Assembly (NCBI GenBank): GCA_029204225.1
Contig: CM055095.1
Location: forward strand, 57,427,898 to 57,491,897
Direction: 5' to 3'
Origin: Diphasiastrum complanatum
Taxonomy: Eukaryota; Streptophyta; Lycopodiopsida; Lycopodiales; Lycopodiaceae
Length of the DNA: 64,000 bases
The notes below the pieces were generated by a model. That model searched no databases. It was not told the origin of the DNA and saw nothing but the letters and a program-made list of their open reading frames with translations. This document shows positions 1 to 64,000 of the stretch, in pieces. The translations under genes were made by a program, and so were the position numbers. Within the stretch, counting starts at the first letter, position 1; each line of letters starts with the position of its first letter.

Positions 1-316
1 GGGAAAAGATGTTAAAGTGGGTCAACAAAGAACAACTCTTCGTAATACCGCCGTAGATGACCACCGTTTACGACAGTGTCTAGGAGTATCCGTCAAGTGT
101 TTGTAATTGGACTGCACCAATAGGAAAAATTTTATTAATAACGTAGGGCCCCTCACTTATGAACTTTAATTTGCCGGGGTGCTTCTTTGATGTCTAAAGA
201 AGCACCTGGTCACCTAAGTGTAGATCTTTATTGCGCAGGTGACGCTCATGTCAGACCTTTTGTCGTCATTTGTTAACTAGGTGTGCGTAATAAGATATTA
301 GTCTCGTCTCGCATAA

Positions 317-688
317 CTAGGCTAACGTGAATAGCCTGGTTTTGACTTGTTGTTCTATTGAAGCCTTTTCACAGAGATCTGTTGAAAAAGCTTCCAAGAC
401 TCTTAGTGAAGGTACTAAGAACTCTACGGGCATTACCGCCTCTTGACCATATACTAAGTGGAAAGGTGCAATCCACCCAGTGGCTTTCTTCGGGGTGGTG
501 CGGTAAGCCCAGATAGCTGAGAAAAGTTTTGTTTCCCAATCAGAGCGACTGGTTTCAACTATCTTGGTTAAAATTTTTATAGATCGTCTTGTTAGTTGAT
601 TCAGCCCGGCCATTACACCTAGGATAGTACGGTGTACTTTTTCTATGAACGACCAGGTAATGGCGTAGGAGGTTATCAACGACGGCAT
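317..688 (-). pseudogene. Integrase core, C-terminal half (gypsy)
   Basis: This 123-codon frame contains the far part of the retroviral-type integrase core and the region just after it. The segment DWETKLFSAIWAYRTTPK, followed by a short gap and PFHLVYGQEAVMPVEF, is the typical plant gypsy sequence after the last catalytic glutamate. It is out of frame with the upstream integrase frame at 800-1801, and the bases between (about 690-800) hold stops. In an active element the enzyme inserts retrotransposon cDNA in the nucleus. Here it is a dead remnant. Confidence 0.85.
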
Positions 689-799
689 TTAAAAAATGCG
701 CGCCGCGATCACTAACTAGTTCTATGGGACAGCCAAAACTTGTAATAATATTTTTGTAAAGGAAACGTGCGACTTTTTTGCATTAACGTCCTTCGTTGC

Positions 800-1801
800 T
801 CAAGCTTCAACCCACTTAGTGGCGTAATCTGTGGCTATGAGGATGTAGCGAGCTTGGGTGTGTTTTGCTGCTGGACTGATTGGTCCAATAAAGTCAATCC
901 CCCACTTATGGAAGGCTTCGCTTTCTATAATGGGAGTTAGTGGCGTGAAGTCTGCTTTGGTATTTTTTTTTGCTCGTTGACAGACATCACACGCTTTAAT
1001 GACAGCAAACGTGTCCTTAAACAAAGATGGCCACCACAATCCTGCTTGAAGGATAATCTTCACTGTGGCTTCAGCAGAAAAGTGGCCACCCCCAATGCCC
1101 TCATGAGCCTGAGATATTATCGGTCGTATTTCAGATTCATAAGCACATCGGCGAAGAATGCCATCAATGCCCCTTTTGTAGAGTTGTCCTGCTATTAACT
1201 GAAAGGGTGCTGCTTTTATTACAAATCTTCTTTTTGCTGTTGTACTCAGGCCTTTTTTTAGTCTGCCTGTTGTGAGAAACTGAGTGATCTCCTCAGCCCG
1301 TAAGGGTGTAGCATCAATCTGAAAAAGGCATGCATCAGGGAGATCATCGTTGACTGGTGCAGTTGTTTTTTGAGCACTTGGTAGTCTGGAAAGGTGGTCT
1401 GCCATGAAATGTTGGGTCCCTTTCCGAACGACTACACGAAAATTAAATTCCTCCAAAATCAACAGCCATCGAGCTATGTGTCCCGTCTTATAGGACTTAA
1501 TAACGATATATAGAAGGGCTTGATGGTCTGTGTAGAAAGCAAAGGTCTGGTCTAATAAATAATGCCGTAGTTGTTGTACTGCATAGACCATCGCCAATGC
1601 TTTTCTCTTGGTAGTTGTATAGTTTACTTCAGCAGGCACTAGTTGTTTGCTTAAGAAACGTATGGGAAAGCCTTTGCCATAGTCGTCCGGTTGTGCAAGA
1701 AGACCTCCAATGGCATACTTACTTGTGTCTGTATGCACATGAAATTCTTTCATGTAATCTGGTGAGCGGAGTATGGGAGCCGTTGTGAGGGCTGTTTTCA
1801 A
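800..1801 (-). pseudogene. RNase H plus integrase N-terminal domain (gypsy)
   Basis: The 333-codon frame begins with a Ty3-type RNase H domain ([18 protein letters not shown] near residue 20, then [11 protein letters not shown] and ADHLSRL). An HHCC zinc-binding domain follows (AHEGIGGGH, then CDVCQRAKK), and then the start of the integrase core ([20 protein letters not shown]) with the first catalytic Asp. The frame ends where the core should continue. In the segment [10 protein letters not shown] the position usually held by the RNase H catalytic Glu is Lys, so RNase H is probably dead even where the frame is open. The Asp residues at the other RNase H positions are present. Confidence 0.92.
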
Positions 1802-1819
1802 CTCCTCAAAGGCTTTAAT

Positions 1820-2640
1820 TCATTCTTCGGTCCAGCGAGGATCTACCACAACTAAATAAACGAGACGTGCCTTGCCGGCATAGTCGATTATAAAGATGCG
1901 ATAATAGTTGGTACGACCGAGGAAGACATATACTTCTTTCACTGTTGCAGGTAAAGGCATGTCCATGATAACCTTGATTTTGGACGGGTCGGTAAAAATA
2001 CCGTCATTTGAAATTATATGCCCGAGTACGACCCCATGGGTGACCCATATTTGGCATTTATCAGGGTTTAGTGAGATGCCAAATCTACGATAGCGGATGA
2101 AGATTTTCTCCAGGGCATCAAGGTGCATAGCTATGGAAGAATGTACACCTAAATCGTCGAGATAAATCTCCACGATCCGATGTAACAGATATTGAAAGGC
2201 CAGTTGCATGACCCGTTGGAACGTTGAGGGGGCGTTACATAAGCCAAAAGGCACAACGTTAGAAGTGTAAACCCCATTCTCTGTGGCAAAGGCCGTTTTA
2301 TGTTTATCTTCAGGGACTATTTGAACAAGAAAATAACCGCTGAATCCATCCAAGAAGCTGAAAGCTTCAGCTCCTGCCATTTCTTCTAATATTTGGGTCA
2401 TTAAAGGCAAGGGAAAATGGTTTTTATTCATAACCGCATTAAGGTTCTTGAGGTCGACACAGATACGAAGCTTGCCATTTTACTTGGGTACAACCACAAT
2501 GGGCGATACCCAATCAGTATGTTGGACCTCATAAATGAAGCCATCGTCCAGCAATTTCTTAATATTCCCATCGATCCTCTCACGATAGATGAGGTTACTG
2601 CAGTAAGGTTTAATCCTAAGGCTTAGCATTATCTTCTAAG
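1820..2640 (-). pseudogene. Reverse transcriptase (gypsy)
   Basis: The open part (2431-1820, 203 codons) runs from the palm after the fingers region to the RNase H linker. FSFLDGFSGYFLVQI holds the first catalytic Asp, VPFGLCNAPSTFQRVM is the template-grip region, and IYLDDLGVHS is the YxDD active site, so all catalytic Asp are present. Upstream on the minus strand (2640-2432) another frame continues the N-terminal fingers (a WVSPIVVVPK-like segment). The ATG at 2431 is therefore only an internal Met, not a true start. The frame is offset from the RNase H frame. Confidence 0.9.
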
Positions 2641-2690
2641 GGAATCTTATGGATGACTATTTCAGGGAAAATTCATTTCATTTATGTACA

Positions 2691-5030
2691 AGATTAAAGA
2701 AAAAATGGTACCTCGCGTGAAAGGGAAAGCCGGTATGCCTCAAGAGCCCCAAGTCATGAGTTTTTGGCAAACCGTGATATTGTCAATTCCGGGCCTCCTA
2801 GAGATGGAGTCCAGGGGAAGGATAGAGAGCAACTGGCAGCGATGAAGAATGAGAAGCCGATGAATGAACCGCAGAACAAAATTCACACTCAATCAATTCA
2901 CTGTCCGTGGTGACGACGGAATCAATTCTCAGCGATTTTCAAGTGGAGCTCCTATTGAATGATTCAGACCACTGCAAACATTTGTTCAGAATTTCTAAAC
3001 TTTTACAGATCAAAACAAAGAATCTGTCGTGTCGTGTATACTTGTTGGACTGAGCATCATGATTCTAAATGTTCTCGTTGGCTGATGATGTCACCAGAAG
3101 TTTCATCTAGAACTAATCTTGCTTGGTATTTTCAGGTAACCACAGCTGCAGCAGAGCAGAAAGAGCTCGTTTAATGACCGTCTCGCTACCGTTGGATTTT
3201 TTATTGAATGCTTCCAACCTGCCAGTAGCGCAGCTGTTGTTATCTCTTCATGATTATGGCTATAAAACTAGCACATAAGTTCAACAACGCTTATTCCGCC
3301 ACAGGATCACAGGCTAAAATGGAGTACTGGCTATAGCAATCTGGCAGCAGCACGACTTGATGGTTTTCCAATAATGATTCTCTGACAACAGCGATGGTCA
3401 CCTCAACAGAAGTGCGATTAATTGGCAATTAGAAGTGTGATTGAATCTTCCAAAGGATCTCCTTCAGAGATCAGCAAGCAACTGGCCACAGAGGTGTGAT
3501 TTACCTGCCACAGTGATGCGATTTAATGCTGTCACAAAAACACAACAGTTGGGGCTTCAGAAGTGCAAGAGTTTGTTTTTCAGAAATGTGAGTGAACTCC
3601 ACATGAGTGCGATTGGCAGCAACGAACAGTGCCTTCAAGAATGTGAAGAGAGCCAGGTGCTTTTCCAAGCAATCGATGATCCATTAGCCGTAGAAATGCA
3701 TTGAGAATCTGATAGACATGTGTCTGGTTTCTGCCACAAAGAGTGCGACTGCTTGACAGTGCAGTAGCCAGACAACGAGCAGTTTAGGCCTCAAATCTCT
3801 GATTTTTGGCTATTCCCAGTGATGGTGCAGGTACGCATGTAGAGGAGAGTGCAGCGAACAGCTGCTATGGTCTGTGATGGTTTGCTGCCTCCAGCGAGCA
3901 ATAGTGATGCTAAAACACACACGAAAGACTGTCCTCAATTGTAGCTCAGAGATGTTTAGTGATTGGTATTGAGGCAATGATGAAATAGGGCCACCATTAT
4001 GGCATTGGCATTCAATTGTACGTCAGATGTAGAGTTGCAGGGTCAACGATGGCGCTGTTCTTACAATCCTTGTGTCTTTTGAAAACGAACATCACTTTTG
4101 CCCACCAAAAGAAGGTTTTTTTAACTCTCAAACAAAGGTGAATTCATCACAAAGACACTAACACATCCTTACAATGGAATTTTTGCTTCTCACGACGGAA
4201 CTATAATATAACCTCCAAAGTAAAATTAACAAAATTAAAAATAATCTCTCCCTACTTGTAACACAGTCTTCATGCCTCACACACCTCACATAGATCTCTC
4301 ACTCATGCAATCTTTTAAGAATGAAACTACATGAAGCATGATACTTGTATTGATTGAAATTCTCACTCTTGAAGGCTCTCTCAACGTGAGATTAGGAATG
4401 ATACATACAAACATGTATTAAAAATCTTCCATACTAGATAGACTTCCACATCAAACTCATCAAACTCTCCACTCTCAACTTAGCAACTATCAACATCATC
4501 TCATTATCCAACTCTATGCCAACTATCACATCACCTGTGACCTAAATGGCAAATGCTCCCATTCCCATCAGTGTAAGAAAATGCCCATTTTCGGACCCAT
4601 GCATGGAGGGATATGCAAATGCAAATCTCAAGATTGGAGATGGGATGATATGGATTCAAGTCAACAGTATTGTGTCTAACACCGTGTCATTGATGTGTGT
4701 GTGAATGCATACGCAATGAGGCTTTAGCACCCCAACTATGAAACTGGTCCAGACTGGTGATTACCAACTTTTTTTTTTTTTTAGACATTCAACTTATACT
4801 CTCTAAGAACCGACCCAACAGGGAATAACCATCTAGCCTCTCTGTACCGAATCTTCTCTCAAGCCCCATGTAGGACAACTTACTATCCTAAGATCCAATG
4901 TACCAGATAGTAGGAAGCATTGGTTTTCATCAATCTATAGAATCAATTAGGAAAAAATCGTCCTCACCTCCTATGGATGTGTGAGGCGTCACTCATCCTC
5001 ACAAATTGGTTCGAGGTCTGATAGAAATAA
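2691..5030. other. Non-coding stretch, no gene recognised
   Basis: The first about 50 bases still look like the linker before the gypsy RT on the minus strand. The rest has only short frames without family features. Between 3410 and 3760 a GTGYGATT-like octamer recurs. A T-run sits at 4769-4782. The stretch could hold gag or LTR relics of the gypsy element too decayed to recognise. Confidence 0.5.
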
Positions 5031-5956
5031 TTGAAGTCCTTTTCTTTTTACTTCTTTTTTTTCTTTTACTTTTCTCTCAGTCTTTTCTCTCTCTCTTTTC
5101 ACGTTTTCTTTTTCTTCTTTTTACTTTTTCCTTACTTTTTCTGTCCTAGTAGGGACCTTATGAAAGATGGTTTTCGATCAATGGATATGGAGAAGAATCT
5201 TCTTAGTTGTCTGATATCAGTAGGTGGTCCTGATTTAAATGTATACATTTGTTGCAGATCATCCATCCCATCTGATCCGACTTTATGTACAAAGCATAAA
5301 TTTCCTTCAGCAACTGTCTCAAATGGTTCACTACTCAAAGAAGTAGTGATGTTTCAAGCTTGTTATCTCACTGTATGTAACCATCATGTGGAGACTCTCA
5401 ATTTTTTCTTTATCCATCACGTCCTGAAATTCTCCAACTGTCCAGTCAATCATGCCTTATCTTGGGCGATGGAGTCACTCCCCACCCCACTACACTGTTT
5501 CTATTCCCACTTTTTCCTCTCTTACCCTCCCTTTTATGCTTCTGATCAAACACTCATGCCTATACGAAAAAATATGTAATGCCCTATGGAGCTCAGAGTA
5601 TATGCAGAATGCAGGGGTATGAATGCATGAGACGACGGTCTTGCAATCAAATGACCAAGCACATTGTGCCTACATGATGCAATGCAGCATGAGTGAATGG
5701 AGTCAAGTCAACTGAGATATCTGTAGATCACCGTTTACAATGTCTATGAATCTCACATGTAGTAATAACGAATCCCATACTGAAACAATTTTTTTTTTTT
5801 AGTGGTATTTTAAAACAAGATAGAATGTTGACCAAAAAATCAAAAAAATATAACAAAACCAGATCGGCAAAGTAAAGTCAAACTTATCACCCCTCAACTC
5901 CCCCATGTGAAATCAGGAATAAGGGTGTATTGTTGTCACCTTACCACATCTATCTA

Positions 5957-6440
5957 GCATCCACCTTGTTGTCTGGGTATTCCTCATGCGCTTTAACCCT
6001 AACTTGCATTTCAGTGTTTTTTGTCCTATTTCTCTTTGGCATATTCGGTCGTTCGTGTATATGATAGGTGGCCAAAAGATCTAGGTCATTATTTGGTTCA
6101 AGGAAATATCCTAGCACCATGTTTTCTTCATGATCATATTCTTCATTGTTGATGTAGTTGGGTAGTTCTTTGTCCCAAAGGAATGGATCATATGGTGTTC
6201 CAAAACTATCCTAGATAAAATTATCAAAGTTTACCACCATGTGGTCATCTATTGTCACTTTTTGATATTTGAATAAGCGTTGGATATCAAATGACTCCTG
6301 ATTAATGCATCAGGTGGGGTTTCATGACTCTTGTTATTTTCTTGCTTTGTTACACAATTGCCTATGGATCCAAATTTATAGGGGGGGTCTACACTAGCAT
6401 CTCTGTGCTGATCACCGTATTTGTTGCCATATTTAAGGCG
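5957..6440 (-). pseudogene. Coding-like tract, unidentified, broken
   Basis: Translating the minus strand leftward from about 6440 gives a hydrophilic protein-like sequence (DRLKYGNKYGDQHRDASVDP), then after a shift DIQRLFKYQKVTIDDHMVV, one in-frame TAG near 6212, and a further open run (DSFGTPYDPFLWDKELPNYI, later YFLEPNNDLDLLATYHIHER) ending at a TAG near 5957. Composition is protein-like and not low complexity. I recognise no family. It may be a remnant of a transposable-element ORF or a lost host exon. Confidence 0.35.
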
Positions 6441-6497
6441 GTCCCCTTTAGGAAAACAAACATGATGTGGGCTTGAAAAGCGACAGAATCATCACTG

Positions 6498-6857
6498 TTG
6501 GATAACATATTTGTCGCATGGGATTCAAAGGAAATGGAGCATAAAGGATATTTAATAAGGTGTAAGCTCTCTTGGGAAACAATGACCATAAGCTATCATA
6601 TTTCACGTCAAACATGCTCCTTAAGTTTCATCTATAGGCGATATAAGTTTGGTCATGGCCGATGGGACCCTCTGGACGCGGATACGAATCAGCAAGAAGT
6701 GGAAATATCCATACATTTGCCCCATGATGAAATACGAGAAATTCATATAAATAAGGAGTGTAGCCTAGAAGATCTTCAGCATATGCTTGGATTGACTTTT
6801 GCTGATGTGCCAGCAGATTTTGTCTTCACTCGTAATGGACAAAATGTAAGCCCCTAA
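6498..6857 (+). CDS. Possible exon, unidentified protein
   Basis: A 119-codon open frame whose second half looks protein-like (VEISIHLPHDEIREIHINKE, then a helix-like SLEDLQHMLGL and ADFVFTRNGQN). The alternation of strands and one helix is loosely like a ubiquitin-type beta-grasp, but that is only a shape impression. The sequence AAAATGTAAGC at its end would make a good splice donor, so the real exon could end near 6846 rather than at the TAA. The minus strand is also partly open here. No partner exon was found before the H3-like locus at 7.4 kb. Confidence 0.3.
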   Translation: MDNIFVAWDSKEMEHKGYLIRCKLSWETMTISYHISRQTCSLSFIYRRYKFGHGRWDPLDADTNQQEVEISIHLPHDEIREIHINKECSLEDLQHMLGLTFADVPADFVFTRNGQNVSP

Positions 6858-7332
6858 TTTCCATCAGATTCTTGAATTTTAAATAGTAATGTTGAATACA
6901 TGTAGGATTACTAATTTTGTGTCTGGTTTTGCATATACGGAGACGAGCCGAAAAAGATCAGAAATGTGTTTCATTTTTACAAACAGGGACATTAGGAGTC
7001 CAATGGGAATAAAGGATTTTATCTAATGAAAATTAGAAAACACAATTAGTTGGCTGTGTTTTGACTCTATTCTAATATATTTGGTTATGTTTCGACTTTA
7101 CTTTTGCGTTGTCACATTTTATATGCCTGTTAGTACATTTTTGGATGTCCAATGTTGAAACTTGTTAGGGTTTTAATCGTTTAGTGATATGCATTTTAAT
7201 ACTATTACTGGTTTTCTTTGAAGGTTTCCGCTAACCGACAATTAGGATTTTTACTCTAGACAAGAACATATTATATTTGGAAAAGAGGCCAAAACTTTTA
7301 TAGGTGCACTTACTAAAAATAGAACCCTTCAC

Positions 7333-7339
7333 TATATAA
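7333..7339 (+). promoter_or_regulatory. TATA box upstream of the H3-like gene
   Basis: TATATAA lies in the context TTCACTATATAAGGG, about 130 bases before the likely start codon at 7467. The leader between is pyrimidine-rich (TTTCTCCACTTTATCCC). Spacing and context fit a plant core promoter. That it drives the H3-like locus is inferred from position. Confidence 0.5.
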
Positions 7340-7466
7340 GGGTGTTTGGGTCCTCATTTCTCCACTTTATCCCTCGAGTGTCAAAGTGTCAATTTTTTTA
7401 GATTCTCTTTTTTTCATCTCTCGTGCTCTCTGATACGTTTTCAAAGGCTAACCAATGTCAGAGGAA

Positions 7467-8661
7467 ATGTCATGGACGAAACAAACGGCTAGAGATCCCA
7501 GAGTGACTACATTGCTCTATAGGGATGCACTAGCCACCCTCGATGAGAGAGAGAGATGGGGGAACAGGAGCAGGAGTAGGAGTCACAGCCCAACAGCGTC
7601 TCAGGAAGATCCGGCCACTCAGCCTGAAGCTGAGGAGGACATGGCCCACACAACAGCTGCACAGGAGGACCAAAGTGAGCAGCAACAACAAGAAGACCAG
7701 TAGCAGCAGGAGGACCAGCAGCAGCAGCAGCAGCCACCACGACAAAAAAGTCCTTCCCCGACGGCAACTGCGGAGGAAGAAACAATGAAGTTCCTAGATG
7801 AGGAGCTTGCGGCATCAGGTGAGTTGTCAGTTCTTAATGATGCTTTCTTCGACCCATTTCCACCAGCAATGGGCATGGACACAGCAAATTTAGGCATATC
7901 GGGTGACACCACACCCACCGTGTCACCCCCAAGTCACGACCCGGTGATGGGTCCGATGATGTCGTTACTGGTGGGTGGTTCTGATGAGGGCACCCCGATG
8001 TCGCACACAACAAGGATGAAGCAGAAGGTGACCCATAGAGGGTCAAGGAGAGGACCAAACGAGCGAAAGAGAAAGAATCCTCGCAAGGCAGGCTCTACAT
8101 CAAAGCGACGGAACCCTGCAGCTCAGCAGTCATCACCATTGCCCACACCGCCAACACTGCCTCCACCACCTCCACCTCCACCTGCACCACCTCCTCCTCC
8201 ACCGCCTCCACCACCACCACCTCCTCCACCACCTCCACCACCTCCAAGTTCTGCCGCAGCTGGCCCAAGTAGAACCATAGAGTGTGGCAGGGGTAGGCCG
8301 GCCCCTCGTGCAGCACCATGGGCTAGAAAGGAGCTTCGCAGGATGCGGCCACCACCTCCTCAACTGCGTAGGAAGCGCAGGATCGCAAAGTGGCTCCAAG
8401 ATATACGGAACTATCAGAAGTCCGTCAAATTTCTTATACTTAGGGCCCCTTTTGTGAGGCTTGTAAAAAAAAATAATCGATGAATTTTCCTTGGAGAACA
8501 AAGTTACGGCAGATGTTGTGTCCGCAATATAAGAGTCTGCAGAAATGTACCTAATGCAGCTTTTTGAGGACTCATTTTTGTGTGCAGTACACGGGAAGAG
8601 AATCACAATACTCCTGAAGGATCTCCACCTAGCTAGAAGGCTAAGGAGAGAGCGCAGTTAA
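7467..8661 (+). pseudogene. Histone H3-like protein with giant proline-rich N-terminal tail, disrupted
   Basis: The C-terminal 88 residues (about 8394-8661) align without any gap to the H3 core: LQDIRNYQKS (alpha-N), APFVRLVKK (alpha-1), then after a frame change [20 protein letters not shown] (alpha-2), [22 protein letters not shown] (loop 2, alpha-3, C-terminus). From Met at 7467 the protein starts MSWTKQTARDP, matching the H3 start MARTKQTARKS. Between these lie about 300 residues: an RSRSRSHSP run, a Gln/Glu-rich stretch, basic segments (RKRKNPRK) and about 30 prolines. Lesions are an in-frame TAG at 7701, an extra A in an A9 run near 8465-8473, and a TAA at 8530 where H3 has Gln. Loop 1 has canonical H3 length, two residues shorter than typical plant CENH3, although APFVR is CENH3-like. 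Outside ATG 7455 is an alternative start. An unseen intron or recoding could rescue the frame, but a pseudogene is the simplest reading. Confidence 0.85.
8141..8248 (+). repeat. CCT/CCA polyproline repeat inside the H3-like tail
   Basis: A run of CCN codons (mostly CCT, CCA, CCG) encodes about 30 prolines broken by one Ala and a few Thr/Leu. It is read in the same frame as the upstream tail and the downstream basic region, so it is part of the protein. The minus strand is correspondingly open in several frames, which are shadows. Confidence 0.85.
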
Positions 8662-9129
8662 AAATATCATGTACATGCCGTGGCGTGAAAATCACGCCAG
8701 GGCGCGACCAAGGCCCATTTGACCTGGTCAAACAGGCCTTGGTCGTTCTCATAATTTTTTACAGTTCTTGCTAATTTCTTTCGAGCACTCAAATGTTTCA
8801 TGGAATTCAAAGGTTGATGCATTTCAATTTGTAAAATTTTAAAATAACCCCCCTTTTCTAAGTTGCAATTAATCCATTTTTTGAATTCTCTTAAAAATTT
8901 TGTAAGTTTTTTATTTCAGCTCGGACTTCAGTTGAGTAAAACCAAAAAGTGATCAGAACGACGAGCCTGACACTAAGAAGCTATCGAAATTTTGTAATTA
9001 TTACTTTTCAATTTTTTTTCAAGATCCTTTTTTTTTTTTTCCCCTTAAGTCAAATTTCCTTGTATTTTATTTGCTTATTTTCAAATCCTCATATTGTTTT
9101 CACAAGTTTGATTGTAGAATTGCTCATAT

Positions 9130-11389
9130 GGATGTGAGAGTATGGTTGGACAACTTTCACAGGTATTTTCAATCACATCCAAGTAGTGACCATGACAAGA
9201 TTCAATTTGCAGGAACATACCTTGATGGATCTGCAAAAATCTGGTGGCAGTATTGGATAGTGTGAAGAACCTAATATTATCACTGATAAATGGCCAATCT
9301 TTGTACAAAAGTGCATTGAAGAATTCGAATGTGCAAATGGTCAAACATGGCATTCTACCCAACAAATGTCTACTGTGGAGAGCTATTTCAATGACTTCCA
9401 TCAGATAATGGACAGATATGGCTATTCGGTGGAGGAATTTAATACAATGCGCTTTATTTTAGGCTTGAAACCCAAGATAAGAGCTTGTTTTAGTGAATAA
9501 AACTTGTAACATGGGACATATCATACGGTGGTTACTTTTGTTGTTCGAGTTTGATTTCATGATAGTGGTGCACAAGGGAAAGCAACACTACATGACAATT
9601 CATGTGTCGTGAATCAAATGGAAGGAAACGACAATTCGACCTGATGATGAGCTACCCGATGTTGTCTTGTTCTATGTTGACATAGTACCAGATTGGACTG
9701 CTGATATAGTTGAATACCTAATGCGGGGCCAACCAGACAAGGCATTACCAAAGGCGGATATAAGTTAGTACTAAAAGCCAGACCATATCAGCTGATTGCC
9801 CAACCAATTATACCGATGAGGATTTGATAACATCCTCCGAAGGTGTGTCCTTCCACATGAAACCACCCAAATCATATCGTTATCACATGAAGGTATAAGG
9901 GGGGGGGGGGGGGGGGGTGTCATTTTTCATCTCAAATTATAGTTCGCTAGATTCTGCAATCAGGATGCTGGTGGCCACCAACAATTCATAAAGACATGGA
10001 AGAATACCTAAGAAAATGTGATGTGTGCCAGCGAGCTAGAAGACCGACAAGATTGAACTATGATTTATTACATCAAGTCTTGGCTCAAACACCATTCGAG
10101 AAGTGGGGATTGGACTGCATCGGTTCCATCCACCCAGTAGTCATGAGCTCACAAGCCCGATATATTGTCATGGCTACGGATTATCTCACCAACAAATGGA
10201 TAGAAGCCAAGGCGGTACGAGTGGCTCATTCTAGGACTACTGCCAAATTTTTATATGAATATATCATTGTGCGCTTCGGATGCTTGGTGGATAGTTAGCA
10301 ATCGCGGAAGTCATTTCGTCAATGAGACCATCAAGGTCTTATTGGAAGAGTTCTTTGTGATTCATCGATTCAGCACGCCATATTATCCTCGAGGTAATGG
10401 GCAGGTAGAATCATCCAACAAGATCTTGTGTAGCGTTATCATGAAAATAGTTGAAGCTAGAAGATCTGATTGGGAACATAAGTTACATGTTGCTTTGGTG
10501 GCATTCAAGAGAGCATACTAGAAAGCACAGATTAGACGCCATTCCAACTGGTTTATGGTCAAGATGTTGTAATGCTAGTGGAGTTTTTGGTACCATCATT
10601 GAGGATTGTCACTGTTATGTCCATGTCTGTATAAGGGAATCCAAATAATTCCTGACGTGGATAGTCGGTCACTCCAGTTGTATGTGGTTATTAGTTATGT
10701 TATGTCATTCCGAGTGTGGTCCGTTACAAGTAATTAATAATCATATGAGGGCCCAGACCTATAATTGGACATAGGAGCACTTGCATGGTGTATGACTGCT
10801 ATAATGCAAGAATCGGAGGTCAATAGCTTAATATAGACTGCATGTCTCCTCTTGGAGAGAATACATACCATGGAAACTCGCCCATCTCCCTATTGGAATT
10901 TGAGATTCTTGTATTCATTCATTGTGGCTTGGGGGTGAAGGGTTAGGGTATTGACTAGCCTCTTGATGTTGGTCGGGTGGTTTATGCTCCACAAGTGTCC
11001 TTTTGGTTTGCATGTGACAAGATTCTCGAAGATATTCGCTTGGCGATTGTTATAGCCACCACACAACGTCTTGATGAATCCAAATATCTACAACTGTGCC
11101 ACGAAGATCTACACAAACTTTGCGAGATTCGCTTATTGGTTGTGCAGCCGAGAAAGCGTGGTGCAAGGTATGGCATGATCGTCGGCTACACAAGAAATAT
11201 CTTCGCCCTGAAGATCTAGTCCTAATGTACAAGACCAAGGCGATCAAGGAAAAGTTGAAGTTCATCGGCAAAGGCCCGTACCGGATCAAGGAAATCCCCA
11301 TTCATGGAGCCGTGAAACTTGAACATCTTGATGCCTTGGTAGAAAAAATAAAAAGCAAACACAAAATTAGTTTCATGCAATGCAACTAG
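9130..11389 (+). mobile_element. Ty3/gypsy retrotransposon, internally deleted and degenerate
   Basis: Plus-strand order: gag fragment 9130-9265 (VRVWLDNFHRYFQSH, GSAKIWWQYW); RNase H tail near 9515-9620 (LLLFEFDFMIVVHKGKQHY); linker 9640-9890 (RPDDELPDVVLFYVD); integrase zinc domain and core 9976-10298 (RKCDVCQRARR, WGLDCIGSI, MATDYLTNKWIEAK); core continuation 10270-10521 in another frame (NRGSHFVNETI, YYPRGNGQVESSNK); C-terminal domain 11150-11389. Protease and most of RT are missing, and there are many stops and shifts. The linker and HHCC region resemble the element at 1-2.7 kb (compare SHEGI with AHEGIGGGH), so both belong to one family. LTRs were not recognised. A stretch at about 10640-11090 has no clear pol match and may be an insertion or decayed core. 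Confidence 0.88.
9899..9917 (+). repeat. Run of 19 G residues
   Basis: An uninterrupted G19 lies exactly where the gypsy zinc-binding domain should read His-Glu-Gly-Ile-Gly-Gly-Gly-His (the bases before it encode SHEGI). It looks like a mononucleotide expansion of Gly codons and shifts the frame. Confidence 0.85.
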
Positions 11390-14086
11390 CTCTTGTTATG
11401 ATCAACCATTTATTCTCATTATTAATAACATTGTTATTTTGTTGTATCTTAAACATTTCATATCCCCATGGATTCCACATTTAATTAAAAATATTTATAA
11501 AATTTGCAAGCAGAATTCCTATGGTGGTGATGTTCTTGATGTTGACGATCTTAATTTCTCAAAGAAGAAGAGGGTAGATGATGGTGGGAGTTTCCTCAAG
11601 TGTATCGTAGTGGAAACATGTGAAGTACCCACATGAGTTGGCTTCTATTTCAATACATAGTGTCTAAAGTAAGACTACTAATAAAGGTGAACACAAATGT
11701 TAACTAGATACAAGAGCCAATTGATGGCAATGCTACAATTGCCATTATACAAGCTTGGTCGTGGGCACGCACCTACAAATGAAGCTAATAGATTCAATGT
11801 AGGTACAATCACCTCACAAATGTACATGAAACTCATTACAACGCACATTACACAAATGTTCCAATTGGTGATAGATTGTGCATAACTATACAAAAGTATT
11901 CCAGTGTGACGCTAATTGCTAAAATTGCAAGTGCTATCGATGACATCCATATAAGGTTGCAAACAAAACCTAGTAAAAAAATACTACAAACCAAATATAA
12001 GTATTATTCAATCATACTGCATCGGATGTATGACTTGGAATAGATGTTCCAAACACTTATTGCGTTAAAGTTGGAGGTACTCATAATGCGACATACTTCG
12101 AAATGAGCTCCTTGCACCAAAATATGCTAATGTCAATATATTGTAATGAGCCATATTGCAATGAACAAGAGAAAAGTTTGCCTCAAGAATGTTTTCTCCC
12201 CCATAAAGAATTGTTGAAGAATTTTGAAAAGCTAGACGTGGACATCAAATACAACGCACAAGTTTTGTGTTGTGCATCATTTATCAATTTTAGGTTGAGA
12301 GAGAATGTAAGATAGGTAGCCTTTGATGAGAGTCCATGATAGGTGCATTCTTGCTTGCCCAAGAATTTGTGAGGCTTTGATCACCAATTTGTCTCGTAGA
12401 AACATGGTCTGTGCCAAAGGGCAAGCAAGCCAAAATTTGAAATGACAAAAGTTGTTTTCGATAATAATATTTTAACCAACCATGAAATTCTTTGATTACT
12501 TAATTTTTTATAGTGTTAGGAGATGTGTTCATTCCCCTTGATGAACAAATAAAAGTATTTTTGTTGTCATTGTTTCTATGTAAGATAATGAGAACCATTC
12601 ATTGAAGCCTTTATTTTGTGGCTTCATTTAGCATCGTGGCAACAATTACTCAATAGTATGTCTACAATGAGGGTCTCCAAAAGAATGCTTTTAAGTCTAT
12701 TGCAATACCATGTATGAAAATGCTTTAAGACTGTTGTAGTTGTAGTATTGCACCATGGCCTTACAGTTTCTAATGCAAGGTCTCAAACTAATTTAAGATT
12801 TGCTTTCAAAGCAAGCTTTTGCAATTGTTGTTTGCCTAAGTAAATCAATGCACCCATTTGTTAAGTTCATAAACTATGATGTAGTAAAACTATGTAATTC
12901 ATGGAGTCTAATACAAACCCAAAAATGTATTTCCTTCACTACAGCCAACTAAGCTGTTGGACACAATACCAACTGCAATCACTCTACTTATGCAAAAAAA
13001 CCATATCAAAATCTAATCATTGTAAATTCATAGTGCAATTACATGCATGCTTACTACAATGCTATGTTTGAAAATCCTTTTGATTCTAGTGATGTAGTAC
13101 TACAACATGGTATAATAATTTCAAGTGTAATATTTTGAGCTAATTTAGGGGCTTGCTTATGTGTTGTTTGTTATCTTTACATGTTTGTTGTTCATGATCA
13201 AACTAGTGCAATGGTTCATGTAAACTTCATGCCATTTTTTTGAGAAGCAAAAGCAAGAAAAATGTGGAACAATCCTCCATTTCAATACACATTGAAATTG
13301 TTATCTTAGTTTGGAATCACAAAGCTCTAAAGTTTGCATTATTGCCAATACAAAATACAAATCTCGTGTCATTACAATATTACTATGAATAATTAATAAT
13401 CTTGTGATTGAGAGACATCTCTAAATTCCAAACACTACATTACATATGAACCCTAAAACCATTTTATTTGAATCTACATCGCTTGCATTATCATCATGGC
13501 AATTTGCTCTTGGCTTACAAGTTTATTTGTTCCTTGTCATTCTCGTGCACCTAGTATCATTTCCAAAATCTTCAACTCTTTTTTTTCTTGTCATGCCTCC
13601 CACAAGTTTCTTGTATGTTGATTCTTCTTCTGAATTTCCATCTTTGCTCATTCAATCTTAAAATACCCCTCACTAAAAGATTTCATAAATGCTCATCAAA
13701 AAAGTCTACCATAGCCTTGTAGTATAGTGAAATCAATGTTACTTTTTTATTTCAATGCCTTCTCACAATATTTGCACTTTAGCTCACCTTGCATACTTCT
13801 AATCTGGCATCTCTTACCATACAAACCAATGATCTTAAGTGTTTCCAAAGTACTTAAGAGTAGTCACTTGTGTTGGTTTCTCTCTAATGCGTGTGTTTTC
13901 ACCTTTCTACAATTTCACCATGCTTGATTGATGGATTCATGCATTCCAAGTGCAAATGCACATCCTCGCCTCTCGAATGGTAGTCATCCAAAGAGTTAAC
14001 AATTTGGCTTGTGATAGCAGGCCTTTGTGGAGCACAATCTGAGGCTATTGCAAAACATAGGTTTTCGTGTGTCATCAATGTTTAAC
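11390..14086. other. AT-rich stretch with no recognised gene
   Basis: Short frames (70 codons or fewer) show no family features on either strand. Direct and inverted repeats are not obvious. It may be old intergenic or transposon-derived DNA. Confidence 0.5.
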
Positions 14087-14429
14087 CCATAGAACCCACG
14101 GTTCTGAGAACCGTGGGTGCTGAGAACCGTACCACGGATCGGTTCCTCTAATTAATTAATTTTCATTTCCCCCCCAAAACACCTTTGGTCCTCATTTCAC
14201 AGATTTCACAAATGGTCCTCAGATTTCACAGATTTTTGGCATTACACAGATTCAAATGATTTCACAGATTTCATAGATTTTTCTGGCCTTTTTTTTGGCA
14301 TATGTTTGGAGGTGGGAAACTAAAAAAAATAAAAATTAATGAATTAGACGGTTCACCACGGTAAGCCGAAAATTTTTGGTGAGCCACCGTACGGTTCTGA
14401 GAACCTTCCCCGGTTCTCAAATTCTATGG
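14087..14429. mobile_element. MITE with short TIRs and target-site duplication
   Basis: The element starts CCATAGAA and ends TTCTATGG (8-bp inverted termini). It is flanked by the direct repeat TTTAAC at 14081-14086 and 14430-14435. Both ends carry inverted copies of GAGAACCG/CGGTTCTC motifs, and the left end has an 11-bp-arm inverted repeat (CCCACGGTTCT, centre G, AGAACCGTGGG). The interior has TTAATTAATTAA and several TTCACAGATTT units. The length of 343 bp with no coding capacity fits a MITE. Superfamily is not assigned. Confidence 0.8.
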
Positions 14430-14435
14430 TTTAAC

Positions 14436-16340
14436 CTTGAATTTCCAAAAGTGTCGCCTGCTGCAGTACCTTTTGAAATAATGCTTTGAAAGGGCTTTTA
14501 TTGTCATTCAATTCTACTACCTGTTCGCGAATCCTTCGGAAGAGTATTCCAAATTGAAAATCACTGGAAATAATTTCTTGCTTCCAGGTTGCAATGAAGA
14601 AAAATAACGCTTAGGACTCCTTCCGGTAATTCGCTAAAAACATTCAAGCCAACATGTGCTGTTTGGCAAAGTGTCCACACAAACTCTGAATATAGAGTCA
14701 CTAGATTCTTCAATTTGCGATGAGCAAAGGCCCCACTGAAGACTGAAACCATGATTAAAAAAGAACGACCTCTTTGACAAGGAAGTCCATTGGCTTGCGT
14801 TGGCTTGCAACAACTCAAAACATCAACACAGAGAAACAAACTGAATCTGAGGCACAAAATCTCCAATGCTTCAATGCTAAGATATATACTCTATAAGCAG
14901 GCAGCTTAGTGAGACGTAGTAGATTATGTCAAAATTTGTAATCTAGATATAGCAGGCTGCTGATTTCTGGTCTAATGAGAAGAAACTGTCAACTGGTCAG
15001 ATAATTGTAGTCTGTTTTATGTCATCATAAAATATACGAGAAAAATATCATCATCCCAGTTGTGGATTATTTTTGAAGACCAAAAATCAAAGAAAAACAT
15101 ATGGATAAGGCCAGTTACTGTGAAATCTACAATTGATTTTCAATCACTTGTTAAAGATCTAGAAAGTCCTAACATGTGTCATGTACCAATGATGATTATC
15201 CTATAGCTGAAATAAGCTCTCAGTAGTTGTGAGCCTTTGAAACAGAGAACAGTAATGTGTATTTTCTTCAGTAGAAGCAGTTCAATGGACTCAGAAACTA
15301 TGTTTATATTGTTCACTTTTGAAAGACAATCCACTTTCCTGACGACAAATAACTCATCGATAACAGACCTCCAACCTAGAAAATGGAGGCACTGAAAATT
15401 GAGTGATCCTCAGAATAAATTATCTACACCTGCTGAAGGCAGTCAGAAGTTTCTTTGAAACGCCATCACAGGACCACAATAGATGAGGGTTTGCATGTTC
15501 GCTTCTGGAATAACCTAAAAGTTCCAACGAATAAGTCTCTAAAATAGATTATTTGCACTCCAAACCTCTCACAAACAGATATACCCAAAAAGTACACTTT
15601 CCTGGTAAGCCCAAACAAAATAAAAACTCTTAAAACATGGAGCCTATCGGAAAAATAGAATTTGTATCAAGGCTCAGTAGGATCCATTGGTATATTTTGA
15701 TCGTCGAAGGCTTAGCCTTCTTCACAAAATAGGTAAGTCTTAAATCATCATAGCCTCGGCAGAGGAAGCCATCCTCATCAAAAAGAAAAAGTTAACGAAC
15801 AGAAATACGTTCAATCTAGACACACATAGTCTTAAAAAACGAAAACCCAGTGATATGTCAATTCAAGCGGATTCCAAAGGCCACATTTCTTGTCCTAAAG
15901 ATGACATCCAGTTGACGCTCTTAATCAATCAAGCAACCAGTAGGCCGAGGCAACCAAAACCTAATAGATCAAGAAAGAAACAACTAATAGATCAAGGCAA
16001 CGAAAAACTAATCCAACTAGACACTTGACAGACACAGTTTGATATAACAGTCTTATGTCAATCCAAGCGTGTTCCAAACCAATAGATCAAGCCAAGAAAA
16101 ACTAATAAATCTAAACATTTGACAGACATATAGTATAACAAAAGTAAAGCCATTGTTACGTCAAATCAAGCGTGATGCAAAGGCTACAATTCTTGTCCCA
16201 AAGATAACATAGAGTTATGCTCTCAATCAAACAATCAGTCAACCAATTAAACAGGCAAAACTAATAGATCCAATCAAGGAAAAACTAATAGATCTTCATA
16301 TAATACATGTCGCTGGATCTATAGCCAAAAGAATAAATGC
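14436..16340. repeat. Non-coding stretch with a degenerate tandem duplication at its right end
   Basis: From 14436 to about 15840 I see no gene. From about 15853 to 16330 two diverged copies of a block recur. The first, at 15853, reads TGTCAATTCAAGCG and later CTTGTCCTAAAGATGACAT. The second, at 16156, reads CGTCAAATCAAGCG and later CTTGTCCCAAAGATAACAT. A partial third copy is at 16054, and CTAATAGATC units are interspersed throughout. Confidence 0.6.
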
Positions 16341-16367
16341 TGATCTGATCCATCGCACTACCCTTAC

Positions 16368-16515
16368 TATGTATATATAGCGCTTCCTAATGGATCGTCG
16401 CTCTCGATCAACGAGGCAACGCCATATATCGTCGATCGGCGAGGCAGCGCCATAGATTGTCTCTTCCTGCTATATACTTACGGCTAGGGTTTTGCTTTCT
16501 TCCTCTATGCATTTA
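16368..16515. promoter_or_regulatory. Promoter or 5' leader-like segment with telo-boxes
   Basis: TATATATAG at about 16371 is followed by a two-unit tandem repeat (ACGAGGCAACGCCATATAT, then GCGAGGCAGCGCCATAGAT). Two telo-box-like motifs come next (CTAGGGTTTT near 16484 and TTTAGGGTTT near 16510). Such boxes are common in leaders of plant translation-related and small nucleolar RNA genes. No coding region or recognisable RNA gene follows on either strand, so this may be a relic or belong to an unrecognised transcript. Confidence 0.25.
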
Positions 16516-16559
16516 GGGTTTGGTAATGCTCGAAGCCGTTTAAAGGACGATCAACCCCT

Positions 16560-17680
16560 TGGATGTTGAACACGTGTTCAGAACTGCCACTTGGAGAATT
16601 TTCAACGGTGCGATATGCAAAGGTGGCAAAATGTGAAATATTCCAAATGCTTTAAGGAGGTTACAAACATGTCCCCCAAAATCTGGAAAATTCGTGGTCT
16701 AAAAACAACTCCCCTTATTATCCCTTATGCGATCGGAGTCACTTAGAGACATGTTGTACCTCGTGTTTCATGAGATTGTTTTAGAATCAACCTTGTTAAT
16801 CACATGAGAGAGCATATGAACATACGGACAACCCTCGCGAGATCGTTGCGATATATTCAACGAGTCTTTGTTGACCTTGAAGTTGGCGTCGTTGCTCATG
16901 TGTGTACACACAATCACAATAACCTTGCTCTCAAAGCTTTATATAAGACTTTTAGGGATGCAAATGCAACAATATGGGATATATAGAAGTCGGGGCAAGT
17001 TGTTGTATTGTTTGGCTTGTCAGTTTTTTTTATCATGACCTATGAGCGTTGCATTGTGTCGAACCTTACACTTTATTCTCTAGTCATGCGTAACAATTGC
17101 TACTTTCAAAAAAATGTCACTACATGGCCAAGGTGCGCGAGCCTCCGATGACATAATTGGCCTAAACATTAGTCAAATATGTCAAAATAATGAAGAAAAA
17201 CTGCAAAGTGTTTGTCCATTCACAACCCATTAATTTACTCTATCTCACACTAATCTTTTAAAAACTATATTTGAATAGAGATAAAGTGGGGCCCATTACA
17301 CTAACTTGGAAAGCCAAACCATATGTGAAGAACCTCATCCAACCATTGAGAGCACATAGTGTGTTTCTTGACCGACGGAGCTAAAACATTCCATGATAAA
17401 CTATTGAGGTAAAATTTAAGCCTAAACATGTGCACAATACCATTAATTAAAATTAGAGATACATTCATTTCAACACACGATTGGTCTCTCAAAGCACTGG
17501 TGGGAGGTTATGCCATTGGATCGAACTGTATGGTAATCAAATAAAGCTCGATTGAACTTGTGTGAGAATCTAGTGGCAAAGCAATATTCTCCATGCTAAA
17601 CCACACCTTGTTGCTCACTTTCTACTCAAGTTCGTGTCTATTTGGTTCTTATTTGATATCATGCTTCTATGTGCTTGCTC
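16560..17680. other. Stretch with no recognised gene
   Basis: Only short frames are present, the longest about 63 codons, without family features. The right part probably continues the decayed gypsy integrase C-terminus on the minus strand. Confidence 0.4.
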
Positions 17681-17689
17681 AATAAACTC

Positions 17690-18340
17690 TTTCACCTCAT
17701 TTGCCACTCGTTGATGAAATCTTCCATTGTGAAAATAGGGTCATCTCAAACATTGATTGTGAAGGTACTCGAAAATATTGGTAGTTGTCCACTCTTGATT
17801 ACATAAGGAGCCTTGCTAGTATATTTGTTCGCTTCGTTATTGTAGGCAAACCATAAGACATGAAATATGTGACCAATTTGATTGATCCCAAGCAACATAC
17901 GTCCAACTATTGTTTGATTTGTTGGTTCACTTGTTTAATTTTTTCCCATTAGCTAGGGGCAATATGTAGTACTAAATTTAATTAGTGCCTATAAGGTGGG
18001 ATAAGCATGTCCATAATTCTTTGGCAACATCTTGTCACAATAAGAGTTTGTGATCTTGAAGATATGATTTTGAAACAGTTTGGCAAGTACTCTTTCAACA
18101 TTACCTATGGCTTTGGTTGGTAATAGCGACTTGCTTTAAAAATCCATCCACCACCACATAGAGGGAGTCAAATCTTGGCATTGATGCATAGTAGCAATGA
18201 ATTCAGCCTAATTGACTCCCAAGTTCCTGTAGGTATGACAATGGTTGGATTAAGCTCACTAAAGCCATGGGTTTCAACTTCCACTTGTTGGATGCAAGTT
18301 TTGCAATTTTCTTCCATATTTGCACACATATCAAACCCAT
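17690..18340 (-). pseudogene. Degenerate gypsy integrase fragment (a second family)
   Basis: On the minus strand near 18330-18280 the translation gives ENCKTCIQQ-like residues in the position of the integrase zinc domain. Near 18225-18190 it gives GTWESI, where gypsy integrases have PWESISMDF. Near 18170-18110 it reads DSLYVVVDGFLKQ, matching the DSIxVVVDRFSK signature of the integrase core. These lie in different frames with many stops. The signature is unlike the ATDYxTKWVEA type of the elements at 0-2.7 and 9-11.4 kb, so this is another gypsy lineage. Confidence 0.65.
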
Positions 18341-18399
18341 ATGGATATTAAGGAATCCATATCTCATGAGCCTACCATAGTGGCCAAATATCGTAGGGA

Positions 18400-19243
18400 T
18401 CTTTCTTCTTGGATGAAGGGATCAAATCCTCAGTGCGTGCACTACACGGATCGCAATGGATCATGCATGCGAACACAAAGTAACTCAATTTGCACCTTGC
18501 GAAAGGAGCAAACAGTCCAACAAATCAATTTAGAGAGTGTACAGAGAGCAAGTAGCAAAGCATCCAACTACTGACAAAATCTGAACGCAAAACATACACT
18601 AATTTATTCATATTGATGTACAAAAATACAAGTCAGGTTGATGTTGTGAGTACAAGACAATAGCGGGCGAAATCGCGTGCTCACAAAGCTAACTACGATC
18701 TGTAACAGCTTTGAGCTTATTTTAACAACTAGTCTAAAAAGAGAATAATCAATGCATGAACGCATCTACTATGTCTGTCTCTGATAAGTTGGCATCTTAG
18801 TGACTATGAGTGCTTGAGTGCATGTAGATCAGCGTATCTTGTTATCCCATTATGTTATTAATTACAATGATAATTTATATACAATTTGTATTAGTGCAGA
18901 TGTAAGTACAAGAAGGTGGCGTGGAGCCATTACGCCGTCTGAGATAGATCGTGGTGGTTGTTGTCATTGTCCAAGTAGTTGCACAGTATAGGAAGTAGGC
19001 GTAAGAAGGCTTCGATTATTCGTAGTCCCTGCCGGATAAAGTCGTGATAGTTGTTTGATTGTCCTTGACGATAGTTGGTTGAGCCGACAAGTTGGACTTC
19101 CCCGATAAATCTGCCAAGTCGGCCTTCCTCGACAAGTTGGTTGCCATTATGGTGCATGTCTTTGATAATAGAGTATTTCTGCAACAATGTGGATGGAACT
19201 AGATTAACATGGGATTTAGGAGAGTAGAGGAATAAATCCAACA
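18400..19243 (-). mobile_element. Copia-family LTR remnant, minus orientation
   Basis: The plus-strand right end ...AATCCAACA (19243) reads TGTTGGATT on the minus strand, like the LTR start at 38115. The segment 18644-18686 aligns with the hairpin block at 37309-37344 and, inverted, with 21530-21564. The left limit is not certain. No pol sequence of this family adjoins it, so it is probably a solo or orphan LTR. Confidence 0.5.
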
Positions 19244-20000
19244 AATGTTGAACAATCATAGTGGTCACAAGATTCTCTTTTTCAATTCATTAAATTTTGA
19301 CACAAATTGTCCATTTCGTTCACAATAAATCATTTGACTGCTAGAACCATATTTTTTTTCCTTGTCTTGCCCTCTTGAAACTCTCTTAACTCTTGCAAAA
19401 ATGTGGCTGATGAATGTTTATTCTTGATTTCTTTGTCAGGTGCCAAACCCAATCAAATAGCCATAGCAATGAAACTAAAGCTAGAATCAAGAGAATAACA
19501 ATGCATTCATGTTAATATAGCCATAAAATACAAAGTATAGATAGAGCTCCATGGAATCATCATATAATTGAAGGGATGGAAGTAAATGAAATACAAAATG
19601 GAAGGGAACTCATGTGGATTGGCACATGAGACCTAGCAAGCTCTATTCCCAAGGCTCAGATCACAAAAAGCTCTCTTATTTGCAAATGAGCCAAAAGATT
19701 CTCAAAATGATGTCTCTTGCCTACTTATAGACAATCCACTAACTTAACTAGACATAACTATCTTGAAAGATAGCTAGTTAGCCCTTGTTAAGTCTTATTA
19801 AGTGTACTTTGGGCCCTTGTTGGCCTATTATCCTTATTTAAGTACTTTGAAGGGCCTAAAGAGGAAATAGTCTTGTTCTTAAGGCTAATAATTCCTTTTG
19901 GGCCTAGAAAGCTTACATTGGATATTCTAATACGTTGATAAGCACTTATGTACTAAAAGTACATGACATTCTTGCATTAAATACATGGCATATCTTTATT
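19244..20000. other. Stretch with no recognised gene
   Basis: AT-rich sequence with several short inverted motifs (for example AACTATCTTGAAAGATAGCTAGTT at about 19755-19778). It may include LTR-like DNA of a further element, but no TG...CA pair with a target duplication could be defined. Confidence 0.35.
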
Positions 20001-21270
20001 GGTTAATGATCATGAGATGTTTTGTCGTATGTTGTTGCGGCTAATCTAGAGGTACATCGGTTGGATGTGCAAACAACTTATCTAAATAGAGTTATCGAAG
20101 TAGACATTTACATGATACAGCCCAAAGGCTACATGCTCAACGGTAAGAAAAACCATGTATGCAAACTCCACAAGGCACTTTATGGCTTAAAGCAATGCAA
20201 AGGATAAACACCTTCCTTATCGAATAGGGTTTCAACCCCCCAAGCACCGTTAATTCGAATGTATACTACAAGCCAGTGCAGCACTCCTTTATGATCATCA
20301 CTTTCTATCTCGACGACACATTGCTTTTCAGCAATAGTGTGTAATATAGGATGCTAATAAGATGTTGTCCCTAAAATTCGACATGACAGATCTGGGCGAA
20401 GCTTACTACTGTCTCAGGAATTTAGATCTATAGAGACAAAGGCTGATTTATATCACCCAACAGAGGTACATTCTTAATGCACTCACCATATATAATTCGA
20501 TGAATTGCACATTGGCTCACTCACCGATGGATCCAGGCCTAAAATTATCAAGGGACCAATGTCCCTAGACAAAGGAAGAGAAGGAGCAAATGAGAGATTA
20601 CCCATACCAATCTATCTTAGGTACTTTCATGTATGCAGTGGTCTGCACCAGACCTAGCATTGCTTTTGCAATAAGCTTCCTAAGCCGATACATGGCTATC
20701 TAGGCATTATCCCATTGGAAGTCTCTAATCATAGTCATGAAATATATTTGAGCTATGAAGGACCAATGCATCTGCTACGGAGGAGTCGACAATGACAATA
20801 ACAGGCTCCAAATACTCAGTGGATATACATATGTGAGTTGGGCAGGAGATGTAGATAATCGTAAATCCACATCTGAATTTACATTCTTCCTCAACAATGG
20901 TCCTATCGCTTGGAATAGTCGCAATCAAACCTCTATCGCTCTCTCATCCACAAAGCCAGAGTATATCATTGCCTCTTAAGCTACCAAAGAAGCAGTGTGG
21001 TTGAGAAATTTATTATCGGACATTCATCTAGTACAACATGCTCTGACAATCGTCTTATGTGATAATCAAAGTGCCATTGACTTATCGACCAATCTTAGAT
21101 TTCATTCTAGGAGTAAGCACATTGAAATTAAATATAATCATTATGTCAAGCGCAAGATTCTCGACAAAGAGGTCACCTTGGAGTACTGTCGAACACAATT
21201 CATGATTGTAGATATATTCACTTTGAGTGTTGACACAACAAATTTTTGCAAAGGTAAATCTGAATATTAA
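20001..21270 (+). pseudogene. Copia reverse transcriptase and RNase H remnant
   Basis: 20022-20207 encodes RT palm pieces (RLDVQTTYLNRVIEVDIYM, then LHKALYGLKQ). The middle is riddled with stops but keeps pieces such as DMTDLGEAYY near 20381. 20830-21270 is a copia RNase H (SWAGDVDNRKSTSEFTF, NNGPIAWNS, ATKEAVWLRNLLSD, LCDNQSAIDL, HSRSKHIEIKY), with a TAA at 20977 and a weak end. Its RNase H closely matches the minus-strand remnant at 38.1-38.5 kb, so both are one family. The catalytic YVDD region is not recognisable. Confidence 0.85.
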
Positions 21271-21289
21271 GTCGTTCATGGATCCATAT

Positions 21290-21318
21290 TAAAGGGAGGG
21301 AGCGGTGGGGGGAGGGGG
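21290..21318 (+). other. Polypurine tract of the copia element
   Basis: An almost pure purine run (AAAGGGAGGGAGCGG, then GGGGGGAGGGGG) lies just after the RNase H remnant and immediately before a TGTGGATTTC sequence that fits an LTR start. Polypurine tracts prime plus-strand cDNA synthesis in LTR retrotransposons. Confidence 0.7.
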
Positions 21319-21700
21319 TGTGGATTTCTATCCCTTTTCACTCTCTCTCCCTAAATCCAATCTTTTATCTAGATCCATTCAATTGTCGGAACAATTGGTA
21401 GGTCATCGAACTGTCAAACGCTTACAAACAATTGACAAATCATCGAATAGTCGAATGTAGTTTTTGAGGAATTCATCTTCTTACGACTATCGACTGTCAC
21501 GACAGAGAGTCAATAAAACAGACAACTTCGAGCACGTAGTTACTACCGCAATTGCATTGCGCTCGTTATTTAGCTGATTACGTACATGCTACATTCTGAA
21601 CTCGACTCATAAATTATGTGTCTTACAAGCAATACACACAAAATAGTACCACTAGGCATTGACCCCAGTATGGACGAGAAACCTCGTTCATATACAATCG
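21319..21700 (+). mobile_element. 3' LTR of the 20-21.3 kb copia element
   Basis: It starts with TG directly after the polypurine tract. It contains the hairpin block at 21530-21564 shared with the LTRs at 37.3 kb and 18.65 kb (see findings). The right end is not determined; 21700 is an estimate. Confidence 0.55.
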
Positions 21701-21770
21701 AAATGATCTAAATTATTCTTCAAAACCAAAAGGAAAAAATTCAATATAGCTGAAGTATACTAATAGATAT

Positions 21771-22103
21771 TCAATATCTATATTTAAAATGGTACAAGGA
21801 ATTCAGTTCTTTCAGGAAGATCATTAACCGCGTTATTTGATAATCCAGAGATCTAAAACCTCTATTTGGATTTCCAATACCAGATATGCACATATCTATT
21901 CCACCAAATACTGGAGTACCCCCATATTTGTTCCTAATGAATTGCAATAATCCATTAACAAAATTGTGATTTAACAAGAATCCGCACATGGCTTTACCGT
22001 CACATAAACAACCCATCTGGCTAGTACTATACTCCCAAATTCCTATCATTTGAGAGTTCCAACTCTTAGGAATAGGGCTCTTTGACGTACCAATGTGAAC
22101 CAA
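21771..22103 (-). CDS. Unidentified 110-codon ORF, probably a fragment
   Basis: The frame has mixed, protein-like composition (IPKSWNSQMIGIWEYS, LCDGKAMCGFLLNH, LLQFIRNKYGGTPVF). The last segment is loosely like the LLxYIKxKYGNPPVF segment before the catalytic Glu of GH1 beta-glucosidases, but the ITENG motif does not follow, so the resemblance may be chance. If it is a GH1 relic it is only a small broken piece. No neighbouring exons were recognised. Confidence 0.3.
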   Translation of the reverse strand: MVHIGTSKSPIPKSWNSQMIGIWEYSTSQMGCLCDGKAMCGFLLNHNFVNGLLQFIRNKYGGTPVFGGIDMCISGIGNPNRGFRSLDYQITRLMIFLKELNSLYHFKYRY

Positions 22104-24080
22104 GTGTCATTTTTGTTCCAATGTCACAATTTCCTATAACAAATAGGGTCAACTCATGGTCCTATAGATATCCAAAATAAATTCAACTTAATTAATTCAA
22201 AATATTGGTGCTATGCAATTTCTATACAGGGATTATTAACCAATCCAAATTACACAACACTATCACATTTACCTACTTATGTGTCTCATTTTCTTCCTCC
22301 CTTAGATTTTTTCCCGATCATCCGAAAAATTTCATCAATGAAGACACCGAAAATTCCCTTGACACAAGTAAATGTTAGGCTACTTCCCTTTTGACCACAC
22401 TAGTTCATTTTCATTACTTCGTTAAAGTTGTCTGAATCAATGGAAAATCAATAAAATTTGGTTCCGGGTACTCTTTATGATATTCAATACACTTGTTTTT
22501 TAATCGAATATGGAGCTTCCTCCCAAAAATTACGACCTTATTCCATTTATTCACTTTAACAAGTGTTTGAAAAGCTTTAGTTTGCCCAATCCTAAAGATC
22601 AAAATCATTTAAGATAAGCCTATCGGTGCAACACCGAAGTCGGAAAGGAAGAACCATAAAAATATCATTTAACTCAATTAACACGGAATATTCCTACTCC
22701 AAAGTTAAACCGATAAAAAGCACAGTACCAGGAACCCAAAATTCCACTAACTGGGTACTTGCCTAGAAAAAAAATTACCATGAAAAACAATATTTTATTG
22801 CCAATCCTAAATCCATGGATTCAATCACATAGACATAATGTTAGGATAATAAAATTATTTTCTCAACAAACCCCAAAAAATTTGGAATAAAGGTAATTCC
22901 ATTCCCAACTGTGGGTGCAGGTGAATTTCACCACTTGGACACATACTAACAGTGCAAGACTTCCCAAAAACCCGGTTCATGGGCATGCAACATGCTATAG
23001 CTCTTGGAGAAACCATGCAAATGCATGAAAACCAAGTCCAAAAGGTGAGGCCTCATTCACGCATAAGCCACACATCCCTAACCAAAAAAATTTCAAAGCA
23101 AAAAGAAACTTAGGTTAACCGACTATTCCCTCACTCGCTACAGCCGCAACTGTTGCGTGCCCTCTTTGCTCACACTGCCATCAAAGGAATACTGGCCCTG
23201 CTGCCCCGTTGGCTCACATAGATCGCACTCCCACACGGCTTTCTCAAGCGCTTCCCTAGCCATAACAAGCTTACAACCTGACCAGCTGATCTCAGATCAT
23301 TTGGGGCTGTTAAATGGCGTGAATCATCAGCAAATGGAGGTCTCAAAGCCTTCCAACAGTCCTAAATTTAGAATTACAGCTTTACCCACTCATAAAATCA
23401 GTTTTTAAATTTTTACAAAGGAAATGGTGACGCCTCACAAAACGTAATCTGTGGGGCAATTTTTTTTTTGACAAATTTTTTTTTTATAGGCACCTTCCGG
23501 TGTCCATAAGGTGCACGTAAAAAACTTTATGTTTTTTACATGCACCTTCCAGTGCATGTTCCAACAGAGGATTAGTTTTATTTTATTTTATTTCAAAAAC
23601 TCTCAATCCTCACGTGCAATCATTAGATTCACAAATTCCATCAACTAGTTGGTTATTTCAGCAAGACTGATCAATCCAAATTAATCTATCCATACTTAGC
23701 TAGTCCTACATGAATCTAAACCCATAGAACATTATGGTCCTATGCATGTTACTCCATCTAGCATATTTCAGCTATAAACAAGCAACAAGATCTTTCCCTC
23801 ATATCCTTTCTACATCAATTGGAAGCTTTTCCAAGAAAACAAGAAATTACAAATGAATTCGCACTAGTTCCAAGCATCTTTACAACAAATGGAACGTGTA
23901 GAAGAGCACTCTACCACCAATTTCAAAAAGCATGCCAAACAATCGGAATTAGCGAAACTCAAATTTGAAATTCTCTTGGAAAAAATCAACACTCCAAACC
24001 AGGATGCAAATCCAAGTGCTTCCCGCTTTCCAATTCGATGTAAAGCTTGTCTTCAATCTCATCCAAGATCGCATCTCAGC
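22104..24080. other. Stretch without a recognised gene; contains a strong foldback
   Basis: No supported gene. A foldback lies at 23508-23548. Part of 23.9-24.08 kb may be the untranslated leader of the minus-strand LTR element whose PBS is at about 24083-24097; its plus strand shows a 70-codon frame that I do not trust. Confidence 0.4.
23508..23548. repeat. 18-bp-arm inverted repeat
   Basis: Left arm AAGGTGCACGTAAAAAAC, loop TTTAT, right arm GTTTTTTACATGCACCTT, which pair at 17 of 18 positions. The outer flanks add direct copies of GCACCTTCC. It could be a MITE core or an intrinsic hairpin. Confidence 0.8.
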
Positions 24081-24097
24081 CGGGCTTTGATACCAAT

Positions 24098-24477
24098 GTA
24101 AAGACCACTAGGGACAATCCCCTAAGATGAGGATAAGAAAACACAAGAGAGACTGTGGAGCAAAACCACCCAACCAATCCTAGATCCCTCCTGGAGAATC
24201 CTCCTGGATCTAGCTCCCAAGCCATGCCATGTGAGCAAGAGGAGAAGAGCTTTATAACATGTAACCTAAACCAAAGTCGTTGACAGAATAATCACTACCT
24301 CAATATATAGAGAGTAGGATCCTATGCATGAGCACATGCAATTCCCATGCAGGTCAACTATAAATAGATCACAGCTCTTCATGCATACCTCCTGCCTATA
24401 TCAGTCACACGTACATGCACTACTCCATATGTCTCAATTAGAGTGTCTGAGTCCTCTCAAGGTCATTAGTCACCAAC
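24098..24477 (-). mobile_element. LTR of a minus-strand retrotransposon with primer-binding site
   Basis: On the minus strand the segment starts TGTTGGTGAC and ends CTTTACA. It is followed at once by TTGGTATCAAAGCCC (24097-24083), which fits the plant initiator-Met tRNA primer-binding site TGGTATCAGAGCC. The 380-bp length fits an LTR. The internal region should run leftward from 24082, but no gag or pol was recognised. The matching second LTR was not found. Confidence 0.65.
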
Positions 24478-24660
24478 AGGCCTCGATGTGGAATAAAATC
24501 TAGGCGTGACCAATAATCTCGAACACTGGAGGTCCGGTCTACCATATTAGGACTATTCCATGTCCTTAGCTGAATATGGCCATAACACGTATCATTTTAG
24601 CTTGCCTATCCTATAATTCCAAAGTTCTAATCTACTATTTTATAAATAGCAATTGGAAAT

Positions 24661-24899
24661 TTGCAAATAAAACTAGTGATACTTGAGACAAGTCTATGAT
24701 TGCATCTAGGAGAATTTGATTGTTGCTTCCCTGTCGTTGTTCTCTTGTATGTCCTCATTTGTGTTCTTATACATGAAACTTTCAAAAGATTGCAAATAAA
24801 ACTATTGGCACTTTTGAGACAAGTCTGTTATGGCATCTAGAAGAATGACATTGTTGCTTCCCTACTTTTGTTCTCTTGTATGTTCTCATTTTTGTTCTA
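24661..24899. repeat. Diverged tandem duplication, period about 131 bp
   Basis: The block starting TTGCAAATAAAACTA and ending near CTCATTTGTGTTCT recurs from about 24792 with substitutions and small indels. Shared pieces include TTGTTGCTTCCCT and GTTCTCTTGTATGT. Confidence 0.75.
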
Positions 24900-25193
24900 G
24901 AATGAAGTTGAACTCCCAACCTCTCTATTTAGTGGAAAATATTACTAGAGGACCGTCTCTTTTCTATTGTGTACTATCAAAATGAACATATACACATAAA
25001 CTTGCTATACAGGTCACCATGACACATCATCATCCTCTCCACACCGCTACTACATATCACAAATCATTTTCTATTTTTCTTCCTCACACTTTCTTCTTGC
25101 GTTTTTGCTTTCCAGCGCTCACTCTCTTTGCGATCAAAGCGATCTTTTACGCCCTATTGCAATCTGCGGAGCTGTCGTCAATCATTCGATGCA

Positions 25194-27222
25194 ATGGCTT
25201 CTAGATCGAGTTCTAGCTCCTCAATTATCTGGAAAGCACACGCAAGAATCCGCCTGACATCAATCCAGTCCTTTTTGGATCAATGCAGGTTGGGTAATTT
25301 GAAAGTGGGCCCTTCAATCATTCTGTCTGAAGTCAGTACCGAGTTTGTGAACTCCATTCATGCCATCTCTGAGGTGGATTTCGAAGTCCATGTACAAGGC
25401 AAAATTTTCACTATTTCTAAAGAACTCTTCTGCACAGCGCTCGGATTACCATTGGATGGAAAAATTCTTTCTACAAACAAAGATTCAGTGAATGAAGCTG
25501 TCCATTTTCTGAGCAACTACTTCGTACCCACAAAGGGGTATAAAATCTCCATGATCAGGGATACCACCTTCAAGCTGTTATGTAAATATGCCAATCAAGC
25601 AATATTTTTGCCAGATGCGGATGCAACAATTTCAGTCCAAAATTTTGGCTATATATTGGATGCGCTAGCTGGTAATCCTATTTGCTTTGGTGTTATCGCA
25701 TACAAGGCCTTTTTGAGGTGGATCAAACACCAAAAGTTTTCTAGAGTAGGAGCACAATTTCGCAATTGTGCGCTCATTTTGAAATATTGATTGATCAAGA
25801 GAAAACCATGTTGACAGAAAGGCTGTTGCCTCCAAAACCAATTGACCTGTCTAGCCTCCTGACCATTCCTATCCCAGCTACTACAGCAGATGTTGTGCCA
25901 CCAGTCGAAGTAGCAGCTACCACCACTATGGAGATTGATGCTGCACCTTTTTAGCAAGATGCAGTTGCTACTAGCGCCATGGATACAGATGGAGCTGTTG
26001 CTGCTGATTCTTCAAAGCCAACATCTGCTTCAACATCCCAGAAGCAGAAGAGTGCATCAACCTCGGATGACGATGCAACTCAATCCGATACATCTGCTAA
26101 GGCTCGAGTGGCTGCAGAAGGTGACACTGGGGCACCTGATGAAGATGATGATGGACCTGGTAACTAGCCCCAGTGGTTCCGCAATATGACAGAGAAAGAC
26201 AAGAATCTTGTGGCTGATATTTATGACTTCGATCGCCATATTCAAAAGAGCATTTTGGATCTGATTAAAGCGGAGCAAAAATATCAAATCTCTCTCAAGA
26301 AGTCTTACGGGAAGATCGACTCGCTCGAATCAGACAACACGCAACTGATTGAACGAAATCGCTCTCTTGAAACACAACTTCAGAAAGTAATAAACCAAGC
26401 TGATTCTTTGAAGCAGGCCAATAAGACGATTGAGGCCAAGTCTATAAATTTTCAGACTCAAAATGATTCTTTGAAACAACAGCTGTTGGCTACAAATAAA
26501 CACAATGTCGCTCTCTAGAAGCATTTGCAATAGGAGCGAGCCACACGAATAAAGACAGAAGCTGCGCTTGCCTTATGCATCAATGCCGAAGGCTCTTGTC
26601 GAGGAAGAGTTGGTTGAGTTGAAGGAGCTGTCTAATGAAGCCACCCCAACTTGCAGCGGGCCCGACTCTCACGAAGAATACCTTTAGGCCCTGTTTCGCA
26701 TTGATGATCTGACGCAGCAAATTCAAGTTGTGCATGTCTTCTCGGGACTCACTGACCATCCAGAATATTTGGAGGCAGTCGCGAAGATCGACAAGCTCGA
26801 ACATGAGTTGTCAGATCTCAAGCAGCGTCTAGAAGACCAAAAGTTAGCTGTTGAGTTGCAAACTCAGGGCCATAGTAACTACTCAGGCAAAGCGAACACG
26901 TCAAAACCAGTCAAAGGTATGTGCTGAAAGATTCCATGCATTTGCTGAACGATTCTGGAAGTGGTGTCCTCAAGCATTTAACATTGAATTACAATGGCAT
27001 GCAGATTACATGATGCTACCAGGTGCAGTAGGCATCGCCTTCGACGATTGGAAGCAACCATGGGACAAGGACGACTTTCTCTGGTTATGGGCCCAATTAT
27101 CTATCGAGCAGAAAGGATGTCTCTGCTCGGGCATAATCCAGGGAAATTTTCAGGTCGTGCCTTTCAGTTCAATAGAGTTATACATAGGCTCTTCTGCTAT
27201 GTATGCTCTCGAATACATTTGA
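25194..27222 (+). pseudogene. Long unidentified protein gene, broken by TAG stops and frameshifts
   Basis: The likely start is MASRSSSSSS at 25194. Part 1 (to 25790) is a folded-looking domain (FEVHVQGKIFTISKELFCTA followed by LGLPLDGK), loosely like the N-terminal domain of plant transposon-associated ORFs. After a shift, one frame runs 25766-26590 through an acidic Ala/Thr/Ser-rich linker and a coiled coil (LIERNRSLETQLQKVINQAD, SLKQANKTIEAK), interrupted by TAG at 25952, 26165, 26516 and 26531. A third segment (26588-26927) is again coiled coil (KIDKLEHELSDLKQRLEDQK) with a TAG at 26686. The last segment (26915-27222) is compact and Trp-rich (FAERFWKWCPQAFNIELQW, DDFLWLWAQLS). The parts are colinear and look like one protein of about 680 residues. 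I do not recognise the family. Confidence 0.6.
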
Positions 27223-28093
27223 ATCAAAGGATCGCAATTTTTGTGAAATGAAGACAATAAGCGACATCTTGGAAGCGAAAGTCGCAGTTTCAACTGTACA
27301 AACCACAAGTTGTTGCGGATTTAGGCACTTTCGACGATGCAGGTTTACTGATTAATGTAAATATGGCCTATCCTGAATTTTGAATAGAGTGCTGAGAGTT
27401 ATTCTCCCTTATCTCTGATCTCCGCACTGTTGAGTGTGAGTGATCATGAGTCTACTAGCAATCTCTAACACATTACATGAATTACTCTCTAATCAGACAG
27501 ACTCTCTAGCGCATTACAGTCGTTTGTTGTGTATCCACATGCTCTAAAGAACTATCTTAAAATCATCTTATTCGTCTATTGCAAATACTTTCTTTTCGGC
27601 ACTCAAATAAAGACTACATTTGGTACAGTATAGGACGATCATTGAATAAAACTGTATGTATACATATGAGATGACATTCCCTGTATGAAGAATTGAGTCT
27701 TTGATCTGTGTTCCGTGATTGTAATTGACATAAGTTTCTAACGTGCTCTAAAACTATTCATGTTCTTTAACCATAACCTTGGACTTAAGTTGTTGAGGAC
27801 TTCTATCTAGAAACGAACAGTTCGCGAACGCGATTAATTAATTGTTTGCACAACAACAAATACATTGAACATTTCTCGACTCTCTGTTGACACCTTAATC
27901 AGCCGGAGTGTAATATTGTTGTACTACTCTGATAACATCTCATCTATAGAACGCGTTTCATTCGATTTGATAGAGACCAGATTGTTGTTCTGAAATTATT
28001 AACATTACACACCCCAAACACAAGTAATACTGGTTACTTTCTAATGTCTGTTGACAACCATAATAACACTCAAAACCACTTGTCATAATTGTA
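27223..28093. other. Stretch with no recognised gene
   Basis: Non-coding by frame length. It could hold the 3' LTR of the minus-strand copia fragment to its right, but no polypurine tract and TG start were found. Confidence 0.4.
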
Positions 28094-29103
28094 TCAAATA
28101 TGTAACTTTAAAATGCTATCCTTTGTGGGAACGACATTATTTACTACAAAATCTATATTAACCTTGTTGGTATAGTACGACAGCGTGTGCTGCATGATCT
28201 CTTTCTCTTCGTCAAAGTCTTTGGACAATCTTTGTTTGTCAAAATTGTTCTTGCAAGCATTGGGGTGTTTGCCCCTTTGCAATCTGTCATCCCGAAATCA
28301 TCGAGGATCTTCTGGATGTACCTGGACTGATGAAGGTATAGCTTTCCTTTGTCATGATCATGGTTGAATTGCAAGCCTAGATAACATCTGGCTTCTCCTA
28401 GGTCTATTATACCAAAATGTTTTGAGATGTCGTTCTTCACTAGTATCAGTGTGTCGTCCACGTGCACAACAACAATGATGATCTCCCCATCTGTGATCCT
28501 TATATATACATTGGAATCGGCCATCAGTGGCCCGAAACCCAATGATAGTAGGGCATGATCTTTCTTCTTGTACCATTGTTGCACGGATTGTTTCAATCCA
28601 TATGTACTGTGCATTTGGCAAGCATAGGTGGGAAGTGATTCACAAATGTAATCCAGAGGTTGATCCATATAGACTTCTTCGTCTAATTTTCCATGCAAGA
28701 ATGATGTCTTCTCATTGACTATGTGAATCCTGAGGTCATAGGCGGCTGCATATGCAAATAGAAAATGTAGGGACTCATGCTTCACGACTGAAGAGAAGGT
28801 CTTGATGTAGTCGATGTCATACTTTTGAGAAAATCTCTTTGCTACTAGTCTAGCTTTGTACCTCGAAACATTTCCATTCGGTCCGTACTTCAGCTTGTAT
28901 ACCCATTTGCATTGCATTGTCTTCCACTTGTTTGGTACTGGCTGCAGTGTCCATACCTCATTCTTCTTCATGGATTTGATCTCTTCATTTATGGCTTGGA
29001 TCCATTTGTCCTTGTCTGGACTGTTGATGACTTCCTCGAATGTTTGTGGTTCATCACTGAACCCACAGAACTCTTCGGATGTCGAAGCCGAGCTGCCTGG
29101 CAC
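28094..29103 (-). pseudogene. Copia reverse transcriptase
   Basis: The frame 29103-28153 carries the copia RT entry ([57 protein letters not shown]), the palm (SFLHGKLDEEVYMDQP), TYGLKQSVQQWYKK, and the catalytic loop as VVHVDDTLI. The two Asp are kept but the usual Tyr of YVDD is His. The frame continues to SRYIQKILDDFGM and then loses the RNase H by frameshift near 28210. RNA-dependent DNA synthesis would be its role, but the copy is dead. Confidence 0.92.
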
Positions 29104-29283
29104 AAATCTGGCTGGCGCTCTTCATTCTCTTGTTGACCTCCTGGGGGATTCTTTGGGTGCTACAATGTCCTTGCCTTTGCCTCTTCGGCAAGGTCCGGAA
29201 CCATTTTGGTTTACAGGCGTTCTAGCTGCAGGTAGGCTTGCGGTCCTTTCTTGGTCCGATTCGTCACTCAATTGATGTGGAGT

Positions 29284-29955
29284 TCAAACATCTTCGTCAG
29301 AGTGTTTGGGTTCTGCTCCCTTTGTCATGGTTGGCAGGTTGTAGTACTGCTTTCCTAAGATTTCATGGCTGGCTGAATCATCATCTGCCATTGTTTCGCT
29401 TTCATCAAACTTGACATCTCTTACTGTTTTCACTTGATTCGTCTCTGGCATGTAGACCCTGTAGTATGACGAATGGTTGTCATATCCGACGAGGTATCCT
29501 TGTTCGACTTTCTCATCAAGCTTCTTTCGAAGCTTGTCTGGAATATGTGCATAAGTTGCATAGCCCAAGATCCGAACGTGCGTCAGATTGGGCTTTCTAC
29601 CCCACCATAGTTTGTGTGGTGTCATGTGAGGAACACTATATTTGCCTATTATATTCTAGATGTAGGCAGCTGTAGCTCCTGCTTTAGCCCATAGCACTCT
29701 TGGTGCTTTTAAATAGGACATCATGCACCTTGCGGCTTCCATGAGTGCCTTGTTCTTCCTTTCAGCAACACTATTGTGTTATGGTGTATAGGATGCAGTC
29801 CTTCTATGAAGGATTTTTCGATCGTTGTAGAAGTCAGCGAAGCGGTTCGAGATGTATTCTCCGCCACGATCAGATCTGATTTGTTTCACTTTGCTTCATG
29901 TGCATCTTTTTGCCTAGTTCACATATTCTATGAACTTGTCGTGTGCAAAAAGTAC
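29284..29955 (-). pseudogene. Copia integrase, C-terminal part of the core and tail
   Basis: Reading leftward: HDKFIEYVN near 29945, then QIRSDRGGEYISNRF near 29885 (second catalytic Asp region), then frame-broken sequence. The open frame 29625-29284 follows (MTPHKLWWGRKPNLTHVRIL, LRKKLDEKVEQGYLVGYDNH), the standard copia integrase tail. It belongs to the same element as the RT at 28.1-29.1 kb. The N-terminal zinc domain and first half of the core are missing. In their place is the tandemly duplicated non-coding DNA at 29.96-31.39 kb. Confidence 0.88.
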
Positions 29956-30030
29956 AAAAAGGACCAAGAGTGGATTCTAATTTGATCTTCAAGAGGGATT
30001 GGCTGTCAGATTACTTGATCTATCAATGTA

Positions 30031-31265
30031 CTTGAGATTAAGATCAATCTAGATCAATTCTAGACACAAAATCCTAGCAAGAACAATCATTAATTGAAGG
30101 TAGGTGTACTTTCTGGTTTCACACATGTGAAACACTGTCTGAGTATGGACTCCACCCTGAAAATCAAGTACACATTGATAGAACCTCAAAACAATCAAAA
30201 CAAATGTAGACAAATGGAGAGAATCACTCAAAATTGCTTCCAAAATCAAGATTGGTGTCTCACATTGATTATGGCCAAATAAGCCTCTATATATACACTT
30301 TTGGAGCTCGAGGTACTGATCATGCATCAGATCTCACATGTGTGAGGATGCCTTGTCACCATCATGCAATTTGACACTTGGATCAAAACTTTTTATTTTG
30401 GGCATTTTTGGTCTATTTTCCTACTATATGGAGATATTCATGTAAATCTTCTAGAAGCAAAAACTCGCCTACTTCAGCTATTTCCACACGTGTGAGCTGT
30501 CCTCTACACATGGGATGTGACACCTATTCAAAAAATTTGGCTCATGCAATCATTAGATTGGTGCCATGTGTCATATCTCTAGAAAACTAGTTTTTGGCCA
30601 TTTTAGCCACTAGAACTTGGATTAAATCATATGTACAACATATATGATTATTTACTTGAGATTAAGATCAATTCTAGACACAAAATCCTAGCAAGAACAA
30701 TCATTAATTGAAAGTAGGTGTACTTTCTGGTTTCACACATGTGAAACACTGTCTGAGTACGGACTCCCTTTGAAAATCAAGTACACATTGATAGAACCTC
30801 AAAACAATCAAAACAAATGTAGACAAATGGAGAGAATCACTCAAAATTGCTTCCAAAATCAAGATTGGTGTCTCACATTGATTATGGCCAAATAAGCCTT
30901 TATATATACACTTTTGGAGTTCGAGGTACTGATCATGCATCAGATCTCACATGTGTGAGGATGCCTTGTCATCATCATGCAATTTGGCACTTGGATCAAA
31001 ACTTTTTATTTTGGACATTTTTGGTCTATTTTCCTACTATATGGAGATCTTCATGTAAATCTTCTAGAAGCAAAAACTCGCCTACTTCAGCTATTTCCAC
31101 ACATGTGAGCTGTCCTCTACACATGGGATGTGACACCTATTCGAAATATTTGGCTCATGCAATCATTAGATTGGTGCCACGTGTCATATCTCTAGAAAAC
31201 TAGTTTTTGGCCATTTTAGCCACTAGAACTTGAATTAAATCATATGTACAGCATATATGATTATG
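30031..31265. repeat. Tandem duplication, unit 624 bp
   Basis: Copy 1 (30031-30654) and copy 2 (30655 to about 31265) both begin CTTGAGATTAAGATCAAT and end ATCATATGTACARCATATATGATTA. By eye they differ at a small number of positions, so the duplication is recent relative to the surrounding pol decay. Each unit carries several palindromes built on CACATGTG/CACGTGTG. No coding function is seen. The unit sits between copia gag (31.4-31.84 kb) and integrase (29.3-29.95 kb), both minus strand. Confidence 0.93.
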
Positions 31266-31398
31266 GTACATGAAAAGTACACTAGTTTCACACGTGGGAA
31301 CAGGCTCCACACATGTGTGTCTATCCTATATACAAGATTTTTGGCCTCTACCAAGCTTATTTTTGCATTTTTCACAGTCGAGTGCTTTTGATACTTAA

Positions 31399-31840
31399 TT
31401 ACCACAAAAAGCTTGTCTTGAACTGCTTCTTCAACTTGTCTTTATTGCTATAGAGAGCCTGATCAGAGATGTCCTTGTGATCAAGGTGCTCACGATCTTC
31501 AACTTTTTCTCGAATTTCGATCACTGCTTTTTCGAGAGTCATCTCTGGATCTTTTGCTAGCAACGTTCGGGTCATCTGGAAAGATCTTGGTAAAGCATGT
31601 AGCAAGTAGGTGAGGTGCTTCTTAGTTGATACTGCATTGTTTGTTCTGGCGTTGTGTAACAAAAGGAACAGATCCTTCATCTTTCTGATAAGGGATGTGA
31701 GGTCTTTGTCATCCCATCATAGGTTTGTCAGCTGGTCTTCGAGAAGCATTGTTTGACTGCATGATTTTGTCTAGAACCTGGTAAGTAATGCATTCCACAT
31801 CTCTTTTGCAAGTTCAATGGTTCTAACTTCTACATCTAGA
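31399..31840 (-). pseudogene. Copia gag (UBN2-type) fragment
   Basis: The frame 31680-31399 has the gag signature (KHLTYLLHALPRSFQMTRTL, then EKAVIEIREKVEDRE). The upstream frame to 31840 adds LAKEMWNALLTRF-like residues with stops. Gag forms the virus-like particle around retrotransposon RNA. It lies on the same strand as the integrase and RT at 28.1-29.95 kb and is probably the 5' part of the same element. Confidence 0.75.
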
Positions 31841-31849
31841 AGTTAAAAT

Positions 31850-32600
31850 TTCGGATGATGTTGATAGATAGAGATCTTTGGGATGTAGTAGAAGGTTTTG
31901 ACCTGAAACCAGAAGATGGTGATCAAGCGAAGGCATGGAAGATCAAAGATTAGAAGGCCTTAGCATGCATCACACTCAATCTGGTTAACTCCCAAATATC
32001 CCATGTTACCACATGCAAAACCTTTAAGGATGCATTAGATTTGTTATCAAATCTCTATGAGACTCATGATGTAACCACTAGATTACATCTTAGAGAAAAA
32101 TTCTTTACTCTTAGCATGTTTGATTCTACTGCCATCACTTCTCACATCAATAGCTTCAAGTCTTTATTGGATCAGTTATCAGCTGCAGGATGTTCTATTC
32201 AAGATGATGATGCCGACATAACCTTGCTTTCTTCTCTTCCAAAGTTGTATGAACACTTTGTGGTGATAATCTTCACACAATCCGACCTCACTCTTCAAAA
32301 GGTGATCGATCATCTTCTTCAAGAAGAATCAAGTGCAACAGCAACAACAAAAGCCTCACACTCAAGGTGAGAATAGTGGATCATGCAAGAAGATTTTCTA
32401 CAAATATTGCAAGAGAGCCAATCACGACATCAAGGAGTGTCTTATTCGGATCTACAACAAGGCGAAGAAGCAACAACAGCAACAGCCAAACTCCTCCAAC
32501 ATGGCGGAATTCAAGGAGCATTAATGGCTTATAGCAACAACAACGAAGGCTGTGATAGCTGGTACTTGGATAGCGGCGCTACCCAACACATGACCTCTCG
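31850..32600 (+). pseudogene. Copia gag, zinc knuckle and protease start
   Basis: Gag runs from LWDVVEGFDLKPEDGD (about 31880) through LSNLYETHDVTTRLHLREKF and LLSSLPKLYEHFVV. The nucleocapsid knuckle FYKYCKRANHDIKEC at about 32396-32440 has lost its first Cys (Tyr instead). The protease active-site segment WYLDSGATQHMT is at about 32558-32593. The parts are in different frames. Directly after it the element jumps to mid-integrase, so protease, pre-integrase and the integrase zinc domain are deleted. Confidence 0.85.
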
Positions 32601-32606
32601 CAAGGA

Positions 32607-33483
32607 ATGGTTTACCGAGCGAAAAAGATACAGATCCTTAGATCTGACAATAGAGGTAAATACAAAAGCAAAGAATTCTTAAGATTCTGCGAAGAACAGG
32701 GGATAGAACACCAGTTCACTCCTGCATACACACCAGAATACAATGGTGTTGCAGAAAGAAGAAACATAATGCTAGTCGAAGGAGTCAGATGCATGATGGC
32801 AAAGGCTCAGTTGCCAGGTCAATTCTGGGCTGAGGCAATAGCTACAGTTGTACACCTGCAGAACAGATCTACAATGACAACGCTGGAAAACAAAACACCA
32901 TACGAAATGTGGACAGGCAGAAAGCTCGATCTGTCATACGTACGAGTGTTTGGATGTCCAGCATACAAGCACATTCCAAAAGAAAAAGAAGCAAGCTCGA
33001 TGACAATTCTAAGCAAACAATCATGGTCGGTTACTCGAACAGAACACATGTGTACAGGCTCTACAACCCGTTTCGAACAGAGATGTGAAGTTCGATGAGT
33101 CCACATTCCCTGGACTAAAAGACGAAAGAGGCCATGAGATTTTCACATTGCTGCCTATTCAAGAGGGAGATCAAGGACAGACATCAAATCAGAATGCAGA
33201 GTCGCAGACTCCAAAGCAGCAGGAGGCAGAGGATCAACCCCACGAACAAGAAATGTTCGAGCAACGACGAAACGAACCTAAAAGGTCAACAAGACAAAGA
33301 AGACCTCCAGACCGCTACTCTGACAATCTTCAATGGAGCGAAGACATGCAGTTTGAGTACTGTAGCTTCACTGAAGAGCCAACAACATACCAAGAAGCTA
33401 TCCAGAGTCCAGAAGAGGGAGAATTCTGGAAGCAGACAATGTCAGAGGAGATCGAGTCGATGAGGAATGGAATAGAACAAGAA
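32607..33483 (+). pseudogene. Copia integrase core (second half) and linker to RT
   Basis: It starts at KKIQILRSDNRGKYKSKEF, which holds the second catalytic Asp, then QFTPAYTPEYNGVAERRN with the catalytic Glu, QFWAEAIATVVHLQNR and PYEMWTGRKLDLSYVRVFGC. After a frame change near 33090 it continues as RFDESTF and a Gln/Glu-rich linker (RSTRQRRPPDRYSD), ending at SEEIESMRN before an insertion. The first catalytic Asp and zinc domain are absent. Confidence 0.9.
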
Positions 33484-33860
33484 GCAGCAAAAACTAGATA
33501 GACATTTTTCTGATTGCTAGGGAGTATTTATCTAGCCATGAACCAATTGAAGAAAGCTCTAATAAGCTAAACTCATGTAATTTGTATTTTCATGCTTGAG
33601 TTGGAGTCGAGCCTGTGATTGGCTGCTCAGTTTGGCTGATTTTTGCTCACATTCTTGAGTGCATGCAGGTTGGAAAACAGTGGATAAGAATGTATCTAGG
33701 AAGATCCAGATCTACTGAGTGAGCAGGTTTGTACTTATCTTCAGTGTTTTGAAGTTAAACTATTTTGAGCTAAGAAGAAGGTGGTAATCTCATAGGCTAC
33801 CATGGATACTTTTTTGCCAATTATCGATGTGCAAATCCTCACTTGGATGGATTTTCAGAT
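33468..33860. mobile_element. Insertion of about 393 bp within the copia RT entry
   Basis: The coding sequence stops after ...EEIESMR and resumes exactly with KNEAWTLEPLPENRK at 33861, the normal next residues of copia RT. The intervening DNA is AT-rich and non-coding. I see no terminal inverted repeat and no clear duplication beyond a few A residues, so its class is unknown (it could be SINE-like). Confidence 0.6.
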
Positions 33861-34757
33861 AAAAACGAGGCATGGACATTAGAGCCACTGCCCGAAAATA
33901 GGAAAATAGTCAACTGCAAGTGGGTGTATAAGAAAAAGATAAAATCAGATGGCACCATTGGCCACTACAAAGCAAGGCTTGTCGCGAAGGGCTACACACA
34001 GAGATATGGTGTTGATTATTTCGACACATATTCGCCCACGGTCAAGATGACAAGCATAAGGCTTACTCCTTGCATACGACACACAACACAATCTGGAAAT
34101 TCACCAGATTGACGTGAAAATAGCCTTTCTCCATGGAGATCTAGAGGAGGAAATCTTCATGAAGCAGCCTAAAGGCTATGAAGACCCCAACAATTGACAA
34201 TATGTCTGTCGGTTGTAGAGATGCATCTATGGTCTAAAACACAGTATCTGAAGGGTACCCAAAATATGGGATTAACCTACAGAGCTGAAAACGAAGAAAA
34301 AAGATTCAAGCTGCACCACTACAGTGATGCGAGCTGCAAAGATGACAACAAGTCCATTACTGGAGGATGTACAATAGCGTGCGGAGCTGCAATCAGCTGG
34401 ATATGCAAAAAACAAACCTTGGTGGCTCAATCCTCTTGCGAAGTTGAATATGTCGTAGCTTCAAAGGCGGCGAATGAGGTAGTGTGGTTGTAGATGATGC
34501 TAGAGGCAATCGGGATACCACAAAAAGGGCCAAGCATGATGAAGATGGACTCTCAGAGTGCCATCTATCTGTCCCAGGATCTTATCTTTTATTCAAAGAC
34601 AAAGCACATACCTCTGAAGTACCATCACATTCAAGATTTGAGCTCGAAAAGAGAGCTCCAGGTCCAGTATATAAAATCCAAAAATATGATTGCAAATCTG
34701 CTCACAAAGCCGCTCGACAAGCCACTCTTTGCCAAGCAAAGAAAGACAAATGATTAA
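33861..34757 (+). pseudogene. Copia reverse transcriptase start and RNase H
   Basis: RT residues KNEAWTLEPLPENRKIVNCK, RYGVDYFDTYSPTVKMTS, then after a shift IAFLHGDLEEEIFMKQP and CIYGLKH end near 34238. The YVDD half of RT is deleted. At 34238-34757 RNase H follows (SDASCKDDNKSITGGCTI, LVAQSSCEVEYVVAS, DSQSAIYLSQ, HIPLKYHHIQD), with a TAG at 34491 and a normal copia C-terminus (ANLLTKPLDKPLF). The internal deletion makes it inactive. Confidence 0.9.
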
Positions 34758-34787
34758 ACGTACAAAGCTGCAAGGTTCAAGAGGGAG

Positions 34788-35200
34788 TGTCAGAAATGGT
34801 GAACTCCTGCAACTTTGTCGCAACACAAACAAGAAACGAAGGTCGAACGAGAACAATTCACGATAGTCAACGTCCCTTGACTCGAAGCACGAATGATTCG
34901 CGAATCATTCGTGAATCGTAAATACACCTCCACGATTGCAAACCGCAAAGGGACGCAAAATGAAAGACTACGAAAGAAACGAAAAGAACGAAAGCAAACG
35001 GGAGATTACGAAACAAACGAAGAGGAATCTTTCGCGCTGCCAGTTGGCAGCTCAACGGGCTTGGAGTCGTAGATTTCACGCCTGGGTGAAACAAGAGACA
35101 ACGACGAAGACTAACTGATTAGTTGATTAGTGTTAACTAGTCTTGTGATTTATGCATTTAGCCATCTTGTATGCACCTCCATAATCAGTTATAGAGCTTG
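34788..35200 (+). mobile_element. 3' LTR of the 31.9-34.8 kb copia element
   Basis: The purine-rich AAGAGGGAG (34778-34787) is followed by TGTCAGAAATGG at 34788, the canonical polypurine-tract to LTR junction, 30 bases after the RNase H end. The LTR holds the 26-bp palindrome at 34888-34913. The right end is estimated, because a copia gag-like sequence in the same orientation begins about 35206. Confidence 0.7.
34888..34913. repeat. 26-bp perfect palindrome
   Basis: The half-site CACGAATGATTCG is followed immediately by its exact reverse complement. It is inside the U3 side of a copia LTR, so it may be a cruciform or a binding site for a dimeric regulator. Function is inferred only from symmetry. 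Confidence 0.95.
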
Positions 35201-35205
35201 CGATG

Positions 35206-36540
35206 GGATGGAAATGAGCTGGATCAACATGTAGAGAAGATCAGAATGATCTTCGCTTAGCTCTCTACATTTGGACAGGAGCATCAAGTCCCAACACCCC
35301 AACAGTTGATGTACTTCATGAAATCACAGCCGCTGAGAATGCTCATCTTGAGTTTACCTGATATGACATTCAAGAGAGTTGTCAATCTTGTAGAAGATGA
35401 AACATTGATGAGAGATGATGCAGAATCAAATGGTGACCAGGAGAAGGGGAGAGAAAAAAAACAAAAACAAGCCCAAGATCGAGAAGACTCAAATGAAGTC
35501 TTTAACAAATGGTAACTACAACAAAGAAACTTCTACATGTGATCATTGTCACAAGTCAGCAAGAGACACAATAGATAGATGATGGTTTAATCCAACCATA
35601 CCTTGCACTCATTGCAAGAAAAATGAACATTCAGCATATAAATGTTGGCACAATCCCAAAGGAAAGCACAAGGGAGAAAAGACAAATTTTGCAGGATTTC
35701 ATAGTTGTCGATGAAAAATTAACTACTTACATGCAGCATGATTATGATATAGTGATTGATACATGAGCCACATCTCATATAACCTGCAACAAAAATGTTT
35801 TGATGAACTACATGGCCCTAGACAACACAAGAACAGTGATATTGGGTGATGGGAGCAAACACGACGTCGAAGGCATCAGAACTCTTCAGTTCCGTACACT
35901 GTCGGGACATGCAGAGCTACAAGGAGCACTCTATGTACCCATGTTGAGAAGATATCTACTATCTGTATCAAGCATAGTAGATCTTGGAATACGAGTCCTA
36001 TTCGACGAGAATGCATGCCGAATGGTCGAGCATAGATCGAATAAGCTGTTGACTGTCGGATCAAGACAAGGTAATCTATACCAAGCAAAAATCATTAGCA
36101 GCTACGCAGCGTACTAGATGCATTCGAAAATGAGAATCAAGATGCATGTATCATCTGAATATGAGGAGTCTCTACAACATGAGCAGTAAGGAAGCTGTGA
36201 ATGGTCTTAAAATTACAAGTCCAAACTTTGACTTTTGCGAAGTTTGTCAAAAAGGTAAGCAACATCAAAGTCTATTTGTACATGAAGGAAAGAGAGCCAA
36301 GGACATCCTGAAGTTAGTTCACTCAGATGTCTATGGACCAATGAACGTCAACTCCCTTTTCGGATCAAGATACTTCCTCACATTCATAGATAATTTCAAC
36401 AGGATGACAACTATATACTATCTAAAGGAGAAGTCCGAAGTGTTTGATGGATCATCGGCCAATCCCAATTTTTTCATGTACCGAGGATCATCGGCCAATA
36501 CAGATTTTTTCAATATGATATCAGGGCCAATAATCCCAAC
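35206..36540 (+). pseudogene. Copia gag-protease-integrase start, separate element
   Basis: The gag end (about 35320-35430) is followed by a two-knuckle region with one intact CCHC (CTHCKKNEHSAYKC near 35600-35641). A protease segment (VIDT then a stop instead of the Ser/Gly after Asp, then SHITCNKNVL, VILGDGSKHDVEGI) comes next. The pre-integrase domain and integrase zinc domain follow (YHLNMRSLYNMSSKEA, FCEVCQKGKQHQS), then the core start (VHSDVYGPMNVNSLFGSRYF, FIDNF) with the first catalytic Asp. It ends at a rearranged junction near 36450 with two GATCATCGGCCAAT repeats. It is followed by a more decayed integrase piece. Confidence 0.85.
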
Positions 36541-37024
36541 ATGATATTAGAGCTTTGTTCAAAGGCCCTATGTAGACACCATCAATGCTTGGTGCATGAT
36601 TCTTTATTATGTTCACCGATGATTACTCTAAAAGAACTGTTGATGTATATTTCATGAAGCACAAATCAAAAGAATCAAAGCACTCAAATTCGACAATGAC
36701 ACTCAAATGGACTGGCCAAAAGGAATAACAAGACATTAGTCGAGTATGCAAAATGCATGATCACTCATGCTTCATTGCCCAAATATTTTTGGCAGCATGC
36801 TACCATCAACGACAACATATGTGTAGAACTGATGTATAACTAAAGGCCTACTTGACAACAAGACTTCTTATGAAGTTTGGACTGGATCCAAGCCTTCATT
36901 AAAGCATTTAAAAGTCTTCGGCATTGCCTATGCTCATGTCCCAAAGGTCACAAGAAAGAAATGATGAGCATACAGTCAAAACTAATTTTGTTGGCTATTC
37001 TTCTTCTAATGGCATGTATCGACT
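36541..37024 (+). pseudogene. Decayed copia integrase piece
   Basis: Fragments such as FTDDYSKRTVDVYFMKHKSK near 36607-36668 and NFVGYSSSNGMYR near 36985-37022 are integrase core and tail signatures, joined by stop-rich sequence. The core start is duplicated relative to the piece ending at 36540, so two different copies abut. Confidence 0.65.
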
Positions 37025-38115
37025 GTCAGAAATAGGTTAGATAATAGTAGCGGAAACTTCCTACATCTAATGCATGACTACGCCTATCAAAATTGAACAA
37101 AGCTGTAGTGATGGGAATTAGGTTCAATCTTTAGCAACTAACTTTAAAATCGCTAGATACCAAGTCATTACGTAGCCAAATATGAAGTATTGAATTCTTA
37201 GACAATTTCTATCAGTTACAAAGGAAATATAGAGATGCATGCATTCTGACATATACAGAACGCAACAAAGGATAGTATTGATTTAGAAAAATAAAATCAG
37301 ATGCTAATGAGTGCAAAACAATAGCGGATAGAAACCGCGCACTCTAAGTTGTCTTTGAGTAACTGAGAATAAGTTTGAATTAAGCGCAATGTTGATAAGC
37401 AGTAGTGCAATGACAATCTCTAAAACAACTCTAAGAAGTGAGCTAGAATGCTCATGAGTGTTCAAGCTCGCAGACTTGAGAGAGAAAGAGCTAACTATTC
37501 AAATGCTTCTTTTGATAATTCTGATAATTATTGAAAATTGTATGAATATGAACAACTATATATACTAAGAAATTAGGTCGTCAATTGTGATTGCCAGTTG
37601 GCTGATATCCGCTGGCATCCATCCGATTTCTTGTCATTGATTGTTGATAAGCAGTGAAATTGGCCGTAAAAATTCTGTCTGCATAAATGAACCCAAACTA
37701 TAGTTCTATAGAAATGAACTAAAACAGCCACAAGCGACATTGTCGCAAAAATGACAGTGTTGAGTTTTTTGTGAAAAATGCGAAGAAGGAAATAATGTCT
37801 TTAAATCTCATTTAGGGTTGCCCTACACTTTGCCAGAGTCCTTTCCTTAGCATTTGAGGCTCTTTGAAAAAACAAAAAAATGTGACATTTTGTCAAGCGA
37901 AGAATGCAAAAAAGGAGACACTACATTTTTCAACGGAATTCCTGATAGGCAAAAAAGGAGACATTGTTGTAAACTTCATGTATTTCTGCAGACTGTGTAA
38001 AAACACTTGTAAAACTACAAACTGTGAAAACACGATAAAATTCGCAGAATTGGATAAACAATGGATGAAGATTAAAACTGATTAGTCGATTGGCAAGAAG
38101 GAGAATAATCCAACA
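37025..38115 (-). mobile_element. LTR of a minus-strand copia element (about 1.09 kb)
   Basis: On the minus strand it starts TGTTGGATTATTCTCC directly after AAGAGTG at 38115 and ends CTGACA at 37025. RNase H of the same strand lies just upstream (38545-38136), so this is the 3' LTR. It shares the hairpin block at 37309-37344 with the LTR following the homologous RNase H at 20-21.3 kb. Ends are inferred from TG...CA and position. Confidence 0.6.
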
Positions 38116-38135
38116 CTCTTCTTTAATCTGAATCC

Positions 38136-38545
38136 TTGAATGCCTTGACCTTCAAACTTAGTTCTATACAGAATCTTCTATGTGTATCCAAACTTAATGC
38201 TTTGGTAAAAATATCAGCTGTCATATCTTGCGTTCTACAGTACTACAATGATCTCTTCCTTGAGAACTTTGCTTCTGACGAAATGATACTTCAGTTCAAT
38301 GTGCTTACTCCTGGAATGAAATCTAGGGTTGGTTGATAAAGCGATGGCACTTTGATTATCACAAAATAATGTCGTCGGAGAATATTGATTCAGACCCATA
38401 TCTGAGAGTAAATTCCTCAACCAAATTGCTTCCTTTGTAGCTTGAGAGGCTGCGGTATACTATGATTATGTGGAAGATAGAGCTATCGAAGATTGCTTGC
38501 GACTATTCCAGGAAATTGGACCATTGTTGAGGAAGAATGTAAATC
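38136..38545 (-). pseudogene. Copia RNase H remnant
   Basis: Reading leftward: FTFFLNNGPISWNSRKQSSI, then a stop, ASQATKEAIWLRNLLSDMGL, LFCDNQSAIALSTNPRFHSR, SKHIELKYHFVRSKVL. It is nearly the same protein as the plus-strand remnant at 20.83-21.27 kb, so the two elements are one family in opposite orientation. It ends abruptly at about 38545, where unrelated DNA with the ORF at 38.59 kb begins. Confidence 0.9.
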
Positions 38546-38587
38546 GGAAAGTAGAACGAACACAATCCTAGTGAGCAGGTGAACGAG

Positions 38588-39600
38588 ATGCACGACCCGG
38601 GTGAAGAGGAAGATTTACCCGCGGAGCACGAAGCAGTCTTGGCTGCGCAAGAGGCAACAGGTGCATCCACATCAGCGGAGCTAGAAGATATAGATGAGTC
38701 CGATGATGTCGTGCTTCGAATCCATGGTCTTGCTCCAATCATCATTGATGGGCAAGAATATGTGTTCATGCATGACTTGCAATATATTCTCGGCTTGCGA
38801 GAAGATGAGATGCTGGCAGCATTGTTAAATTTGCAGAATGGCAGTTCCACTTTCGACCACACCCAGCCCGACGACACGTATGAGAAGCTGATCGGGCATG
38901 ACACGGACACCACTGAGCAAGCACTAGCAAGAGTGCTTTGCCAATTGAAAACGCTTCAACCACCGCCAGTTCAAACGAGGCCATTCGAGGTACTCGAAGG
39001 AAAAACTGATGACGTGAAATACAAAGGCAAAGGAATTCAGCTTGCACAAACCGAAGACATTGATGAAGGGACCGAGGCAAGTCTGACCCAACAATTCAAC
39101 TTGTGTATTTTTGTTATGTTTGTTTGTCTTCATTATACTCATTTTGCAATAATTTGAACCAAATGCAGGATGCAGTGGAGCTTGATGCATTTGCTATGCG
39201 AAGGGGTGGCGTTCAAGAGAAAGTTGAAGCAGGAACTCTGGAGAGGTCTATGGCCCACTACATTGGGAACTTGCCCAACAACTTTATTTTAAGCTTCAGC
39301 AACAAGTACAGCCCAGATGGACTGACGGAGCTTCTTAAATGCAAAGCACTCTCCAAGCACATTGATGAGGTGGAGTTGTCACTGTCAGCGCCAAAGGCTT
39401 ACTGTGTCCTCCGAAAAGCCGTTTTGAATGATTTCTGCCCTGGATTCGAGACCCGGCTCATTCTCTCAGGTTTAATTGGCCCTTATGAGAATGAGAGTGA
39501 TGCTCCTAAATTAGGATTAGAAATGTTAAAACCAGTATTGTCATCAGAAAGGCGATCAGAGAAGCTGAAGTCCTCTCTGAAGGAAATGGATCGAAAGTGA
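38588..39600 (+). CDS. Two-exon gene, unknown function, probable GC-AG intron
   Basis: Exon 1 (38588-39076; the frame is open back to 38555) starts MHDPGEEEDLPAEHEAVLAA. It is acidic, with a folded-looking middle (VVLRIHGLAPIIIDGQEYVF, LQYILGLREDEMLAALLNLQ). Exon 2 (39169-39600) continues DAVELDAFAMRRGGVQEKVE, has a further domain (HYIGNLPNNFILSFSNKY, APKAYCVLRKAVLNDFCPGF) and ends KSSLKEMDRK before TGA. The break is explained by a 92-nt intron with donor GAG/GCAAGT and acceptor ATGCAG/GAT, both phase 0. AG/GCAAGT is the known strong GC-AG consensus. No stop or shift breaks either exon over about 300 codons, unlike the transposon relics around it. I recognise no family. An upstream exon is possible because CCTAG and GAGCAG acceptor-like sites precede it. 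Confidence 0.6.
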
Positions 39601-40010
39601 ATAAAGATTTGTCGTTTTTTCTTGTGGACTCTCCTAATTCTCTGTTGTAATTATATGATTTGCTTATTCATTGAATTTAGAATTTATTTTTTTTTTCTCT
39701 GATATGGACCTTGGGAACTCTTGCAGGGGGTTATAAATTGAAGGGGAATTCTTGCAGACTCGTCTGCAAACACACTTTTTTTCCATTCGTTGGGCAAACC
39801 AACTTTTGTCCCAGAAGAGCCCTCTACTGCCACATTAGTAGAAACGAAAACGGGCCCATTATCCCTCCTATACATGATACCAAGGCCAAAAGTGAGTAGC
39901 TAGATAGAGAAGAGCTCCATCGAGGATCATATCCGAGATCCTCGGATGGGATCTGCATGTGAAGGGCAGCCCTAAAAGTTAATGGGGCTTAACTTAGGGA
40001 CTCTAGGTGG
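39601..40010. other. 3' flank of the 38.6 kb gene and intergenic DNA
   Basis: An AATAAAG follows the stop codon at once (TGAATAAAG), and T-rich sequence at 39670-39700 could serve 3' end formation. No further gene is seen before 40.0 kb. Confidence 0.4.
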
Positions 40011-40216
40011 AAATGGCCCTAAGCTCACGCTCTTTGTTAATTTACTCGCAAAAGGAGGTAACCGATCGTGTTGCCTGCGCGAGGGTGAGAGAACAAGAGA
40101 GAGACCACGACGGGAAGAAGACGAAGGAAGAGCGCAAGCAACAAGAACAAGGACACGCTATTGGCTTGGCTGCCCTCACGATCTTCATCGTTGCGGTGAC
40201 GCTTTGCACCTTGTAA
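40007..40216 (+). other. GC-richer segment: possible 5' UTR exon of the SR gene or small ORF
   Basis: A 69-codon frame holds a charged Arg/Lys/Glu stretch and a hydrophobic end (IGLAALTIFIVAVTLCTL), which would be a tail-anchor-like segment if translated. The base composition (GC-richer, GAGA-rich) resembles a plant 5' leader. The SR start-codon exon begins after a good acceptor (TTGCTTAG at 43870-43877), so an upstream non-coding exon must exist, and this segment, about 3.7 kb upstream, is the best candidate. RNA data would be needed to decide. Confidence 0.3.
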
Positions 40217-40245
40217 CTGTGTATGTACATGCTGTGGTATTATTT

Positions 40246-40465
40246 CTAGGGTTATGTGTGTTGGCGAGTTCGAAGCAGTTTTTTTGCCTTTCTTTTTTGA
40301 GAGGGTTACGTGTCCGTGTGTGCGAGTTGCAAGAAGTGTTTTCGCGTTTTTATTTTGAGATAGTGCTAGGGTTATGTGTGCGATTTCGAAGCAGTGATTT
40401 CGCGTTTTTACTTTGAGATATTGCTAGGGTTATGTGTGCGAGGTCTAAGTAGTGATTTCGCTTAT
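40246..40465 (+). repeat. Degenerate tandem repeat, about 4 units of 58-66 bp, each with a telo-box-like core
   Basis: Units start (C)TAGGGTTATGTGTG at 40246, 40367 and 40427, with a diverged unit at 40311 (GAGGGTTACGTGT). Each is followed by CGAAGCAGTGATTTCGCG-like sequence. Position just downstream of a possible first exon suggests a first-intron enhancer-type region, but this is inference. Confidence 0.65.
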
Positions 40466-41277
40466 GGCCATTATTCTGGAGCTTGCTCTCCTTTTTCAAG
40501 GTTCGCTGATGGTTACCGTTTCTTCAAAACTGTGTAGATTCATGCGTATTGTTGGTCTTTGTTCTCAGCGCATGTGAAAGCCTATTGTTTTTTTCTGTAA
40601 GGGATTCATAAATACGTCTGCTATTAGAGTTTGATATTGATGACTGTAGTTGCATAGTGTTCCAGAACACTCCCCTTTTTCTGGGAGTGTTCCATTTTAT
40701 ATAAATTTTGTTGTGTTGAGAATTAATGATGATTATTTGCTCCAAGCATATATTGAGGTTGAATAATGGCTAGAAAAAATCATATTAAGTGAGCTCCAAG
40801 GTTCAATAATCGACTGATTGGTTACTTGGAGTCGATAATCCAAAATATACAACAATCTACGTAAAAGTGTTCTCGTTACTATATTTTCATGCCTCAGCTT
40901 TCTTTGGAAATTGGGGCTTTACCTTTATTACCCTCGAGGCATTAGGGTTTCTAAATGCAATGAATAGTCATTAACAAAGTATTTTCTTTGTACATATTGT
41001 AGAATTTAGATCAGATTTCAATGGATTAGACTCGAGAGCTCATAGGTTTTGTTCCAAATTATAAACTTTAGTTTTTATAGATAACTAAACATAGTAGATC
41101 TTTAGATTGTAAGTCGTAATTGTAGATTTTTATCTCTATTCCTTGCTATTCATATGTAATATTATTATGAAGTTTGCGTCATCGATATGTTAAGATTCAA
41201 ACCCCATCTTAAGTTAGATATTGATATGAGAGGTACATTGTAACATCTAGATAGATTTGTTCAAATATATCAAAGGT

Positions 41278-41945
41278 AATTTAAATCATAGATGCACAGA
41301 AATGCGTTTCTCAGATCAGAATCGTACTAATTTTTTTTTTTGGAAAATAGCTTATGGCTGAAAGTTTTTTAGGGGACCAATGGTCAAACCAACGTTTTGC
41401 CTCTCAGAAGTGCAGTAGATGGGGCACAAACAGATCTTATTTTCAATAGCTATTTGGTTGTTATTTGCTCTGGTTTTGAATAGATGCTCAGGGGGTTCGG
41501 GGGGTGGTAGCCCCCGGTGGGGGGTTTGGGGGCAACGCCCCGCAACGGCAGGGTCCGGGGGCTGCCGGTAGACCCCGGCCCCGACGGTAAGGCCTCTTCA
41601 TGATTTGGCCTGCCAACTCCTTGAGCGAAAACACACTTATTGGGACCATCTGTGATCGTAACAAACATGCTAGAGGTTAGTTTTGAATTTTTATCCTTGA
41701 CAGAACCCAACGTGGATTAATGCACCTGAATTGGACCATTCTGCACCCGAAACAGTCGGCAAACTACACAATAATAATGCTCTTAATTAGAGCTTTCATC
41801 TGATACCCATATTGCCCATAAAAAAACAAAAAATAAAATTTTCAAAAAAAATGTTTCTGAATTTTTTTTGAAATTTTCAGAAACGCGTTTTTGACCACAA
41901 TTCTGAAACGTGTTTTTGAAACACAGTGCATCTATGATTTAAATT
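41278..41945. mobile_element. Non-autonomous DNA element with 20-bp perfect TIRs and GC-rich core
   Basis: AATTTAAATCATAGATGCAC (41278-41297) is repeated exactly in inverted orientation at 41926-41945. Just inside, both ends carry GAAACGCGTTT/AAATGCGTTTC motifs. The centre (41490-41586) is a GC-rich tract with runs GGGGG, GGGGGG, GGGGGG, GGGGG. No transposase is encoded and no clear target duplication was found. The superfamily is open; the GAAACG motifs are also seen in the hAT element at 48.6 kb. Confidence 0.65.
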
Positions 41946-42641
41946 GTAAGGTCGAGTTGATATCAAATTGGACAAGGTGAAGACAAAGACCGAGAAGATG
42001 GTGGGAGTGCCTAATATATCAACTTTTAAGGATGTTTCAATTTTTCCATAATTTATTTGGGAAGGAAATAACCAAATGTTTGAATATAAAAAAAGACTCG
42101 GTGCTCGCACTTGTTTTCCGTGCACTCATGAATCATTTTCGTTAGGTCTGGCGGCCGTCGATTCGGATGAAATGGTGTGCACCATCAATTCGCTCTAGCA
42201 ACAAATTGTGGATATGTAACGGGCCGAAGCGGAGCTTAGGTAGAACCATTGGTCAATCGCGACAGGCTCTCTTTAACCTGATGTCTAGTCCTGAATTGAA
42301 ATTTCAACTTTTAGAACATGGGATGAAGGTCAAAGTTCAAACTTCCAACTTGCCAAGGCCCAAGGGCTAATTCAAAGCTTGAAAGTTGGAACTTAAAATC
42401 AATTTGCAAATGTTGGTGTCCTCATGAAGCAATGCATACACGTCCTCCTCGTTCTATGACCTTGGTGATAGGCCTGTCACGTCGATTTCATCCAAATTTA
42501 CTTGTAGTATGTACAACAACACGTGTAGGATGTCACTAAAACTTCAAATTAGAGTTTGACTTTTCTATTTAGTAAAGTATTTACAATTTACTATTAAGTT
42601 ATAAAAATATAGTTGAAAGTTAAAATTTGAAAGCGAAAATT

Positions 42642-43016
42642 TCAACGTTCAAACACAGTTGCAACTTGCAAATTACAATTGACCTTTACGGGCTCCCTCG
42701 TCTCCTTTAGCTTCTTCAGAATCTTCAGATTGGCATGCACATACACCAACCTGTCTAGCTGTCTGACAATGAGCCTGGTCCTCCTCTTTGTATGAATCAA
42801 AGCGAACACACTCCAATCCCTCTCACATGCAAATGTTGTGCAATCCTGTGCGATAATGTGTATAGCGAGCTTTTGCAATCTAGGAACATTGCTCCCATAC
42901 TTGTCCCACCATGAAACAGGGCGCAATTGTCCTGCTCTGAGCCGTGCCCTTGGACACTCAAACTCAGGAGTCTCGCGCTTGCACACGTGACACAATGCAC
43001 ATTGCATGTCATTCAT
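42642..43016 (-). pseudogene. hAT transposase C-terminal dimerisation domain
   Basis: The 124-codon frame has the conserved hAT C-terminal signature: WWDKYGSNVPRLQKLAIHII, then CERDWSVFALIHTKRRTRL, then LVYVHANLKI. In active hAT transposases this region mediates dimerisation needed for cut-and-paste transposition. No DDE part or zinc finger was found beside it, and the start Met is internal. It is an isolated fragment upstream of the SR gene's first coding exon. Confidence 0.85.
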
Positions 43017-43877
43017 GAGTGGGCTTTATGCAGCTGTGTTGTTGCTACTATTTGTGCCTGTCAATATTGTTTGTTGTGAAGCATATGTACCAACTTATAA
43101 CTGAGTGTGACAATGTGGCCACTCACAATTCTCCTCCCATAAGTTGTCTATGAAATGAATGGCACATTCATTCATTCATGTAATTAGTCCTTCAACCACA
43201 CCAACTAATAAATTACATTAATTTCTTGCACACCTAATAGATGTGTTGCCAAGCCACATGCATGTACAATACATTTGTACATGGCAGATCATTTACAATT
43301 ATTGTCTAACACTTGATAACGAAGAGAAATTGTTGTACAATAGTTCCATGCTATCCACTATAAGCAAAAACTTTATCAATTGATAATATGAAAATATAGA
43401 CAACTAGTAATGTGAAAGTACTTTTGGGTGTAACAATACTTAAAACTGGAAATTCAGATTTCAGTCTAGCAATGTCATTATTGCTTATATCAATGATTAT
43501 ACTAGCCCAAGACATTGTTGATTGATGGTTGTTTGGAAGCTCATTAGGAAATGCTTTTATGAATCTTGATCTATGTGAGTGGACATGTAGAGATACCTTT
43601 TGGCATGATGCACTCAATAATACATTTTGATGGTGATTTGACAAGTTCAAATCAATATTCATGTGGTTTTTCATAGTTTCAACTCATGATAATTGATTGT
43701 TAAGTGTTTGTTATCACAAGAAGCTATGTCAAATCGGTCTTGAAAAGTATCAATTTGGTAGTCACTCACCTACATACACTTAGTGTGCATGGTGTCACAT
43801 CATAGATTGTGGCTTTTGATAACTAAAGTTTCGTGCTTTGAAAACTTGATAGTGTTGCTTCTATGCTCATTGCTTAG

Positions 43878-44004
43878 GGAATTGGATTTGTTGACAAGAT
43901 GAGGCCGATATTTTGCGGTAGATACGGTTATGATACTCGAGAATACGACATTGAGCGTATGTTTAACAAGTATGGAAAAGTTGATCGTGTGGATATGAAG
44001 ACAG
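43878..44004 (+). CDS. RS31-like: SR gene exon with start codon
   Basis: Acceptor TTGCTTAG/GG precedes a 21-base leader and the ATG at 43899. It codes 35 complete residues to the end of the first half of RRM1 ([16 protein letters not shown]) and stops at ACAG/GTATTG in phase 1. The first in-frame ATG in this exon matches the family's conserved start. Confidence 0.92.
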
Positions 44005-47000
44005 GTATTGAGTTATGCTTGATATTTTATCTCCATGAATGTTAGTTTTCTTATTCTAGATAGATTGGGTTCTTCATGCTTGTAATGTAAATCTGATTTA
44101 GATGTGAGCTTTGTTGAAAAAATTACTCATGCTTGCAACGACAAAAAGCTTGTCACATTGTTAGTATGTGTGCAAGATATATGATTTGTTTGTACACCAT
44201 ACAAGTAACTACTTAGAAATTGTACACTATGTAGTGTTTAGTAAGCAATTTTTTTTTTTTAAAGTGATTGCTTATGTTATGTTAAATTTTTTTATGTGAG
44301 TTCAAATCAAATTCCATGCATTGCAACTTCTAAACTTTTGTACACCGAAACCTCAAGGAGGATCATGGTTTTGCATTTGGATTTTGATCAATGCTATTCT
44401 ACTCCGTTCAGGGCATCGATGAGTAAAGGCTGAACAATGAAGCCAAATTTTGTTATGGACATTGAAGCCAGATTGTACATTAATAATGAAGATTCAAGAT
44501 CCAAGTAATTGTAACTGCATCGTGAAAATGTTTGCACCCTAAGCCTAGAACCAATGGTTGTAGTTTTTTGCTATAACATGTAAAATTTGCATTGAAAGTT
44601 TTTGGTTTGTTTCAAGTCTTATTTGCTTGCATGGTCTTGCAAGGTTGCACCGGAGGACAAGATTTTGAGGATTTTCTTCCTCTTCAAATCCAAGTTTTCT
44701 TAGTTGACAAGTTTGGGCAACACAATGCAATTGAAATTTACGTCTCGTTGCTTTGAGTTTTAAACGCAGTGCATGTTGAATCTTGATCTTGTATTGTAGT
44801 TTAGGGTATGTGATGATGCTTCCATAAGTGTATATTTTGACTCTTGAGTATTTGTAGCCTCTCCACTCATTTGAGATAGCTTTGGTATGCTATTACATTT
44901 AACATTTGTTCCATACACTATACCTTTTCTCCACATTCAGGGCGACATTTGGCTATATTGGAATTTGGAGGTGATATATGTTAGCATATTCATTAATGTC
45001 CAGACTCCATATATAGTTTATCCCTCCATACGTGGGGCAATCATTGAAACATGTGGCAAAATATATGGAATTTAATGTATGAGCATATGTGTTAGAAATT
45101 AATTAATCCATTAATTTCTAACACTCCCCCTTAATGGATAATTGATTATCAATTACACCTAGAAGTGTCATGAACTTCTCAACCTTTTCACGACCAAGTC
45201 CTTTTGTGAAGATATCTGCAACTTGATCATTGGTGTCACAGTAGATCAACTCTACTTCACCACTCAGCAACTTTTCTCGTATGAAATGCTGCTGAACTTC
45301 AATATGTTTTGTCCTACTATGAAACACCGGATTCTTCGCAAGCTGAATGCAACTCTGATTGTCACACCAAAGTATGTAGGTTCAACTTGTTCTATATGAA
45401 GATCTTTTAGAATCCTTTGTAACCAAATTGCTTCACAAGTTGCTGATGTAGTAGCCCTATACTCTGCCTCTGTAGAAGATAAAACAATCGTTTGTTGCTT
45501 TTTACTACTCCAAGATATTGGTCTAGTTCCAAGATTAAATTTATATCCTGTAGTCGATCTTCTATCTTCTGTATTTCTTGCCCAGTCAGCATCAACAAAA
45601 CCCTCAAGTTTATGTATGTTCCTTTACCATAATGAATGCCAGACCTGAGTGTCCCTTTGACATAACGTAAAATCCTCTTTGCTGCTTACCAATGACAAAC
45701 TTTTGGTAAAGACATGAATTGACTCACCATACCCACTGCATATGAAATGTCTGGTTGAGTAGTCGTTAGAGAAATAAGACTATCTACAAGCTGCCTATAA
45801 AGTGTTTCATTCACACTTTCAGAGTTTTCCTCTTTTGTAAGCTTTACACCTGGATCATAAGGTGTAGTAATGGACTTACAATCAAGCATGTCAAACTTCT
45901 TGAGTTAGACCTGCAAAACTTCAATACCCAAACAGTACTGAAGACTCTCCAAGTCTTTCATATCAAATTCCTGTGAAAGATTTCTTTATCTTCTCTATTA
46001 GTGACTTATTTGACCCTGTGATCTAAAGAACAATAATGACTATGTCATCTAAATCTCTCTTAATATATAGTGTTGACTCTGACATGCTTTTATGAAAATT
46101 CTGCTTCAAAAAATAATTGTTGATGCGTATATACCATGCTCTAGGTGCTTGTTTCAACCCATATGATGTTTTCTTTAACTTGCAAACCAAGTGCTCTTTG
46201 CCTTCAACCTCATAACCCTGAGGTTGCTCCAAATAAACCTCCTCTTCAAGGTAACCGTTCAAGAAAGCACTCTTGACATCCATTTGTTGAATATCCCATT
46301 CAAAATGAGATGCAATCGCCAAAACACTCCTCAAAGTATTCATTTTAGCAACAGGTGCGAAAGTATCTTCGTAGTCAATTCCTTTCCTCTGAGCATATCC
46401 TTTGGCTACTAATCTGGCTTTATACCTATCTATAGAACCATCAGACTTAAACTTGGTTCTATAAATCCACTTGCAACCAATGGGTTTCTTACCTGCTGGA
46501 AGTTCAACAAGATCCCATGTCTCGTTTTTCATAATCAATTTTGGTAGAGTAGTAGAGAATACTATTTGCATGTACATGAGGTACTTGCACCATAGAGGAC
46601 TTGGAGGACCCATGCCTCCTCTCTTGTAAGTTTTGGTGTTGTGAGGTGCTTAAGCAATTTCCCCTGTGTTTGATGTTTTCCATAACTAAGTTTCTCAAGC
46701 TTTCATGGTTGATCTAGTATTGTAGTTAAGACACTCCATAGCTAGTCCTTGCAATCCATCATGGTATCTGTTAGAATGCCCATCGTCGTGCCGGTCATTG
46801 CTAAAGCACAAACAGGTGACGAACGCTACGTTACCACCCAACCATAGAGGTACTACCACCTCACCCCCGTGCACTGGAGCTATAGACCACCATCAAGCAA
46901 GCTCGGATCTCCTGTAAGCCATGGTGTCCCATACTGTTAGAAATAATAAATGATAATGCTAGTTTCCCATAGGTTACTTTGATCCAAAAGGTCGAGACTT

Positions 47001-50000
47001 GTGTAACCATGGGTTAGGTTTATTATTTAGACCATGTTAAGATAGTTTTAGTTAAGTTGGACCCAATGTAACTCGTGGGTCCAAGTAAAGTCTAATTATG
47101 TTAAGGGACCCTATCTTGACTTTTGGGAGTGCCCTATAATTAGTAGTGAGTTTGGAAGGTTCTAGAACTTAGAGTTTGGAAGAGTCTAGGCCCTTGGAAG
47201 GCCTATTTATATGTACTCATTGTTCATTTGTAATTCATTCCCTTTCAAGCATTGCTACTACTTTCTCTCTCTGTTGCGCCGGCGCCTCAAAGGGCGCTGG
47301 GACTTGAGCGGTTTCCCCAACACGCGCTTAAGTCTAACATTCATCCATCATGCACTTACGTGAAAGCCAACTCAGAAACGTAACAAGCTTAACCATTCAG
47401 ACTTAAGAAAACTGGAATCCCAACCAACCCGAAAGCCAACTCAGAATCCGTCCCCAAAAGGTAACCAAAGGCAAAGACAAGCCACACATGAAACCCAAGG
47501 CATAGTGGTCGCCAAACTGACCAATTGGCATAGCGGCAAGCCCCATGTCGATGACAGGGACCCTTAGGCGCCAGCGACGCAAAAAGGTTGTAGTAAGGGT
47601 CCTTCCACTTGGACCAGTCCCGGAGGCGAAACCGAAATGGTAATCATCCCCAAGGATCAACTTTATTAGATTTGGAAGAGGTTACATTCATACATAGACT
47701 GACCGGTCTCGGGGCCACCAACACGTGCTGGGCATTGTGCCTGGCTCGTGCTGGTAGAGGGAGCTGAGACCTGGCGACTGGATTCCTGGCGCTGGTTGAG
47801 CTGCCCAAGTTTCTGTCTGCCGGACTCCCCCTATAGTTCTGCTGTGATTCGGCGCACCCCCTCTGTTCTGAAACATAGTGCTTTCTGGTAAAGCACGCTT
47901 TTTGGGACTTAGTTTTTATTTTGCTGATTAAGCCTGGCAAGCCTGGCAGAATCAGTCTGGCTCCGAGACATGGGTCCCGGGAGCCGTTCCGGTGGCAGAA
48001 TCAACTTGCTTCCTGACTAGGCCATGACTCGAGCTCCAGAGCTAGCTCATGACTTGTGACTACTTGACTGGCTCACCACAGGTCGGAGGCTCAGTCCTTG
48101 ACGTTCTAACTTGCTCTGGGACCTTAGGGAGCGTCACCCCTTAGAGTCTTATAGGGCACGATGGGTGCACCTGAGTCAGCTTTACAACACTCTCCTTGAG
48201 GGCGCCTAACCCTCTCCCACTTCTTCTTCTTCTTCTTCTTCTTGAATGTTAGAAGGATCTTGGCACTTTGATTTCCTACATGGTATCAGAGCCATGGATC
48301 TTCTATGCTTGATTTAGGGCGCCCTACCAAAAGAGATCGTCTTCACTTAGGGATCACAAAAATTTAGCACCTTTGCTGATTTTTTGAAGTGAAGATCCGT
48401 TCAGTTTTGATTCTTTTCCTTTTTGCAGGAGGGCGCCACACATCAAAGGAGATAATAGGATTTTGGGCGCCCAAAAATCAGTTGGTGGTTTGCTGATTTT
48501 TTAGGTTGCTTCTTCGGGGCTGCTTTTAGGTCGCCCACATCCGTGTAGGTTTATCCTACCTCCGTTGGTCTGCTGCTGCCCTATTTTTCAGATTTGCTCC
48601 TTTGCAGGAGGGCTCCCATCTGCAAGCAGTGTTTCCTCGAAACGCGTTTCAAATGCTGAAACGCGTTCAAAACGGTACGTATGAAACGACCCCGTTTCGA
48701 AACGCCGTTTCAGTGTTCGAAACGACTGAAAAAAAAAACCAATTTTTTTTTTTCTGAAACCGCGCCATAAGCTTTGTAGTATGTACTGGCAATGGGCATG
48801 AACAGATTCTCGCAACCTAATAACCTATCCATGATAGTATCAATAATTTCAATAATTGACTGAGGAAAGTGACCATAATCACCATACACAGCTTCTCCTC
48901 TTGAAATTGCATTCTAATTTCTCTAGAGCATTCTCATGAAATTGGATGTATCTACTTGTTACTAGACTGTCTATGACATCTGTAAACCCCAAAAGCCTAG
49001 TATGTACTGGCAATGGGCATGAACAGATTCTCGCAACCTAATAACCTATCCATGACAGTATCAATAATTGATTGAGGAAAGTGACCATAGTCACCATACA
49101 CAGCTTCTCCTCTTGAAATTGCATTCTCTAGAGCATTCTCATGAAATTGGATGTATCTACTTGTTACTAGACTTTCTATGACATCTGTAAACCCCAAAAA
49201 CCCTCAAAAACACATTTAAAAATAAAAAATAAAAAAAAATTTCCCGTTTCGAACCTGAACAAGACGTTTCATACGCATTTCGTACGTCGAAACGCGTATG
49301 AAACGACGTACGAAACGCGCCCATGAAACATTGTCTGCAAGCAATTTTTATCTTCTGATTTGGCTGAAAAATCAGCACCCTTGCTGATTTTACAAAGGTC
49401 CGCTTCTTTTTGCTTGTTTCCAGGTGTGGAAGAAGGCACTAATTTTTTGTGATGGTGCGATCACATTCTGAGGCTGAAAATTGGACAGCATATTACCATT
49501 TGTAGGGTGTTTGCAACAGCCCTATGCGTGTGTGTATTGTTCACACTTTTTGGCAAGAAAGAAGGGTTCTGGAAAAAGCTTTGTTGGAGGCTAACCTAAT
49601 TATTTGCTTGCTGGTTTTTTGAGTTTGTAATGCAATTTCAGGCTGAAATTTTCAGCACACAAGGCTTGTAGGAGGGCGAGTTCCTACATCCATCTAATGT
49701 GTGGTTTCGACACATTCCGGTGCTGATTTTTCAGATTTGATACTTGCTGGTTTTTGTGTCTTTTAGGGCACATTTAGGGTTTGGAAAAGTTTATCTTCTT
49801 GGCTGGTTCTTATGTCAAGAGATTTGGAAGCAATTCGTACTTGTTCGGGCGAAGATATGTTGGATGGCACTAACTATTCTTCATGGAGTTGCAAGCTGAG
49901 GTTTGGCATCGACGTGATGATCAAGCTCTTTCATTGAATGTACCGAATAAAGGATTTATCATGATGCTTTCTCCTCTCTACTTCATCCTCTTTGAAGGGA

Positions 50001-53000
50001 GAATAGCAAAGACATGCAAAGTTTGATCATTGTCTTTCTACAAGTACAAGTTTGCATCGGAATGTTGGTATGGTAGAGCATTCTTCTTCTCTTGAGCCAT
50101 TTGTTGCAAATGATGGATGCACTAGTGAAGAATTTTATGAGCAAGCTTCTCAAGTTAATGTTTTGGAAAAGGCTAAAATCAAGCATTCTTTTAAGCCATT
50201 TTGTACTAATGGAGGAGGGGAAAAAATCATGTCAATTAGTACATTGGTTCAAAGTGGCGTGTTGCTGGATTTTTTGGTCTTCAAAGTGGTAAGCTGCCGA
50301 TTTTTTTCTTGAAGATGGTGGACAACAGATTCAGCCATGGTTTATTGATCATTTTCAGCCTATGTTACATCGTGAGCATCCTATTATGCATCAGGAACGG
50401 CCTGCGGAAGGTTTTTGGACAGCAAGGTCCACATTTGGAACACTTTGGACAGCAAAGTGTTGGTGATTTTGTGGCTGTTAGACAGCCTGTTACAGCCTCT
50501 TGTTGGCTGTTTGAGTCTTTGCGGGATAGCAAAGCATCTTTTTACCACATGCCTCACCAAAATTAGTACCTTATGCTGATTTTCCTGTTTTGATGCTTAC
50601 TTCTTATGATGACAGTGTTGCCTTACCTAGTGTTGGTGAGCAGATCATTGATAGTAAGATTCGGGAGGATGTGATGGTAAATGAGTATCATACTCTTCTT
50701 TATGTTTCTTGTGGTAAGAAGACTTATGGAATCATGAGGGAACCATTGATGGATTGCAAATCCATATTTCGGCTTATGGCTGGTTTTTTGGTTACCTACT
50801 TTGGATAAAGCATGCTTGTCTTCACTCTTCGACTTGATGCTACCCCACTTCGTATTCTACATCTCTTCTACATCGGGCATGATTGGGGCTGAGTTGTCGG
50901 CTACTTCGACTACTTCGAGTTAGAGCTTTTTTTTGGCTACATGAAGTTTTGGGCAGCAAACAACATTTTGCATTTTGTTGCAATTCTTCCATTCTACTTT
51001 ATGTCATGTTATGTTTTTTACATTATCATTTAAGGAGTTTGTTAGAAATAATAAATGATAATGTTAGTTTCCCATAGGTTACCTTGATCCAAAAGGTCGA
51101 GACTTGTGTAACCATGGGTTAGGTTTATTATGTAGACCATGTTAAGATAGTTTTAGTTAAGTTGGACCCAATTTTGGTCTAGTGGTAACTCTTGGGTCCA
51201 ATTAAAGTTTAATTATGTTAAGGGACCCTATCTTGACTTTTGTGAGTGCCCTATAATTAGTAGTGAGTTTGGAAGGTTCTAGAACTTAGAGTTTGGAAGT
51301 GTCTAGGCCCTTGGAAGGCTTATTTATATGTATTCATTGTTCATTTGTAAATCATTCCCTTTCAAGCATTGCTACTACTTTCTCTCTCCTTGAGGGGGCC
51401 TAACCCTCTCCCTCCTCCTCTTCTTCTTCCTCTTCTTGTATATGGAGATTGAATGTTAGAAGGATCTTGGCACTTTGATTTCCTACACATACCACCATGC
51501 CTCTTACCCTCGATCCTCGCCTACCTACATCCGGAGGCCTCGTCCTGACCTGACCACCAGTGGAAGAGCTCTTTATTCTCTAGGAGAGAATGAATACCCA
51601 TCTCATGGAGATCCACCTCTATATACATAGTCCAAGTGGGGTCATCTCCGTCCATATGAGTCACGCATGACCAACGACACGCGACAGTTGTGCACTCTGA
51701 CCCGGGTCCATAAGAACGAGTCACCGCGTGCCAATAAGACATTGACACGTGGCACCCAAAAGACCTATAGCTCCAGGTCAACGTTCCGTCCCATAAATGA
51801 GACCGTCACCTCAAGTTTCCTATTGCGTGCCCTTATGGGTACGTAACAGTATCAAAGCAGGTTGTGTAGTCTGTGAGTATGAGAGAGAGAGAAACATCAG
51901 TGCTTAGATTCTTTAGAAGATTGTCGTCTTCCACAAGCACCTCAATCTTGTAGGAGGGCACTTTTGACCTATAGGATTCAAATCAGGTTTATTCTTGCTC
52001 TGTTGGATAGTTGTGGCAAGGGAAGTGTTATGATCCTGACACTTTCTAATTCTGTCTAGGTTTTGGAAAAGTTCTATGGAGGAGCTTACACATAAAGAGG
52101 CTGCACTCTTTGTAGGGGCCTTTGTTTTCAGATCCAGGTGGATTTAGTGCTTGTGCTATTACTGGCATACTAAGTGGCAAGGTCAAAGGCAAGAGATGAA
52201 GGGTTGCCCTGAAGTGGTTACATACCGTAGTTTGGGGTGAAATCCTAGTTGCTGGAAGTTGTTTCTTTTCCAAATTCTTTCAAGTTAAGCTTCTGTTTAA
52301 GCAAAGATTTTAGCATGGATAGTCTTGGAGAGAGTCTGTTGGGTGAATCAAGCAGTGATGGCACTAACCACAGGGCGTGGAAGTTCAAGATGGCTAACAT
52401 GTTGATGGACAAAAATTGCTGGGAGGTAGTTATAGGTAGAGAGAGCTTATACCTACATTCGAACTTGAATTGATGGACTACATACATAGAAGATAAAAGG
52501 CACATAGGGTGATCAATCTTTCTGTCAAAGACAACATTATTCCTCACATTTGCAATGTAAGGGATGCAATGGAAGCTTGGGGCTTTTCACGTCTATTTAT
52601 GAGACAATAGATTCGACCAGGCTTGTTTACTTGTAGAACAAGTTACACACTGATCACATTAGAAAGGTCAAGGACCATATGGACCAACTTGCTTTAGTGG
52701 AGAGACAATAAGTGACGAGAGTATTGTTTCTTCAATAGTTTATCATTCAACTGTCAGGAAGAGATGAGAAGGAAAAATCTTTTTCAACAAAGGCAAATTT
52801 CGAAGGAAAAGCTACCTGAGCCAAGGGCATTCTTGAGCTCGTGCATTCAAATTTGTGCGGTCCCATGCAGACAAGATGAGTAGGGGGCCGTACTACTTCA
52901 TAGCCTTCGTAGATGATTTCTCACGAAAAGTGTGGTTAGGCAGAAATATGAAGCATTCAAGCACTTTAAACGGTGGAAAGCTTTGGTTGAGAATCACACA

Positions 53001-56000
53001 TGAAAAAAGATAGACTCTTTGGTTAGATGCATGTGGTGAATACATTTCTGATGAGTTCAAAGACCTTTACGTTGCATGTGGGATAAAGAGACAATTTGTT
53101 GCTCCAAATACATTGTAGCAAAATGGGGTGGCTGAGTGGAAAATAGCTTTATAGTTGAGCGTGTGAGGAGCATGCGCATGGCAAAAGGGTTGCCGAATTC
53201 CTGATGGGCAAAAGTAGTAGCAATTACTGTTTTTGTATTGAATAGAGGCCCAACCAAAGCAGATGAAGAGCCCAAAGTGGGCAACTTTCGAGTATTTGGT
53301 TGATAACATATGCACACATGCCTATAAGGACTTGTAGAAGAAACTTGATGCGAAATCTGTGAAGTGTAGCTTCCTTGGGTATTGTTACGTACCCATAAGG
53401 GCATGCAACATGTTACTTGAGGTGACGGTCTCATTTATGGGACGAAACGCTAGTCTGGAGCTACAGGTCTTTGGGTGCCACATGTCAATGTCCTATTGGC
53501 GAGCGATGACGCTTTGTTATGGACCCGTGTTAGTGTACACAACTGCTGCCTGTCGTTGGTCATGCGTGCTCCTATGGATGGAGAGGACATAGGTATATGA
53601 GGTGGATCTCCATGAGCTTGTCATTCATTCTTTCCTGGAGAATGAAGAGCTCTTCCACTGGTGGTCAGGTCAGGATGATTATCTAGGCCTCAGGATGTAG
53701 GTAGGCGAGGGTCGAGGGTAAGGTATGGTGGTATGGGACACCATGGCTTATCGGAGATCCGAGCTTGCTTGATAATGGTCCATAGTTCCAGTGTAGGGGG
53801 AGAGGTGACAGTACCTCTATGGATGGGCGGTAACGTAGCGTTCGTCACCTGATTGTGTCTTAGCAATGACCGGAACGACGATGGAGAATTTTACATTTGG
53901 TATCAGAGTCACCGATCATTGTGAATAAGGTGCAATCGTTTCTACTTAGGTTTCGGTTGGGTTAAACTTCTTGTTGATGTGTTTGGAAGGCTTAGTTTTC
54001 ATCGTTGGATCGATGTGAATACAGGAGTTCCAGGAGATTTTGCCCTGATTCGCTTCGCGAATCGACCCCATTTTAATAAAATTACATTTTATTTTGGGGC
54101 TTCGCAAGGAATTTCAACTAGAAGTGCGGCGTAACCAACCGCAGACAATCGAGGATGCCATTCGCTTTGCGAAGATCTTCGATGACGCCCATGTTGGCTC
54201 CAGCAAGGAAGGAGCAAGGTTTGCCCAAGGCTGAACAAAAAGAAAAGAAGTCTTTCAAGAAGTGGGGCAACAAAGACAAGATGGACATTGGTTTCCAGGG
54301 CGGGAAAAAGCGCGTCAAGTTGGATCGTGCAGACTACGACAGGCCAAGAACCGACCTCTTGTGCTTCTCCTACATGGAGAAGGGGCATCTCTCAAAAGAT
54401 TGTCCGAAGAAAACGCAAAAGAAATTTGGCGGGCAACCTAAATCCTTCAAGGCACTAGGTAATTCTAGTATTTTTTTTATTGATTTATCCTTTAAGGATG
54501 ACACTAGTAGTGAGATTTGTTGCTTTAATACAGTTGTTTTTGGCCCCCACGACCTCATTCGCTTGGACACCAAGCTGTGACCGTTCTTTTTGATGATGGT
54601 TTCACACAACTTTATAAACGCTAAACTGGTGCAGAAACTCAAGGCGGCCTACCCTGCCAAGTAATCACTTGTATGGGTGAAAAAGGCGTCGGGGGAAGAT
54701 CGGCAAGCTTGGGACCACCTTGTTTCTCAGTTGTCGCTCAGAATTCAAGATTATGTTGAACTGCTGGACTTTCATATTATGAACTTAGATAGCGTAGACA
54801 TATTCTTAGGAAAGGAGTGGTTTTCAACGAACTAGCACATGGAGCTCCTCAATCAATGACTTATTAAATTGACTTGGGGCCTTCACAATAGTATTTATCA
54901 ATTATTGATCCAATCCTTGATTCCTGAGATACATGGTAAATGATTCATCAACTACATAAACAAGCCATGGACGAAATATTACGAACATCCTACAAGCCGA
55001 AGTGGGCTAAGAGTGAGGATAAGAAGTAGGATGCAGAGGAGGGTGTTCGTGAGGTAGAGGCTATGATATGCATAGATCTGAACGTGGAGATATAGGTGGA
55101 GCCACAACACAAAATTGCAGGCCTAGAGCGTCCAAGACCTGGCTCATGGATTTGCACGTGGACCTAGAGCTAACAGCACATGCGTAGACCTTATATAAAA
55201 AGCAATCCATGCACATGAATGTCATTGTTGACCTTAAGGCCATGAGGCAGTGGTGGAGATACAAAGAAATTCAGACTGCAATATATATCCTTTCGAGTCT
55301 CTACCAGTAGTGAGGGCTCTGTGTTTGCAGTAATGTTATGAGCCAGTGAGGAGATTTCTTCACAGGCTGAGGATCAGGATGTGTAGTCCTGTTACACATC
55401 TTAGTTAGGTATATTATGCTTTAGTGATGGTTCAGGATGCGAATGATAGACTATGGGCTTCAGAACAATTACTGCAATGGACTACTGGAGATAGAGCTTT
55501 ACTTTGTTTGAGCTGAAAATTCTTACTTTCAGCTCAATTTCATCATGTGATGATGCTCTCCTAAGTCCTAGTACATCCTATGTTTCAGTTCAGGCTTAAA
55601 AACTATTTTGATGTGTGGTTTTTTAAACTTTGCACCCTCAATGATGCAGCTAACCGATTCTTCATTCATGAATTGATCATAGGGGACTAAGTGTGTCATC
55701 ACATGCCGTTCATAGGTGTTTCCTCTGATGTCCAATTGCTAGTAAGTTATGGTATTTAAGTTCTCAAAACTTTCAGAGGACAATGTTCGTCGCAACATCA
55801 CTGTTGGACTTATGACTCGTTAATGTTTCAGAATTGCCATTTTGTGTACATTGCTAGACGCAGTGCAACTCTGATTCTGGGCCTTATCCAAGAGGGGGTC
55901 CAAGAGGGGAATTTTGACTTTGTCCAGTCGACAAAAATCTTGTCAAATACCATGTTATTAGCTGGCTTGTATGCATGTGTGCATGCATGCGTGCTAACTT

Positions 56001-59000
56001 TTAAGGTCTTGATATTTTATATATGTGATTCTTGTGAGAAGAATGTCTCTTTCTCATGTGCTCAGTCTGGTTGGATGCTATTTGAGAACTTCTGATGAAT
56101 TGGACAGTGCACCAGCCACATTTACTTTTCTGAAGTGGGTGAGTATTTCTCAAAGTTTATCAGGATTCTTATCATTATTACAATGTCACAAATTTCGCTA
56201 GCTGAGTAGATGTAGAATCAATAGTTGTCACTTTAGGTGCTACACTATGTTACATTGAAGAGTATGCATTGAAAGAGGTAGGAGCTTAGAGAGCCTACTT
56301 AGAAGTTAGTACTAGTCTAATCAGTAGTCATTTTTCTTGTAGAGCCAGTCTATTCAAATTAGTATGATGGAGTTTCTTGGTGTTGATAAGAGTTTTTTAT
56401 TGAAAAATACTTTCGTTTTCAAAGTTCTAAGCTGGAGCACAAACCTCAACTATTTACAAGTTGTGTCTTCCTCTAGAGGGGATGCTTAAGTTTTGTTCTC
56501 CAGTGTGGTTCCTATGGTCCATCATAATGATATTCAGTCTATTTTGATTGTAATGTTGAATATAAATGGCTACGTTTTTTGTAGGTGCAAATAGTATACT
56601 TAAGGATTCGTGTGGCGCAGGCGTTCACATAGAGCGTGAAAGCTCATGCTGGTCCTTGGACTTCTGTGAATGTCCCATGCTTATCATGCCAATACTTACC
56701 TCATTTGCAGAGGAACAGTTTCATACTTCATGCAACACAAACATCGAAGAACAATACACATTCCCATCACTAAATCATCACTTCCTGCTCCTCCCTCTAC
56801 CACGTTGATGGTGTTCTTGGGCATCTAGTCCTAGTTTTCATCGCTGCAGTTAAGGACGTATTCAACAATGGTGCAGGCTGACTCAGGCGTCAACATGTCC
56901 ATCCTTTCATTCCTTCGCTACTTTTTCCTATTTATGACGGTTTGCAAAATCTATCTTGGCATAATTTTTTCTGTATGCGACAGACATTCTACTGACATGA
57001 GCTAGTATCATTCTCTCCATATACATGGGAAACCTATTGTACACTTTTTGAGGACTGTTGCATGTGAGTACAATTTAGTGATGACCCTTTGTGTAAATTT
57101 CAGGGTTTGCTTTTGTGTACATGGAGGATGAGCGTGATGCAGAAGATGCAATACGAGGTTTGGACAACATAGAATTCGGGAGGCAGAGGCGACGATTGTG
57201 TGTTGAGTGGGCAAAGGTTGCTTTTTTATGAGAATGTTCTGCTGGTTTTTTATTTTGAAGCTTTTATCTCCTCCGCCTTATTTCGTTTTAGCTGTTTGGA
57301 TGAGTTTTCAAGATGAGCAATCATCTGATTTTTGTATTATGCAGCAAGATGATGGTTTGAGAAGAAGAGGAGATGCGCGACGGAATGTTGCAAGTCAAAA
57401 GCCTGCAAAGACATTGTTTGTTGTCAACTTTGATCCAGTTCACACCAGAGTTCGTGACCTTGAGAGACACTTTGAGCCATATGGAAAGCTTGTGCGGGTT
57501 CATATCAGGAAAAATTTTGCTTTTGTACAATATGAAACACAGGAAGAAGCAACAAAAGCTTTAGAGGGTACGAATATGAGGTGAGATACTATTTCACTTT
57601 CCTTTCTCGTATCTGTGAAGATGACCTCTTCATGCATTCAAAATGATTCTTTTCTTTTATTGACTGCGTAATTCCTAATTGTTGCAAAGGTGGCAAATCA
57701 TGGCCGCTTCAAATGGGATATTGCCATCTTGTATTGAATTTTTTTGGGCGGTCAAGTTCAAGCCACATGCTGCAAGCAATGTTTATGCATGAAACAGTCA
57801 GAGAATGATAATTACCATGCATGGAAGGAGCTGTCTCTAACCGTCAAGGACAGTATCTCTGTTAGATTGTTATATGATAGCCACCTATTTAGCATTTGAA
57901 AATTGAGACAAACCTCTTTTCACCAGTAGTTTTTTCCTCTATAGTGGAGTACAGCTCTATTGTGTGACACTTATGTAACACCCTTGCCCAGAAAAATTGG
58001 TTCCATCTTGTCCTGTTATTTATGTATCTCTAGTATGTAGTATGTACCATAATTGCCTGTTCTGAAATGGAGTGCATTCAGAACAACGTTCATAATGCGT
58101 TTCATTTTGGAACGTGGGCGATTTTTTTTTTCAAAATGCATTAAATTGTAAATTTTTTTTAAATTAGTGAAAAATAGGAAATGACATTGGCTGCCTTATA
58201 TAGATTGTTTAGACATCCATTGCTTTTTACAGGGGCTCCATTATTGTAGCATTCAGAAGAATACTACCATGAGAGGATGATTTAGCATTCTACAGAAGCA
58301 CAAAGATTGAAGAGGGAGGAAGAAAACGAAAAAAAAGCAGCTTTTTTAAAGTATTTTTTTTATCAATCCTGTAAAGATTGTTTGGGGCAGTATGTTCTGA
58401 GCCCAAAGCCTTGGAACGGGTTTCTGAGCACTGGATAGAGATGTATATTGGATCAGTATGCAGGGACCTGGGGAAATTTTCTTTTCCATTTATCTGGAAA
58501 AATCCTGTAGGGATGCTCTGTGGGATCTCTTGCAGCACCATTGGATTTAGCCAGATTGTATCTTGCATCAGCATTCTTTGGCCCGAGTTTTGCATTAAAA
58601 TGTCTGAAACTCGTGCAAGAAGTTCACAAGAGAAACATATTCACCTCCTTGATCATGTTATCATGTCCTAATCCAAGTATATAAAATATGAGCAGAAAAA
58701 GGGTAAATTCCGCTTCTTCAAGGAGGGATGATGACTAAAAAGACTAAATTTTTGAATGACGTTCTAGTCCGACCCGGAACGTACGGAACGTTCTGACCCA
58801 TTTTGGTCGGAACGGGCTTCTAAGCTCCATGTTATGCATGATGAAGTTGATGCCGTTGGACTCCCTTGGGTTGGAGATTGCATGTCTTCGTTTTTGTCAG
58901 TTTTTATCCTAGATATAACATCTTATACTCCCTTGGGTTGGAGATTGCATGTCTTCGTTTTTGTCAGTTTTTATCCTAGATATAACATCTTATACTATCT

Positions 59001-61762
59001 ATATGTACATAATGCTATATAACATCTGTATCCTTTACAGTTGGAACGTTTATTTTAATCCAAAAAAAATGAAACTAAATCACTACTTCAAAAGGTCTAG
59101 CCAGCTTTCATGCATCCCACGTCCTATATACAGAGGAGACTGCATTCACAAAAACATCATGTTGATTAAAGCCAGTGTCAGTCGTAAACAAAAGCATATT
59201 CCTGTCTATCCTATATACAGATGAGTAGACATTAACCAAAACATGATGATGATTAAAATCATTACTAATAGATCAATAAGTTATGCTGGTGTTGCTGTTC
59301 CGTAATATTGAATAGTGTTCATACACTGCTGCGGTTCTTTTTTACCTGCAGCTCTAAATTTGTATTTCAGGGTTTCTATATGTATGTGTTATTGTATCTG
59401 TATAGCATCTGTAATATTCTACATACAAAATAGATCAACTTAGGATTTATACTACTATAAGTACAGATCATAATAAAATTTATATAATAATTCCTAGTCT
59501 GTATGAACAGATAAGAGACATGCTAGATCTATAATTCAGATTCAGAGCCGCTTCTTAGATATTTGTACGTATATGTAGATTATGTACTCTATCTTAGATG
59601 CATCCACTAACATCTAGATAGACCTTTATAAAATATTTCAGATCCCATTCAAATTGAAGAATCAAGTTATGGGACTCATCTAAGGTGAAGACAGAGTGAG
59701 AAGATAGGACTTATCTAAGGTGAAGTGCTTACATGCAAACAGTGCTATTATAGATGCTTTTGGGCCAGGAAAAAAAGTAGTGGAGCTCTTGGAATTGGAG
59801 AAAAGCTATATTGAGCTAAGGAGATGGTACAAAGACCTAAGCAAATCAATAGGGGGTGAGACAAGCCGGTTGAATAAAGAATTATGGCTGAGTGAAAGTC
59901 ACGTCATGGGCATCAGACAACCCATGGAGAGAGCTGCAAGATATATGATATCTCATCACATTATATGGTAGGGTTTACTAATGTTCTTGTTATATGTAGA
60001 AATGAGAACTGGTTTAGCATTTGGTGCATGCTATGCATGATGAAGCATTTGGTCTAATAAGACTTTCTGGCTGGACTCTATAGAGTTAAAATTGCACGTC
60101 TCCTGTGTTATCTTGGGTATCATCCTAGATATACAGGAACTCCTTCAACATGAATGTTAGTTCATTGCAACTATAAGAAATTTGTTGAACCAGATTCAAG
60201 CTCTCTAGAGTCGGTCCCTTATGTGTTCATTGTTGCCTAGATTTTCCTTCAATAAAAAATGTACATTTATCAACCTTTAGAGCTTTTTTGATGACTGATA
60301 AATTACATGATGGGTTTTCGGAACACATAGATAACCATTGCTTTGTCATTTACTATTTTGTATATATCAGAGTTATTACGAGTCCTGATTATCACTGGGC
60401 ATATAGCCTTGACTCGTGGATTCAGCAAGTACAAATAGGCATGTGAGTCTTGTTATTGATGGTTGACTATATGGTTGGCAGGACATTCTTAGCACCAGAG
60501 TAGTTTATGATTAGTTAAGTCAGTTTCACCATAAATTTCATAGTCAAAGAAAAACACATTTCTCCTCGATTTTATGTCGGGGATACCCATTTCCTTTCTT
60601 TGGGAAATTTTTCCCCATGTGCGAGAATACGTTTAACCATGACACAGGATGTGTGACTTTTTTTGATGTGCATAATGGCTAAGTTTTGACAAATTTAGAG
60701 ACTCTTATTTGAAGATGATTTTTCCTTCTAATGTACATCAATTCTCCCTCTTCTGTAGTTTGTTTGCTTCTATGATGACTTGACTTTTCCCTGTTTCCTC
60801 CTTCTCTGGGAGGTCTGCATCTCATGGGTGGGAATACTTGTAAAACTGTGATACATTCAACGTGGCATTAACATATTGCTATTTGTTTACATCGGTCTAT
60901 CACTGATGACTAGGGTCATTCATCCTGTGCTTTATAGATTTTATGCCATTCTCCTTATATCTTTCGTATTATTTAGATATCTCTATGTTTTGTCATGTTG
61001 AGCTTGTTCTAATCCCTGAAAATATCAGTGCCCTATGGTTTTATTTTTTTTGAGTTCCTTGAATGATGAAGTACTGAATGTCCCTCTGGTAAGATATTTA
61101 GATTGTAGTTGCATGCATAAAAATCATTTCAGATTATTGGAGTAGTCAATCTATTTATATTGATGATTTTGGCTCATTAACCAAAAGTATCAAACAGGAA
61201 AGTGGCTGGAATACTAGAAGGCTGTGGCAATTATCGTCATGGGTTAAGTCATTGGTTTGGAGCAATTACACTTCAATGTATCATGTAGCTATGTACTTTT
61301 GGATGATATGCTTCGGGATTATACTATATAAGGCAACAGAGTAGTTAATTGCTGGTTTAGTTACAGGTTTTATTCTTGATTTGACTCATTGATATGATCT
61401 TTTAATGATTGGTACATCTGGATTTTGGCTTGGCAGCAAAGTGTTGGATTGGGTGATTAGCGTTGAATATGCCGTCCGTGAAAATGGTGATCCTCCAGTC
61501 CACAGATATGGAGGTTCACGTCGCAGTCCAAGTCCACGCTCGAGGCCAAGGAGTAGCCCTGGTTATGGCCGTGGTAGGAGCCCGAATGGTCGACACCCAA
61601 GGTATATTTGCATGGAATTTTTTGAGTTGGAATTTTTATAGTCCCAAATATCATGGGAGATTGTCTGACTGTGGATGTATGTCTTTTGGCAGCCGTTCTC
61701 CACCACGAGGCTATCGTAGTAGATCACCTGATTATCGACCCTATGCAGTTGCAGGCCACTGA
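43899..61762 (+). CDS. RS31-like: Arginine/serine-rich splicing factor, RS subfamily (RS31-like), five coding exons
   Basis: Joined exons 43899-44004, 57104-57216, 57345-57580, 61437-61601 and 61693-61762 give 229 codons plus TGA, with GT-AG junctions and consistent phases throughout. RRM1 (residues about 1-72) has RNP2 IFCGRY and RNP1 [11 protein letters not shown]2 (about 92-164) has RNP2 LFVVNF and RNP1 KNFAFVQY. The C-terminus is a short RS region ([35 protein letters not shown]). [17 protein letters not shown] and the two-RRM layout without an SWQDLKD second RRM are typical of the plant RS31/RS31a/RS40/RS41 group. Such proteins bind pre-mRNA in nuclear speckles and guide splice-site choice. 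The protein is shorter than Arabidopsis members (roughly 260-350 aa, from memory), mainly through the RS tail. No lesion is seen. Intron 1 is 13.1 kb and intron 3 is 3.9 kb. Confidence 0.95.
45090..45123. repeat. 34-bp LTR-like foldback at the 3' end of a copia remnant
   Basis: TGTTAGAAATTAAT and its exact reverse complement flank the 6-base spacer TAATCC. It begins TG, ends CA and abuts the minus-strand polypurine tract (AAGGGGGAG, 45132-45124), exactly where the 3' LTR should be. Confidence 0.8.
45124..46760 (-). pseudogene. Copia reverse transcriptase and RNase H remnant
   Basis: RT frame 46613-46023 has [11 protein letters not shown]-like entry ([20 protein letters not shown]), [40 protein letters not shown], and [13 protein letters not shown]. 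It ends with IVIIVL and a TAG followed directly by [11 protein letters not shown], so the catalytic YVDD box is missing. RNase H fragments follow in several frames (45889-45686; 45607-45407 with GYKFNLG-like residues; 45327-45118 with [20 protein letters not shown] and [12 protein letters not shown]), then the polypurine tract. The 5' part is truncated at about 46760. Confidence 0.9.
47272..48189. mobile_element. Solo LTR inserted in the 5' LTR
   Basis: It starts TGTTGCGCC and ends TTACAACA, with 5-bp target duplication CTCTC (47267-47271 and 48190-48194). The sibling 3' LTR keeps the empty site CTTTCTCTCTCCTTGAG near 51379. It contains no coding region and has no internal domain, so it fits a solo LTR left by LTR-LTR recombination. 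Confidence 0.85.
48281..48297 (+). other. Primer-binding site (initiator-Met tRNA)
   Basis: TGGTATCAGAGCCATGG directly follows the 5' LTR end CCTACA. It is complementary to the 3' end of plant initiator-Met tRNA, the usual primer for minus-strand cDNA. Confidence 0.9.
48627..49333. mobile_element. Non-autonomous hAT element with 8-bp target duplication
   Basis: Inverted ends CAGTGTTTC and (reverse complement of the right end) CAATGTTTC are flanked by the 8-bp direct repeat TCTGCAAG (48619-48626, 49334-49341), the size typical of hAT elements. Both ends are dense in GAAACG motifs. The middle (about 48778-49198) is a tandem duplication of about 220 bp. Its minus strand reads [20 protein letters not shown] and [18 protein letters not shown], possibly a transposase piece. 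Confidence 0.88.
52318..53382 (+). pseudogene. Copia gag start and integrase remnant
   Basis: The gag start near 52340-52440 reads [20 protein letters not shown] then KNCWEVV. At 52860-53382 stop-riddled integrase follows: LCGPMQTR-like residues, [36 protein letters not shown], and [14 protein letters not shown] at the end. Between them RT and protease are not seen. An inverted LTR (53383) cuts the frame right after CSFLGY. Confidence 0.75.
53383..53895 (+). mobile_element. LTR, second copy, opposite orientation, uninterrupted
   Basis: It starts TGTTACGTACCC, ends GAATTTTACA, and is the reverse complement of the LTR pieces at 46769-46934 plus 51493-51848. It keeps the empty CATAC site (CCCATACCACC on the minus strand, near 53732). 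Two bases after its end comes TGGTATCAGAG (53898-53908), a primer-binding site in this orientation. Confidence 0.8.
54100..54960 (+). pseudogene. Gypsy gag zinc knuckle and protease remnant
   Basis: 54155-54580 includes a lysine-rich region and a CCHC-type knuckle whose second Cys is Tyr ([20 protein letters not shown]). From about 54595 another frame has [13 protein letters not shown], matching the segment after the DTGA/DSGA active site of gypsy proteases. [12 protein letters not shown] follows near 54787-54822, matching the conserved DVILGMDWL region. The active-site Asp region itself is frame-broken. The strand and position suggest it belongs with the LTR and PBS at 53383-53908. Confidence 0.75.
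54961..57103. other. Right end of SR intron 1, no recognised element
   Basis: Short frames only (up to 90 codons at 55823-56095). This part would be the place to look for the regulated alternative exon reported for plant RS genes, but I cannot define one by eye. The last about 40 bases give the branch and acceptor region. Confidence 0.4.
57104..57216 (+). CDS. RS31-like: SR gene exon 2 (coding), second half of RRM1
   Basis: It is bounded by ATTTCAG/GG and GCAAAG/GTTGC. It encodes [20 protein letters not shown] and [14 protein letters not shown], which completes RRM1 in frame with the exon 13.1 kb upstream. Confidence 0.95.
57345..57580 (+). CDS. RS31-like: SR gene exon 3 (coding), inter-RRM linker and RRM2
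   Basis: It is bounded by TATGCAG/CAAGAT and ATGAG/GTGAGA. It encodes a basic linker ([14 protein letters not shown]) and RRM2 ([40 protein letters not shown]). The exon ends in phase 2. Confidence 0.95.
58056..58825. mobile_element. Possible inverted-repeat element in intron 3
   Basis: The left end GCCTGTTCTGA...AATGG and the reverse complement of the right end GCCCGTTCCGA...AATGG are similar. Both ends repeat GAACGTTC/GGAACG motifs. No target duplication was found, so the limits are uncertain. Confidence 0.35.
58860..58993. repeat. Perfect 67-bp tandem duplication
   Basis: The unit begins ACTCCCTTGGGTTGG and ends ATAACATCTTAT. The two copies are identical over all 67 bases, implying a recent event. 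Confidence 0.97.
61437..61601 (+). CDS. RS31-like: SR gene exon 4 (coding), end of RRM2 and RS region
   Basis: Acceptor TTGGCAG/C, donor CCAAG/GTATAT. It encodes [12 protein letters not shown], the family's conserved RRM2 end, and the Arg/Ser/Pro tail start. Confidence 0.93.
61693..61762 (+). CDS. RS31-like: SR gene last exon
   Basis: Acceptor TTTTGGCAG/C. It encodes [20 protein letters not shown] followed by two residues and TGA. Skipping it and reading into the 91-nt intron would give an alternative end in the other frame, so the ending shown rests on splice logic. Confidence 0.88.
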
Positions 61763-63540
61763 ATTAGGTGCTTTGAGTTGAGAGAGATTATCAGAGCAAG
61801 AGTACTTGACACTTGTAATCAGGTCTCATGGTAATAGTTAGGATGTGCATATTTTGGGTGATCGCAGAAAGTGATGGCATTTATTTTCCTCATTCTAGAT
61901 GCTATTTTAAGCTCAAAGATAGTCACATGTTTACAACACTAGCAGTTTGTGGCAAGTCTTCTGCACAAGTGTATTATTCATTCCATCCATTTTCAAGTTC
62001 TTGAGTTTGAAAATAGGTACATTCATCTTCACATGCCCATTGTTCCTGTCATTCAATTTTGCTTGAAAGTTTGCACCATCTAGGTGCTAGCTTTAGTAAA
62101 CCAATGTTTTGGTTTTGATTGTCATATGTAGATGCCAAAAACTTGTGTCTATAGTGTCTCATGTGATATCATGACATGGCCATGCTTCAATTTGTCCATA
62201 TGGAACCAATGAAAAGTCTTAGCAGGGATAACCTTTTAGAAAAAACTTAATGACTTACAAAAGGTGTCTGGCACAAGAGTTGTCAGGTTTCTTGCCTAAG
62301 TTTAAAAGTTTAGATTGTCCTTCACACATTGTCTGACCTGATTGAACACTCAACGTATCTTTAGCTATGGACTTCAAATTGCAAAATATTAAAGGATATT
62401 GACCTATCCCATATGGAAGTATATGCATTTTATCACTTGTGGCCTATAGGTAGATAAAGTACCCACTGCCGGTTTTGATTTGGATGTAAATGTTTATACA
62501 GCTAGGCTTTTAAGTGAGATTTGCTACAGCTATGATATCAACTGATTTTAAAATTATGAATTGTACTGTATTGTACTTCCATTTCATTCTTTGGCACTCA
62601 AGTAGCTTGTTTATATCAGACAAATCATGTTATTTCTTAATTGCGTTCAAATGAGTTACGTTTGGGTTGTGCTTATCTGCTTCAAGTGGGGTTTAATCTG
62701 TCTCATAACCATAGTACCATATAACTGAGGTCTGGTTACGGCTACCTCTCACAGCGATGATTTCATTTTTGTATGTTCACAAAATGATTGTACTTTGGAC
62801 ATCTTTTGCTGACAATAAGAGTGTCTTGAGCTCGACACTCCAGGACTTGAATCTTCAAGGGAATTTTGAAATGTTCTGACGTAGTAGCGAATTGGAATGA
62901 TTCTGCATTATTTTGAAGACAAATCAAGCTCCCTAAAGGCTGTGCTATAGAAAGTTTAATGGCACAACAGTGTGTGTTGTAGGGCAACATAATTTCTGCC
63001 CTTCAAAATTGTTGTTTCCTTGTTTGGAGAAAAAAATAAAGTAGAATATATTTTGGAGACTTTGATTCTACTTTTTCCCGAGCAGTGGTATTGAACAGAA
63101 AAGCCTCTTTATAAAGCGCAACTTTTTTTTATTGTAGAGCATGTCTTGGAGCAATGTTGCTAAAACTTTAGGATCAAAATTTGACGTTAATAGTTTAGCT
63201 GAAAATTGGATTTGAAAAAGGCACAATGTTTCACTGAATACGTTTCATTCAATGAAACTCAGTTTTGAAAAGTCCCTTTCAAATGGACCGTTCAAAATGG
63301 ATTTTATAAATTTAAAAGAAGAACCTTATTTGTTTTCAGGTCTCAAACAATTCTACCGCTGTGTTTAATATCGCTCTTTTGCGTGTGTGGAATAGTGTGT
63401 GAGGGTAGGGGACGAGAAATCGTAAATTAGAATCTAGAATGTGTTTGGAACTTGTTGAGGGAAAGAGAGTGAGTGCGAGGGAGAGAATTTAGAAATTAGT
63501 GTAGTGCTAGTTCTGAGATTAGTGGTAGAACTTAGATTAG
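61763..63540. other. 3' UTR and downstream flank of the SR gene
   Basis: No coding frame of note. The 3' UTR probably ends within the first few hundred bases, but no single strong poly(A) signal stands out. A GTTTC-rich patch at 63222-63300 (CAATGTTTCACTGAATACG) resembles the hAT-type terminus at 48.6/49.3 kb. Confidence 0.45.
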
Positions 63541-64000
63541 CATGTTTTTGGCATAATAGAAGGCTAGAAATAAAATCCCCCCAAAAAACCCCTAATCGTT
63601 TTGTAGGTGCTTCTCCATTTCAAAACATCAAGGTATGTATTACATAGTATGGATCATGACAATAGGTATTAGGTGGGAGTTGGGAGTTTCAACTCTTGAG
63701 TCCAGGTTAGGTTTGATCATTAATTAATCATAATCAACATTGCCCAAGCACTAAAAAAGCACTTGTTTTTGCTATAATAGAAGGCTAGAAATGAAATTCT
63801 TCTGTGGAAAGAAAACCCTAAAACCAGTTCAAAGATTTGTGTTGTTTCAAAATATCAATGTATGCATTATGTAGTATGGATCATGTCAATAGATATTAGC
63901 TGGGAATCGGGAGTTCTGCTCTCAAGTCAGGATTCAAGATTTATCGTTGGGTTAATTATGATTACATTGCCTAAACATTATAAAAACACTTATTTTTGCC
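63541..64000. repeat. Diverged tandem duplication of about 227 bp
   Basis: The block starting ATAATAGAAGGCTAGAAAT recurs from about 63774. Shared pieces include AGTATGGATCATG and CAATAGRTATTAG. The second copy runs to the window edge. Confidence 0.8.

Follow-up and report, generated by a model that had tools for sequence, protein, structure and literature searches.

A histone H3 gene borne by a dispersed inverted-repeat element in the clubmoss Diphasiastrum complanatum

The unusual histone H3 gene found in the window (the whole analysed stretch of 64,000 nucleotides from Diphasiastrum complanatum) is a truncated and decayed copy of an H3 gene that belongs to a dispersed inverted-repeat element. 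The probability that this odd H3 is the gene of a mobile element, scattered through the genome in many copies, is put at about 0.93. The full explanation, in which capture, transposition and a mechanism of action are inferred in addition, is considered likely. Three families of the element (A, B and C) were distinguished, with neighbouring genes denoted P2 to P5; the window copy belongs to family A.

Features of the window copy are listed in Table 1. Stretches homologous to the 14 fetched family-A copies (blastn) cover 6387-7152 and 7244-8677. The encoded start, read from ATG 7467 (or from the in-frame ATG 7455), is MSWTKQTARDPRV...; most sister copies begin with MARTKQTAR, the exact start of histone H3, where the window copy has MSWTKQTAR. 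The upstream ATG is kept in all 15 family-A copies, and the codons from it on read MSEE in 14 and MSEK in one. The TATA-like box lies at -135 in 13 of the 15 copies (window counted) and at -129 in one; in the remaining copy none was found. From ATG 7467 the frame reaches the A run at 8465, and the H3 fold resumes when read from 8467. The repeat unit at the end of the fragment, about 70 bp long, recurs in direct and inverted orientation 3' of H3 in other family-A copies. In family A, where H3 and P2 converge, such units occupy the space between the two genes and can form strong hairpins; they could be a source of double-stranded RNA or a terminator of both the H3 and the P2 transcripts.

Table 1. 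Location of the features of the H3 gene copy and of the second family-A fragment in the window
Feature	Position	Strand	Basis or remark
Surviving family-A element fragment, neither terminus present	6387..8749	+	blastn and terminus scan
P3 remnant (upstream orphan gene of the element, C-terminal part)	6477..6854	+	tblastn; homologues in A and B
TATA-like box CTATATAAGG	7332..7341	+	135 bases 5' of ATG 7467
In-frame upstream start MSEE	7455..7466	+	ATG 12 bases before 7467
H3-type N-terminus MSWTKQTAR	7467..7493	+	H3 = MARTKQTAR
Lysine-4 codon	7479-7481	+	
Codon for D where H3 has lysine 9	7494-7496	+	directly after MSWTKQTAR
Long tail, RS/SP-, Q/E-, K/R- and proline-rich	7494..8363	+	about 300 residues
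Premature TAG in Gln run	7701..7703	+	in frame from ATG 7467
Proline-coding tandem repeat	8146..8246	+	inside the tail
Histone H3 fold, alphaN to alpha3, ending RRLRRERS	8364..8658	+	about 98 residues with the alphaN region counted
A run with frameshift	8465..8473	+	one extra A
Premature TAA in fold	8530..8532	+	Q in 3/3 annotated sister proteins
Natural stop	8659..8661	+	
Double hairpin	8677..8747	.	z -6.5
Repeat unit at the fragment's end	8674-8749	+	blastn and terminus scan
Second fragment of family A, with orphan gene P2	38555..39704	+	frames 38579-39154 and 39103-39597

The fold of the window copy matches the histone family PF00125 at E 5.8e-20 (72.2 bits, cut-off 26.4), and the best PDB chains, named H3.1/H3.2, were matched at E 3e-22 over query residues 1-83. 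When compared with a textbook canonical H3, 42 of 84 fold residues are identical without gaps; the likeness to H3 is far beyond chance. An earlier note on this DNA had described an H3 fold at 7467-8661 (+) behind an unusual tail of about 310 residues, with a loop 1 of H3 length that set it apart from ordinary CENH3; this description is borne out, the tail being read here at about 300 residues. The accidental adjacency of tail and fold, which the note had named as its possible undoing, is ruled out: start and fold are joined in the same order and on the same strand in all 14 long family-A loci, and tail and fold are therefore one gene. The join is also backed by three annotated D. complanatum proteins (P0002-P0004) of 102-105 residues, whose first residues, MQPPPP, fall within the last part of the tail. 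These were the only proteins at E <= 0.001 among 32 candidates in a protein search with the fold; they match family A and share 77-81% identity with the window copy. Direct searches for longer protein relatives gave none that scored, the first query being rich in low-complexity words. An AlphaFold model of P0003, made from three rows, reached a mean pLDDT of 62, too weak for a structure search.

A six-frame search of the D. complanatum genome gave 6325 first-look candidates for PF00125, of which 150 were scored; they contain at least 153 matches, and all counts are lower bounds. Thirteen rows (E about 1e-45) are canonical H3 of 136 residues, each beginning with MARTKQTARKS. The non-canonical rows among the matches listed (E 1.6e-28 to 2.3e-20) are spread over small contigs and every one of the contigs C1-C23; several have open frames above 300 residues. 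All 27 different non-canonical loci that were fetched, namely the 17 best-scoring and 10 chosen for long open frames, belong to family A (16), B (10) or C (1). The latter 10, together with longer views of ten of the 17 best-scoring loci, were read as twenty stretches of 9.9 kb (14 of family A, 6 of family B). The distance from the H3 start (MARTKQTAR, up to 2 changes) to the end of the fold is 1.18-1.25 kb in 14/14 long family-A loci. One of these is open from start to stop, with 412 residues from MAR; the others carry stops or shifts. The H3 genes of A and B gave no DNA alignment at E 1e-10. In family B (L041-L043, L045-L047) the H3 has a tail of about normal length and a C-terminal extension of about 200 residues with a basic stretch, and its fold scores 98.6 bits against PF00125. 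Family C, represented by one locus (L018), has the start MARTKQTAREP, a long broken tail and a fold 43% identical to that of A.

Family A carries inverted repeats at both ends and is present in many dispersed copies, both of them marks of a DNA transposon. In five A loci unrelated flanks give way to the element at one shared point, CATTAGGGCCC..., which reads CGTTAGGG in one of them, and a sixth retains the first terminal bases followed by a deletion. The terminal 29-mer CATTAGGGCCCTTTTTGGACTCAAAAAGG occurs in the genome 695 times forward and 651 times reverse (up to 1 mismatch), compared with 0 + 0 for the reversed control. Six facing pairs were selected for a match to the 29-mer at both ends; in these the likeness of the two ends continues, with mismatches in some pairs, to about 34-37 bp. 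A 3-bp target-site duplication (aat) was seen in one of the six pairs and none in the other five; some terminal-inverted-repeat DNA transposons lack such a duplication. One terminus was seen in family B, and none in the single locus of family C.

The length of the family-A element is inferred to be about 8.7-8.8 kb, from the left part of the fetched copies and a right part given by the distances between P2 and the terminus. On contigs C1-C3, which hold 29 of the 150 P2 rows, a right-hand terminus could be assigned to 11 rows from the 100 places listed out of 1346; the listed places are perfect matches only and end within C3, so that the other 18 rows prove nothing. All 11 termini are on the expected side and strand, their distance from P2 being 4808-4836 bp in ten cases and 5169 bp in the other; for four of the 11 rows the left terminus is present as well. 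The pair C2:61995433-62004169, known from its ends alone, spans 8737 bp. The pair C3:64723712-64735091 (11.38 kb) holds both H3 and P2; its size was rejected as the element length, since L034 and other fetched copies have a left arm shorter by about 2.6 kb. In three smaller pairs, of 7.1-8.1 kb, P2 lies nearer the left end, which suggests that some elements lost part of the H3-bearing arm. Two further pairs of facing termini, C1:67871296-67872435 and C2:51500810-51503470, are only 1.1 and 2.7 kb apart and are probably short non-autonomous derivatives; the end sequences of the C1 pair were among those read.

Family A has the order P4/P3 (+), H3 (+), hairpin repeats, P2 (-) and the C-terminal end of P5 (-). 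Family B, when turned round, shows the same succession of P4/P3, H3, P2 and P5, and its H3 and P2 point the other way. In family C the H3 is followed downstream, on the other strand, by P2 (42-51% identity). Thus P2 adjoins H3 in all three families, and P3/P4 and P5 are common to A and B, whose element genes match as proteins at 26-57% identity. The parts of P2, P3, P4 and P5 that were read, in family A up to the last 4 kb or so of the right arm, gave no significant Pfam match (best E 0.015), including to any known transposase domain, and among PHROG matches none was convincing (best E 0.07); the PDB searches covered P5 and P4. A BAH-like identity for P4 was dropped, with no Pfam or PDB support. 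P5 would be the likeliest transposase, and the element would then transpose as DNA; P5 presumably resembles an uncharacterised protein family of animals and protists. The orphan P5 at L041 2061-3615 (counted on the H3 strand), a candidate transposase, contains the segment HLAGDLKTLKCMYNVSH..HPCLYC.

The ends and target sites seen do not match those of the CACTA and hAT superfamilies. The ends are CATTA in A and CACTC in B (one end seen), the 3-bp duplication is found in only one of six A pairs, and the parts of P2-P5 read contain no Pfam match to the CACTA (EnSpm) transposase family. An 8-bp duplication as in hAT elements was seen in none of the six pairs, and no hAT dimerisation or DUF659 domain was matched in the same parts. 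Carriage of the gene by a Gypsy element was discarded: the element homology ends at 8749, and neither flanking long repeats nor a convincing primer site was found.

The linkage of the two genes is visible genome-wide. An H3 row, out of 134 (the listed rows minus 13 canonical and 3 partial), lies within 3 kb of 35 of the 150 listed P2 rows, in 35/35 cases downstream of P2 and on the opposite strand. Random placement on the large contigs, each taken at a nominal 55 Mb, was run 200 times and never linked more than 1 P2 row to an H3 in this way. With P2 as its neighbour in all three families, the H3 would seem to be a long-standing component of the element, even if most copies are broken. For the remaining 115 P2 rows there is no H3 within 3 kb among the matches listed, and in the window no H3 adjoins the second family-A fragment, which is 91.9-94.0% identical to the 12 fetched loci spanning it; some elements may therefore lack H3.

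Over the gene regions of family A, compared for the window copy and for all long loci except L049 (13 of 14), the median difference is 4.9% among the copies and 9.4% between these and the window copy. With the base of the other copies taken as ancestral, 14 A copies have 332 private changes, of which 235 are C>T or G>A, a share consistent with methylated cytosines having decayed. With 72 private changes, 39 of them C>T or G>A, the window copy is by this count an older, dead copy. The dN/dS ratio (Nei-Gojobori) of the fold is 0.44 in A (16 loci) and 0.24 in B (10 loci), values lowered by the choice of loci according to HMM score and long open frames. P2 (0.54 and 0.52) and P3 (0.35 and 0.32), which were unused in choosing the loci, still have ratios below 1. 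The tail gives 0.64 (a middle stretch of 130 residues, 15 copies), two P5 parts in B give 0.41 and 0.81, the latter with a wide range, and the head gives 1.13, again with a wide range; all ratios are rough, owing to the strong C>T mutation bias. As sequence evidence, the likeness of the A, B and C proteins where the likeness of the DNA is gone weighs more than dN/dS.

Applied to 28 element loci (the window copy and the 27 fetched), a pattern that tolerated 3 changes located the start of the H3 gene in 25; it favours kept residues and misses very diverged starts, three of the 28 loci giving none. Lysine 4 is kept in 25/25 readable starts. Position 9 is D in 21, G in 3 and E in 1 of them, and lysine in none, whereas the host's canonical H3 has lysine 9 in 13/13. 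All three families share the motif M-x-R-x-KQT-x-R with a residue other than lysine at position 9, and one old capture before the families split would therefore be the simplest, if unproved, reading. Beyond residue 9 the tail is no more H3-like than its shuffles, which were as good in 1978 (A), 4077 (B) and 1621 (C) of 5000; homology between the remaining tail and the H3 tail (K14-K27) had looked suggestive and failed this control, and a loss of lysines 14-27 accordingly cannot be claimed. The first ATG in family A puts MSEE before MARTKQTAR, so that the H3-like residues might not form a free N-terminus.

Methylation of H3K9, with feedback of the KYP/CMT3 type, maintains the silencing of plant transposable elements. 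It is proposed tentatively that the element supplies its own H3 and so escapes H3K9-based silencing. The element would express its H3, and this protein, with fold and tetramer positions preserved, could pair with host H4; residues C110, H113, R116, D123, L126 and R129, which we take to be H3-H3' or tetramer positions, are retained in the alignment of family A. This H3 would be deposited on element DNA or on a replicating or transposing complex, where, with lysine 9 replaced, it could not take the methylation that sustains silencing; the long basic, proline-rich tail might add DNA binding or recruit a partner. The outcome would be evasion of H3K9-based silencing, with the H3 acting as an anti-silencing histone. 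Somewhat less probable still is the broader form of this idea, a long-standing plant transposon lineage that builds silencing-resistant chromatin on its DNA with an H3 in which K4, an activating site, is kept and K9, a silencing site, is replaced. Histones are among the slowest-changing host proteins, and the keeping of an own H3 while the families diverged suggests selection for a role in chromatin. If this H3 does evade H3K9 methylation, transposon escape by means of own nucleosome parts becomes directly testable, and histone replacement would be a transposon weapon in the epigenetic arms race. Counts of histone genes, catalogues of H3 variants and searches for CENH3 in this clubmoss will catch transposon genes, as the three annotated proteins already do.

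H3-bearing hAT transposons of fungi and viral H3 genes are known; from the fungal transposons the clubmoss case differs in element, divergence, tail and permanence. H3 genes are carried by fungal hAT transposons of Pyrenophora tritici-repentis (H3L), with 26 H3-bearing copies of which 23 are seemingly functional, and of Pseudocercospora fijiensis, with hundreds of copies, all inactivated (PMC6710886, PMC3538342). These resemble the clubmoss element in being inverted-repeat DNA transposons of many copies with an intronless H3-like gene. The fungal elements are reported to have a transposase of the hAT type, inverted repeats of 18-20 bp, a target duplication of 8 bp and an H3 captured from the host's own, whereas the clubmoss element has no hAT domain in the parts read, orphan genes, no clear target duplication, a diverged H3 (52% to the host in A) behind a tail of some 300 residues, and three families. 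Single viral H3 genes, reported for xenomavirus and sylvanvirus, are likewise parasite-encoded, and one has a tail 35 residues longer; they sit in viral genomes, unlike the clubmoss gene, and have 75-77% identity to animal H3 (PMC9145170). VANC of the Arabidopsis VANDAL transposons is a plant transposon protein that undoes silencing (PMC5735166); the likeness is one of purpose only, a comparison of how things work, with the role of the clubmoss H3 putative. VANC acts sequence-specifically and is not a histone, whereas the clubmoss element encodes one. No plant or clubmoss H3 borne by a transposon was recognised by title or abstract in a literature search that included few subscription papers.

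Several other explanations of the gene were weighed. The earlier note had suspected a dead copy of a live, unusual plant H3 variant: the copy is dead, its build is unusual and one open relative was found among the 14 long A loci, but the gene is that of a high-copy inverted-repeat element, which rules out a host histone variant gene as the identity of the window copy. That a host variant gene (of sperm, for example) was amplified inside repeats while a live gene remains elsewhere is very improbable; P0002-P0004 are annotated as plant proteins, yet they match family A, and all 27 fetched non-canonical loci are element families, a sample that a single intron-bearing host locus could escape. An integrated DNA virus carrying H3 is no more credible, although viruses with single H3 genes exist (PMC9145170) and the element has several orphan genes: the element is small, with inverted repeats and 1346 terminus matches, no PHROG match was convincing, and the P5 and P0003 queries found no relative in IMG/VR by a method that detects close relatives only. 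In the element parts read, no capsid or viral replication gene was recognised. It is also quite improbable that a centromere-type H3, derived from CENH3, takes the element to centromeres or kinetochores. Like CENH3 (CENP-A), the gene is a divergent H3 with an altered tail; Gln68 is absent from all families (V, Y and M in A, B and C), the APF segment is present in each, and LIPRAPF presumably resembles grass CENH3. Loop 1 is one residue longer in B, whose fold is equally near rice CENH3 and host H3 (54% each), and the fold of C is 45% identical to rice CENH3 and 44% to host H3. But A and C have a loop 1 of H3 length, the fold of A shares more residues with host H3 (52%) than with the CENH3 of rice (48%) or of Arabidopsis (44%), and the listed copies are numerous, element-borne and on all large contigs. 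The H3/CENH3 tree that the earlier note had suggested groups A, B and C apart from both H3 and CENH3 at 91/95, below the tool's star; it has 18 rows, of which 6 are textbook sequences, an arbitrary root, and long branches (B with C) that were flagged.

Two further explanations accept the element and question the role of its H3. A host H3 captured by transduplication, as in fungi, might be a passive passenger that does nothing for the element; this is unlikely, even with the fungal precedent (PMC6710886, PMC3538342), the single open frame among 14 long A copies and the many P2 rows that have no H3 nearby among the matches listed, since three families keep an H3 next to P2, with folds 42-47% identical, and dN/dS is below 1, if on a chosen sample. 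A part for the fold and basic tail in a transposition complex, as a DNA-binding accessory outside host-like nucleosomes, is rather doubtful but would suit the divergent fold, the long basic, RS- and proline-rich tail of A and the basic C-terminal extension of B. The H3-H3' positions and the H3 start that are kept would be needless for a mere DNA-binding part. The reading preferred here remains that of an element gene whose product may serve in chromatin.

The window holds further features. Two plant C/D snoRNAs, snoZ155 at 14991-15061 (-) and snoR41 at 15667-15760 (-), score above the Rfam cut-offs. The open frame 57207-57584 (+) is taken to encode an RRM belonging to a plant splicing factor of the RS type. 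Gypsy-like pol and gag/integrase remnants were read by eye at 317-2431 (-) and at about 9100-11390 (+), the latter decayed and adjoining the window copy, and Copia-like pol fragments, also by eye, at 28153-29103 (-), 32607-33501 (+) and 46023-46613 (-). Tandem copies of 600 bp, 97% identical, occupy 30051-30651 and 30665-31264, and a perfect 70-bp tandem duplication lies at 58860-58929 and 58927-58996.
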